DNA of 64,000 bases. It comes from Plicaturopsis crispa FD-325 SS-3 (lineage: Eukaryota > Basidiomycota > Agaricomycetes > Amylocorticiales > Amylocorticiaceae). Location of the stretch: assembly GCA_000827205.1 (NCBI GenBank), contig KN832557.1, positions 442,493-506,492 on the forward strand. Direction: 5' to 3'. Shown one piece after another: positions 1 to 64,000 of this stretch. The position numbers were made by a program, and so were the translations under genes. The notes under the pieces are model-generated. The model was not told where the DNA came from and ran no database searches. It saw nothing but the letters and a program-made list of their open reading frames with translations. The first letter of the stretch is position 1. Every line of letters starts with the position of its first letter.

Positions 1-2566
1 GCGGTATATTAGATCGGCCGAGCAGAGCGGAGCTCAGCGCACGCTATGGCAGCTACCGGAAGCTCCCTGAAAGTGTAAGTATCATTCAACGTGGTTCCTT
101 GTTGCCGCTGACGTTATTGTTATTCTAGGAGGTGAACGTGACATGTTCAGGCCGGGATGATATGTGTCGGTCGGTGCTAAACGACGAATGGGTCTCCCAC
201 CCGACATGGTCGAGCGAGGACTCTGGTTTCATTGCCCACAAAAAGAACGCGTATGAGGAGGCGCTACACCGGAGCGAAGAAGAGCGGCACGAGTACGATT
301 TCCACATAGAAGCAATCGTGCGCACGATCGGCATGCTCGAGCCCATCAGCAACAAGATCGCACAGCTCTCGCCCGAGGAGCGTGGCAACTTCAAATTGAA
401 ACCCAACCTGGGCGGCTCGGGCAAGAGTATCCACCAGCGCGTCATCAAGAAGATATATGGGCGAGAGGCAGGTCTCGAGGTCATCCAGGCCATGCAGGAC
501 TCGCCTGCGCTTGCAATACCCGTCGTTTTAGGAAGACTGAAGGTCAAGGAAGAGGAATGGAAGCGCGCCCAGCGGGAGTGGAATAAAGTATGGCGGGAGG
601 TCGATGCGCGGAATTACCACAAAAGCTTGGATCACCAAGGCATCTCGTTCAAGGCTGCAGACAAGAAGGCGATCACCACGAAGGCTTTTGTGAGCCAAAT
701 CGAGGCAGCGCGGGAAGAGCAAATGGCCAAGCGCGCCTCTCTTATCGACCCCCTGTTTGCACGGACACGTCCACGGCACCAGCTAGAATTCGTAGTCGAC
801 GATGTCTCCGTGCTGCAAGACGCCCTAAAGTTGACGTTCTCGTTCCTCGATCGGACACAGGCACAGATTAACTTGGTGGAGAGGAAGAAAATCGAGACGT
901 TCCTCAGGTCGTTTGTGCCGATGTTTTTCGCCCTGGATGCCCCGACATTCAACTCAGCGTTCGTTGCTACACAGGATATCGCGGACAGCGAGGCCAGCGA
1001 TGATGTCGGGAGCATTGCTGATGAAATCGACGTTTCCAGCTTAGCGAGTAGCAGTTCGAAAGCCGGACGGAGCCATAAGAAGGGCGGGGGCGCGGGAGAT
1101 CTGCGCAAGAAACTCTTGAAGAGCGAGCAGGCCAAGTCTACGATCAGGAAGACCCGTGCGCAGGAGGCTGCTTCACCAAGTTCCTCGCGAATGGCCTCCC
1201 CTGCTATCGCTGATACCGCTCCTGTGGATGGTGCGGAATCGAGTGCAAATGAACCATCGGCTTCCGTCACGACTGACTCTGATGCCACTAAACATGCCCA
1301 GAAGAACGTGTTTTTCAGTAACACCGTGTTCTACACTCTTCTGCGCATTATCGAGGTACGCTGATATAACTGGAGCATGTGCCTGTCACGCTAATCAGAC
1401 CCAACCCAAGGTCTTGTACTCTCGGCTGTGGCTTTTCAAATCAATTGCCCACAAGATTGCCTCGAAGCCTATCTCGCACAGGCCGAATCCACTAGCAGAA
1501 GAACTGGGCTTGTCGTTGCAGTCGCAGCGTGCGCTCATGGACTCCACGGCCAAGCCAGAACATTTCTACGACTTGATGCTGGAGTCTTGTGAACGACTAT
1601 TTGACAACGAGATTGAGCCCGCTGCTTTTGAAGACCAGATGCGGTTCATGTTTGGATCTAAAGTATGGTTCGGTTCATCTATTCCGGCTTCATACCAGTT
1701 CTGCTGACCATCTACATTTTACAGGAAGCGTACAAGATCTTCACTGTCGATAAAGTGATAGGCTCGTTGATCAAGCAGGTGAGAGCACACCGATCACTCG
1801 ATTTTATACATTTTTATTTATGTGATATCAGGTCCAGATGGTGTTTTCCGATGCCAAAAGCCAAGACCTCCTTGACCACCTGAAACGTGTCCGCTCTATA
1901 ACCTCTCCGACAACTCAAGACTTGATCAATTTCCGTCATGGCGCGGAGAAAATTCTTGGTCCAGATGAAAATATATTCCGCTTTGACTGGGTACGCATTT
2001 TCATGTATCTGGTAACTTTGTTGCTGATGACAGCTCCATCAGCTACCCGATTCCAAAGTAATGACCATACAGTTACTGGGTAAAGACGATGCCAGCTTTG
2101 ATGACTCTGAAGTTGCCAATGGCAGATGGCAGGATTACATCGATTCCTTCGTCTCGGTACGCGACTGCATCGTTATCTTTCATAACATGGAAACTTACAG
2201 GATTGCAATGTAATCCAGAGTGGAGTGACACCAGGGCTCACCGCGTCACGTATAAAACGACCATTCCTCCGCAGGCAGGTGTCATGTTCATTCTTCCAGT
2301 GCTGGTAGCTGACGAACCTACGATTTAGAAACATACATCGTGCGGCGAACGATGCCGATCCACCTGTCGTTGGCCGTGGGGGTCTCGAGATTAAAGTGTG
2401 CGTACGCACGTACCGTCTGTTCTTTGTCTCCAACACGGAGGACTTTCTGTGGAGGGTGCACAGCAAGGAGGAATGCGATCAAGTCGCGGATAGCTTTGCA
2501 CTTCGAAACGAGCGCCGGAAGAAAAAATTGTCGCAGATGGAGGAGGTCGCTGCGGTGACTAGCTGA
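1..2566 (+). CDS. SIN3: Sin3 family transcriptional co-repressor, C-terminal part (cut by window start)
   Basis: Scaffold of the Sin3 histone-deacetylase complex, which represses transcription in the nucleus. The window opens inside the HDAC-interacting domain: YGSYRKLPES, then CSGRDDMC and LNDEWVSHPTW, the signature of this family. A long alpha-helical region follows, then a low-complexity Ser/Ala/Lys linker, then the conserved C-terminal block (NVFFSNTVFYTLLRIIE, VLYSRLWLFK, and a tail ending in TYRLFFVSNTEDFLWR). Eight visible exons: 1-74, 129-1355, 1399-1662, 1725-1778, 1832-1990, 2043-2156, 2201-2274, 2329-2566. All junctions keep frame. The intron at 2275-2328 can be kept in frame at a normal length only as a GC-AG intron. 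The PAH domains lie upstream, outside the window. Identity is firm from the HID sequence; exact exon ends are inferred. Confidence 0.93.
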
Positions 2567-4979
2567 TTGACCAACAGCGTCTCTTTCTTTTGTCTTACAA
2601 CCGTTCATGAACCTTTGAACGCCGCACGCATATGCATATGTGTCGTCCATCTCAGGTAGCTATAGCGTAGCATGTTGTTTGTCGCTTGACATTGTACTCT
2701 CCATAACCACTCCTCACGTATTTACTGCAGTGTTATAAATCTAATATATAATGAGGGTCTGCAGAACAGCACTTGAAGTTCAAATCTTCCAGGGGCGTAC
2801 CAGGGGACATCTACATAGCCGATGTCTCAAGGTTTGTCGCACGGCGATGTATATCACGGCGAGTCAATCTCCCGGCCATAGCGAGCAGATAGCAGCGAAG
2901 CCATTGCTCAGTAACGACAGGAGCGACAGCCCCCGGCAAATCTTACGGTGATCCAGTGCTCCAGAATGAAGATTATCTAGAGCACCGACTCCTCGTCGAA
3001 GCGAGAAGAGGTATAGCGCCTGTAATTCGACGCTCAGCGCGTATTAGTGAGACACCACTCGGGGACGCCGTGCTCACCGAGGGCGTGAACGCTGGCCAGC
3101 CATTGGCAGATTCTTGAGCAGAACAAGAGCATAGGATGCAACACAAGGATTCGAGTGCACTCGCTCGCCTTGGGAGCGTCTATTGGCAGACATTCGCAGT
3201 CTCGCTTCCATAATTCCAGCGCGACTCGAAGATGGATCATTCCTGTACAGTGAAAATTCTCGGGGTGGAGGTGGATACCGTCATTACACAATAATTGAGC
3301 TTTCGTGCGGTCAACCCTAGAGCCACGGGAGTTTTCATCGGCGATTTGGAGGAGGTGGTTGCAGGAAGGCGTACCTATCGTGAAAGGTAGAGACACCACT
3401 AGCAAGCGTTCATCTGAGCACGAGCAGCGTGGGATTCGCCGCAGAGGTCGATATGCTAGAGGTTCTGTATAGAGTGATGAGCAGAGGAGAAGCTCAGTGG
3501 GGAGTAAGGCAAGGGGGTTGCAGCACATGCAGCACATACTGCTATTTCATGGACATCGACGTAAATCGCATACTTACAATAGCCCGCATCCCCGTATATC
3601 ATCTGAGGAAGGCCTGCAAGAGCCCGCCAGGGTGGAACGAGGCTATAGCTTTGTAGGCTGCTAGCGATACAGTAAGAGAAACTATGTCACACCTATACGA
3701 CGATCGGATGCATATGACACCTCGCAATACTAAGTCTCCGGAGCAGACATTGAGTGTTCCTAGAAGTATTCGTGAACATGTCAGCAAGCGAAGACGAAGC
3801 TAAGAGGGAAGAGATGGCCATCCATTACAAGCGGCACCTCTCGGCAGACGCACGGTCGGCCTCGCCCAGGGTCTGACAGGAACGCACAGATAACTTGCCT
3901 ACCCTTGTCCGTTTCTTCCGCGTCAGGGGACATGAGCATGTGCTTCTATATCTGTTCCCGGACCGACTTGAGTTGGAGGATTGTACTGAATCAAGAGGTG
4001 TGGATTAAAAGGATGTCATGTTGGGGGGAAACGGGATGGCGGCATACGATACTTGAATTCGCACACATTACCATGAGTTACATATGGCTGTCTAAGCTGT
4101 GATATTTTATCGCGAGAAGTCCGTGAACGAACCTCATTGTCCGCGAACTTCCCGCGTACTGGAGCAGCGCAGAGACACTCTGAGCACCGAGAGCAGACCT
4201 GAGAAAAGGAAGATATATTGCGTGCTCCTGGCAATATTGGTGCGGAAGACGGCTATGTAGGTTGGAGGAAGTTGTTCGAAATACGAGGGCAAAATTAAAG
4301 GTTGAGAGCAAGGGAAGGAGTTCTGTTCCAGTGTAAGGTTGCTGAATCTGAATCCGTCGTGAGCCACGTGTAAGTTACTAGGAACGCTCGCCACAGCTGT
4401 GAGTGTTTTCCTGTTTCCTAACCTCTTGTTGTTTACTTACATGCCACACTAAGCCCGTCTTTTGTGAAGCATTTCATCGCACGATATGGAGACTGTTCGA
4501 AACCTTCCGACTTCTTGATTGAGAACTTGCAAGCCAAGTTCCAAGCTAAGCATTTTTTTCACGAACGAGCAGGGTGGGGTGCCGTGACGGCCGTCGTGAT
4601 GTTTCTTGGCTCTCCGGATGGAGCATGGGTATTTCTTGACACTAACATTGGACCTACGCATCTAGGTGAATACGGGTAAACTGTCTGCTTCACTGCATAA
4701 TCACATCGTACCTTTCCGGTTTATGCCTTTTACAGTACCCTGCCCCGCGCCCACCGGATGGCGCACGATATCTTCCAACGTGCGAGGCTCGCGGACAGGT
4801 GTCGAAAATGTGCGGGTCATGGTGTTTTTGCCGTATTGCGGTCACTATTCGCGAAACACCTTCAGATTTACCTCGCATCAAGATTAGCCAACATCCGGTC
4901 TATATAAGGCGACACAAATGTTTATTTCATTACCCCATATTAGCATCCGTTTGCACCAACAGCCAAAAATCAGGACATT
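2567..4979. other. 2.4-kb gene-poor stretch between Sin3 and the aldehyde dehydrogenase
   Basis: I recognise no protein family on either strand. The longest open frame is on the minus strand at about 3034-3537 (167 codons, Cys-rich). It shows no recognised domain and could be chance. The last few hundred bases should hold the aldehyde dehydrogenase promoter, and the first hundreds the Sin3 3' end. Nothing else could be supported. Confidence 0.5.
4901..4908 (+). promoter_or_regulatory. TATA box of the aldehyde dehydrogenase gene
   Basis: TATATAAG lies 72 nt upstream of the start codon, a normal spacing for a TATA-driven fungal promoter with a short leader. Function is inferred from position and match only. 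Confidence 0.6.
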
Positions 4980-6867
4980 ATGCCCGCCCCATTCACCCCC
5001 CTCTGGATCAACGGCCAGCCGCGTCCGTCCAGCACCAACGAGACCTTCGAGGTCCGAAACCCGTACACGCACGAGCTCGTAGGCACCGCCGCGTCGGCAT
5101 CCAGCCAGGACTGCAAGGACGCGGTGGATGCTGCTGCTAAGGCATTCGTGACATGGGAGAACACTCCGATCCCCCAAAGGCGCGAGGTATTGCTCAAGGC
5201 AGCGGATGCACTCGCGTCCGACAAATTCAAAAAGGCCGTCATCGACGCCGGGAAACAGGAAACCGCGACAATTGATCTTTGGGTCAATGCGAACTGGGCT
5301 GCGACGGTGCAAGCTCTTCGCACAGCTGCGGGATTCGTCAACGAGCTCAAGGGCGAGACCTTCGTCTCCGGCGCCGTTCCCGGTGCCCAAGTATTCGTCC
5401 AGCGTCGGGCCATTGGCGTCATGTATGTTCTTCGGTTCCGACCATCTAGAACGTGTACTGACACCTTACACTGAACGTAGATTTTCGATTGCTCCGTGGA
5501 ACGTTCCTTTGAACTTGTCTGTCAGAGCCGTTGCAACCCCGCTCATATGTGGAAACACCGTTGTCCTGAAATCTAGCGAGTTCAGTCCGAGGAGTCAGGC
5601 AATAGTCGCAGAGATTTTCCAGGAGGTACGCCAAAGCGATGATGGCCTTGTGTTGTTTACTGACCGGCTTCGCTGTACGTTATGAAGGCCGGACTCCCCG
5701 CTGGTGTACTCAACTTCATAAACATGTCTCGAGAAAGCGCGCCTGGGCTCACCGCCGAGATCATCGCCAACCCGCATGTTCGCAAGATCAACGTAAGCAT
5801 TTCAACCCTGCTCTGTCACTAACAAACGTTTGCTAAACAGAAATAACGCAGTTCACCGGTAGCGACCGTGTGGGAAAGATAATCGCGGCCGAAGCAGCGA
5901 AGTACTTGAAGCCCTGTGTCTTCGAGCTGGGCGGCAAAGCCCCCGCGGTTGTACGTGCATTGAGTTTGATTCCCGTCCTGCCACAGCGTCTGATACGAAA
6001 CTTCTCGGAAGGTCCTCAATGACGCTGACATCGACGAAGCCGCGCGTGCAATCTCTTTTGGTGCGATGCTGCACTCCGGGCAAGTCTGCATGTCGACCGA
6101 GCGTGTAATCGTGCAAAAGGGTGCGGCACAGGCGCTCAAGGACACTGTCGCGAGCTACTGCAAGACCCTCAAAGCGGGCGACCCGACCACCGACTCGACT
6201 GCAAAGCTTGGTGCGTTATTCACGGAAGGAAGCGCGGAGAACGTGATCAAGCTGGTCAAGGAGGCGAAGGAGGCTGGCGCTGATGTGTTCCTGGGCGACT
6301 TCAAGAGGGAGGGCTCGGTCGTCCAGCCGCACCTGATCTCAGGCGTAAAGCCCGGAATGCGAGCGTGGGACCAAGAGAGCTTCGGTCCAGGTGCGTAAAA
6401 TGATATTCGCTGTCTCTGCATTTGCTCATCCCCTGTTTCTCCTCTAGTTATCGTGTTTGCAGAAGTAGACACCGCTGACGAGGCCGTCGAACTCGCGAAC
6501 AGCTCTGAATACACACTTGTATCCAGCGTTTGGACGAAAGACATCTATACCGCATTCGACGTCGCTGCACGCATCCGCGCCGGTTCGTTCCTTTGGGCTG
6601 GTTCGACAACCCTAACATCATAGCTGAGCACTTTGTTTCTAATTGCAGGCTACTCGAACATCAACGGCACGACCATGCACGTCGAGCCGCTTGCTTCTCA
6701 CATGGGTCTCGGGTTCGTTGTTCTCTCTATATATCGAGTCGTGTTCAATATCTAATGACTTCCCTAGTGGCGCAACCGGATACGGGCGGTTTGACATCGA
6801 CGCCTTCACGCACAAGAGGACCGTCGTGCTCCACCCAGCTCACCGCAAATATCCACTCGTAGGATAA
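4980..6867 (+). CDS. NAD(P)-dependent aldehyde dehydrogenase (vanillin/salicylaldehyde dehydrogenase-like)
   Basis: Oxidises an aldehyde to the acid with NAD(P)+, probably in the cytosol since no targeting signal is visible. The spliced product is 489 aa, the usual length of the ALDH superfamily. Visible landmarks are the cofactor-binding stretch APWNVPLNL with VLKSSEFSP, FTGSDRVGK, the general-base Glu in FELGGK (about residue 256) and the catalytic Cys in GQVCMS (about residue 290). The end reads GATGYGRFDIDAFTHKR. Eight exons: 4980-5422, 5481-5625, 5688-5792, 5852-5950, 6012-6390, 6448-6582, 6649-6712, 6768-6867. The overall pattern resembles enzymes acting on aromatic aldehydes, which would suit a wood- or litter-decaying fungus. 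The substrate is inference. Confidence 0.93.
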
Positions 6868-7070
6868 ATTTGCGCGGCGCCGTAGGTGACGCCGGTGGTG
6901 TTCAAACGAGAGGGCTGTAATTCATGTAGTAATACCATGTAATATATTTTCTGCGGATTGTACAGTGCAATGCTTCGGGGCGCACACGACCACGTCAGGT
7001 CTTCAGGTATAGCAGAGATTGGACACTAAATAATATATAGTACATGCAGGCACAAGTCAAATCAACGGAT

Positions 7071-8607
7071 CTAGGTAGGCACGACGAGCAAGCACCACGC
7101 ATCCCTCATCTCCCTCCACTTCCCCGCTTCCTCCCGTCTCATCCTGCGCCCCTCCTTGCGCCTCAGCTTGCGCTCCCTTCGACGCGCCTTCCTCGCTAAC
7201 CTGCGCTCAACTTTGTTCAGCTTCCGCTCCAGCTTGTCCGCCACCTTCGACATCTTGCGCTCGAACCGCTCATCGATGCCGGCGCGTCGTGCGCCTTCGG
7301 CGAACACCTGCTGCAGTAGGATATGATCGCGAGCAATGTGCCATGGTCCGCGATAGTGCGGGCCCGTCTCGCGTCCGCTGTGACCAACTCTGTGGCCCTC
7401 TCGGCCAACGCCATGACCCCCGCGGCCATGGAGATGCCCGTGATGTCCGGAACCGCGTCCACCTCGTCCGAAGGGGCGCCCATGATGTCCACGCCCATGA
7501 TGTCCGTGGTGATGGCCATGGCCCGCAGACGATAAGTCCAGAGAAATTGAGGACGTGCTCGAACCAGATGAGGACGACGACGACGTCGAATGGGTTCTTC
7601 GGAGGCCAACGCCTGTCGAGCTAGCCTCTCGCGCGTTAAGCACGCGGCCACCATCCTTTGTCAACAAGACCTGCATCCCGCGCGGCTCGAAGAATTTCTA
7701 AGATACACAAGTTAGAATATGCGGTGGTGGTCATGATGAGGAAGGGACACACAGTGTTCCAACGGTCAACGACCCTGCGGCACCCTTCGACGTTCTCCTT
7801 GTCCTTGGGCGCGGTAGCCATACCAGCAAACATGGTGATAAGCCCTGGTTTGGATATCAATAAGCGGCGATTCCTCGTGAAGAAAACGTATCAAACCTAG
7901 CATGGTCAATCCGATGCGCGGTAGTGTTATGGCATCGGGTTTCTGGGCCACCTCGACTTTGGCTTCTTCATTGAGCTCCTGCAAAAATCTGTGGAACCCA
8001 CCCGTCAGCATCCTTGTCAAGCCGATATGTAGGTCAAAACACACCTCTCCCATGCGGCCTTGGGTACATCGTGTGTAGAGAACGGATGAGGTTTCTGTGA
8101 AGACTGCGGTGGCTGGAGGGGAAAGCCCCTTTCGAGGGCTTTATCACCCGAGAGTACGATAGGCGCGAACAACGGGTAAGCCCTGGCTGGAGGTGCATCC
8201 CGACTCGTCGCCTGCTTTGCCTGGGAAGATGAACCCTCGTCGTGACTCTCTCTAGTCTGCGTAGCGTTGGTAGCATGTGCCGCGGACGGACCCGCTACAG
8301 AAACTTCTGGAGTGGGCGCCGCAATCGTCGGCGCATGGTGCTCTTCGTACGATGGAGGAGGGTAGTCTGGATATGGCTCTGACGGCGCATATATTTCCTC
8401 CGGCGACATCTCCTGCTCTGGCTGGCCCATCTGGTCTTGAGTATGCGTATCAACGGCGTTCCTTGCTAGCGATGACTCAGGTACTGCGCCTGGGGGGTTG
8501 AGCGACGATTTCTCGTCATTGTCGTATAGTAGTATCATCTTTTGAAGGAGTTCGTTTAGCGGAGATGATAGTGGAACGAGACTGAATGGCTGCGCCGCAG
8601 CTTGCAC
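7071..8607 (-). CDS. His/Gly-rich conserved-looking protein of unknown function
   Basis: Not recognised. The spliced product is about 430-460 aa. The N-terminal part begins PFSLVPLSSPLNELLQKM, followed by a Pro/Glu-rich disordered region with a PY-like element (YPPPSYEE, a possible WW-domain ligand). A small ordered middle follows (FLQELNEEAKVEVAQKPDA, then GLITMFAGMATAPKD). The C-terminal part has a striking His/Gly/Arg stretch (GHGHHHGHHGRGHHGR and onward) and ends in a very basic Lys/Arg-rich helix. Exons: 8045-8607, 7897-7988, 7753-7844, 7071-7697, all in phase. The 5' end is unsettled. The open frame starts at 8607 with GTG and has a stop upstream, and the first in-frame ATG is at 8538 inside the conserved-looking segment, so a short upstream exon is likely. 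The His-rich tract suggests metal binding, but that is inference only. Confidence 0.7.
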
Positions 8608-9041
8608 GCACGATAAGTGGACTATATGTTGACAGTCGTGGTGATGGCACAGTGCAGGTTCTGTGGCAGAACGCTACCGTACTGCTCCGGCATGCAATAA
8701 ATAGCGTGCAGTGCTGCGGACTGTCAATGTCATTTCAGTTTGATCATCGACCGGGTGCATTGCTTGATAGCAGCTCTTCGCGCATACTGCCTGGCAGCTG
8801 CGCACCGTGAAATGCGGGGGAGGAAAGCCAGAAGGAGAATGGTTGTTTGTATTCGAATGCATAATACGCTTAGTGAGTCCTCTGAATAGAGTAGTAACTT
8901 TAAGTGAAAACCTTGGACGTCCCTATGGTACCTTAGCGCGTTAGCAGCTTCAAATCAAGTTATGCGATGGATTTCAACAAAATATACCAGATTTAAGATA
9001 GTCCGCGACAAGAGGGTATGAAGTTTGTATATGTATAACCA
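8608..9041. other. 434-bp intergenic region
   Basis: Lies between the 5' side of the His/Gly-rich gene (minus) and the 3' end of the NIPA gene (minus). It may contain a missing first exon and the promoter of the His/Gly-rich gene. No other element is recognised. Confidence 0.5.
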
Positions 9042-10672
9042 TCAAGGTCTAGGGGATATTCGTGCGTCGCCCTGCGATGCATGACCGTTTGTGGGACTCC
9101 GGCTGGTACTGCGATGCCGTGAGTCCACAGTAGAACGAAGATGTGTCCGCTCATCCGCTTCATCTTCGTCGTCCTCTTCCCTCAGCTGCTCGAGCGCTAA
9201 ACTATCTCTCGGCTCTTCCTCCTCGAACGCGTTGAAAAGGGTCGAACTCTGCGCGCGGTACAGTGAGCTTCGTCGGCCATGACCGGCGGAATGTGGTGCA
9301 CCATCTGGCCTGGCGGAATCGTGCCACCCGTCTAGCGACATGCGGCCTTGCAGACTCAGACGCGGGTTCATGAGGCCCGACTCAAGGGCGGAGTGTCCTT
9401 CTGCTGTGTCTTTGGGGTCTGGGGCGCGGGATAAGTTAAGGAGGTGGACTCCCATGAATGTGACAACAAAGCCAGCGATGAGGGAGACCGTGTTGGTGCC
9501 ATCTGTGGTGTTGAATCCCTGGAAGAGGATTAAAGAGGCTAGGATGGTACAGCTGGAGAATCCGACGTAGTACATTGGGTTAACCCTTAAATTAGAAGAA
9601 ACGTCAGCTTTCGTCAAATGACAAAGAAGGGTCGACGTACACATTAGTGGAGAATGTATCTAGCGCCTTGTTGAAGAAGTTCATTTGTACGACGATACAT
9701 AGCACAACAACGATTCCGAAGACGTATGTGCTTGGGTGGGTGAACTGGTTTTTCCCGGAGACGGTGAGCTTGACGGCGATGCCGAAGCCCTTGATGGCCA
9801 TGACAGAGACGGAGCCGACGGTGGAGCAGATAGATATGTATACAATCGGGTTTGAGCGTCCGTACCGCGGCGCTACGGCGTAAATCATCACCAACGAAAA
9901 TACGAGGACCGTCAGGCAATACATGAGAAAGCCTGGGTGTCGAACACTTTTAGCAGTTCTGCGCTCCACCGCAGCAAATGGGGCCCACCAGGTTGTATCG
10001 CAAAGTGCAAAATTTCGTCTACTGTTTGGACTTCCTTGTCTTCCGGGGCATGCAACACAATGATCAAAGACCCGATAAGACAGAGTGCGCATCCCACCCG
10101 TCCGAGATGGCCAAGCTCTTCATTAAGAAGGAACGACGCGAGCACAGCACTAGGAAAACTGTCGTTAATTATTCTTCTACGCCTGCAATGTAGCTCACGT
10201 ACCCAATAAGCACACTCAACGCGCCTAACGGCGTAACCAAGATGGGAGGTGCAAACGTGTAGGCCGCGAAGTTAGCGACTACGGAGGACATCCCGTTCAG
10301 CTCTCTAGACGCGTCCTAGCCATCAAGTAATAGGTAGCTCACTTTCTCCTATAACCACTGCGGGAAGGACATAAAATGAGCTGGCAGAAGACGAAGCCTG
10401 GAACTGAATTGCGCTCACACGTCGATATGCCCGCCCACCATATTGGATTCTTCAAGTACGCAAGGTTGTCGGACGCCGACTCGAACTCAGAATTCCGGTC
10501 TGCCGCGTCATTAAGGCCCTGCTCGACGATACCACGCCATTCAGTAATCGGGGAAAGCAGAAGGAGATTCCGGACGAGAGAACCGGACCTTTTTGGTTAT
10601 GATAAAGCTGGTGCCAATGGCAAGTGAACCAGATACAGCCAGCAGGAGTCCGATATATTTGTCTTCGACCAT
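9042..10672 (-). CDS. NIPA-type magnesium transporter (DUF803 family)
   Basis: Multi-pass membrane protein of the NIPA/DUF803 family, which transports Mg2+ in several organisms. The spliced length is 423 aa. It starts MVEDKYIGLLLAVSGSLAIG and contains the family blocks NPIWWAG, ANFAAYTFAPPILVTPLGAL, GHLGRVGCALCLIGSLIIVL, HAPEDKEV and GFLMYCLTVLVFSLVMIY, with about nine hydrophobic segments. The cytosolic tail is Ser/Arg/Glu-rich and likely disordered. Seven exons: 10589-10672, 10419-10518, 10343-10357, 10203-10278, 9989-10149, 9641-9932, 9042-9585. Exon 3 is only 15 nt and supplies most of LVIGE, which the family alignment requires. All phases agree. Family is clear; the transported ion is assumed from relatives. 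Confidence 0.93.
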
Positions 10673-11040
10673 CGTTAGGCAGACCAAGCCCTATTCGTGA
10701 GGGCGTAAAGAGAGAGTGATGAAGCCAGGAGCCGAGCAGAGACCGTGGACCAGACAGACGATGAAAGAGTTCAATCCAAGACACGCAGCATGCCAGCAAA
10801 ATGGAATATGGCGTGGCACGCGCGCCGTGGCTTCCAAGGCCTCGACGCCATCACAATTTCGCAGTACTTTGTAGACATCTCTTCAACTCTATAGCCGCTA
10901 GCCGCTAGCATGGACACTCAAGAAACAGCAGAGCGATGTATACAGAGAGCACAAGGACAATAGCACAAAATATATGAAAATGTAATGTCAAGAGAAGTCA
11001 AGATGTTTTCAGGGTGAGAGCCGCCGCCGCCGTTCGATAC
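10673..11040. other. Intergenic region between NIPA promoter side and helicase A 3' end
   Basis: Both neighbours are on the minus strand, so this holds the NIPA promoter and the helicase A terminator. No sequence element was recognised with confidence. Confidence 0.5.
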
Positions 11041-14000
11041 TCACTCGAGCTCCCGCCAAGGCCTATCAACATTGGCTTCAGCCTCCCGAAGATCGTCATC
11101 CCCGTTAGCATCCATGCCGGCGAGAGAAAGACTCTCCATCCGCCTCGTGAACTCGTTCATGTCTGCGAGCCCGAGGTCGCGAATCTCCTGGTCGTACCCG
11201 CCTTGTTCGTTGACAGGTGCCCCTGTGTCCCAGTCAGGTGGAGCACCACGCCAGCCGCCATTGACATGAACATAGTTCAAGAACGACCGCCAGAGCGGAT
11301 CGAGGCCTAGCACGGCGGGGTCGCCGACGATGATGAGCAACGCCTTAGCTCTCGTGACGGCAACTGGGGAATATCTATTAGTGGAGGGACGTGCATCAAT
11401 CGAGCAACATATGTTTACCGTTGAAACGGCGTGGATTCGCGACGAATCCTAGCGTATGCCTCAGGTCGTACTCTACAAAGTCGCGGCTGCTCCGGACGGT
11501 GGAGATGATGATCACAGGCCGCTCCTACAAAGCGTTGAGAATTGGTTTGTCGTCAGAAAGCGGAAGTCACATACTTGTCCTTGAAACTCCTCGACGCTAC
11601 CGACTTTGACACCGTCAGCAACTGCACGAAGGACGTTGCGGATCTTCAGGCATTGAGCGTGGTAGGGTGCGATGACCCCGATGTCCTTGTCCGCTGAACA
11701 GACGTGTCAGTTTTCGGTAGCTAGCATATGTGCTCGATGAACACACCTGTGCGGAACGTCCGGTCATCCCTAAGCTGCTTGACGTAGGCCTTGACCTGCG
11801 TAGCCTCGTCAATGTTGAAGAAAGATGGCGACGAGGCTTCACGATCGTCTTTCCCGGAGATGGCGTGGAAGACAATCGGGAATTTCTTGGAGACAAGGAT
11901 GGGCGCGTCGATATAGGCGTTGATAGCCTTGGGATCGCCACATGGCTGTAGATCACCTCCGTAGAAATTCTCGTTAGGGAATTTGAGAATTGCTGGGTGG
12001 GACCTGAAGTTTTTGACGAGCTTAACGACGCTGAAAGCAGGGAGGGACGTGAGTAGTGCAGCCGTACAGAAGATGAATAATGCACATACGAAATACCGTG
12101 GCCCTGTTCCTCATTGTACACATCGCGCTCCATCAGCCGCTCCAGGTAGCTTTTTTCGAGTCCAAGCTCTCTGGCGACACTAGACCGAATCATAGGACCC
12201 AGCTGCTTGGGATCACCGGACAAGACGATGTTCGTAGCATTATCGGCCATGCCCTTTATGGAGATCATAGCCTCGGGCTCCGTTGCTTGCCCTGCCTCGT
12301 CAATGAAAATGTGCGAGAAGTGTCCGCGAGGCATTCCAATCCCATGCGGCATCGCCGCGGACACGCAAGTCGACACGATGACGCGGAACCGCTTCATCTG
12401 GGACATGGGGGGCACGGAAAAATGGGCCTCAGAGCGAGATGTGTACGGCTCCAATTTGTCCAGGATTTGACTTTTGTTGCGGCACGGCGCGTAGAATCTG
12501 AACATCTCGTCGGGGCTGAGGTCGAGGAGGCGTTCCGCAATAAGATCGGCGGCCGAGTTACTGGGCGCGCAAGCAAGAATGCGAACATTGGGGTTCTGAC
12601 GGAGGACCTGGCGTATAGCTTCGACCATCGTTACGGTTTTGCCAGTACCAGGCCTGTACGACCGTCAGAATTAGGTACATAACAAGGAGACGAAGCAAAA
12701 CGACAACATACGGTCCAAAGATAACGAAAGGCAACGCTCCCGGACCCTGTCGCAGGATCGACGTAACAGCCTGGAGCTGGGGTGCATTTGAAGCGATGAG
12801 GGGATTGAATACCCGCACAGCACCGGGGCCTGCTCGCGGAGGTGCTGTCAGGCCGCGGACTTCGAGGTCTCCAGGAAACAGCACCCGGTCCGGGGCAAAT
12901 GCACTGTCCAGGGCTTGATATTGCCGCTGGAGAGGTATGCGATTCAGCTTGAAGTGTACCGTGTGCCTCGGCGCGCTTCGGAACGACGCGTGGAAGCACA
13001 GTCCAACCTCTTTCTCGCGAACGACGTGCACATGACCTTCATACCACCTGCCTGGAGCGTCGCCGTCTTTGTGGACCAGAATAAGATCCCCTGGGCGCAC
13101 GAACGAGCTTGAGAACTGTAGAATTACCAAAGCTAGTTTATCACTCACCGACCAGAACGCTTGGGCGCTTCTCAGCTAGCCCAGGGACCTCAAGGCTAGC
13201 GCAGAAGAGACGAAGATGAGAATGGATTGGAATGTTAGTACAGTAAGACCTACTAGTAGTAAGTTCGCATTCCGCCACCGTAGCGCTGCAGCACAGCGCC
13301 GTGTATATCATATATCTGCAAGTCTTTCCTAGTAGCGAGAAATGAGATCAGTCACGCGCTGAGAGCGGCCAACAATGCAGATGGGAGTACGTACTTCATC
13401 CGGTGCTCTTCAGCCCACAGGAGATACTTGAAGTGTCGACCGTGGGTCGCACTTTGAAGGACGGCGGGCAGAAAAGACGCGCGAACGCGTTCAATCTGTT
13501 CTTTCAAAGACCCCGTATCCAAAGCCACAGCGAAGTTCGGAGGAATATTGGCGAGAGGCAACTTGCCGACGTACGGAATTGCTCTGAGGGCAGGAGGGGC
13601 TTCGCCTGGGATGACATCCGTTTCGTCCGCTCGTGCCACACGCGCACGGGGTACGTAAGGCGCTTTCGGCCTCAACAGTTCATGGTCCGCCTTGCTGCCG
13701 ACTATAGCAACGAGAGGCCTGACGATGATAAATTTTTGCTTGAGCTGGAGGTCCTCGAAGACGATTTCGAGGCGATCATCATAACGTCCGATATTGACTT
13801 GATTGAATCTGACGACGACGGTGACCGGCTGACCCATTTTTACCATGCGCATCGCAGTATTGCAGGAATAAGAAAACCTAAAAGCAGGATATCAGACATA
13901 GGTTTGACGGTTCGATGGATATGAACTTACGAAGACGTTGTACGAGCATTTTTTTCCGACGTGAGTTTAACCTCGACCATGGATATCTGAGCGGTTGGGG

Positions 14001-14577
14001 AAGTCCCAGAGATAATCGCGGAAAGAGTGCAGTTTTGGACCGCACGGACTGCTTCCACTATTCCGAAGTCGAGGTTACCCGACACCATGACACCATGCTT
14101 GTCTTTTTCAGCTTCATCCAAACTAGCCCTCCAAGACGAGAACCGCAGCATCTGCTGGTGGCGCTTGGACGTGGGATGGGATCGCGAGGCGACATTGGGG
14201 ACCTGTGCGTTGCAGACACTGCAATACGTATGTTGCGCAACGCTAGTTGCCACCTCTGGAGCAAAGTTGGGACTGATGCCCTGTTGCGCTGTATTCGTGA
14301 GGTGACCTGGGTCTGATGCGTGCGCGTGCCAGAATGGACCAGGTACCTGTACATTGCAAGGCCTACACAGCAAGAACGTCGAATACCCAGCCATTGTTTT
14401 TTTGTGCCTTTTCCCAGCGATATGGTTTCGGTATGTTGTTAAGGCCATGTAGGGAATGCCGCAGGGCTCGCATGTCCGCACGTCATGAACGTGCGGACAG
14501 GAATCGTTGGTGCATACACCATTGGCCTTGAGAAGCGGGCAGACAATGAAAGCTGGGGCGAAATTAGGATGAGGCAT
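11041..14577 (-). CDS. Zinc-finger SF1 RNA helicase, MOV10/SDE3/Upf1-like (copy A)
   Basis: Predicted RNA helicase of 1008 aa. The N-terminus carries a CCCH finger (C-x8-C-x4-C-x3-H, ending SCPHVH) and three U1-type C2H2 fingers (C-x2-C-x11/12-H-x5-H). A beta-rich region follows (about 215-480), then a full SF1 core: Walker A GPPGTGKT (about 545), SNSAAD, Walker B FIDEAGQ (about 663), [19 protein letters not shown] and motif VI VAVTRAK. MOV10/SDE3/Armitage relatives unwind RNA in silencing and transposon control. Ten exons: 13931-14577, 13395-13877, 13254-13328, 13149-13195, 12712-13090, 12090-12653, 11747-12030, 11575-11693, 11419-11524, 11041-11363. Intron positions match copy B exactly. 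It is transcribed divergently from RPT6. The helicase class is sure; a silencing role is inference. Confidence 0.92.
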
Positions 14578-15136
14578 TATGCAGACAGAAAAACGCGCTC
14601 GACGCTTTATAAGTGAACCAGCGTCGAAAGGTGGGGGATGTCAGGCCAAATGCTGCGGCGCGGCCATGAGGCGTTCGAATTGCATATCGGTGTTCCACTG
14701 AGGAAAATCGACGCTAGATTGGTGTCCTCGATGGGCATTTCGTCGATAATGGGGCCTCAACGAGGCAGACTAACTGCGGGTAAGAAGACAGTGAGCGCTA
14801 ACCCATGCCGATAGGGAATGGACATTCCCATTGCATACTCGCTCGGCAGCTTGGACCGTAGACAAGCTTCACACACAAAACACGAGCCCAGAGTGGACGC
14901 AGGAAGGAAAGGACAAGGAAATTGATTGCAGCCACTGTCACTGTTGTGAAGACCGAGGGATCATGGCAGACGACGTCTGAGGGGAGACCCAGAATCCTGG
15001 TAAAACGCGGTCGTGTTTTTGACGAAAGAACCCCAATTTGGAAACTTCACGAGGAAAATATGGCGACGACATTTTGGTCCGATCGAGACGTCGACGCGTA
15101 CGCCTCTCCACCACCACTCACGACCAATCTACAACG
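14578..15136. other. Divergent promoter region of helicase A and RPT6
   Basis: The region between two diverging start codons. Apart from the TATA box close to helicase A, I see no recognisable site; no proteasome control element was identified by eye. Confidence 0.55.
14604..14611 (-). promoter_or_regulatory. TATA-like box of helicase copy A
   Basis: TATAAAGC on the minus strand, starting 34 nt upstream of the ATG. If used, transcription would begin at or just before the start codon, giving a very short leader. Inferred from sequence and position only. Confidence 0.45.
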
Positions 15137-16623
15137 ATGCCCGTCGCAATACGAACACCAACCGCTCCCGGAGGAATAAAGTCCTACTACCAGGCGAAGA
15201 TAGAAACCGCCGAACTTACCATAAACCAAAAGACACAGAACCTGCGTCGGTTGGAAGCTCAGCGGAATGCACTCAATGCGCGAGGTGAGCATACTTACCG
15301 GACATGGTGGGGCTTATGCTAATTCTGCTTCAATAGTACGATTACTTCGTGAGGAGCTTCAACTCCTGCACGAGCCGGGAAGTTATGTCGGAGAGATTGT
15401 GAAAGTCATGGGCAAGAACAAAGTGCTTGTTAAAGTCCAACCGGAGGGCAAATACAGTACGTCGTCGCGTCCTCGCTTTCCCCGAGCCTTACTCACCTTC
15501 GGTTCTGCAGTTGTCGATTTCGACTCGGAGATAGAGCTATCGGCGCTTACACCAACATTACGCGTCGCCCTGCGTTCCGACTCCTACACCATCCACAAGA
15601 TCCTACCCAACAAGGTCGACCCGCTCGTCTCCCTCATGATGGTCGAGAAAGTTCCCGACAGCACATACGAGATGGTCGGTGGACTGGACAAGCAGATCAA
15701 GGAAATTAAAGAGGTCATCGAACTGCCCGTCAAACATCCGGAACTCTTTGAATCGCTCGGTATCGCTCAACCGAAAGGTGTCCTCCTGTACGGCCCTCCT
15801 GGAACAGGAAAGACGCTCCTCGCGCGTGCGGTGGCGCACCACACTGACTGCAAGTTCATTCGTGTCTCGGGTTCGGAGCTTGTGCAGAAGTACATTGGCG
15901 AGGGTAGTCGGATGGTCCGAGAATTGTTCGTCATGGCGCGGGAGCATGCACCGAGTATCATCTTCATGGACGAGATTGATTCCATCGGTAGCTCGAGAGG
16001 AGAAAGCGGTTCGGGTGGTGGTGATTCGGAGGTGCAGCGCACGATGTTGGAACTGCTCAACCAGTTGGACGGATTTGAGCCGACGAAGAACATCAAAGTT
16101 ATCATGGCGACAAATCGGATAGGTTAGCGGTTCTCTCTCCTCCTTGCGCGCGCGATATGTTAACGCGGTTTTGTAGATATTCTCGACTCCGCTTTGCTTC
16201 GCCCAGGACGTATCGACAGGAAGATTGAGTTCCCTCCGCCAGGGCCAGAAGCGCGTGTTAGCATCCTCCGTATCCATTCTCGGAAGGTGGGCTATTGTGT
16301 GCTCTTCTCTCACTATGCACGCGACTCATCTATCTTTCGACTATAGATGTCTCTGCAGCGTGGTATCAATCTACGCATCCTGGCCGAGAAGATGGGCCAG
16401 TGCTCTGGTGCGGAGGTACGCGGTATATGCACGGAGGCGGGTATGTACGCCCTGCGCGAGCGGCGGCAACATGTCACGCAGGAGGATTTCGAGTTCGCAG
16501 TGGCGAAGGTTTGTGCTCCACCCATTTTTGTGGCAAGTTGTCTTGCTCATTGTCGTTTTGTGTATCTAGGTCCTGAAGAAGAACCAAGAGGGAAACACAT
16601 CCGTCAACAAGCTCTTCTCGTGA
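15137..16623 (+). CDS. RPT6: 26S proteasome regulatory ATPase subunit Rpt6 (PSMC5/S8)
   Basis: AAA+ ATPase of the base of the 19S regulatory particle, which unfolds substrates and opens the 20S core. The spliced product is 401 aa, close to yeast and human Rpt6. An N-terminal coiled coil ([20 protein letters not shown]) is followed by the OB domain, then the AAA domain with Walker A GPPGTGKT (about 185), Walker [29 protein letters not shown] and [20 protein letters not shown]. Six exons: 15137-15284, 15337-15456, 15511-16122, 16177-16286, 16347-16508, 16570-16623, all in frame. The near identity of blocks such as [20 protein letters not shown] to other eukaryotes makes the call certain. It lies between two diverged helicase copies, on the same strand as copy B. 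Confidence 0.97.
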
Positions 16624-17107
16624 ATGGTTTTGTTGTACTTCGTCTCTGCCTGGCAATTCCATCTCTTTCCAGTTCGACTGAACTTGCCTTGTGACGCGAG
16701 CTCGACATCGCGTGACCAGCGCGTTTCAACTCTAAGGAGTTTTCAGTGTTCACACGTCCCAGTAATTTGAGCGACTCAGTACTAGTCACTGACTACACCT
16801 TAGTCTTCATAACATCCACATCACATCCTTCCATATTTCTCGATGTACAAAGGCACTCTGGGCCAATTGTGGGCGACAAAGTCATCCACGCGCGACATCT
16901 TCAGAGATCTTGCCCCAATTTGACAAAAACATCCGCCCCAGGCGCGACCAGGACGCGAGCTGGCAGTTTGGCTTGGAGCTTTGGACGTTGCTTGGACGCG
17001 CAATCTTTGCGGCTCGATTCTAGTCTCCAGTGGGCAGCGTGCATTACTATACCCCTGCTGTAGCAGCTATACCCACCTCCCTCGACCTCTTGGCTTCATA
17101 GGCAAAC
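16624..17107. other. Intergenic region RPT6 3' end to helicase B start
   Basis: Contains the RPT6 terminator and the helicase B promoter. A TATA box as clear as in copy A is not seen; TATACCC-like sequences at about 17048 and 17071 are the nearest candidates. Confidence 0.45.
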
Positions 17108-20100
17108 ATGGACAAGAAACGAATATGCCCTACCCTATTCGCCAAAAGCATTTGCACCACCCGGACGTGTCCTCACCAGCATGACGCTGTAATCTGCGAA
17201 GACTGCGACGTTATTTGTTGTCCCGCCTCGACCTACAAGGCACATGTTGGGGGAGCGGGCCACCGCAATCGGATCCGCGGTCTGGCTGGCGAATTATATT
17301 GCCAGCTGTGCGAGAGAATAGTCGCGAAGCACGGCTGGAAAGCCCATATCGACGGCGCGCCCCACCGGAAAGCCGCTGCTAGACAAGGCGTGGGCCCTGT
17401 GGTCGAGCCCGACGCGCCGCCTCCGACAGACGCGTTTGGCACGCACTACTGTGGTCTCTGCGATCTCCGCCTACTGCGCAAGGACGTGTCCACGCATTCG
17501 AGGAGCATGGGGCACCGCAAGAAGGAGGCGTATTTCTCGTATAAGGCTGCCCTCGAGGATGCGGAACGGGACAAACATGGGGTCGTGGTGCGAGGGGATT
17601 GTGATTATGGCGTCGTCGAGGCCGCGGACTCGGAGAAGGGCATCGTCAAGTCGTACGGGATTGAGACAAGCCTCCCGGAGGCGCGTATCGCAATAGTCAA
17701 CGTCAATTTTGCATCTTCGGGCGATGAACGGCAAGACGCATTGTATTTACACGTTACATCTATGTGCGTCGTGCGTGTCTAACAGTATTTCTGCAGGTTT
17801 TCGGCACACGTTGACACGCACACTGTATCATACGGAAAGCCGGCTCTCCTCCGAGTACGCTTCCAGCAGCGGCATATTGGGCGCTACCAAGATTACCTCG
17901 AGATGGTCTTGGAGGACTTGCATCTTAGGCAACGTTTTGTCATCGTGCGGCGACTCCGTGCTATTGTTGGAAACAAGGCCGACCATGACGAGCTCAGGCC
18001 AAGAGCCCCATATGTTCCACGGCAGCGGACCGAGCGTGTGGAGGAAACGAATGCACTCCCGGGTGTCCCTCATCCGTCTCTCGCTGTTATACCATGGACG
18101 GTTCCGCTACCACATGCTGACATACCCCGTGCTATTGAGACTGCCTTGTCTGGTACATGGCACGATGCCATCGGTCGTATCCGCAGCATGTTTATGCCCA
18201 GAGTGTTTTGCACGGAAACGTACGCACGCCACTTCAAGCACCTCCTTTGGGTGGAGGAGATTCGGATGAAGTGAGTGGGCTGACACCTCCTTAAATGTAG
18301 TTCCATTCATCATTTTTACAGTCGAGACCTCGAGATGTACGACATTCTGGATGCACGACTTCAGCAGCATCTTCCGTTCTACTAGTATGTCTCACCATCA
18401 TGGCCTTGCTCTCAGCTCAGACCTGTCCTGTTCAGTCTAAAGGTACCTGGGTTAGCGGAAAAACGACCAAGTGTCCTCGTCGGTAGCCCATGTCTCTTGT
18501 TTCTCAGTCGATCTTGGTCTCATTGTGATGTGATTATAGGTGATCGTATCCTGGTTCAAAGGCAAGGGGGCTACTACCGATGGTACGAAGGCCATGTCCA
18601 CATCGTGCGTCAAGAAGAGGTCGGACTCCGGTTTCACGCGTCTTTCAAGGGATGGACGCCAGACCAGCGCTACATAGTGCACTTCAAACTCAATCGCTAT
18701 CCCACACGGCGGCAACACCAAGCGCTAGATACTTCTTTCTCTCAGGAGCGGCTGCTATTTCCCGTGGAAAGCCATATCAAGGATGCGGATGTGCCTTCAC
18801 CTGAATATTCCCGGTTGCGGATGTTTAACAAACTTATCTCGGACAACCCTGCCCAGCTCCAGGCTGTTTGTTCGATTGCAAAACAACAATCTGGGGGCCC
18901 GCCCATCGCTATTTTTGGACCGTAAGATCTTTATACCCCCTTGTTTAGAGTGTCGCTAACGTACAAAATTGTAGGCCAGGAACCGGGAAGACTGTAACCA
19001 TCGTTGAAGCCATCCGTCAAATACTTTACCGGACTCCAAACGCGCGTATCCTCGCGTGTGCACCGAGCAACTCTGCGGCCGACCTAATCGCAGAGCGTCT
19101 AACGGCCCTCAGCCCCGACGAATTGTTCAGGTTCTATGCGCCGTCCCGCAACAAAGACCAGGTCCCAGATGTATTGGAGCCATACACCGCACGACCGAAC
19201 GTGCACTTCTCTGTGCCGACGATGCATCGACTAAGGGGGTTCAAAGTGATCGTTTCTACTTGCGTTTCGGCTGGCATGCCATTTGGTGTCGGGATGCCCA
19301 GGGGACACTTCACGCATATATTCATCGACGAGGCTGGACAGGCTACGGAGCCCGAGGTCATGATTCCGATCAAGACCATGGCAGACGATATGACGAAGGT
19401 CGTTCTCTCGGGGGACCACAACCAGCTTGGACCGATTGTACGATCCAGTATCGCGCGCGCGTTGGGGCTGGAAACAAGTTATCTCGAGAGATTGATGAAG
19501 CGCGACATATACGATGAGAAAGCGGGCTACGGCATGACGTGCGTTGTAGATCGTTGCTCTGCAAGCATTCTTCTAAGTCGCATTTTCAGTGTCGTCAAAC
19601 TCGTTAGGAACTTCAGGTCGCACGAAGCGATCCTGAAGTTTCCCAACGAGCGGTTCTACAAGGGCGAGCTGCAGCAATGCGGCGACCCCAAGGACATTGA
19701 TGCATACCTGGGCAATTCATTGTTGATATCCAAGGATTTTCCGGTGATTTTCCATGCAATATCTGGCCAAGACGTCCGCGAGGCGTCGTCGCCGTCCTTT
19801 TTCAATATCGACGAAATCACAGTGGTGAAGGATTATATTCGCAAACTCAGGGCTAACCGGCAGGTGCGGCTCAGTAAGTACTCCCTGCGGATCGTGTGAT
19901 GGGGCGAGGAAACATTTTAACTGCTTCCCAGCTGACCATGATATTGGGGTGATCGCGCCGTATAACGCGCAATGCCAGAAGATGCGAACTGGTCTCCGTG
20001 CTTTCGCTGACGGCGTCAAAGTTGGAAGCGTAGAAGAATTCCAAGGACAGGTGTGTGGCCTATTATTCCAGCGTGTTTTCACAACTTTACACCTACCAGG

Positions 20101-20568
20101 AGCGGAAAGTGATCATTATTTCGACCGTTCGGAGTAGCAGGGAGTTCGTCGAGTACGACCTGAAGCACACTCTAGGGTTTGTTGCAAATCCTCGAAGATT
20201 CAACGGTATGCGCTCATTTCTTACATACTGGGGCGTGAGGCACTGACCACAATGTTACAGTTGCTGTCACCCGCGCGAAAGCGTTGCTGATTGTGGTCGG
20301 CGATCCCAAAGTACTCTCTTTGGACCCTCTTTGGCGTTCGTTCCTCAATTACGTGCATACCAACGGTGGCTGGACAGGCGACAATATCTCTTGGGATCCC
20401 CAGGAACTTGTGGACGAGGACCCGAAACGATATGCCCTTGGGATTCGCGAGCAGGGTGTAACCGATATGAACGACTTTGCTCGGCGGATGGAATCACTGG
20501 CTCTGGCTGGGGCGAATGGAAGCGAGGAGGATTTAGAGGAGGCGGAAGCAAACGTGGACAGGCCGTGA
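17108..20568 (+). CDS. Zinc-finger SF1 RNA helicase, MOV10/SDE3/Upf1-like (copy B)
   Basis: Paralogue of copy A, 993 aa as read. It has an N-terminal CCCH finger ([11 protein letters not shown] to TCPHQH), three U1-type C2H2 fingers, a beta-rich middle and an SF1 core with [29 protein letters not shown] (motif III differs from the GDPKQLGP of A), RNFRSH, EEFQGQ and VAVTRAK. Ten exons: 17108-17742, 17797-18270, 18322-18384, 18436-18482, 18540-18921, 18975-19538, 19590-19873, 19932-20050, 20100-20205, 20261-20568. Exons 4 and 6-9 have the same lengths as in A (47, 564, 284, 119, 106 nt). The frame closes at TGA exactly where A and C encode the Trp of a PWRE motif. The next codons read R-E-V-E and then a stop, so five residues seem to have been lost recently. 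Still likely functional. Confidence 0.91.
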
Positions 20569-20767
20569 CGAGAGGTGGAGTAATTTTTCCGTGGCATTTC
20601 CAAGGCATACCCATCGGCATATTCACCCGTCCTAATATTCTTACAATAGCAACATACAGCCTACATACAGCAACTTACTACCAGGATCACATCTTATTCT
20701 ACCTACCTTTCATGCTCAATGTACTCAGTACGCGTAGTAATCGCGCATACAGTAACTTTCTGTGATT

Positions 20768-20794
20768 ACTATCACTGCACGGGTCTTCGACACT
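20768..20794 (+). repeat. Dispersed repeat segment, copy 1 (27-nt block)
   Basis: The 27 nt starting ACTATCACTGCACGGG recur on the opposite strand at 21418-21444 with a single mismatch. Weaker similarity continues downstream (CAACAtTTCATC against CAACAcTTCATC). This suggests a fragment of a mobile or satellite-like element rather than a gene. Family unknown. Confidence 0.55.
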
Positions 20795-21417
20795 TTTTGC
20801 GAAACATTTTATTGCTCTTCCACAACGCAACATTTCATCTCCAATTCTTTTCCGTCATCAATAATAGCATCTTGCCTTCATGGCTCCGATTTTTTTGGAG
20901 CGAAAAGATGAAGTAGAGCGCTGTCGGCACGCTATGGTGTCGGACACTAGAGTTCGACACAGTTGTCACGGAATGTCACGCCTCGGATGGCTGCCGCGAC
21001 TGAACTCCGACTCGGCTAAATGCTCTCAGCAGCTCTGTCGGATGACGGAGTCTGAATATGGGCGCGCTGCCGCTCATGAATGTCACGCTTGAGAGTGCTT
21101 TTCTCTCTCCAACGAGCACAACTCTTCCTTTCTTCCTGAAAATTGACGAGTGCAATGGCATGGCATGAAAGATAAATGAGCCAATTTTTTAGAGGAAAAT
21201 ATCTCCACTGAGTGAAGTACCAGCCAAGGCAACATCAGATTGAAGCTTTTTCGCCACCATTGCATTTTTCACGGCAGTAGCACCTCGTATTTTAAAATTT
21301 CCGCTTCACAGATGTATTCTAGGCATACAAGAGCATATACAGAAAAAAGAACTAGGCAAAAGGATGAAGTGTTGAGCGTACAATAGTGATTTAAGTGAAT
21401 TGTCGAACTCTGGTCCC

Positions 21418-21514
21418 AGTGTCGAAGACCCGTGCAATGATAGTATCGAGTCTGCGTGGCGTCCATCCGGCGGATCCGGCGGACGCGCCGGATTTTCGTT
21501 CAGGACCTTCAGGA
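21418..21514 (-). repeat. Dispersed repeat segment, copy 2 (composite, inverted)
   Basis: On the minus strand this holds, in order, TCCTGAAGGTC, a GC-rich block with CCGCCGGATCCGCCGGATGG, CACGCAGAC and the 27-nt block. The first three match copy 3 in the same order with similar spacing; the last matches copy 1. It therefore links the two other fragments and gives the best picture of the original element. Confidence 0.55.
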
Positions 21515-22197
21515 GAACGCCTCGACGCCTTAGTGCTCTCGGAGACAACTCGGAGACGTTCAGGAAACTGCTTAGATTCATCTCTCCTAGCCCGACCTGA
21601 ATGTTCCCGTGCTGTTGTATGCAGCTCCGAGTCGATCCTTGAGGACAACGGACTTTTCACGAGGGCCTGATATTTACCGTTCAACAGATCCTCCAACGTG
21701 AGGGTACCATGCAATTGCCATGCAATCTTGCATTTCCTCGGGCTACCTTGACCTGAAGGTGACTACTATAGTCTATTACACTGATGTTATTATTAGTATT
21801 ATTAGAACCAAGAGCCCTTCACCTTCATGTTTCCGAAATTCATACGCGTCGCGCGCGAGATGCAGCCGGTCGCGTCCTGGTCGCGTCCATCGTGCGACAT
21901 CAAGCTTAGCGTCCGACGCGTCGAACCGTGGGTTCTCGGGGCTACTGCCTACTCAATGCCTACTTGAGGGAAGGTGTCATTGTAAAGGCGAACATTACAC
22001 TATGAGCTCAGGACACTGCGGGAGTGTCCATTTCAAAGACTTGAAGGATCGGACTCGCAATAGGTTCTAGATTTTCTTGGACAAAAGGGACTCGGCCTCA
22101 TGAAGGACTTCAGAGAAATTTTAGCCTCAAGAATATGTGCTGAAAGGTCTGCAGGTACGGGTAAAATGAGACCATCGATGCAACGTCCTCTTGGAGG

Positions 22198-22272
22198 TCC
22201 TGAAGGTCAAAGCAAATTCATCGTGTCGCCGGATCCGCCGGATCCGCCGGATGGGAACCACGCAGACGCGAT
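22198..22272 (+). repeat. Dispersed repeat segment, copy 3, with a 9-nt tandem GC repeat
   Basis: Contains TCCTGAAGGTC, then the 9-nt unit CGCCGGATC repeated three times (about 22227-22253), then GATGG and CACGCAGAC. It is collinear with the inverted segment at 21445-21514. The tandem unit creates GGATCC palindromes. Function unknown; probably the remains of a non-coding element. Confidence 0.55.
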
Positions 22273-22775
22273 GTTCTCAACTTTCTCGCCATCTCACATC
22301 CATCCCAAAGTACCGACTGAAAAAATGTACCATTCATTCTCTGGCTCGTCGAGTCCTCCGATTTCCTGTTTCCTTCCTAATATTATAAGTGTTCACCCAA
22401 CTTGCAAGGCTATGAAACCAGTTTCCAACTTGCCTCCGTGTTTCGGAAGCTTTTTGTGTTGGCGCCGAGGCGGTACCGGGCAATCGAGAATAGGCAATCC
22501 TTTCCACGAGGGCGAGATCTCCGCAGACACGCGGCCAACCAGAGCGCCTGCATGGGATTCATCAGCGCGCTTATTATTGTCGTCGTCGCAGTGCTCGTCT
22601 CTTCTCTTTGACGTCCACCACGACCGACTCAAGACTGCTGCAGAGACGTCTCCGACCCTGGGAGCCGCAGCTGTGCAGCACGGATTCCATATCCATTCAG
22701 TGAGTGCATCGTGTGTTCCGGATCTTTCGTTTTACTGAACGGCTGCTGCAACGGTGATGTCAGAGATAAAACAAA

Positions 22776-24305
22776 ATGCGGGTCTTTTTCTCGTTTCTGT
22801 CCCTGGGGGTGTTAGGCGCAATGGCACGGTCTGGTCTACGGCAGGTGGTGAGTGGACACGGTGCAGGTGTAGTGAAGTCTCGCTATCTGACAGGCGTTGA
22901 ATAGGATCCGAGCGGGGTGCGCTCCTTGCCGGGTACGGTCCTACAGACGGCTACAACCGCCACATCTACCACCCCTACGACGACTAGTGCTTCGCCGACG
23001 GCGACCACTGGCTTAACGTTCGATCCGATCCAGGATATGACAGCCTGCGGCTCGGGAACCGTCACATGGCAATACTCTGGCGGCTCCAGCGCGCTCACGC
23101 TGTCTGTGACCAACCTGGGCCTTTCTACGTCTGATCCAAGCCCCGTATTCAATACGCTCACTACAAACATAGACCCTTCCGTGAGGATATGGACGTGGAA
23201 CAGCGTAAACGTCACCGCAGGTACATATGCCATCGAAGCTTTCGTCGGTGACCAAAGCACGCAGTCCAGCGCGTTTAAAGTCGTCAACGGCTCCGACACG
23301 TCGTGTCTAACAGCTTCATCACCATCTTCTTCCTCCCCATCATCCTCAGCGGGCACTGTGTCAGGCGGTTCCTCAAAGTCAACCAATGTGGGTGCGATCG
23401 CGGGTGGTGTTGTCGGAGGCGTGATCGTACTTGCTGCCGCCGCGGCCGTGCTGTTTATCCTGCTTCGTGCGTCCCGCAATAAAAGGAATGGCGGCATGCG
23501 GAATTGGGGCAACCTCAAGTCGACCGACTCGCACGCGCCGACGCCCACCCCGGGATACACTACGCAATCATCCCGCTCCCACCAGCTCCAGCAGAACAGT
23601 GTTGGCAGTACCGCTAGTGTTCTCAGGCATGGACATCACCTACCGTCGGAATCGGTGGGCACCATTCTGAGCGGTGCAGATCATCGGACGCCCGGGACTA
23701 CGCCCGGCGGCTCTGAGGAGGACGTGGGCTCGCTAGCGGATGAGAAGACCATTGCATCGGTTGGTGGAGGTCCGTTCGATCTCGCGAAACCTCTCGCATA
23801 CACTGCTGCATACCCCGGTCAGCCCAACCGAAGAGGCTCCTCCACCTCGTCCGTCAGCTACACTCAGTACCAGAACTCCGGCCGCCCACGCGCCGCCACA
23901 GCCGCATCATCTGCGACCAACCTGCACAACACGTCACCCGTATCGCCCGCCTACACGGCAGACAGCCCCAACCGTCGACGGTCCTCCATCGACGGGGCAG
24001 TGTATCTCCGCAACGGCGCGCCCACGAGCCCGCGCTCGCCTGACGTGGCCGAGATGATCCCCATGGAGCGCTCTGCCTCTGGTCACGCGCGGCGCACGCC
24101 CCGCAAGGCCGTGCCCAAATACAACCCCGAGGACCTTCCCCCGCCCCCGCTGCACGTCGATGCCGCCCCCGCGAGCCGGAGCCACATCGATCTCACGCAC
24201 TCGCCCATCTCGCCGAACTTGAACCACAAGTCGAGCTTTGGGCCGGGCGACAATCGGCCCGTGCACTATCTGATACCCGACATGCCCCCGCCGGCGCGCG
24301 ATTGA
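22776..24305 (+). CDS. Single-pass membrane protein with Ser/Thr-rich ectodomain (fungal sensor/Mid2-like architecture)
   Basis: Predicted 490-aa surface membrane protein of unknown function. Exon 1 (22776-22847) encodes a signal-peptide-like start (MRVFFSFLSLGVLGAMA); exon 2 is 22905-24305. The extracellular part has a Thr-rich spacer, a beta-type domain with a Cys near each end (MTACGSGTVTWQY to SDTSCLT) and a Ser-rich stalk. One transmembrane helix follows (VGAIAGGVVGGVIVL and onward, about 178-205), then a basic stop-transfer LLRASRNKR and a long disordered cytosolic tail rich in Ser, Pro and Arg, with SPR and RRGSS-type phosphorylation-like sites. This is the layout of fungal wall-stress sensors and the many Mid2/SKG6-like proteins of agaricomycetes. 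The exact homologue is not identified. Confidence 0.82.
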
Positions 24306-24780
24306 GGTGCGTTGTGGTAGGGCGAAGGCTGGGACCTGGGCTGGTTGGAGTGTGCGCGGACTTTTACGCTTTTTGTTTTCGTGTTCTCTGGATTGCCCAG
24401 ACGGTCTCCTTTCGCTCTCCCTGCCTTGCCCACTCCATTATTGCACTAACTGAATGTCAGCTCATTCCCCCACCCATTTTATTTCCCCTTCCCACTTCAC
24501 GGATCCATCACCCTATGCATGTATCATCTCTGCTGTATGTGTCGCCGCCTAATGTCACCACGCTTGCGGATCAGCTGCCACTGATCCCTCGCGTTCACGA
24601 TGCTCAGACACGCGCACTCATGTTGTCCATCTATACACCTGACGTATTTACTGCCACATATTTTAATGAATTTCGCGAAATCACACCTTGCAAGTGCGTG
24701 CTGTCGTTGTCAAGACACCGCAATATGCTAGCTGCCAGTGACGATATAGATGTGTACATCATCTTGGCTACAGTAAGATT
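24306..24780. other. Convergent 3' region
   Basis: Lies between the ends of the plus-strand membrane-protein gene and the minus-strand Rossmann-fold gene. Pyrimidine-rich, likely 3' UTRs; no feature recognised. Confidence 0.5.
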
Positions 24781-25644
24781 TCACATATGCTTCACAAATT
24801 CCTTCACCACGGTGTTCCTGAACAATCGCTCGCCTTTCGTATCCCACCCCTTCGCGATCGCGACCGAGAATTTACCGAGGTCCTCGACTGGCATGTACCA
24901 TTCTGGCCTGAAGGCAAGTAAGATCGGCGTTATGAACACGTTCCAAGCGCGCGACAGGATGGACGGCCGGATGTGGGGGCGCAGGATCGGGTGACTGGGG
25001 AAGAAATACGCCGGACGGATGATGGTGACCTCCACGGGCGGGGGTAGAGCCAGAAGATGTACTTCCGTGCGGCCCTTCGTTGAAAAAGTTCAGTAAAAAC
25101 ACCACGGGTTTACGGAGTAGGTAGACCAGATAGCCTCACCATTATACGACCACCCAGGTACCATGACTTCTCGGACTGGTCCGCCAGCTCCCCTGTGATG
25201 TATATGAACCGTGCCGGGCGAGTCCCGCCGTCAGCGGCTCTCGCTGTGCTCATGGCCTTGGCGGCAGCCATCGGGTAGCCGTAGGTCATCTGGATGTAGT
25301 CTTCCTCTGTCATGCCGAATGCGCTGGAGCCCTGAGCCCATATACACGCGTCAAACGCGCCGAGATCAACTATCTCTGGGGGGTAACGCGTAAAGTCATT
25401 GACAACGATGGTGTCGAGAGTAGGGGTAGTCGGTGTCGTTGGAGGGAATGATTCTACAAGCCAGGACGGCAAGGGCCGCCTAGCGAGGATAGTGATGGAT
25501 GTTATAGACGGGTCAGAGAGCGCAGTGAGGAGGATCTGGCTTCCGGCTGTTGAATTCGTGCAGATATGTAATTAGCGAACGACGCTCACAGAAGTACAGG
25601 CTAGGCTCACCTGCACCGGTAGCACCAGTAAGAAGGAGCTTCAT
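24781..25644 (-). CDS. NAD(P)-binding Rossmann-fold protein (NmrA/atypical SDR-like)
   Basis: Predicted 244-aa cytosolic protein. The N-terminal MKLLLTGATGAGSQILL carries the glycine-rich dinucleotide-binding motif of atypical short-chain dehydrogenases. FIYITGELAD resembles the fourth-strand region, and MGRTEVHLLAL with TIIRPAYFFP matches the typical segment after the active site. YMPVEDLGK near the end is also usual for the family. Three exons: 25611-25644, 25140-25546, 24781-25074; the first intron splits the glycine motif. A classical Tyr-x3-Lys is not evident, which fits the atypical or NmrA-like groups. Catalytic activity and substrate cannot be named. Confidence 0.85.
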
Positions 25645-27474
25645 GGCGGTATTTATCATCTTAACACCGACCAAAAGTCAGTGTAATATACTGCACCGTA
25701 CATTCCGGAACCAAGCAGGCATTGAGGATGATTAAGGATTAGTGAGGTATTAGATATGATTACGAGGGGGATGCCGGAGGGCTGACGAAGATTACTTACT
25801 ATATTTACCATCCCCACTACATGCCGCAGGGCTGAGCAAAGCCGCAGGAAAGGCAAGGAAAGGTCAGTAGGTCAGTACTAGTAGGTATTTCTCGGAGCGG
25901 TCCCATCTAAGAACAAGCGTGTCACCGTACGCGGGCAGACATTCGGAGCGACAAAAGAGTACTTGCGATGATCAGCTTACTGCCTTGCACGCAGTCCCAC
26001 TCGAGCCCGACGCCGGATCAACGAGAATGACTTGACATGGCCGAGATGGCAAGTCGGAAATTTTGGTAGGAGGAGTTCAAACGTTCAAGTCAGTGGATGG
26101 ATCGCACTCAGGCTGCACCACGAATAGCACCTACCTGATGTGTCCATTGTCCAGGCTATCGCCCTCAGTTCGACAGGCACAACCAAGTGGCTGCTACAAA
26201 TGCTGCCCTTATCGTTCGAGCTGCCGACAGCCTACCGTCTCGCTGCCTATACACCCACCACGGTTGATAAGCATTGGGAACGCAGGAGGAGAGCGGGGGG
26301 TTTACCGATCTTAATCAGATGCCAGCCGCGATATCGTCCGCCACATTCCCTTCGATAACTTGGCTAGATCAACCTGGACACACAGGACCTGCTTATTTCG
26401 CTTCCTGGTAGGTAGGCGTGTACATACCTATATATGTGCATGACGACCTAGGCTCGATTGGCTTCAGTTTTGGATCCAGGATATCTCTGATATCCTTCGT
26501 TCGTCGTCTGGTTCCTCCGAGGGTCCCCTTCTCCGCAACGAAGTTTCATGGTCGCCTCGATAGATATTGACTGTAAATTTGGACTCACCATCCCGATGTT
26601 TCGAGACCTCCTTGCGAGTCGCATCCCACTGAGTCATCGTGTTCTCTCGTCCGTCCGCGTCGGCCGATGGTGCTTGCAAGCTAAAGACTCTTTGCTTTCC
26701 ATTCCAGTGTCACTGCATGTAGCTTGAGCATATGCTCTTCCAATGCACGGAATCCGCCCCAGAACACCATAGCTCGGAACACCATAACATCGGCGTGCGA
26801 GTCCCCCCTGCAATGAAGGAAGTGCACGATAAGTAGGTGTTCTGAGAATGGCTGAATGGCTGAGAACTATAAATAAGGCCGCAATGCCCTCGAAGCTAGG
26901 CGGACGTCCGCTCACGTCCGTTGTTACACCTCCTGACTGGATCATGACTAGCCTATTAACATCAGGTGTCCGGTGAGAGTTTATTCGCCACGGAGGCCCT
27001 CCTACGAATCGGAAGCAGCGACGTGCAGATGCGACTGATGACATCGGAGGGAAGATAGGCGTCCCTCGACTGTTCCGTACACAGCGTACCCGCTCTAGAA
27101 TTCATTGCCCGGTGCACGCCGAGGTAATGCGACGCGTTTGTCGCGTTGCCTTTGCGGTAATCGCTCCTACACGCCCGCAGCCTAGGTAAACCGAGAATAG
27201 TCGGCGATCGTAAAAGATGGCGTCCATTGCGTAGAAACGCCCCGTCGCTATTAGCCGGCACTTCGACTTCGCTCATTCAATAGCAGTAGCAGGCATCGGA
27301 CGAGGCGCCAGGGCCTCGTGGCAAGAGCATTCCAAAGGAGTATAAAGACTGAACTGACAGCGGACGCACCGTGCCACAGAAATCAAAAGGTCCCCGCCAC
27401 ATTAATCGACGACCTCATATAAGGCTCTCGTTTTCACGGGACCCGTATAACTTGGCACCCACACAACGTTGTCT
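25645..27474. other. 1.8-kb gene-poor stretch
   Basis: Contains the promoter of the minus-strand Rossmann gene and probably that of the small gene starting at 27475 (TATAAAG at about 27341, TATAAGG at about 27418). Two overlapping minus-strand open frames at 26634-27044 and 26962-27276 show no known domain or convincing splice structure, and I do not call them. Confidence 0.45.
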
Positions 27475-27925
27475 ATGGCTGCCGTAACATCCACATATCG
27501 CGCCCCTCCCCCGTCGCGGGATTATAGCGCATCGCCGTGTTCTGAGGAAGAGGGCCAGTTCGCGTTCGCGGACATAAAGGGCGACATAAACCTGGTACAA
27601 AGTCAGTTATATTCAAACAATATTCGTTCTAGCCTTCCAGCATATTGATCGTGTTGCAGTAACACTCACCGGGGGTGCATCGGCACTGTCGCCAGTAGAC
27701 GTGAAGATCTTTCGTCACGAGATCGTGACTGTCTTCCGCTACTCACACCGCACCACGCTGCACCCGGCGGACATACGCATACTCGAGCCCATCGAAGCCG
27801 AGCACACGAAGTACGAAGAAGAAAACGGTTGTGTGTTTCTGGCCAGGCATGTGATGGAGCGGCTGAGGCAGATGACAGACGGAGACCGACGGAGGAGAGC
27901 GCACAAAGTTCGGAGGTGGTCATGA
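27475..27925 (+). CDS. Small hypothetical protein (134 aa), two exons
   Basis: Not recognised. Proposed exons are 27475-27594 and 27641-27925, joined in phase 0 by a 46-nt intron. The product starts MAAVTSTYRAPPPSRDYS, has an acidic patch (CSEEEGQFAFADIKGDIN) and then a compact segment (VDVKIFRHEIVTVFRYSHR, ADIRILEPIEAEHTKYEEE). It ends in a very basic tail (GDRRRRAHKVRRW). Support comes from the continuous frame across the intron, a good donor and acceptor, and TATA-like sequences 57 and 134 nt upstream. No transmembrane or signal segment. The basic tail might bind nucleic acid, but that is a guess. A long minus-strand frame over exon 2 is taken to be its shadow. Confidence 0.5.
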
Positions 27926-28280
27926 GGGCACTAACAGAGGGATTAGTCGGCGGATAACTTATTGGATCCAGGATTCGAACGCACTGTACCTTAACACCAT
28001 TAGATACCACCGCCTTGCGGTTATTACAAGGCATTTTGTCTGGCGAACATAGAGTCAGTGAAGAAGAGATGGCACCTTGCTCACAGAAGCTGCGAACGCG
28101 TCTGGAGTCACGATACAATGCGATTAGATGCACGCTCACTTTTCTCCGTGCACAATCGATAACACGGAGTCTTCAGAGTCTCGCAGTGTTCCTGTCTCAG
28201 TCGATGTGATGAGCTACAACAGTCTATCCGCGTTTAGATATGAAGAAAAAACAGGCTCATACATGCGATACAACGATACC
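27926..28280. other. Convergent 3' region with a tRNA-like scrap
   Basis: Lies between the 3' end of the small gene and that of URA5. On the minus strand GTTCGAATCC resembles a tRNA T-loop, but no matching acceptor stem or T-stem exists, so no RNA gene is called. Confidence 0.45.
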
Positions 28281-29025
28281 TTACTGTTTAATTCCATAAG
28301 CCTCCCAGTAATCCTTCATCTTCGCAAGTTCCTCTGTCCGTCCGTTGGCCTCAAGCCACTTCATCAGATCGCGCATCTGCAGAATGCTCTTGACGCGTCC
28401 CGCACCCCCCACAAGCTGCTCGACCTCCGTGACAGTATTCCCGCCGTCCTTGCCTATCTCCTCGCGATCCAAGCACTGCACAACGCCAACGACATTCCCG
28501 CCGGCCTCCTCAACATGCGCGATCGCGATGCGTATGGCGGTGCCGGCGGTCATGACGTCGTCGAGGATGAGCACGCGCTTGCCCGCGACGGGCGAGCCGA
28601 CGAGCGAGCCCCCCTCGCCGTGCGTCTTCGCCTCTTTGCGGTCGTACGCAAAGCCGACGTCGTGCTTGTGGGCCGTGTGCAGCACGAGTGCCGTGCATGC
28701 CGCGAGTGAGATGCCCTTGTACGCAGGGCCGAAGAGGATGTCGAACGGCGGGAAGCCGGCGTCGTGCAGGTTGCCGACGATGGTGGCTGCGTACGCTGAC
28801 GCGATCGTCGATAGTATAGGCCCCGTACTCAGCAGACCCGCGTTGAAGAAGTACGGCGAGAGGCTACGATGAGCGATGGCTTCTTAGGAAACATGGAGTA
28901 GCTGATAAGATGCAGTACACTAACCGGCCGGATTTCAGCGTGAAAGACCCGAATTTGAGGGCGCCCACGGACATCGCATGCTCGATGAGTTCGACTTGGT
29001 ACGGCTCCAGCGCATCGGTGGACAT
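28281..29025 (-). CDS. URA5: Orotate phosphoribosyltransferase
   Basis: Converts orotate and PRPP to orotidine 5'-monophosphate in cytosolic pyrimidine synthesis. The spliced product is 227 aa, the normal size for a monofunctional fungal OPRTase. Landmarks are LKFGSFTLKSGR and SPYFFNAGL at the N-terminus, FGPAYKGISLA, YDRKEAKTHGEGG (the flexible loop with catalytic Lys) and the PRPP-binding motif VLILDDVMTAGTA. Two exons: 28925-29025 and 28281-28863; the intron splits the Arg codon after KSG. The start is the ATG just before STDALEPYQVELIEHA, which matches the family N-terminus. No fusion to OMP decarboxylase, as expected for fungi. Confidence 0.96.
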
Positions 29026-29542
29026 GTTGCGGCGAGTCCGTTGAGTGCAGAGGATAGAGGGGAAAGAGGATCGTGGCCGTACTGAAGATAACCGAAATCA
29101 GAGATCGACACGAAAAAAAACGCGTCGGCAACCGCGTCCGACACGCTTGTGGCTGAAGAAACCTCCTCTAGTCCCGACGGGCAGATGCAGGGCAGATGCG
29201 ACATGTTCCCTGCACATAAAAAACAGACAAAATCTAATTGCGACGTGAGCGTATCGTATAGGAAAACCAATGTGACGGGTCGTGATAGGTGAGACTAGGA
29301 TGTAAAATACAACAAAACAGGATAGATGAGCAAGTTGAAGCAGAGACATGCATGACAGTAAGTAAGTAAATTGCGCGGATGAAGTAGATGGTGCGTAAAT
29401 CGATAATGAGACGAGTTATTCGACGGCGGGAATATGGTGAGAATGAAAGGGAAGAAACCGTTGATATGCATATGGAGATGGCAGAAGGCCGGAGATATAT
29501 GGAAAGGATGAAAGAGCCAGATGCAGCCCATGCCAGTCATTG
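29026..29542. other. URA5 promoter and G-alpha 3' region
   Basis: Both flanking genes are on the minus strand. It includes an A-run (about 29107-29117) next to a GCGTCGGC/CGTCCGAC-rich patch, which may be a transcription-factor site. No defined pyrimidine-response element was identified. Confidence 0.45.
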
Positions 29543-31632
29543 TCATAGCAGTTTGGACTGCTTCAGGTGTTGGCGGATGACCATATCGCGCACTGTAGAA
29601 AGCGTGAGCCATTATGGTATACACGTAGAGGTGAGTGTTCTCTCACCACTTGCAAGAATGCCAGCAGTGGTAGCGGTGTCCTGTGGAGTCATATGGCATG
29701 AATAACGTCGGTCAGAAGAGCTTGCAGCCGGTAACGTACAGTCACAGAGGTGCAGAAACCGTAGAATTTTCGGGGATTGGGTGAGTATTCCCTGTGGATG
29801 GCACTGAATTTACTCCGGAAGTCTGCGGGCGGAACATGAGCATCAGCATGTTTATCCCCAAAACCCGTGGTTAGAGAGCATGCCGAAATGGGCGTACATT
29901 TGGACGCAGTTTCGATATCGTTTTCTCTGTCCCCGTAGCTGCGTACGTACTTGGCGAGGCGTACGCCTGCAGTCAGTTTAGCCTCCAGTATGTCGCACTT
30001 GTTCAGGAACAACACTAAATCGACGTTCGCTAGTAGCTTGTTCGAGCATACTGCTTTCCAAAGCAAGACACTGTCCTCCTGCAGATGACGTTAGTATGCT
30101 CTTGCTCAGTGGGATATGTCTTCGCAAGGTATGTACGCACGAGACGGTTGACGGAGCGATCTTCGGAGAGCACCTGGTCAAAACCAGATATAGGTGCCAG
30201 GAATATTATGGCATCCACTGTGCTTGGTACAAAGCCGTGAGTGAATGCATCCCACGGACTGGCTACAGCAGACACGAACCGTTATCAAAGAACGGAGCCC
30301 ATGTTGCTTTCCGCAGGGAGATTAGTCAAAGTGAAGCATTACCGAGGCTAAGGTACTCACGACGCTGCAGAGAATGTTAGTGGTATGACACATAGATGAA
30401 CTCTGATATCTACCTGTGACCGCGATCCACCCACGTCGATTATTCGCCATTCAGTACCGCTCTCTCGTCCCGCAGATGCTTCCATCTCGAATTTGTATTC
30501 CGACATGCCTACCGTCTTCAAACGTGCTTTAAGCACGTCATCTGATAGAGAAATGTCAGGACAACTTGGAGGGCACAGATAACAATCATACTGCACCATC
30601 GGAGGGTAGGTACTTGAGGGATGTTACTCGTTTCAAATCGTTAAGGAAACTGGATGGCGCGTCGTCAGTACACGATAGGTGAGACGAGCGAGATGTAACC
30701 CACAATCCCGGAAACTCTTCCAGTCTGATTTTTCGTCGTCGTAAGACTTCTCGGACGTAACGGTCGTTCCAGAGAGTTTCAATGTCATGACGCAGTTGGT
30801 GGAGGACCTCTTGAGGCTCGTCCTTGCTCTCCATGCCAGTCGATCCGACTGTGCTCGGCCGATTCGTGCGTTTGCGGGCCTCCTTGGCCCACATGCCTTT
30901 CCATCCCGTCCCAGGCCGCACGAATATCTCCTGGTTTCGACTTGAGGAGTCGTAGCTTGTGCTGCCCTGGAGGCGACGTGAGCGGTCGTTGGACCCACAG
31001 AGCTGTGTTGGTTCGTCCTCATTGGGTGGAACGAGTTTGGCGATGAGGAGGGCCTCGATGTGTCGGAGAGGTAGGAGGCGCATTTTCAGCATTTCCAGTT
31101 CCTGTGGAAGCCCGGATTCGATTTCTTCACTATCCTCACCGCCGCTGTCTACTGCGGGAGATTCGACGTCGGAGATGGCATCGAGGATAGTGCGTATCGA
31201 GCGGCATAGGTTCAATTGAATCACACCGCGCCAGAGGAAACGCTCTTCGCGAAACGCAGTGGGCGTGTATAAACGCTGGAATTCTAGGTAATCATGAGCT
31301 CTCCAGCGGGGCAATCGGAGGTCGCATGCAACTCACGTCGAAGGGTAGTAGATTTGCCTACGCGTACGCGACGAGGTGGTGAGCGAAAGCAGTGACTGTC
31401 ACGATGGATTATGCGCACCAGATTCGCTCTGACCGAGCAGCAATAATCGGACGATCCTACGCTTTTTCTGCTTCTGCCTTTCCTGGCGGATAGCTTCGTC
31501 GATTTCCAGGCTAACGCGGTTGGCCTCGGCTTCCCGCTTGAGCCTAGCAGCCCGTTCCTCTGGCGACTCGTTCGGCGGAGGTTTCAGGGCCTCTGCCAAA
31601 GGATCTAAGACAGCTTGAAACCTAGCTGGCAT
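29543..31632 (-). CDS. Heterotrimeric G-protein alpha subunit, divergent basidiomycete type
   Basis: GTP-binding signalling protein, 483 aa, longer than the usual 350-360 because of a long acidic, low-complexity insert in the helical domain. Motifs: P-loop GQSESGKST, switch I DVLKARLKTVG (with Arg and Thr), switch II DVGGSRSQRPTW (Ser where catalytic Gln is canonical), FLNKCDI and TSVTDTATT. It starts MPARFQ, so there is no Gly2 myristoylation site, and it ends KQSKLL. Twelve exons: 31419-31632, 31337-31357, 30704-31283, 30597-30649, 30414-30541, 30361-30364, 30280-30306, 30141-30217, 29898-30078, 29740-29822, 29647-29680, 29543-29592. Exon 6 is a 4-nt microexon (CGTC), needed to give SQRPTW with canonical spacing. 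Family certain; receptor and effector unknown. Confidence 0.92.
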
Positions 31633-34600
31633 AACTTTGCCAGAGAAGGGAGCAGGACAGGACACAGGTGAAACGTAGGTTCAAGCCAGGCGGAGAGCAA
31701 GTAATAGTTGATTGGGAGGGTCAGCCACCAGGCACCCCGATTGATCGAGGAACAGGCGCTTCCTTCCCAAAACTCGTGGCCGCGTTTGTGAACTCGGGAC
31801 TTGTTTACATACCCCCTCCTCCTCCATGTAAACGGCGCTCCGTGCGCATTTGCCTCTCCTTTAAAACGTTCTCCTATGCTTTTCCTGCTTAAAAGTCTAG
31901 TCATTACGGTATTGCCTGTGCGGCCTGTCGCGCAAGGAACGTGGTCGCACACAACCCTCGAAGTGTCTCGATCCTATGTACACATACCGCGACAGTCGCA
32001 GTATCAAGGTGGTCCAGCACAGGAGTTCCACCTGGTGCCTCCGAGCCCTCTATAGTCGGCCGGCGTGGGGCGTGGGTGTTATCACTGAATCGGACTCCAT
32101 ATTTCATTCCTCGGTTAAGTCCACGAGGCACCGCGCACCAGGACGTGTGGTGAGCACCTTTCCGGATCTGATGAGCTTTGAGTAGTCTCCGGATCCCTCT
32201 GTCGACGCCGAGCAAGCTGCTTCCGTCTGCGTCAAGAGCCAGTTCAAGCGTTACAACTCCAGCTCAGGCACCCTGCAAAGTCTCCGAAGGGATTGTGGCG
32301 TCTAGCCAGCGGCTTCCCTTCCTTATGCGGCCTCGCCCACCTATTCTAACGTGGCATATGAGGTATGTCAGATGCCCTTGAAGTGGTTTTACTTATCGTG
32401 CTTCGATTTCCTTTCGGCCTATGCAGATCTGTATCAGGACGCACACGTACGTTATGGACGCTGCCCTCGGACCGTGTGAGACCCAAGTACTGATCATTGC
32501 TCTGCACACTTTCTCCACCGCTCGTCGCAGAACTTTATCACATTACGAGAATTGAGCTGGTGACGCCGCCGCATGAGATGGTGAGTCTGATAGGAGAGCG
32601 CCACCCGCTCCCTTATCTGAAGACTGAGTCTCATGTTCGTGCAGCGTTGTAATGAATCGACACCGGCGGATTCTCCCACTCCTGAACATGATGCCTGTGC
32701 CTGCAATGAAAAGCGCATCGCTGTATTTTGAGAATGCAATGCGCCGTGTGTGCACTATCCGTGGATATGATCCTGTGATCAGAAGCCCCCCACATCGCTG
32801 AGCCTATTCATGTCTGCGATTCTCTCAGGTGCGCTGACGCAGTTTTTTTCTTATCCCCTGATCTTCTCATCGTCCCGCTGATTCCAGGGCTTTGCTTCCG
32901 TCATCTATATGCATCGTTGCGTACGCTTCGTGTTCTTACACTGGACAATAGCATACTCTCCTATCCGATCGCTGTACGTTTTACCTGCGTGCTCCCCCTC
33001 GCGTCCTCAGCCTCGCATCCTCCTCGTTCACTGCATTTGCGCAAAATCCACCGCGGCGGACGTTTTCGTGGGACGTACATACAGTGCATTCGGCCGAGAG
33101 GTCTAAACGTCGCACGCAATGCACACCAGAAATTCCTACGCGTCCATCCATCATGCTGCGCGTAATGCATAGCATGTACGTGCCTGACCTGCTCTAATTC
33201 CCCTTTGCTAGAAGATGATCAGGCACGCCGTGGTTCGAGCAGTTGTTCGTCGTCCCGATGAAGCGTACGAATCATCGCGATATCCCGAGACACTCTTATG
33301 CCGCCGATGGTATTGGCTGCTTGGGGGTGCGTTCAGACGCCGGACGGTCACTCAACGCTGGCTCCGGCGTGTTTCGACGACACCGCGCTGCTTAATGAAT
33401 TGCCATCGTCCCTGACGCGAAACAGATCAAGATTAATCTCGGTCTGCCTGTAATCTCCAACTCCACCCGATGGTAAGTACTCGCCAGCCTCGTCGCGTCG
33501 TCAAAAAACTCACTGTGGGCTCAACAGTGATGATACTGAGCAATGCGCATTCATTCTAAACTGGGTGCACTTGTGCATCAGTACCGAATAGTAACTCCCC
33601 CGGACTCAGCGCACGAAGGTTGCGCTCCAACTGTGATGCACATTCGGCGAGTTCGGGTCCCACCCACCACCACTTTTCCGTGACTGCGTTGGTCTGTGCG
33701 TGTCTATGCTACATCTACTCCTGCCGCTGTGGACGGAGTTGTTGTTGGGTATGGGTAAGAACAAATCTGTGATCAATCCATATCGTTGGGGGGCTCGACC
33801 AGACGTCACAGGAGGCATCGCCACGCCTGCGTTATGCTCCTCTGTACGTTTTGGTGATCGCCATTACGGTCGGCTCTATTCAACGTGCATCTCCTCTCGT
33901 ATGTTCTCTTTACTTTGACGCATTCCACTGAATGGCTCTCCCAAGTCACACACGCCGTAGGTGCATGCCCGTGCTCTCTGGAACTTGCCGTGCTAGAGGG
34001 TTGCTCTCCTTCCGCGGGATATATATGACGCGTCACAGGTTGCTATTTTGCTCCGCTCGTCCACACGCGGGTGTCCACTAATGATAGCTTTGGTGTTTTT
34101 CCATATAACAGTCCTTTCCCTCTCGTTCTTTCCGGTCCTCTTCCCTGGCAGCTTCGCAACACGCTACGTATCTCCTCAACCATTTGCACCTTTTCCTGTC
34201 GAACGCGTCGCGTCGCGACTCGGGCGTTTCTCTTGTCACCTACCCCTGACCCCACGCTACACGCATACTATACCCCGCAATATATACCGCGTCGTCGGAT
34301 GATTGTCCTGTCATCCACTTCTGCTGTAGAATCCCGTGAATTTATATATGCCAGCATCCGCCCGGCGTCCGCGTCGAGGGTAAAACTCGGGTAGACACGC
34401 CATTATGGCGGACCGACAAAGTCACATGATTTATACAGGTAGCTTGAATCATTTTCCAAGGCGAGTCATTTCGAAAACTCGTATTTAGTTTCTTTCTACT
34501 TGTCCACATCCTAAGCACACAAAACCTAACCTCGCGCTCGTCTGGAGCGTATTTCCTATACCCGGACCCAACGATATCACCCTGGTATCGCATACCTCGC

Positions 34601-34637
34601 GGTGCTACACCGTCCTGGACAAAAATTAGCCCCTAAT
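31633..34637. other. 3-kb divergent intergenic region, no gene recognised
   Basis: Separates the G-alpha gene (minus) from HOM3 (plus), so it should contain both promoters. It has many pyrimidine-rich stretches, especially at 33980-34560. No open frame shows a known domain. It may hide a non-coding RNA or an orphan gene with short exons, but nothing can be supported from the sequence alone. Confidence 0.5.
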
Positions 34638-36836
34638 ATGTCGGACCCCTCACCGCTTTCATCTCCGGATACCCCTTCGCCACCGAGGACACCTTCCAAT
34701 CTATACCAGAACAGTATCGATCCAGATGCGAAATGGCTCGTGCAAAAATTTGGAGGGACGAGCGTAGGGAAATTCGCGGTCAAGATAGCGCAAGACATCG
34801 TCTCGTTCGTATCATGACCACATGCAACCAGGCGACGTGACAATTGACGTGCATTTACAGAGACTATGTCGAGCAACACAAGGTTGCTATCGTGTGCTCA
34901 GCGCGGTCTGGCTCGACCAAGGCGCTGGGCACTACGAACCTGCTGCTTCGCGCAGCGTCGGAAGCCCTTCAGCGGCCCACGAATAAATCTGCCAGCACAC
35001 CAGGAGCGCTGACTCCTATCGCTAGCAACCTCTTCGGCCGCGTGAACCGCAGCTCAAACTCTCCTCCGGACCCGGGCAGCCCCCGCGTACAGCCCAGATC
35101 CCCCACCCGCTCCCAGTCTATATCGTCGTTGGCCATGTCTCAAGCCGACCAATTCGAGCCCGAATTTTACAAAACAGTGGACCTTCTGCGTCAGGAGCAT
35201 CTATGCGCTGCGAGGGAGTCTGTCAAGAATAGAGATATTCTGGTTGAATTAGAGGAAGAAATAGAGAGGGATTGTGAATGGCTACGATCTTTCTTATTTG
35301 CTGCTCAGGTACGCCAAATTTTTTTCCTCGTGGCGATCGAGTATTGAACAACTCTCCTGAATTTCCCCAGGTTATAGACGAAATATCTCCGAGATCTAAA
35401 GACAGTATCATTGGGCTAGGCGAACGCTTAGCGTGTAAAATAATCACCGCCGTCCTTCGTGATCAGGTCAGCCCGCATCCCTCCAACCCAGCACATCTTT
35501 TCACTCACACCGAATTTTCCAGGGCATCGATGCGGAGTATGTGTCATTAGAAAACGTCGTCCCCAATTTCGACGACAGCGATCCAAAATCTGGCCTCTTA
35601 GACCAAGCATTCTACGACAGAGTCGCAGAAGCAGTTGGGGAGAGGGTCAGTCAATGCGGCCCCGGAAGAGTTCCCGTCGTCACCGGTTCGTGATCTCGCA
35701 TCCCATCCTCTTAACATTCCGCCCCTCAACCACAATCTCCTTCGCACTCGCAGGCTTCTTCGGCCCCGTTCCTGGGTCTTTACTCACGCAGGTCGGACGC
35801 GGGTACACCGATCTACTCTCCGCGCTCCTTGCAGCCGGCCTCTCTGCCTCGGAGCTGCAAATCTGGAAAGAAGTAGACGGCATATTCACCGCAGACCCGC
35901 GGAAGGTCCCTACAGCGCGCCTCATCCCCATTATCTCCCCCGAGGAGGCGGCTGAGCTGACGTACTACGGCAGCGAGGTCGTGCACCCGTTCACTATGGA
36001 GCAGGTACGTCGTCCGACTCGCATCCAGCCCCAGACCAAATTGACGATTGTGCCAGGTCATACGACGAAAAATACCCATACGCATAAAGAATGTGGACAA
36101 CCCCAAAGGCGGAGGCACAGTCATACATCCCGACCCAGACATCGACGCCTCGCCCGTCCTCGAAGGGATCGCCGCGCCACTGCTAAACGGCCTCCCCGAA
36201 ACGCTATCCCTCCAAGCCCTCAACGAGCCGGCGATCGTCGACAATCTGAACGTAGTGAAGAAATTCCCGACGGCCGTGACGATCAAGGACCACATCCTCG
36301 TGCTGAACGTGAACTCGAACCGCAAGAGCGTGTCGCATGGCTTCCTCGCGGGCATATTCGGCACGCTGGACCGGTACGGGGTCGTTGTGGACTTGATCAG
36401 CACCAGCGAGGTCTACGTGAGCATGGCCATCGACGACGGGATCGCCAAAAAGCTCCTCGATCGGCTCGTCACCGAGCTCAGGAAATCCGGCACCGTGCGT
36501 CCCCCTCCTCCACCCTCTCTGTTATCTATTAGCGCCCCTCGACTGACTGATTACTTTTTCGATGGATGAACACAGGTGTCCGTAGTCTCGCAGATGGCGA
36601 TCCTATCCTTAGTGGGGAAGCAGATGCGCAACATGGTGGGCATCGCGGGGCGCATGTTCGCGACGCTGGCGCAGGGGAACGTGAACATCGAGATGATCAG
36701 CCAGGGCGCGAACGAGATCAACATCAGCTGCGTCATCGACGGGCGCGACGCCGTCAAGGCGCTCAACCTCATACACCAGACGTGTCTGCAGATTAAGCCG
36801 GAGGGCGCGCGCGGGCGAGGTGGGTTCTTGTTCTAG
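34638..36836 (+). CDS. HOM3: Aspartokinase
   Basis: Phosphorylates aspartate, the first step toward threonine, methionine and isoleucine in the cytosol. The spliced product is 607 aa, with the amino-acid kinase signature VQKFGGTSVGK near the N-terminus, VCSARSGSTKALGTTNLLLR, then GRGYTDLLSALLAAGL, LQIWKEVDGIFTADPRKVP and LTYYGSEVVHPFTMEQ. Two ACT domains follow, one containing ILVLNVNSNRKSVSHGFLAG and one containing MVGIAGRMFATLAQGNVNIE, where threonine feedback inhibition would act. A Ser/Pro-rich insert (about residues 85-140) is typical of fungal enzymes. Seven exons: 34638-34804, 34861-35308, 35371-35466, 35523-35685, 35754-36004, 36057-36494, 36576-36836. All junctions are in phase. Confidence 0.96.
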
Positions 36837-37274
36837 ACGGGGTGATGCCTTGACTTGTCTCTAACCGACTTTTGTAACGTTACGCAGTTGGACCTTGGTT
36901 GTTTTGAATCTGGTACATAGGTAGATGTTTTTCTTGACACACTGGCAGTCCGGGGACATTTTTTTCTTGTATTTGTCTCACTACTGTAGCGGACTCATGC
37001 ACCACACACTCACCACACGTCCATCTATCATCCACTACTAAATTTATTGTTTGTCTCTTTCTCGAGGATCGTGAACATGACCCATCCAAGATCTGAAATT
37101 GTGAAGCTCAAGGACTTGACAATGAAGGGGAGGAGGCCGGGGTGTTGGAAGCCGAAAAGTAAGGAAACGCGTCGCGTCCACGGTCAACAAACGAGGGTGA
37201 ACGCTATAAACGAGCACCATATCAAGGCTCGCGTTTCCCCGAACAGCACGACAAAAACTGCGTGTAGTGGACCA
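36837..37274. other. Convergent 3' region of HOM3 and VPS33
   Basis: Contains the 3' UTRs of two converging genes. No other feature seen. Confidence 0.5.
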
Positions 37275-39988
37275 TTAGATTCCTGCTTCCTTGGGACCTG
37301 AAACCGCCCTTCCGACACCTGCAATTCCTTCCACAATACTGGCGCCACTGATGATTCCAGTGGTAGCGATGAGGAATCTCCGGCCTGAAACTTCCATCAA
37401 TACACAAAACAGTGTCGGAAACGCAAGGAGCAAGTAGTCACCTTTGTTCTGCCTCCCAACCCACCGCAAAGCCGCAATCTCGGTGTACGTGCAGCCGCCG
37501 AGGAAGAACACAACAGTGGTGGTGGTTTGTCCGTGTGGATGCACTACATGGACGAGCGTTTCTATCAGTCTAGGGTGTAACGGAATGCAGAGATAGAAAT
37601 GCTCACAAATCGAGGCCATAGAATGAGGTGCGTTATCTGCTCCGCCAGGGCCTTTTTGCAATATATCAAACGTCTCCCCGGGGATGCTCGTCAAAACGTC
37701 CTCAAAGCCTTTCCAGCCAACGATCGGATGGGCCTGCACTTTCCCCATACTCAAGCCTGTGTTTTTACCCTTTCCATCTGCACTGTCTGCTCCGGATTTC
37801 TCCTTCTCCGCCGGGTTGCTGATGACGCCGCCTTTTTGCGCAACACATTGCACGAGGCGCACACTGATAGGTGCGTAGCCAGAGTAGGTGAAGCTGATGT
37901 CGTTCTCGACCTCATCGAGCGCCTCGGGGTTGTCGTCAATGAGGAGGCGAAGCGATTTCCGAAGCGCTGCAAAAGGGTACTTCGTCGCAGCTACGGTTGG
38001 TGGCGTCGACACAGGAAGAGGGACAGGGAGTAAAATCGACAATGGTGGAGCCGCCAGTGAGAGTAGGAGGGGCAAGAAATTATAACCGTAAGCTTGAAGA
38101 ATTTCATGCTTGATGTGCTCGAGTGTCTTCGCCTTTATACCTCCTGTGGTGATGCTGGCGAGGCAGAGCAATCGAATAACCGTCTGCATGTCGGCACCTT
38201 GGGCAATCATGTCCTCAATGGCGGTTACTTGGCCCGACACATCGTACGAGGCCAACAGATCTATGCCATTATGTCCAGTGAGCATGGTCCGGATACACAC
38301 CAATGTCTTCACTTACTTTGTTGGATCTCGAGGGACTTGTTGAACTGCTCAGTCCGGGTCATTGGGACCAATAGCTCCGAAAGGCCGGTATCTGTGCGAA
38401 TTCAGTGCTCTGACCCATCGGAACGAGGGAGTACACCTACGGAGCCGTAATGCCTGATGCTCGCTCTGGAGTCCGCCCAACTTGCCTACAAAATCTCGAA
38501 GCTGCGCTACTGTTTTCGCCTGTAGTCGAGCCTTCAAACGATGCGCACATTAGTATGGAGGAGCATCCACCGTACGGTAGACATACCTTGTAGTCCTCGT
38601 CTAGACGGCGAGCAGTGCTATTCAGCCGCTTCCCTACCGAGGAGAAATTTAAGTCTCGCATCTCGGCAAATAAGGGATCAGTTTCGGGTGTGAGGTGATG
38701 CTTCCTCTTCTTCTCCTTGCTCAACGAGACGACTGGCGCCGTTGAGCTTGGGGCCGAGGACGCAGCAGGGTTCGCAGGATCAGGGGCAGAGGGAGGAGTA
38801 AGCAGGGAGATGGGGAGTTCTACGTGGGCTGGCAATTCAACAATTATATGTGTGTCCTGCTCAGACCCGACACAAGTCACTCACAGTTCTTGATGCCAAT
38901 GAGCTCGTCAATGAGGCCCTCGTAGGTGAGTTGGGTCAGTAACGGAGTGATCATGTCGACCCGTCGATCCAAGACGATAAGGGAGTCGATTTTCTCCGAA
39001 TTGGCGACCAAGGTATCAGGTGTAGTAGCCGATGGTGGTTGTTGGCGAGTTAGAAGAGTAGCTAATCGCTAAGACGTGTTAGCGATGTACCCACTTAAGG
39101 CGGAAGAGAATACTCACAGACGCGTAGTCTCCCTTTCCTACTATTCGTGGAAACCGGCCGTACAGTTTCTGTAGTGTAGCCAACGCTTGGGCAGAGTCAA
39201 ATACGACGGTCTCATCACCATCCTTGTAATTCAAATTATTAGACTCGGTAAACATTTGGACGAATTGACTCACCACCCATATTTCTTTGAAAGCGTTGTC
39301 ATTTTCCAACGATATGACGTCGTCAGCTATTGGGATGAACTGTAGGTTGTAAGAAGAGATGGTAACATCTCCGAGAACTCCTTCTTCCTCGAGGATACGA
39401 GTGACGAGGGTCGAAGTCCGTGGCACAAGCAGTAGGGTATATGTGTGCTTCAGAGATTCCCGTACGTGTCGTTTAATCTGATCTTGAAGCAACGGGGGGT
39501 TTGAATACATACACGAGTCCGAGTATTACTTGCATCTACGCACCCGCTATGATCTTGACGTGCTTTATTGAAGGGCGACACAAATACACTATATTGGTCG
39601 TCGTGGACGAGAGTGGGCCGGGTTCAAGCCAGAACATCTTGTCAACGCCATGATGCTATTCCCCGCGTTCAGTGTCAGTGAGTCTCATATTGACAGCTCG
39701 ATGATGGCCACTAACCTTCAGAAGCGCGACGTCGGTAATCAGTCCAAGCGGCCCTGCTAAGGAGGTGTCGAGAACTAGCGTCTTTGCGCCATTGACCTGT
39801 AAGAAAGACGCGTCGTTGAGTCTACTCTGAGACCATCCGCTAGAGTAGAGATTCCGTACCGAGTTGAACGCATCTATGAGGGCTTTCTTTCCAAGTTCCT
39901 TTAACAAATTGACATCCAAAGCGGCCTCGTTCTCCTGTTCGGTCCTAGATGCATGTTCTTCGGAAACAGACGCAGATGCGGCAGCCAT
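37275..39988 (-). CDS. VPS33: Vacuolar protein sorting protein 33 (Sec1/Munc18 family, HOPS/CORVET subunit)
   Basis: SM protein that clasps SNAREs for fusion at the vacuole and late endosome as part of HOPS and CORVET. The spliced product is 697 aa. Diagnostic segments are [84 protein letters not shown] and [19 protein letters not shown]. Twelve exons: 39860-39988, 39716-39796, 39544-39655, 39274-39482, 39118-39222, 38885-39068, 38587-38828, 38441-38531, 38317-38391, 37607-38260, 37442-37543, 37275-37384. The intron at 37544-37606 is chosen because reading through would add a stretch foreign to the family. It shares a divergent promoter region with the ChAPs gene. Confidence 0.94.
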
Positions 39989-40384
39989 AGTTGAGCAACG
40001 CGGGGTAAGTGAATCGAGAGTGCGACCACTCAGGACAGTGCGTTCCCAGAATTTCGAGGTTGTCTTCGTCTGGTATTCCCCGGTTTGATTCTATCGTGTT
40101 GAGACCGCGCCTTTACTTGGTGCAGCAGCCAGCTGGAGTAGAACGAGGATGTTTATCGGGCCTCGCAGTCGAAGTCCACTAGCTGGATTTCCGAAATAAG
40201 TGACACCCTTTAGGGATTTACTGACCGTGGGAATATCACTTTGTAGACGTTGTGCCATCTCGTTCACAAACACGTCTACATTTCCCGACGCGTTTCTTGA
40301 TCAACGGCTTTCCGATCATACACCGCCATATTGAACGGATAGCGCACTACTTGACCCTCACATTGTCGCAGAAATTCACCCGCT
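39989..40384. other. Divergent promoter region of VPS33 and the ChAPs gene
   Basis: A 396-bp shared upstream region of two secretory-pathway genes. No distinct binding site recognised. Confidence 0.5.
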
Positions 40385-43204
40385 ATGGCAGAGGCGTCCT
40401 TCAAAGACGTCCCTGAGCTCTTCGAGGTACGGCAATGGCTCTAATATCTTGCCTGGAAACGGCGTCTAACCGCATCCTCAGGTTGAACTGGGAGAATCGT
40501 TGACAGCACGGACGGAAGCGCTCTGTAGGTATTCGCGCTCGATCCTCGAAACGTGTGCTGAGATGCACTTGTTTCACGGCAGCTACATTCAGGGAGCTTG
40601 GACCGCCAGACTTATGCCATGTCGTTAAGAGTACAGGACGCAGTGGGACACGCGACGTAGGATTTACCAAGTTTACCGTGTTTCGGCTGCACTGAACAAA
40701 CCTGCTGATAGTTGGGCTCTTACCACTACGTCTCTGGTGTCGACGCCTCGTCCTCCGCGTCTCTCGCTGCATACATCAACTCCCTGACATACTCCATTGA
40801 GGACAACTCTGCTTGGTTCGGGAAGAGTGCGACGTGGAAAGTTCGGAGCGGATGCTACTGGTGCGTGTATGCTAGTCGTGGATGCTTATCAGTGAGCTCA
40901 CAATCGCGGGACAGTTGCTTCAACGCATTTTCGAGAGTGGACATACGCGTAGACGTGAAGATACCCGGAGGTGTAAAGGCGTGGGTGATAGATCTACGCG
41001 GCGAAAGGTGAGTACCACGGCTTCGCCTATTATCGAGGTTAAGACTCTCGAAACGCAGACACGAACCGACGCCTGAAATATGGCAAGAAACCTACGTATC
41101 CGCGCTTCTGCGCGCAATACTTTACTCTGACGACCCTACTTATCACCTCGACGCCTACCGCAAGCTCGACCCTATCACCACCCTTGAGGGCGAACTTCGA
41201 TTCCTCCAAGCTGTAGAAGCTTTGTTCCTAAAAGGTGGCTTTTCTCCCCTGCGTAACGGTACGGTCGTTGACGTCACAGCAACCAGGATGGCAGGTCGGG
41301 TCAGACCCCGAGATCCAAGTCGCTACCGTTGTATCCAATCATCTGACGGCAGGCGTGATGAAGTACTTTGGAGACAGTGGGCGGTACCAGCAGCCAGCTA
41401 ACTTATTCGAAAAATTATCCGCGCGGGAGCCGGAAATCGCGTCCCTTCTCGCGCAAAGCTACATCGGCATGAGTGAGCATCGTAATTCCTCGACTCCGTA
41501 CATCACGCTGACCAATTCCGCACAGACGAGGAGGTCAAGGCGGTCCAAATCATGTCAGTTGCTTTGAAACAGACGCCACAATCGTACACGCTACTCCACG
41601 TGCAGTGCGACTTTCTGCGGTCGAAAGGCCGTAATGACTGGGCCCTGAAATTGGCCCGACAGGCCGTCAACTGCGCGCCGAGCGAGTTTGTCACCTGGGA
41701 GAAACTCACCGAACTGTATATTGACCTCGGAGAATACGAATCAGTAAGAGCTTATCTGAGCAGTTTTTCCATTCCAGCTAACCCAAGTGGGTCAGGCATT
41801 GTTAACGCTTAACTCGTGTCCCATGTTCACATTCAACGGTCGAGATGCGCACCGAAACATCACCCCCGCCCGTGTGCACCTTCCATTCCAGCGCCTAATA
41901 GGCGATATTCTACCAGAGAAAGTTAAGACAGAAGATGATGAGGTATGCTAGTTTCAATTTCCGAGTAGCATTCGGTCCTCACAAACGAACTCTAGGCCGA
42001 TCCGGCACTCCAGCGCCTCCCCGCCCCAGGCCTCCGTGGTACATGGGCACGAGCATATGCTCTACTCACACGTCTTGTCTCGCACATCGGGTGGGACGAG
42101 CTACTGAAGACGCGGAGCTCCGTATTCGTTATGGAGGAAGAGTATCGCATGCAAAAGGCGCAAGGCGATTTTAGCAATGCATCTGCGCCTGTCATTCACG
42201 AAGACGGGACCGTTGATACCTCACGGGACTCCACGCGATCGGAGGGAACGACGTTGGCAAATCCTGGCGAGGCTGATGACGATGCGTCAACCCGGGGGCA
42301 GGTCGATACACCTAACTCCTCAAATCAAAACGGCCTGGACGTCGGTATTCCGGAGATCAGAGTGTCTACCGAGTCCGATGTGGAGCGGGAGACTCGGAAT
42401 GCGGACAAGGCCAAGGCACCCGCAAACGGGGACGCACAACAAAATGGCGATGTGCCGGGCGTAGGCGATGGTTTGGAGAAACCTAGGCAGGCTGCTGCAG
42501 GAGAAGGCGAGCAGACTGACGGTGCTGAGCCCCCCAGTCCCTCTCCCCAAGAGCCTTTCTCGTTCAGCAACAAGCGGTTGTGCGAACGATGGCTCGATAA
42601 TCTGTTCATGGTCCTGTATGAGGTAACAAATCCCCTAAGTTGCTAAGTTGCCACGCGTTGTTCCACGTCGCTGATACGTCTCGTAGGATTTGCGCGTCTG
42701 GACAATCTACAGAGCCGAAGTTGCGCATTTCAAAACGCAGCACGTTGCATACCGCAAAACGGGCATGGAGTGGGAGATACTGGGTGACCTAGGCCTGCGG
42801 TTACATCACAAGGAGGACGCGAAAGAAGCCTACCAGCGCTGCCTGGATACGCCGCGGTATTCCCTCAAGCCCTGGGCGAAACTCATGGAAATGTACGCGG
42901 AGGAAGGTGATATCCAGCGGTGTATTCAGACTGCCATCCGCGTGGCCGCATACCAGTACTCCGAGTACACCGAGATGACGGTATGGTTATCTTTGTCGTG
43001 CATGCGGAGTTCGTCGCACTGACTGGTCATGTTTAGTACCCAACTCTCATCGCACGTTGCTTTTTCAAGCTCGGGCAAATACATGGACACGGGAAGATCT
43101 CTTTCACACTGTTAAGCATGGGCCTCCCGGATCCTATTCTCAAAATCATGGACAGTTACCTGCAGTATGGGAAGGTATTCAAAGTGGAGGGCTATGATTT
43201 CTGA
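40385..43204 (+). CDS. ChAPs family protein (Chs5-Arf1-binding; Bch1/Bud7/Chs6-like)
   Basis: Cargo adaptor of the exomer complex at the trans-Golgi, which exports selected membrane proteins such as chitin synthase III in yeast. The spliced product is 738 aa. It starts MAEASFKDVPELFEVELGES and shows LGPPDLCHVVKSTG, SYHYVSGVDASSSASLAAYI, NAFSRVDIRVDVKIPGGV, then TPR-like helical repeats (LLAQSYIGMNEEVKAVQIM, KGRNDWALKLARQAVNCAP) and FTFNGRDAHR. Near residue 460 a disordered acidic insert interrupts the repeats; the end reads LSMGLPDPILKIMDSYLQYG. Twelve exons: 40385-40426, 40482-40524, 40583-40656, 40712-40860, 40915-41007, 41059-41234, 41287-41472, 41526-41743, 41796-41942, 41996-42622, 42687-42980, 43037-43204. 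The yeast paralogue cannot be assigned. Confidence 0.92.
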
Positions 43205-43618
43205 TCCTGTCTGTTCGCTTTTTTGGACTGACGGTGTTGTTTGTTTCCCCCTTTGTTGATTGGTGAACTATCACTCCCGGTTGAATAATTCCCTCCATAT
43301 ATATTGATTTGCGTTTGACTGGCGTAACCAAGTTGAATCTGGCGGAAGGACTTAGAAAAAACATTTGAGATGTTTGCTGGTAGAGTTGAAGTTGGGATGA
43401 TCGGAGATCCGGGGCGATCGCGGGGGCGGCTCGTGAAAGCAGTCTGACGTCGACCGTTAGTAGATTTGGTCCCACCACTTTCCTTGACCAGCGTCCTTCC
43501 CATCTATCTGCATTGACTACCTATATCGCTCTTAGCTTGCGATATCGGTTGACTGCGATCTGCTGAACGGGAACCGGTTTAGATTCAGATCCGCGCACAT
43601 TGACAGTGCCACATATAC
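43205..43618. other. Intergenic region, ChAPs 3' end to coiled-coil gene promoter
   Basis: Both neighbours are on the plus strand. No element recognised. Confidence 0.5.
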
Positions 43619-44932
43619 ATGTCGGATTCGCCTCCTCCTAGGCGCCTCTCGACGGCCAGTACCGGGAGCAAACGCGAAGAAGACCTCATTAATGCCTACG
43701 AGGCTGAGGAGGAACGCATCATCAATGTATTGTCGAGGAAACTGGAGCAGGTGTGTCAATGTTACGAATGATAGGGTTGACTGTGATATTAACAGTCTTC
43801 TAGCTGCGGGAGGACAAAATTGGCTTAGAGAATGCTCTCGAGGCCGAGTCTGAATCCCATGTGAACAGGCTTAGTCGGGAGCTCTCCGCCCTGCGCCATG
43901 CACAGCAGCAGCAGCAGCTTGCGAATGCAAATGGTGGTGTCAGCGGATCTCCCGAGTCGAGAGTCGGCTTGCAGGCATTCATAAATGCCAACGACCCAAG
44001 CATGCCTAGTGCCGATGCAATGCTAGAGGCCATGCGCAGGGAAAACGAGCATCTAAGGAATAGGCTGGTCGACACAGAGAGGGATTACATTCGAATAACG
44101 AGACTCAATGAAATCTACCGGGAGGAGCTCATCGAGCACCGGCGACGGGTGAGCGCATTGCAGTTTCGAGTTCAGCGTTTTGCTTACCAGCGCTATAAAG
44201 CTTGGACTACCTGTAGATAATTTAATTGGCCTGCCATCCGCCGCAGACCCGTACTCCCAGCCGACGCACCGGAGATCGTCGTCGTCGAGCTTCTCGTCGC
44301 CCTCTACCTCTGTACTTGTTCTTCCTTCTCATGCGTCCCGACCACCCCACGGTGTCCCTATTCCACGGCCGCCGTCACAGATCCACCGGCCAAGCAATAA
44401 CCATGCCTCAGGCGCGGACACCCCATTATCACACTCTCCGTCTTCCTCAGATTCGCCATTCCCCTTTTCACCAGAAAATTCCGTTAATCCTGCAAGCTTT
44501 GTCAGTCAAAACACGAATGCCACCACCCCGCCATCGTCTGCGTCTCTCAATTCAAACCCGCCGCACCCGTATCATGTGGGTCAGTCGCGGCAACTATCCT
44601 ACCCTTCCGTGCCTCCACCGTCGTTGTCGTCGTCATTCGGGTCTCCGAATGTCGCCTATCACATACCTCATCGAGACCCTTCCTTGTCACCCATCGAACC
44701 CTTGAGCCGGCGGGGCTCTGGCCACAGGCGTGGCAGCCTAGACCGACGAACTGGCGAGTCCGGGAATTTCAGCCGTACTCATAGTCGGCGGGAGAGTGTC
44801 GAGAGGGGTGCACGGGTAGCTGAGACGGGTACGCTGATTAACCGCAGCCGCGCGGGCAGTCAAAACCTTCCAACGACAGCAGAGGCGCCGGTGGCAGCGA
44901 ACCTGGTGAACGGTGCTATCAACCGCCTATGA
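43619..44932 (+). CDS. Coiled-coil protein with Ser/Pro-rich tail, function unknown
   Basis: Predicted 402-aa protein, family not recognised. Exons: 43619-43750, 43804-44148, 44201-44932. The N-terminal half is a heptad-rich coiled coil (EEERIINVLSRKLEQLRED, ESHVNRLSRELSALRHAQQ, MRRENEHLRNRLVDTERDYI), ending in the compact motif IYREELIEHRRRLGLPVDNL that spans the second intron and looks conserved. The C-terminal half is disordered and full of Ser, Pro and Arg, with several SRRxS and SLSP-type phosphorylation-like sites. A short Gln run (HAQQQQQL) sits in the coil. No membrane segment. A structural or scaffold role in cell polarity or cytoskeleton would fit the architecture, but this is inference. 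Confidence 0.85.
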
Positions 44933-45134
44933 ACGGACTTGTGCAGGGCTTCGTCTATCTTGTTGCGTATAGCCTATTGTATATTGTACGTGTCTATGTA
45001 CACAACTAGTTTCCCTTCGTCCAACAACGCGTCTAACGAGTGAAGTCGGTCCATCACCAGGCAGCGAGTTACCCTGGTGCACTCCGCTCTCCCACTCGGA
45101 CACCATGTACCTTCCACCGCTGTCCTCCAGGTTC

Positions 45135-45142
45135 TATATAAG
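45135..45142 (+). promoter_or_regulatory. Upstream TATA box (HSP20 gene)
   Basis: TATATAAG about 310 nt before the ATG. It could drive a longer transcript or be unused. Confidence 0.35.
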
Positions 45143-45283
45143 TCGCCAGCGACTTACTGTGACGGTCATCGCTCAGCGCTCAGCTCTCTTTTTTTTTGCA
45201 TGAACGCGGCGAACTGGTGGACACCACGAGGAACACGGCATTAATATCGTGTGGTTGTGCACCGCCTCCCGACGTGCGCGTAA

Positions 45284-45300
45284 GTAATCGGGCCGATTAC
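45284..45300. promoter_or_regulatory. 17-nt interrupted palindrome upstream of HSP20
   Basis: GTAATCGG, one central G, then CCGATTAC: perfect 8-nt arms about 103 nt upstream of the proximal TATA box. The symmetry suits a dimeric DNA-binding protein. The protein that might bind is unknown. Confidence 0.35.
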
Positions 45301-45402
45301 GGCTTCAAAATTACTATAAATGGAATATCCGCGGCGGCGCGCCTCCATCTGCGTTGTCCTGCGGCGCCGGCTTTGTGCGTCGTGGTGAGTCAAACCGACG
45401 CC

Positions 45403-45410
45403 TATAAAAG
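45403..45410 (+). promoter_or_regulatory. Proximal TATA box (HSP20 gene)
   Basis: TATAAAAG 48 nt before the ATG, a canonical match and spacing. It is the likely main core promoter of a strongly inducible gene. Confidence 0.6.
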
Positions 45411-45450
45411 CGGTGCGCGCAGCGTTCGTGGCGCTTTCATTCCTACATCC

Positions 45451-46613
45451 ATGATTGAAATGTCTTACCCATACCAGAATTATTCTGATCCCTCAACGCC
45501 AGTGTATCCTTGGGAAGTTGATATCGCGACCGTAGAGCAGCAGCAACATCAAGCAGCGCGACGCCAGCAACAGCAACAGCAAGTACACGCGCAACCCCAA
45601 GTTCACCCACAACACGCGCAGCACATCATGCAACAGCAACCATATGAGTCGCTCCCTCTTCCAGAACGTATTGTGCCCAGTCAGAGTCTGCGTGAGGTCG
45701 GGCACAGCAATGAGCCAGTACACTTGCACCCCATCGCTGAGGAAAGGTCAGAGGGCGACGAGGTGCGGCACCACAAGCCCGATATCCATATTGACACTGG
45801 GTCCAGGGCTAGCACCAGCCCTTCCGCGGCATCGACAAGCACCATCGGCCCTATACGGGTCTCACCAACGACGCGTTCCCATCATCAGGCTGCGCTCCAT
45901 CCATATCGACGACCGACTAGCGCGACCAGCGGGCGACAGCGGATGGGTGAGCAGGAGCACACGAGATTCATGGGTCCAAGTCAGGCATCCGGGTCGTCGA
46001 TACCACCCCATGTCGCGCCGCCCCCGCCCCCAGTGCGCATCCCGAGTCATGGCTCGAATCTCCGTTCCACGAGGTACGGCATTCACGCTCTATCACGCGT
46101 CGCTTTGTGAACACCCTCCTATTTTTCTGTCAGCTCTCCCGTCACCGCCATCGGGCGCACGAGCGCTATGCCTGGGCCATTTCCAGCTGCGGAGTCACGT
46201 CGATTTGGCATTCGGAGTGATATCCACTATGATGCTGAAAAGCAACTACTGACAGTGATGCTCGAGCTGCCCGGGCTTCAAAAGAGTGACATGAAGATCT
46301 CCCTGTCAACGTGCATCTACAACAGAGTGCGGCATGTTCAAGTCTCTGGCGTTAGTAAACCCGTGTTCCCTGAAGATGGCTACGCTGTCAGAGAGCGGAA
46401 GTTTGGCATGTTCTCGAGGTCGTTCGTCGTGCCGTCGGATACGAAGGTGAGCCGTCCGTTATCAAGGTCTTGTGTGTCAAGGTGCTGAAACTGCGTCCTT
46501 GTTTCTAGCCTGAGGATATATCTGCTGAGATGGAACATGGAATTCTCATACTGAGGATAGCGTGCGGCGCACCTGCACTGTCTGAAGATCGCCAAGAGAT
46601 CGCTATTCGATGA
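45451..46613 (+). CDS. Small heat-shock protein, HSP20/alpha-crystallin family, with long Gln-rich N-terminus
   Basis: ATP-independent holdase chaperone of 346 aa, far longer than a minimal small HSP (150-200 aa). The first ~225 residues are disordered: Gln/His-rich near the start (ATVEQQQHQAARRQQQQQQ, encoded by CAG/CAA repeats), then Ser/Thr/Pro-rich. The alpha-crystallin domain follows (FGIRSDIHYDAEKQLLTVML, ELPGLQKSDMKISLSTCIYN, RERKFGMFSRSFVVPSDTKP, ISAEMEHGILILRI). The tail EIAIR is a version of the C-terminal IxI-type anchor. Three exons: 45451-46073, 46134-46446, 46509-46613. The start was chosen as the first ATG after the proximal TATA box; a second ATG lies three codons later (MIEMSY). 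Confidence 0.92.
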
Positions 46614-47094
46614 AGCATGTGAGCCTCGCGTCGCGCGCCCGCCATCCGTCAGATGTCAGGTCACCAGGAGTGGCGGGCCTCAAGACTTCAAGCCCTCAAG
46701 CCGACAAGCATATCCCTCTCATTTTGAAAAACTGTCCCCCGTTTCATCGACTGGACTTTCTTGCACCAATATATATCTACGTCTCTCCATTATACCTTTA
46801 TCCATATCTTTGCCCTCGATTTCTCTTGCTCACCATCTTGTCTTCTAGTATCTGGTATCCCGTATATAATCGAAATCCCCTAACGTTGTGTAGCGCTATA
46901 GTTCGCGTGCTGATACGGTACTTGACAGGCACAGGCCGAATGCATAAAATAGTTGTTTGATAGCAGTTTTTTGCTCAGTGTCCAGTCCTCAGTGCTTGCG
47001 AGAAAGCAAAGTGGGATGTTTTACATGTCAATTCCAATTTTCAATCGAAAGCAAACAAGACGGACTAGCAAAGCAAAAGAGAAAGCACCATGAT
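46614..47094. other. Convergent 3' region of HSP20 and Derlin genes
   Basis: No feature recognised; presumed 3' UTRs and terminators. Confidence 0.5.
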
Positions 47095-48089
47095 CTATCC
47101 ACCCAGCCTGTTCCCGCTTCCCCACTGGTATCCGCTCGTGTTCGAGCTTGCTTCGCTTCGGGCCCTCGGCGGGATGACATGGACGCCGCCTCCGGTACTC
47201 CCACCACCACTTCGCCGACCCGATCCCGTTGTCGGTGCACTTGCTTCCCCAGCACCAGCGCTGACGAGTTTACGCATCCACGCCGGTGCCCTCGCGAGCC
47301 CAGTGAACTCCCCGCCGATCGCAGCAGCGCCTCCACCCCCGAAGACGGTCCACCACCACACATGGCCGACCACACAGCCCACGACGGCGCCTGCCGCTGC
47401 GCTCGGGCCGCCCATGACGAGATCCATGGCGACGAAGACGTAGGGCATGTACACGACGGGCACGTTGATGAGACCCATGATGCTGCTCTGTGCGCCGGCG
47501 GGGGCTAGCGCGGAGGAGAGGTAGGTGAGGCAGAGGAGAAGGGGGCGCGTGTGTACGGCCGAGTTTAATGGTATGGAGAGTGTGAGGATGGCGGCTGCGG
47601 AGAGGAGGAGTTGGTACGCGTAATCTGGGGATCGACGCAGGAAGTGGGTGGTCTCCAAGGACTCCGACGTCCGGCTAGTGAAGATTCATGAACATTCAGT
47701 ACTGACTATCGGACAGGTGGTAGACGCTACGCACTATAGCATCACGAAATCGAATACAAAGTTGATTCCAGAACCTGCGCAGGTTCGTCAGTAGGTGCAG
47801 TACATGTTAATCTGAGCTATAGGCAACGGTGCGGGTATCGACTTACTGCCAAGGAAGAAGCTCGTGAACAACCTCCATACCTACTCCAATCTATGTCAGG
47901 GACTATGGGGAGGTCATTTAACAGAATCAGGCTCACCTCCCACCGTCTCGTAACTAGCTGTCTTATGAACACGACTTTATACGGTGATAATAGCTGTAGC
48001 ATCACTGGCAGTGTTACGGCCAGGGAGGACGCGCATAGAAATCGGGTGACTGGTGGTATTTTCATGAGCTCGGCTTTGAAGGAGGCCAT
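47095..48089 (-). CDS. DER1: Derlin (Der1-like ER-associated degradation protein)
   Basis: Rhomboid-pseudoprotease family membrane protein of the ER that helps move misfolded proteins to the cytosol for degradation. The spliced product is 268 aa. The N-terminal block MASFKAELMKIPPVTRFLC is followed by YKVVFIRQLVTRRWEVWRLF, TSFFLGSSGINFVFDFVMLY, the hydrophobic segments YAYQLLLSAAAILTLSIPL and MGLINVPVVYMPYVFVAMDL, and a Gly-rich cytosolic tail. Four exons: 47937-48089, 47847-47880, 47735-47774, 47095-47674, with two very short middle exons (34 and 40 nt) that still keep frame. The gene diverges from the K+ channel gene with 273 bp between the start codons. The Gly/Ala/Trp-rich last hydrophobic region is typical of fungal Derlins. 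Confidence 0.93.
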
Positions 48090-48362
48090 TTTTCTTGTAG
48101 AATCTAGTGCAAGTTCGTCTTGATCCTAGGAATGTCGCCTTGAGTTCGTAGGAGCGAGAAAACGTTGTAAAAGTACTATTTATCGTGGCGTACGTTGACA
48201 CGAACGTTGACGTTGACGGGAGGAAGTGAAAGCCCCTGAGTCTGCTATGTTCACTATCATCACCAGATTGACTGTGGAGTCTCTGTCTGTCTCTGTTTCC
48301 TCCTGCAACATCTCCTCTGCTGTATCCTACCGGCCGCCCATGTCACCAGAAACATCTGCTAG

Positions 48363-51051
48363 ATGTTTCTTTCTACTCTAGTGCTCAACTTATTTTCTAG
48401 GGCATCTCGTATACCCCCGGACTCTGAGCAAGGCTTACAGCGATCGCTTGAGGAAGAGATACATGAAGAGAACGAGGACGAAGAGAATGAGGACGAAGAG
48501 GACGAGGACGATGACGGTGTTCTAGATGACGGAGCCGAAGACCTTAGTCGGCCTCCTCACCTTACAACCTCGCCCACGGTCAGCTCGTCCGTACCGACGC
48601 GTTGGGAGCGTTTGAAGGCATTTCTAGACCCGCCAACCCCAGTATACGCGGGTTATATCCCGCAATTTCGCTACACGCCCGTTATCAGCGGTGTCGTTAT
48701 TCCATTCTCCATTCTTCTCGAGATCCCTGGTCTCACAGAGCAGTGGTATGTACGCACCGAGGAGAACAAGACCGTCGACCGACGGCCGAACCCTGCAATC
48801 TTGGACGTAGGATTGGCCTTGAGCATGACCTGCGCGCTCATCGCAAATATTGCACTTGTCGCCCGGTTCCTAGAGCGCCGCATAAAGGTCATGACGATCA
48901 TCTGCGTTGTATTTCTTACCGCACATGGTGTGTACAGATACTTGCATACACCGTACTTCGCTGATATTGTCTCTCAGACTTGATCAATATCATAGCATTG
49001 ACGGTGTTCGGCATTGAGCACCGTTTTGACGACGGGTTCACGTACGGACAGGCCTTTTGGATGACGCTCTGCTCAACCGTGGCATCCACGTTTACCAATT
49101 TCACCCTCATAGTCGATCTTGTCCGTACACCCGATTTTTCCAAGAGCGGTGAGTCGTCCATGTGTATTATAGAATTAGCAAGTAATTCAACACGTATCAG
49201 GATCTGGCCTCACACGCAAGCAGCGATCGCTAGCAGTCATAATCATCGTTCTACTATGCTACTTGGCACTGGGGGCGCTGATCAATAGCTTCCTCTTGCA
49301 CCAATCGTTCATCGACGCGCTTTATTTCACCGTATGCAGCATTGAGACAATCGGGTTCGGCGATATTGTCCCCATATCTACCGGCGCACGCTTCTGGGTA
49401 TGCCTGTGGAGGTCAGTCAATCTTTCGTACCTTTTATCTTGGACGTCATATTCATCGAATGGCAGTGCGTTTGGAATAGTCAACCTCGGTGTGACCGTGG
49501 GTATGACACGAGAAACCGTTCTGGAAGCCCTTGAAGCGGGCTACCGCAATCGTATGGGCACCGTTTTGCGGATCCGTAAGGCAACACGCAAACGCCATCG
49601 TGCGGCACGACGCTGGCGTACAGCTGTCGAACGCCGCCTTCATGAAATCGGTGCGCCACTTTGGGTCCAATCCTCCGACGACGTATCCGAGGAGGGGAAA
49701 GGCGTTCATGCCCGGCGTGTACATAACATGCGCTTGAACATCGACGCACTCAGTCAGCAGCAGCTCGAGGATGCAGCGAAGGAAGCCGGTGCGCCACTTG
49801 ACGAGCTGCTACCTGTCGTTTCTACGCGACCGTCAGGTCTGCATCGCGCTTTACGTGCGCTGTTCACCTGGAGACGATTAGGAAAGCTACGGCAGGAAGA
49901 GGGGAGAGAGGAGGTCGAACCACACGAAACGACAGCTGCCGCAAATTTCGATGCTTTGAAGAAGAGGGTAAAGATAGAAGAGCGCCGTGCGCTGCAAGCC
50001 AGAATTACTGTCGCCCTTACACTATTCCTGCTCTTTTGGACTGTAAGTGGCGTAGTATCTCCCCCTTTGCCATCTAATAACCGGATAATAGATCGGATCT
50101 GCTATCTTTATGGCCACGGAAAACTGGGAGTATGGGACTGCAATGTATTTTTGTTTCATTGCCTTCACCACGCTTGGTTACGGCGACTACTCGCCCAAGA
50201 GCCCTGCCGGTCGCTCAGTATTTGTCGTATGGGCTCTTCTTGGAGTCGGCACCATGACCATCCTAATCTCAGGTACGCACCTGAATTCTTGTATCAGTTG
50301 ATAGTCATCTCACAGGCCGTGACAGTTGTATCCGAAACGTACTCCTCGCGGTATAAAAGTGCGATACATACAGGCGCGTTTGACAAAGCTATCAGGCGTT
50401 ACCGCCAACGCGCAAGCGAAGCCCCGCAACTAGCGACGGGTGCGGCCGAGGCTGAGGCTCATGCGCGCACGCCACAGTCTCGGGAGGACCCACAGTCGAC
50501 GCTCGACGAGCTCCCAGCGAAAATCCTGGAGCACGCGCGTGCCTTTCACGAGAACGTGCAGTTCTTCATGGGTGCGCGAGGGGACGCCCCTGGTGCACGA
50601 GAGATGCCTGACGGATTGGTGAAGCTTCTGGACGATATTGCGGGGGTGGCACGAAGTGCAGAGGGCGACGTAGAGAAGGTTGCAGCAGTGCAAGAAGGAC
50701 CGAGAAGGCCTGGTCTGGGACGAAGGATACGACATGAGGTTATGCACGACAAGGACGCGCGCCATGTGAGTTTCTCAGAATCCACGATTACTCTCGAGGT
50801 CACTGAACAATTATAAAGACGTTGTTTACTTTGAGCATTGAAAGTAAGTTGCAAACAAACTTGATTGCTCCATCATCGACTCAATATCTATCATACTAGC
50901 GGCTCTAAAGAAAATCATCGACGCAGCGCAGGAAGCAGCGACGGCCCTGGAGGAGCGAAATATGCGACTACACCAGGATAACTCAGAAGAGGAGGCGGCT
51001 GCGGCGAACGACCCACCAGATTCGGGGACAACATTTAACGACACCAAGTAA
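48363..51051 (+). CDS. TOK1-type outward-rectifier potassium channel (two pore domains)
   Basis: Plasma-membrane K+ channel, 780 aa, of the fungal TOK family (eight membrane segments, two pore loops). Both selectivity filters are clear: ETIGFGD in pore 1 and TTLGYGD in pore 2. The cytosolic N-terminus has an Asp/Glu tract from GAG/GAC repeats (EENEDEENEDEEDEDDD). Conserved blocks are DLINIIALTVFGIEHRFDDG, GSGLTRKQRSLAV, ARFWVCLWSAFGIVNLGVTV and RITVALTLFLLFWTIGSAIF. Eight exons: 48363-48927, 48978-49148, 49201-49411, 49466-50042, 50092-50272, 50305-50765, 50819-50843, 50900-51051. The 25-nt seventh exon restores TLFTLSIET, as in relatives; without it the frame stops soon. The N-terminal start is the least certain part. 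Confidence 0.93.
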
Positions 51052-51496
51052 CGCGCTCGACATAACACTGCCTACGTAGTGCGGCCGGCCCTGCGTTCAA
51101 AGGACCTACTAATAACTACTATGTCGTCGGGGCCGCAGGGCCGTACCATAATATTTATTATCTGACACACGGAGGCAACACGGACCACGGAGGAACAATT
51201 TATATCTCGAGCTTGCTTCCTTTTCTCCATTCTCATCCAATGTATTGTATTCAAGATGTATACTCTAGTAGTCATGCAGCATCACACAACATGCTTCAGG
51301 AAGCCCTTTGCTAGCAGTTGGCTATGTATGTCAAGCCAGCGGCATGATATAATCCACATGTAATTTCATTGATCAATACAAAGACGCGTCCTCTCCCATC
51401 CTAGTACACCGACATCGACAACATAGAGTATATACACGATCTAAAGAGAATGGCATTGGCCGGGCCGGTGTCGTACCGCATATTTCGGGGAGCAGC
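51052..51496. other. Convergent 3' region of the K+ channel and TauD-like genes
   Basis: No feature recognised. A short inverted pair (CGGCCGGCCCTGC and GCAGGGCCG, about 51081-51153) might form a hairpin in the transcripts. Confidence 0.4.
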
Positions 51497-52990
51497 TCAG
51501 TCGTACTTCGCTCCGCTGCGGACCTCGGGGTAGAGGTAGAGCTTCTGCTCCTCCGGCTTGAGGGTGTAGTACAGCCTCTTCCAAGCCGGGTCGACAACCT
51601 CCGGGAGCTTCCAAGCCAGCTCTTCGTTACGGAGCCAGAGACGTAGAAGGTGACGACTATGAAACAGAAGTACTTCCCGGTCAGCGACGTCTGCTCACCC
51701 ATGGCGATATTGTTACTCACGGGTGCTCCGGGTCATCCCTGAATCCATCGCGTCCGTGGAATAGCGCCAGGTTGTTGATGAACTGGATGTCACCCTTCTT
51801 GAAGTTGAGCCCGAGGGCGTACTTTGTGGCGAGGAAGTGGATGGTGTCGAGAGCCTCCGCCTGCGCCTCAGTGATAGGCGGGATGTTGACGGAGCGGGGA
51901 ATCTCGAGGAAGCCTGCCCATGACACAAAAGGTGAGATAATGTGGTTGGTAACGGCGCGTGAGACACTGCCTACCGGTGAAAGTACGACGAGTGTACTGG
52001 ATGATGACCTTCTCATCGTGGTAGAAGAGAGGAGCACGCAAAACGTACGGAGGGTTTCCACCGAAGCTGCAGAAGGAATGATAAGCAAATTGTGAATAGG
52101 CGTGACGGAAGAACTACGAAAGAACTTACGTATCGAGGGCCCAGTCCTCGGACAGCGTCTTGATCAGGTCAGGACGCTTCTCAGCGAGTTCGTTGTAGAC
52201 CCTCCATGCGCTCGAGATTCTCGACGTTCCACCCTCGGCGGCGATATCGAGGGCGTACAACGAGATGAAGTCACCGAGATCGGTGTGGAACACCTGCTTG
52301 TCGGTGGTGTACGCGGGAATAGGAATGCGCTTGTCGGTGTTAGTTTTGGTCAAGTCGCTGATGTGGACGACGACACCGGCAGTCTGGTCCTGCTGGCCAC
52401 GCAGGTTGCCAACATGCGAAGCGATGCCGGCGTAGACAATCATGTTCTCCTCGCGGGTGTACTTGTCTACGGGCAGCGTGCGGACCACGAAGAAGCCACG
52501 TCCGGTGTGGAGCTCCTTCGCGAGGTCGTGCAAGATCGGGCTGATAGTGGGCAGCGGGAAGGTCTCCTTCGCAATGAATCCAAGAGGCTTGTTGAGGCCT
52601 TGAGGTGGTAAACATATTAGCGAGGGCAACGAGAAAAGAAAATATAGGCATACTCTGGAAGTGCTTCAAGGCATCATCGATCTCCTTGAGCTGGGCCTCG
52701 TTGAACTCGGTGACCCACTCCTTTTCGCCCTCCTTGAAGTCAGAGCCTTCCCAGACGAGGGGGGACTCAAGCTTCTTGGGGTAGCCTTCAGGGAGCGGCG
52801 TGTTGGGGAGGTCTGGGTTCTCTGCAAGGCGGCGAGCCGTGCGCGCCTTCCAGTTCTCCTCGTCAGGGTGGTACTGGATGTCCGGCTGGCCAGCAGGGGG
52901 ACCAGTGGCAGGAACGATTTTCAAGTTCCTCTTGAGAGTGTCAGTGACATCTTCAACGGTAGGTGCGGGGGTGGTAGCGACGGGGGCCAT
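51497..52990 (-). CDS. Fe(II)/2-oxoglutarate-dependent dioxygenase, TauD/TfdA family
   Basis: Predicted non-haem iron oxygenase of 416 aa; the fungal members often act on taurine-like sulfonates or other small acids. The metal-binding facial triad is visible as the HxD in VFHTDLGDF (about residue 217) and the distal His in NNLALFHGRDGF; the 2-oxoglutarate-binding Arg is probably in RHLLRLWLRN. Other family-like segments are GRGFFVVRTLPVDKY, YAGIASHVGNLRGQQ and PPYVLRAPLFYHDEKVIIQY. Five exons: 52654-52990, 52130-52598, 51975-52066, 51721-51913, 51497-51656. A frame starting upstream has no added conserved residues, so the ATG at MAPVATT is used. Substrate unknown. Confidence 0.93.
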
Positions 52991-55784
52991 GGTAAGGATG
53001 CGTCTGAATGGCAAGGACCAATCTCATCCTGTGGTTATAACAAAAACGCGAACGCCCTGTGGAACAAACAATTGCTCCGTCACGCGTTCGATGCCCATGA
53101 ATTATGGCCCCACAGCCCCGCATCCCTAGCTGGCCGATCAGTTCGCTTATCATCTACTGCGTAAGTAGGTGTTCATCCGTGTCAGTGTCAGGAGTAATTC
53201 TTTTGGGTCGGACGTACATGTTCATGGATGAAAGACCGTGTCGTTGCTAACAGCTGCACGCGCACATGGGATCAGTTCGGCCTTCCCTTTCATGCCCGCG
53301 ATCGATAGAGTCGACTGATACGGATTGAGATTTTTTGAACCGTTACTTCGAGCAGGAAACGTGTATTCCTGTGTCTAGTTCGACATCCTGAACAGAAAGT
53401 TACCGGAATCGGAATCCACCGAATCCGACCGCAGTGGCTTCCTGGTCCTGGTGGCAAGGTACCATTCACTGTCCTCGCCGATTATAGAATTGGTTCCCGA
53501 TATCTGACAGCTCGCTTGTGTCTTTAGGCGTCTGTGAACATCTTTCGAACATCTGTCCGTCCGTTCTGGCGCGGAGACTCAGCTTTGCTGGTCAACGGCC
53601 TTGTGATAACTGCGTACGTTGCGTTTGTTCGTTTCTCTGTGTCCTGCCAAGGCTAATGTCGGTCCCAGTAGACAGGTCAATTTGTTGAATTGGATGTTCC
53701 AGAAAAAGCGAATATGGCCCTTTATCAGGTCGATTGCGCGATGCAGAAGACGTTATGCGTTTGCATAGTAGCGCGCTTCAAGGTTCACCAAGTTCAATAC
53801 TCCAGGGTCAGGACGGACCTTACGCTTTGCGTGGAAGTAAGATGAGTGACAGTACGATTCGAAGAGCCCTAAGGTATTTTCGAGTCTCACGATTTCAAAA
53901 TCAGTTTCACTGATGTTTACAAGAATCTTGTAGCCTGATACTACCTCCATGGAGGTGCATGTCCAGGCAACTACGAGAAGTATCCTTTGACGATTACTAT
54001 CTCGCAGTATTTCTTTGGACGCCGACAACATGGCAAAGCAACATTTGTTTTTATCTAAGGTGTCATGAGGTAGCTCGGTACCCGTGGGTTCTCTGGTCCT
54101 CGAGCGCGACTGGTGATCCGTGAGTGATCGGGAAGAGGTCTAGTTATGGAACAATATCCCGCCGCAGGTGAATCGCTCTTCCCTCAGCGCTAGCTTTTCC
54201 TTATGCTCACAAAGGCAATCGCAGGCCTCGTTTAAAATGGTTATGTGTACGTTTATTCTCGAAGGAACTACTTCTTATGTCGCTGATTGCCGTATACCAA
54301 ATTGTAGGCTCCAAGCTACGTCTTTCTCGGACCTGGCACTGTAGTGCAAGTCCCGGTTTGCTTCCGTAAGGTCACACACATGTTTATTCTTCTAAATTTC
54401 TTTCTTAGGCTGTGAACGAAAGGCAAATTATTTCTACCATTGAGCTGTAAAACTCTAGCTAGGTCCATCCACTGGCAACGGCTCGTCGTACCACATATAG
54501 CTAGATCCGCATCGCTCGGTCGCCTCTACGGTCTAGACAACCCTTTCGACTACCGGACGTGCTACGAGAAGTAGCAGATGTGAATTTCTACCTCCCTGTA
54601 GGTCGCACCAGCGTGTCCTCCCTTATCATAGTACGTCCATATGCCGCATTACGCTCGTTTAACGAAAATCAAATACCGATGTTTGCATTATACAGTCATG
54701 TCCCGAGCGTACGTTGTCAAGCTTTTCTGGCCTACGCTCACTCCATAGCTGTCTAGAGTCCATGATCTTCTGGTTCTATACCGCCGTCACCGTTCTCCTC
54801 GACACCATGTCCCGTCCCTTGAAGACTCGTTGAAAAATCATGGAAAGTTTGTCATACGGGTCATCGCGGTACATAATATCGTATCTTTCGTGGGTGAATT
54901 GGTCAAGTAAGTGCTCATCCATGCCTGAGGACTCACACCTATTATGTTGGCTAAATTATCAACATAATAGCTTTCGGCGATCACGCCCACTGTGCGATCC
55001 ATGTCACAGGGCTGGCCGCCTCATAATGAATTCCCGGAAGGCCATTTACTGAGATATCGGCAACATCACAGGGACCCCAGATATTCTATCGCAAGGGTAC
55101 TCGAAAACAGGTATGGTTCTTGTGGTGCGAGACGCGGAGCGTAGGCGTAATGGTGAGAGATAATCCACAGTGACCTGACATGGCCATTTGTTGACTTCGC
55201 GAAATTTCCCTAGAATTGTGGCCGCGTTGCGCCAGGGACTTTGTGCTGCTAGCGGGCTTTCGATGCGCCGGCGACGGTGGGAGATCCTCCAGGGTTCTTG
55301 CGATCTCGCATGGACTGACCACTGGCTGACCACGCCAAATCTATACCAGTAACTGCGTCGCCGTGAATCGCACTAAATACGGGTTTGTGACACTCACTGT
55401 AAGGTCGAATACTTATATTGAATCATAACGCGTCCAGTTCTCGGTCAACGTTCTTTGAAGGTCGCGGCCCATACTGCTCAATTTACTACAATGGTGACCC
55501 ACTAGAGTGCCGATAGTAATGGAAGGTGTAAGTTCAGGGTATGTAGATACCGCCTCGTATCGGCGGAGACCGGTGACCGGTGTCGATTCTACCCCAAGTC
55601 ATGCGCTACATTTCCGCGACTGCTGCGTCTTAGAATGCTACTCAAGAAGTTATGCTGATGATATTATCATTATGGCAGGCATCGTGTATACCGCTGGAAC
55701 AAAACAAGAAGCGTAGACTCGGAAGTCGACTCGGCGCCCAAGTTTGTAGGGCAGCATGACATGACCTAAGAACTTAGACTTGAC
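52991..55784. other. 2.8-kb gene-poor stretch
   Basis: Holds the TauD-like promoter and the helicase C terminator. The only noteworthy frame is on the minus strand at 53753-54031 (92 codons, ATG to stop, listed separately). The rest shows no recognised gene, tRNA or long repeat. Confidence 0.45.
53753..54031 (-). CDS. Possible small orphan protein (92 aa)
   Basis: An uninterrupted frame with a true ATG (MLSASKEILRDSNRQRILLV) and a balanced composition (SETDFEIVRLENTLGLFES, GVLNLVNLEARYYANA). No domain is recognised, and no intron or promoter element supports it. It could be a small gene, an exon of one, or chance. Confidence 0.22.
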   Translation of the reverse strand: MLSASKEILRDSNRQRILLVVAWTCTSMEVVSGYKILVNISETDFEIVRLENTLGLFESYCHSSYFHAKRKVRPDPGVLNLVNLEARYYANA

Positions 55785-58700
55785 TTACTCGTATTCTCGC
55801 CAAGGTTGGTCTGCAAAGCCCTCCCCATCGATCCCATCTTCACTATAGCTTTCGCCATCCGCAGCCGCCCAGCTCTCACTATTCTCCACGATGTAAGACT
55901 TGAGCCTACGGATCATATCCTCGGTATCGCCCTCTGCTCGTTGCCTTACTTCGGCGTCGTACCCACCCTCGGCGCGCACAGGCTCTTCGGGATCCCAGTC
56001 GATCTCTTTGCCCCTCCATCCGCCCTGAGAGTGGATGGTATTCATGAAGGATCGCCATAGGGGATCGAGGGAGAGGACATTGGGGTTTCCGATGACTATG
56101 AGCATAGCCTGGGCTCGGGTGATAGCGACTGCAAAGATGTGATTACTCGTATGGCTCAGATTGATTTTTATGCAAATATTCACCGTTGAAACGACGTGCA
56201 TTAGCAACGAAGCCGAGGGTATGCCTGATGTCATGCCGGATGAAATCCGTGTTGCTCCTCACGGTGGATAGAATGATGACTCGGCGCTCCTGCAAGTAAG
56301 TTCAATGAGATGTTATGCTTTCATTATTCATGTTTGTCGAGCACCAACCTGCCCCTGGAACTCCTCGACACTACCAACCTTGACATCCCTCAGCGAGGAA
56401 GGCAAGGCGTTGAGAATTTTGTGACATTGAGCATGATACGGAGTTATTATGCCAATGTCCTCCGGTCCTGAACGATATATATAAGTTCGTAAACGGTATC
56501 TAGAACGTGAATGTCACTCACGTATGCGGAGCTTCCGGTCGCTGAATAGATCAAGGCAGTACTTCTTAACTTGAGTAACCTCATCAATATTGAAAAACGA
56601 CGGAGACGACGCTTCGCGGCTGTCTCTACCAACAATTCCGTGGAAGACGACAGGGAATCCTGGTGTGGCGAGCACGCTGGAACGCAAAAGACTGTGGGTG
56701 ACTACTGGATCTCCGCATGGTTCCAACTCGCCGTCGTAGAAGTTATCGTTAGAGAAGGCCATGATTGCTGGATGCGATCTCCATTGCTGCACAAGCTTAA
56801 CGATACTAGGGATATACGAGTCGGTTCGACGATCATATAAGGTAGACAGACAGCAGGACTCACGTTGTGCCTCTATTTGAATCCGGGCCGAGATCATAAA
56901 TCGGTAGTGCCATGATACGCGACAGATAACTCTCCTTCAGTCCGAGAGAATTTGCCATAGACGAGCGAACAATTGGCCCCAGCTGCTTGTTGTCACCGGC
57001 AAGGATGATATTAGTCGCGTTGTTAGCCATTGTCTTGACGGGAACCATGATTTCTGGCTCCATAGCTTGCCCGGCCTCGTCTATGAATATGTGGGTGAAA
57101 TGTCCCCGTTTCATTCCTAACCCGTCCATGACGCCCCCTGCGACACATGTAGACACGACGACGCGGTATTTCTCTAGAACTTGACGTGAAGGTATAGCGA
57201 AAACTTCGTTGTCATTGATGAGGGAGAACTCGCGTAGGCTCTTGGGAAGATCTCCGTGCTTGCGCGACATGGAGTTCAAGCGGAAGAGGACGTTCGGACC
57301 TAGAGTGGACAGTTTCTTGGCGATTTGGTCGGCTGCCGAGTTGCTAGGAGCGCAGGCGAGTATGCGGGCATGGGGCTTGTTGATCAACAGTTGATGTATG
57401 GCCTCGACAATGGTGACTGTCTTTCCGGTCCCCGGTCTACACCATTGCTAATATGTAAATCAATGCTCATGACTGCGAGACAATACGAACTCACGGCCCA
57501 AAAACGACGAAGGGGACGCTCCCTTCCGGTTGATGTAGAATGGCACCTACGGTCTCCAGTTGCTTTCTATCTCCGGACAGCAAACGATTTACGGGGTTAA
57601 TCTCGTTCAACTGGTCTTGAGTAGGCGCCCGGATGTTCGCGATATGTTCTCGACCAGGGAAAAGAAGACGCTGTAGCATGAACGGATATTTGAGAGCACA
57701 ATGCATGCGCCGAAGAGGAAGGCGATTGAGGTGGAATCGGATGTCGAATTTCGTCCCTCGGAATGTGCTGAAGTTCGAAGCGAATCTGAGGCTGACGTGG
57801 TTGGCATATACCATATGCACGCAACCAGCGAACCAATCGGTCGAGGTACCTTGCTGCTTCACGAGAATGGTGTCCCCGACTATGACGGAAGGTCGACCTT
57901 CTCCTAACCCTTCCACTTGGAGGCTAACACTGATATTAGCAAAACAGTACAGTAGAAGTCATCGGGATACGCACTCATATCGTGGATGCTTCGCTTTGAG
58001 CTCAACATCAGTCATAGAGAATTGGTCGAGGTCACGTCTTTTCTATAGCATTAATTTCTGAAATTGCAGGAACACGAGATACTTCCTACTTACCTGCATT
58101 GTTCCTCTTCAATCCAAAGAAGGTGTTGGAAACGGCTGGTGTAATTGCTCTGATTGAGCGATGCAGGTATATACCTCTGCATGACCGCTGCGCGAGCGGC
58201 ACGTATATTCGCTAGTCCCGGCGGAAAGGCAGTGGCAATCAAATCTTCGGGGGCCTTGAACTCGAGGAGCTTTTTCACCCATTTCGTTTGGGACCAAGTC
58301 GGAGGGCGCTCGGCCGGAATTATGCGCAGTATGCGCTCAAGCGGTACGTATTGACGTCGTACGTACGGTGCAGAAGGTTGGAGTTGGGCATGGTCCTCTC
58401 GGGATCCGACTGTGGCGCAGAGTTTGCGAGTAATCGCAAACTGGATCCTGCGCTGGGTGTCTTTGAACAGAAGCTCCAACGTGTCATCGTAGCGACCCTC
58501 GTAGGCTGGATGGAATACAACCACCACGGCACGAGCACGAGCGCTCTCAACTTTCTTGGATTCGCCCAAGAGTGTGGCAGAGAAACTGTTGCCCCATGGT
58601 AAGAGACATGTATACGATAATTATCACATGTACACTCGACAAACCTTTTTCCATGGGAGTCCTGACGCGGAGACGACGTGACTCTAATACTCTCCAACTT

Positions 58701-59237
58701 GACGCGACGCCCGACCAAGTTCGTTTTTATCGTAACGGCCATTGACTGTGGATCCGATGACCCGACGGCCTCCTCAGCTTCGAGGATACCAAAATCGACG
58801 CCCTTGGGGTGGGATACCGTGATACCATGCTTATCGAGCTCAGCACTGGCGAGCGCATCTTGCGCATCGTACTGTCGTTGCCGCTGCTGGTGGTGACGGC
58901 TTCGATTGTGAAATGGCCATTGGGTAGGTGTAATTTGGAGATCGCACGGCGCGCAGTGGATCAGCCCATCGGCACCAGGCGCTCGCCCACTCGCCGCGCC
59001 AGACTGCGGTGCCGAGACGTTCGCCGCTGGCGGCACGGCGAAACTATCGTCCAGTGCATTCCGCGAAAGGACACCGACTCGCTCCAGGTGCTTACGGCTC
59101 CTCACATGCCCCTCCCAGCTATATTTGAGAGGGACGACGACGCCACAAGGGCACTGTCGAATATCGTGGTTTTTCCGACAGTCCTTGACGTTGCAGCCCG
59201 AAGGTGTCAGAGCACGCTGACAATATTTCCCTGGCAT
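55785..59237 (-). CDS. Zinc-finger SF1 RNA helicase, MOV10/SDE3/Upf1-like (copy C)
   Basis: Third member of the family, 1000 aa. It has an N-terminal CCCH finger ([11 protein letters not shown] to CRKNH), then a U1-type finger whose knuckle is reduced to C-x-C (QCPCG) and one regular finger, so one finger fewer than A and B. The SF1 core is complete: [41 protein letters not shown] and VAITRAQ, and it ends QPWREYE. Nine exons: 58645-59237, 58094-58585, 57975-58037, 57495-57923, 56864-57436, 56522-56805, 56349-56467, 56184-56289, 55785-56128. Introns match A and B except that the one splitting VLVG/DLILV is absent. The start is the ATG before PGKYCQ; a longer frame upstream lacks an ATG. Confidence 0.91.
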
Positions 59238-59782
59238 GCCGAACAGTTGTCCAGGCAATGATGGGGGAGCGTTTGCGGGGACTGCAGGGTATGAAAGCGA
59301 AAGCGAGGAGCCGCAGACTTAGCCAACCGCCCCGCAGCTCGAGGAAGAACGCCACCGAAAGAACGAGGCAAGGGCGTGGCAAAAAAGGGTTCCACTTGGA
59401 TTAGAAGGCGTCCTAAAAGGCATTCGGATCGAAATGTGTAACTTAGCTATGTTTAGCCTTATTCGCATAAATGCAGCATATATGAGCACCGGAATGACTA
59501 TTGTATGTATTGGCTTGACGCACGAATTGCGGGAGCGCACTGAGTGCGCGATATTGACATAGACATTCGATTACATGAGGCGGCCAGGTTAAGTCGGCGT
59601 ATGGCCAAATCTGAGCGGCCTAGATTAAATCGTCGACATGGAAGCGCATGCCAGGATTTGCCAAGTGAATCGTAGACCGACAACCCTGTCAGTAGGGAAC
59701 GCCGGGTAGCCGCGGTGGACTGAGTGTATAGTCGCGACAACGCCGCAGCTTCCTGTCCTAGCTGCTGAATGGCAGATACGCC
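59238..59782. other. Helicase C promoter and PIG-A 3' region
   Basis: Both neighbours are on the minus strand. No clear TATA box or other element recognised. Confidence 0.45.
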
Positions 59783-61568
59783 TTATGATCCAGCCTGACT
59801 ATCTGCAAACTGATCATACGAAGCATCTTCCGTCAAAGATCTGATTCGAGAGCAAAGGAGGATATCACGCACTTCCAGAAATTTCTTCTGTTCCCATTCA
59901 TTCTTGACGTAGTCGATATCTTCTCTTGGCATCCACCACTCTAGGAGCATGAAAAAGAGACAGTCGACGACCAAAATGATCGTATAAATGGGCCCTGCGT
60001 AAGGACCCAGCTGCATCGTCCTGCGAAACGTATCATAGGTTCATAAATTATGATCGGACAGCATAGAGCTCGTGGTGTCATTTGCTTACCGCATCATACG
60101 TGCCCAGAGGTCCCGCTGCGGTGAACGCAGAACTGCATCGTACACTTTCTCGGTTCGCGCGGCGACATCGTCCCAGTTATAGAAGCTCTTGACGCGGTCG
60201 TGTGCACGCATCGGGTCGTGTCGTCCACGCGAGACTATATCGATGGCTTCGACCATAGCTCGCACGACATCTACGAGGAACATGAGTTACCAGGTACCAG
60301 GGTAAATGTATCGCATACCATCCTCGTCAGGATTCGCGAAGGAGATCATGTCCTCGGGCAGGATCTCTGGTACGCCGCCTACGCGCGTGGACACAACATA
60401 TAATCCTGCGCATGCAGCTTCCAGTATAGCGATTCCAAACGACTCCGTCAATGAGGTATTCAAGAATATCGATCCTCGAATGAGCACCTGATGTAGGTAA
60501 TATCAAACCGAATGTATTGTGGAAACAAATGGTCGACCTTACCTCACGGACATTGCTGTGACGGATGGGTCCCAGCAGCTCGATTCGGTCTTGAAGACGA
60601 TGTTTCTCGCGCATTTGTAGGAGGTCTACCAATTTGGGGCCATCTCCGCCTAAGAAACATTTAGAAAACTAAGGAAGAAAAGGTGCGGCGATGCAATCGA
60701 ACATACCGACAACGAATTTGACGTTAGGAAATGCAGCGCAAATTCGCGGAGCCGTCGCCACAAGAAGATCGATACCCTTCCGATATGCAAGCCGGGATAA
60801 TACGACAATGGTTACTATGAAGCGCGTTTGAGGTCAATACCATACAGAATGGGGTCGGACTTACTGGTGTCGGTAGGTGGAGGGGTCGATGCCGGCTTGA
60901 ACTGATCTGCTACAAGGGCATTTGGGATGACATACACGTTATCGTTGACAGATATGGTGGAAGGTTCCTCCGCGTCCCTCTCATATAGTTGTCCTCGGAG
61001 AACAGTGTTTTCTCGCCTGTGCAGGGACCTTGCTCAAAACAATGAAACACTGAGAATGGATATAGTGAGCTTACCCGGTATGCGAAACACAAATGACCGC
61101 GTCGACATTCTTGAGCGTCCCCGCAAGCAGTTTGTTGGTCAGGATGCTGGCTGCATCCTCGAAGCCGAAAAGACTGTGGTCTGTGAACACCGCGCGTATT
61201 CCCATGAGATGCGAGTGCAATATTCCCTCGTGACCCAGTGCCGACAGACTTGCGTGGGCGTGTACGAGTACGACGTGCTCTCGAAGTAGGATTGTGCGAA
61301 GGTACGGCAGGAAGGTAAAGAAATTGGGTAGAGTCGCCGAGGACGCAATCGTGGGGAATGGAATGTAGTAGACCTTCAGGGATGGTAGCAGCCAGCGTAT
61401 ACCGACGCGAGACGGAGGGTGGCTATGGGTGATTACGATGACTTTATGGCCTCGTCGGATGAGATTCGCACTGAGCATATAAATGTGATTTTCCACCCCT
61501 CCTACGTCCGGGTGGAAGAAATCTGATACCATTCTGCCAGACATCGTCAGACCTGTTGACGATGGCAT
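59783..61568 (-). CDS. GPI3: GPI-GlcNAc transferase catalytic subunit (PIG-A)
   Basis: Transfers GlcNAc from UDP-GlcNAc to phosphatidylinositol on the cytosolic face of the ER, the first step of GPI-anchor synthesis. The spliced product is 482 aa, the expected size. It has the GT4 glycosyltransferase fold with [19 protein letters not shown] at the start, [61 protein letters not shown] and the donor-binding motif [22 protein letters not shown]-terminal transmembrane helix ([19 protein letters not shown]) anchors it, followed by a short tail. Seven exons: 61075-61568, 60865-61016, 60707-60814, 60543-60649, 60319-60487, 60090-60270, 59783-60020. All in phase. Confidence 0.96.
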
Positions 61569-61825
61569 AGAAAGTTGACGTACGCGATAGTTATGGGGCC
61601 CATATTTTCCTCTACGCAGTCGGTTCCGCTGCGTTTACATGACCGTGAAGTTGAGAGCAGTGTCGATCAGGGAGGGCAGTATGGGTTTCGCCTCGTCCTG
61701 GTCAAGAATCTGGACGCGACTCGGAAGCACTGCGACGGAAGACCCTGTGACGTTCGCGTGGCAGATAACTTGGTAGATATGTGTGTCGGGTAGGTCTTGT
61801 AGCATCCATTTGAACATTATATCAC

Positions 61826-61912
61826 AGTTCAGTGGTCTAAGGGTTATGATATCTGCTTCACATCGGGTGAAGATCACGCAGATGGTTCAGGGTTCGAGAC
61901 CCTGCTGAACTA
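61826..61912 (+). tRNA. tRNA-Val (anticodon CAC) with a 14-nt intron
   Basis: The cloverleaf was folded by hand. The acceptor stem AGTTCAG pairs perfectly with CTGAACT. The anticodon stem TCTGC/GCAGA and T stem CAGGG/CCCTG are perfect, with T loop TTCGAGA. After removing 14 nt (61863-61876) following position 37, the anticodon loop becomes TTCACAC, anticodon CAC for GTG valine codons. The D arm (GGTCTAAGGGTTA) carries the A box and the T arm the B box. A TTTTT run directly after the gene fits a Pol III terminator. Confidence 0.85.
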
Positions 61913-61914
61913 AT

Positions 61915-61919
61915 TTTTC
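61915..61919 (+). terminator. Pol III T-run terminator of tRNA-Val(CAC)
   Basis: TTTTT two nt after the discriminator base; the usual Pol III stop signal. Confidence 0.6.
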
Positions 61920-62104
61920 CACCTTTTTATGAACGCATTGCCATTGAGCAGTCTGCTCTCAACCTCCTGCCCTGGAGCGCCGGTGTTTTTGTCTTCAGCT
62001 CGACAGCAGGTGCGCGAGCTGTGTGGGCGAAGGTTGGGCGAGAATCTGAGGGTTTTATGAATGCCATGCACATTATGGTGAGCATTAGGAGCTCGGTCAA
62101 CATC

Positions 62105-62183
62105 GGCTCTATGGTCTAATGGTTATGACTTCTGCTTTACAGCTGTTCGCAGACGGTTGAGAGTTCGATCCTCTCTGGAGTCA
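62105..62183 (+). tRNA. tRNA-Val (anticodon TAC) with a 6-nt intron
   Basis: Acceptor stem GGCTCTA with TGGAGTC (five Watson-Crick and two G-U pairs), D stem GTC/GAC, anticodon stem TCTGC/GCAGA, T stem GAGAG/CTCTC with loop TTCGATC. The 13-nt anticodon loop reduces to the standard seven, TTTACAC, if 6 nt (62142-62147) after position 37 are an intron, giving anticodon TAC for GTA codons. It lies on the same strand 192 nt after the first tRNA-Val, and TTTT follows at 62186-62189. Confidence 0.8.
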
Positions 62184-62538
62184 ATTTTGCCACTCACAAG
62201 TAGACTGGAGATAAGTTTTGCGGCGCGCCACGCAATGTGTTGTCTTGCATATGGGGACGAACGGGGTGGGGGACGGCGACGAGGAAGTTCGTCCTGAAGG
62301 TCCGCGCACAGAGCTTGCATGCTGTCCATGCATTGAAAATGCTGTGATTCCACTGAACTCAATCGTCATCATGGGGGCCTCAAGAATGTTTGTGAACTGG
62401 CCCTGTAGATGCAGGTAGATGCATTATTGAAGTAGGACAATATGCAACGTCACACATATCATGTGTATGTAGCTGAGACAATGGATCTGTCAGCTAATTG
62501 ACGCAGAACATGAAACAGGCACTCACATATAAATAATG
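62184..62538. other. Intergenic region after tRNA-Val(TAC)
   Basis: Contains the Pol III T-run (62186-62189) and the 3' end of the minus-strand membrane-protein gene. Nothing else recognised. Confidence 0.45.
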
Positions 62539-63795
62539 CTAACGTGTCGACCGCACGTCCTCTTTCAGTCCATCCACCAGCTTTTGAACGGCCTCTCTCA
62601 CCTTTAGCCTTAGCTCCCCATCGCCCTCGCCACCAGCCTCCCCCTCGTCGAAGTGCATCCCCACTCTCCCCGCGGCTCGTCGCACGTTCTCGTCTGTGCG
62701 ACCGACCTCGCCCTCCCGCCGCTGCCGCTCCCACATCGCGCCGCCACCCATTCGCAGTGCCGTGTCCTGGACGAGGCGGAGGAGGGTGAGGCGCTCGCGG
62801 AGAGATTTGGTCCGTGCGACGAGGGCGCGAGGCGATGTGTGTATGGCAGCGCGTTCGGGGAGGAGGGCAGCTAGAATAGGCAGGATGAGAAGCAAGATGT
62901 GCCGTAGAGTGTATATGCGGTCGTGCCACTGATACGAGAATTAGTCACTGTCCTGACGGATAGGATCCCTGGAGGGCATACCATAGTGATATTGGGAGAA
63001 TCCACGTCGAATTGGACGGTCATAATCCAGTAGCCTTCCAGCAGCGCCGCCGCGATAAGTACAGCTGTACCCCAAGGTCTCCACGTATGGGATACCACAC
63101 CAACGACGGCAGCAGTGCGCACGTATTGTAATAGTGGTTGGGGTATATAGAACAGCATGTAATCTGTCGCGGTCACACACCATGAGCAAGCCAAGATAGT
63201 CGGGTGCCCATAACTGCCTAAAGTAAGCAAAAGAGTTGGGGTAGGGGAAGACCAAGCGAAAAACGCACCGGACGTAGTGTTGTCTGACGTCAAACGACGC
63301 GAGCTTGGAGAGCAGCGCGTCGAGCGCGTCCGGGAGTGGCGTGTCTGCGCTCTGTTGCAGGCGCGCGCGAATATAGTCGGCAGGCACGGTCAATGGAATG
63401 TGAAGCGCACGGAAAAGGTTGGGCGGCTGTGTGAGTAGGAGACGGTGCGATATGAACAGTGTGTGCAGGAGAACGAAGATGTCGAGGGCGTGCGGGCGAT
63501 TTGGGTAGTGCCGGGCGAAGAAAACGTAGGATATCACTATGAGGGCCGAGGATAGCAAAAATGCATCGACAGAGGCGCTGATCATGGGCATCGGATATAT
63601 AGACAAGGGTTCATCGAGGACGTCGACGTCGTTGGGGGCAAACAGAAAGTTGTCTATGCCAGTGGTCGCCGAAGACTTATTACACGCGTCCTGTGGCGGG
63701 ACGGTGGCGGCGCGGACTTAGCATCAATCTCTCAATATTGCTCGGCAGGATTCCTTCGACTGGTTCAGAAAAATGTGAAGCACATTGGGAATCAT
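62539..63795 (-). CDS. Multi-pass membrane protein of unknown function
   Basis: Not recognised; probably a conserved fungal membrane protein of about 350 aa. Visible parts: GIDNFLFAPNDVDVLDEPLS, then hydrophobic segments VDAFLLSSALIVISYVFFA, ALDIFVLLHTLFISHRLLL, CVTATDYMLFYIPQPLL, WGTAVLIAAALLEGYWIM and HILLLILPILAALL. A cytosolic-type charged tail follows (RTKSLRERLTLLRLVQD and onward). Well-supported exons are 63269-63690, 62982-63213 and 62539-62928. The acceptor at 63213 is chosen because the alternative 4-nt shift gives a low-quality frame. A 12-nt first exon (63784-63795, MIPN) is a guess that provides an in-frame ATG; the true 5' end is unsettled. A TATATAA on the minus strand near 63915-63921 may be its promoter. 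Confidence 0.72.
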
Positions 63796-64000
63796 AGATG
63801 ATTGGCGCTAATGGCGTTGGGGACAGGTAACTTCGTGAGGTATCGTAATAGCGCAAGTGCGCGAGGAGGGAAAAAGAAACCGCCCAAGTAGTAGATGGGG
63901 CGGCGCATAATATGTTATATAGACGACGTAGCCGGGGAGGGAGAGTGGGCAAGATAGAATATAGCAGTGTATATGGTGAGGCACAAGGAGTTAAACCGAA
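63796..64000. other. Window end, promoter side of the membrane-protein gene
   Basis: Contains a minus-strand TATA-like sequence near 63915-63921. No further gene can be seen before the window ends. Confidence 0.4.

What the first reader, a model, noticed from the sequence alone, without database searches (positions are those of the whole stretch)
11041..20568. Pair of zinc-finger SF1 helicases flanking the proteasome gene RPT6
Seen: two ~1000-aa proteins, each with one CCCH finger, three U1-type C2H2 fingers and a complete Upf1/MOV10-like helicase core, point outward from RPT6 (minus and plus strand), with a third at 55.8-59.2 kb. Known: MOV10, SDE3 and Armitage act in RNA silencing and transposon or virus control, and human ZNFX1 links zinc fingers and helicase in small-RNA inheritance. 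Inference: this may be a locally expanded RNA-surveillance family of agaricomycetes whose CCCH plus U1-finger front end reads RNA ends or structure. The fused architecture is the best candidate here for an undescribed system.
Basis: partly seen in the sequence, partly recalled or inferred. Interest (0 to 1): 0.75.

Follow-up and report, generated by a model that had tools for sequence, protein, structure and literature searches.

The report
Mushroom MOV10 helicases flanking RPT6
These are mushroom versions of the well-known RNA helicase MOV10, carrying extra zinc fingers that probably grip structured RNA; they belong to a known kind, but their position beside a proteasome gene and their copy-by-copy evolution are unusual enough to test.

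Summary
Gene A (minus, 11041-14577, 1008 aa) and gene B (plus, 17108-20568, 993 aa) flank a complete RPT6 (15137-16623). Each has one CCCH finger, three U1-type C2H2 fingers and a full SF1 core. Gene C (minus, 55785-59237, 1002 aa) has CCCH plus two C2H2 fingers. A listed protein of Plicaturopsis crispa FD-325 SS-3 is identical to A over 94% of its length.

It is not an undescribed system. All three carry the MOV10 beta-barrel and group with MOV10/SDE3, apart from UPF1 and SEN1. The family aligns co-linearly with animal MOV10 from the last finger to the end, so that finger is ancestral. The extra front is usual among the listed Agaricomycete relatives, and a chytrid has a similar one. These are the only MOV10-type genes found in this genome, which also has Argonaute, Dicer and RdRP. 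A silencing role was not tested.

Unexpected: gene models in three other species also join RPT6 to such a helicase, yet A/B copies mostly cluster by species, with one clear conversion-like tract. Fingers diverge fast; the motor does not. Most likely role: remodelling RNA-protein complexes on structured RNA.

The parts
11041..14577 (-). Gene A, MOV10-type helicase, 10 exons, 1008 aa
   Evidence: Splice model; P0002 of Plicaturopsis crispa identical over 94%
14485..14541 (-). Gene A CCCH finger (residues 13-31)
   Evidence: four ligands present in 100 of 120 listed relatives
14404..14472 (-). Gene A U1-type C2H2 finger 1 (residues 36-58)
   Evidence: hairpin and helix in the model; Pfam zf-met
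14302..14367 (-). Gene A U1-type C2H2 finger 2 (residues 71-92)
14158..14223 (-). Gene A U1-type C2H2 finger 3 (residues 119-140), the finger shared with animal MOV10
   Evidence: Ligands in 117 of 120; the same finger of relatives aligns with the animal MOV10 finger
11233..12800 (-). Gene A helicase core (residues about 515-945, spanning introns)
   Evidence: Pfam AAA_11/AAA_12; UPF1-like fold in a relative
15137..16623 (+). RPT6, 26S proteasome regulatory subunit 8, 6 exons, 401 aa
14578..15136 (.). 559-bp region between the divergent starts of A and RPT6
17108..20568 (+). Gene B, MOV10-type helicase, 10 exons, 993 aa
17126..17182 (+). Gene B CCCH finger (residues 7-25)
17195..17515 (+). Gene B three U1-type C2H2 fingers (residues 30-52, 65-86, 115-136)
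18833..20391 (+). Gene B helicase core (residues about 505-935, spanning introns)
55785..59237 (-). Gene C, MOV10-type helicase of a separate clade, 9 exons, 1002 aa
   Evidence: trees
58890..59222 (-). Gene C finger region: CCCH (59166-59222) and two C2H2 fingers (59088-59153, 58890-58955)
55998..57583 (-). Gene C helicase core (residues about 499-932, spanning introns)

Best explanation
A, B and C are the MOV10/SDE3-family SF1 RNA helicases of this mushroom. Shown: MOV10 domain order, helicase core, and a front of one CCCH and two or three U1-type C2H2 fingers. Inferred: the fingers dock the protein on structured or double-stranded RNA, while the UPF1-like motor walks along the flanking single strand, stripping proteins and opening structure so that decay or Argonaute/RdRP enzymes can act. 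Clients could be ordinary mRNAs, transposon RNA or mycovirus RNA. A and B are fast-diverging front ends on a conserved motor. C belongs to a separate clade of the family.
Against: No expression, localisation, binding or knockout data. ZNF622, named in the same call as a cytoplasmic 60S biogenesis factor, also matches the fingers (E 4.8e-5), so the fingers may do something other than bind dsRNA. Foldseek gives no significant match for the front (best E 0.42), and a single-sequence search of it found nothing useful (best E 0.72). The MOV10 helical-domain model matches 2 of 3 at E<=1, best E 6.6e-4. The outgroup branches are very long. No SAD-3/Hrr1, HELZ or smut sequence could be placed.
Confidence: 0.7

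Rival explanations
1. General mRNA decay factors like HELZ or UPF1: the fingers select mRNAs and the motor promotes decay, with no special tie to RNAi or defence.
For: HELZ has a CCCH finger N-terminal to a UPF1-like core and drives decay through CCR4-NOT (PMC6769256 passages). A paper on Ustilago maydis, which lacks RNAi, reports a putative basidiomycete-specific UPF1-like helicase, UMAG_10130, with Cryptococcus and smut relatives and suggests an NMD-like role (PMC12511879 passages). If that is the same family, it does not need RNAi.
Against: The long C-terminal half through which HELZ binds CCR4-NOT is absent: A, B and C end about 60-75 residues after the core. No listed name says HELZ, which is weak: the lists are capped and many rows carry no name. 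Whether UMAG_10130 belongs here is unclear: it shares a flattened table row with MOV10, but the text calls it basidiomycete-specific.
Confidence: 0.35
2. A defence family in an arms race: the finger front is a fast-changing sensor of mycovirus or transposon dsRNA on a constant motor, with copies refreshed by gene conversion.
For: A/B identity is 28% in the finger region against 75% in RecA2. Mean column entropy is 2.47 in the finger region outside the ligands and 0.87 in RecA2, over 93 sequences. In Tetrapyrgos, identity is 29-81% before about residue 650 and 86-100% after it. Copies mostly cluster by species.
Against: Fast divergence also fits relaxed constraint. No DNA from other species was available, so no dN/dS. 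Of 12 within-species pairs compared by domain, 6 of them also by sliding window, only Tetrapyrgos shows a clear breakpoint; Leucogyrophana is alike throughout (78-98%, one 71% window), and A/B in this genome show no sign of recent conversion.
Confidence: 0.15
3. An undescribed surveillance system specific to agaricomycetes.
For: The four-finger front on a MOV10 motor was not described in what I saw (search listings; passages of four papers).
Against: Co-linear with animal MOV10 including one U1 finger; a chytrid protein has CCCH plus two U1 fingers; database names already say MOV-10 for some relatives.
Confidence: 0.05

Closest known systems
Animal MOV10 (for example Owenia, Mytilus, fish mov10b)
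   Same: Same order from the last U1-type finger through the middle domains to the helicase core; 865 aligned columns at 34% identity
   Different: The fungal proteins add a CCCH finger and usually two more U1 fingers in front. The vertebrate MOV10 rows scanned show no finger by the pattern used.
Plant SDE3 and animal MOV10L1
   Same: Same helicase clade
   Different: No CCCH or U1 pattern in the plant and MOV10L1 rows scanned; MOV10L1 rows mostly carry another Pfam domain, PF14444
HELZ
   Same: CCCH finger N-terminal to a UPF1-like core (PMC6769256)
   Different: No long C-terminal half here; U1 fingers present here
UPF1
   Same: Fold of the motor
   Different: Other side of the main branch; no UPF1 Zn-binding domain among the Pfam matches of A
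ZNFX1 and SAD-3/Hrr1/RnhA
   Same: SF1 helicases, some with zinc fingers; SAD-3, Hrr1 and RnhA act in silencing (PMC5384783)
   Different: No NFX1-type finger among the Pfam matches of A; ZNFX1 is a distant match. SAD-3/Hrr1 sequences were not compared here.

Membership tests
MOV10/SDE3 | UPF1-like SF1 core (AAA_11, AAA_12) | tested here: met
   3 of 3 proteins
MOV10/SDE3 | MOV10 beta-barrel domain (PF21634) | tested here: met
   3 of 3, best E 2.4e-16; above cut-off in A
MOV10/SDE3 | MOV10 helical domain (PF21635) | tested here: inconclusive
   2 of 3, best E 6.6e-4, absent from the table of A; the region aligns with animal MOV10
MOV10/SDE3 | Co-linear with animal MOV10 outside the core | tested here: met
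   865 columns, probability 100, for 21 Agaricomycete relatives
MOV10/SDE3 | Groups with MOV10/SDE3 apart from other SF1 helicases | tested here: met
   SH-aLRT 99, six own-genome outgroups on long branches
MOV10/SDE3 | 5'-3' RNA translocation, P-body or Argonaute association | not testable with these tools
   Needs biochemistry and microscopy
HELZ | CCCH finger before the core | tested here: met
HELZ | Long unstructured C-terminal half | tested here: not met
   A, B and C end about 60-75 residues after the core
UPF1 | UPF1 Zn-binding CH domain | tested here: not met
   Not among the 23 Pfam families of A at E<=1 (for B and C only the 25 commonest families were shown)
ZNFX1 | NFX1-type zinc fingers | tested here: not met
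   Not among the 23 Pfam families of A at E<=1 (for B and C only the 25 commonest families were shown)
SAD-3/Hrr1/RnhA | Clusters with SAD-3 and Hrr1 in a tree | not tested
   No ascomycete or Mucor name in the capped listings

The most novel reading that the evidence does not exclude
Agaricomycetes keep a cluster of MOV10 helicases around RPT6 as a variable-sensor, constant-motor RNA surveillance set: the CCCH and U1 fingers diversify to recognise different structured RNAs (mycovirus, transposon), while gene conversion between neighbouring copies homogenises the motor; shared regulation with the proteasome gene is possible.
Probability: 0.12. Interest if true: 0.7.

Novelty: new variant of a known kind. 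Interest (0 to 1): 0.36.

Why it matters
MOV10 helicases act in silencing and restrict transposons and viruses in animals and plants, but I found no functional study of the mushroom members in the searches listed. Mushroom genomes carry them in a small cluster with extra RNA-binding-type fingers, here in an organism with Argonaute, Dicer and RdRP. That gives a clean system for asking what the finger front of MOV10 does: exchange fronts between A and B, delete fingers, and read out transposon RNA, small RNAs and mycovirus load. It also corrects the lead: in this genome these are the MOV10 genes, and ZNFX1 or SAD-3-type helicases must be sought elsewhere.

Tried and rejected
Only 120 rows are shown per search and many carry no name, so this absence proves nothing. 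One search repeated with a stricter limit.

Rejected: UPF1, SEN1 or HCS1 membership; ZNFX1 membership; simple positional orthology of the copies downstream of RPT6: PcB, Dentipellis g1693, Tricholomella and Leucocoprinus as one clade is rejected (AU p 1.8e-68). Recent conversion between A and B in this genome: third positions of identical residues match in 23-67% per 60-residue window, mostly near 40%, and the coding sequences share no 18-mer. The label NFX1hel that I gave to two own-genome helicases on contigs 13 and 3 in the tree rests on CGHxC-like repeats seen by eye; Pfam did not confirm an NFX1 finger in the pieces tested. The labels UPF1 and SEN1 were borne out afterwards; HCS1 only weakly (SMUBP-2, E 3.8e-7); SF1x was not checked. 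NCBIfam gave only other helicase names, all below their cut-offs in A.

Selection to note: 74 of the 231 proteins listed by then went to the domain step of the first tree; 4 rows of 86 (two partial own-genome helicases, DNA2, one chytrid) were dropped before building. The entropy figures used 93 sequences, 91 of them chosen because they already had the finger pattern, so ligand conservation there is by construction; unselected counts are. Within-species pairs were picked by species name. Same contig was inferred from equal contig length; Suillus, Amanita and Paramarasmius pairs are on different contigs. In one search, 8 of 31 rows were not trimmed at the front because the trimming motif was not found; their extra columns fall under the 30% filling rule.

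Full report
What is there. Splice models built from codon usage and splice signals, then corrected by hand in B and C, give gene A (minus, 14577 to 11041, 10 exons, 1008 aa), gene B (plus, 17108 to 20568, 10 exons, 993 aa) and gene C (minus, 59237 to 55785, 9 exons, 1002 aa). RPT6 lies complete between A and B (15137-16623, 401 aa; third exon best matches 26S proteasome regulatory subunit 8). A and RPT6 are divergent across 559 bp; B follows RPT6 by 484 bp on the same strand. The window is contig 4, 442493-506492, of a 33.2-Mb genome. A protein named PLICRDRAFT_105552 of Plicaturopsis crispa FD-325 SS-3 (Agaricomycetes, Amylocorticiales) is 100% identical to A over 94% of its length. It starts at an internal methionine and so lacks the first two fingers of my model.

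Genome context. The MOV10 beta-barrel is found only at the three window genes. A whole-genome search with C finds, outside the window, only more distant SF1 helicases on contigs 8, 6 and 14. Both searches read exon by exon and are lower bounds. The same genome holds Argonaute (Piwi) matches at five loci, one of them under the cut-off, RdRP at six loci and the Dicer dimerisation domain at three. Co-occurrence is shown; a shared pathway is not.

Linkage. Among the 231 relatives listed are gene models that run RPT6 into a helicase: Tricholomella (P0093), Dentipellis (P0136, g1693; Russulales) and Leucocoprinus (P0120, g9904). By locus number and contig length, Dentipellis g1692 and Leucocoprinus g9903, also helicases, are their neighbours. 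Two further fused models join a helicase to genes that lie in this window: Arthromyces (a G-alpha-like gene, window 29.7-31.7 kb) and Collybiopsis (a gene with a ChAPs domain, window 40.4-43.2 kb). I read these as neighbouring genes merged by annotation, hence an old conserved block. Gene orientation in those species was not seen.

Evolution of the copies. C-type proteins form their own clade. A and B-type copies mostly cluster by species, but not always. In the broad tree 6 of 11 within-species pairs are strongly supported sisters; Artomyces, Abortiporus, Amanita and P. crispa are weak and Paramarasmius is not a sister pair. In the motor tree 11 of 12 pairs are sisters, 8 with strong support; Panaeolus is unresolved. 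In the N-terminal tree 10 of 11 pairs are sisters (one partial row, Crassisporium_a, left out), 8 with strong support; the P. crispa pair is not. In a third set 8 of 9 pairs are strongly supported and the P. crispa pair is again unresolved. The four copies known to lie downstream of RPT6 do not form one clade (AU p 1.8e-68). Either duplication around RPT6 recurred, or old copies are homogenised. Tetrapyrgos gives one clear conversion-like tract: identity 29-81% before residue 650 and 86-100% after it, against 50-90% to Marasmius in that second half. In P. crispa, A and B are old: 28% identity in the fingers, 72-75% in the RecA domains, and third positions near saturation. Mean column entropy falls from 2.47 in the finger region outside the ligands to 0.99 and 0.87 in RecA1 and RecA2 (93 sequences mostly pre-selected for fingers).

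How it most likely works. Shown: domains, order, clade, conserved metal ligands, Walker and other helicase motifs. From established knowledge (recalled, not from a call): MOV10 and UPF1-like helicases move 5' to 3' on RNA and displace proteins; U1-type fingers of the ZFa kind bind double-stranded RNA; CCCH fingers usually bind single-stranded RNA. Inferred: the front docks on structured RNA and the motor remodels the flanking RNA-protein complex to hand it to decay or to Argonaute and RdRP. I hold the family assignment at about 0.95 and the docking step at about 0.5. Whether the main client is ordinary mRNA or transposon and virus RNA is open.

Literature seen. PMC12511879 (passages): U. maydis lacks RNAi and has a UPF1-like helicase, UMAG_10130, called putative basidiomycete-specific in the text while standing in a flattened table row with MOV10; I could not tell whether it belongs here. 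PMC5384783 (passages): SAD-3, Hrr1 and Mucor RnhA form a cluster that C. neoformans and U. maydis are suggested to lack. [quoted passage not shown] PMC6769256 (passages): HELZ. Other papers were seen as search listings only. I found no paper describing the four-finger MOV10 of Agaricomycetes in the searches made, which cover open-licence papers only.

Verdict. A good observation and a sound hunch about MOV10, but a widespread gene family of known kind, not a new system. The remaining interest is in the enlarged finger front, the conserved place beside RPT6 and the copy-by-copy evolution.

Noticed in passing
14404-14577: The deposited P. crispa model of gene A (P0002, 947 aa) starts at an internal Met and misses the CCCH and first U1 finger, although the upstream frame is open in the same exon and conserved in relatives.
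   Followed up: yes
29740-31668 and 40382-43153: A G-alpha-like gene (Pfam score under its cut-off) and a ChAPs-domain gene in the window are each fused to a MOV10-type helicase in another species' gene model (Arthromyces P0138, Collybiopsis P0137), pointing to a wider conserved gene block.
   Followed up: partly
129-1364: Sin3 co-repressor domain at the left end of the window (E 1.6e-37).
   Followed up: no
49179-50816: A 545-aa open frame with an Ion_trans_2 ion-channel domain (E 7.2e-10).
   Followed up: no
G000 contigs 13 (L011), 3 (L019), 15 (L015-L017), 19 (L018): Several other divergent SF1 helicases in the same genome; the contig 13 model also reads on into AAA-like modules and a CGHxC-rich stretch (seen by eye). 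They may include ZNFX1 or SAD-3-like members; not confirmed by Pfam in the pieces tested.
   Followed up: partly
P0232 Lactarius, P0141 Hericium, P0286 Dentipellis: Lactarius, Hericium and Dentipellis have further, more divergent long or double-helicase proteins (1355-2247 aa), possibly a separate expansion.
   Followed up: no
P0152 Mycena kentingensis, P0159 Agrocybe chaxingu: Two helicases closest to gene C are merged in their gene models with a part carrying PF01321/PF00557 (M24 aminopeptidase, name recalled); that part had no match in this window.
   Followed up: partly
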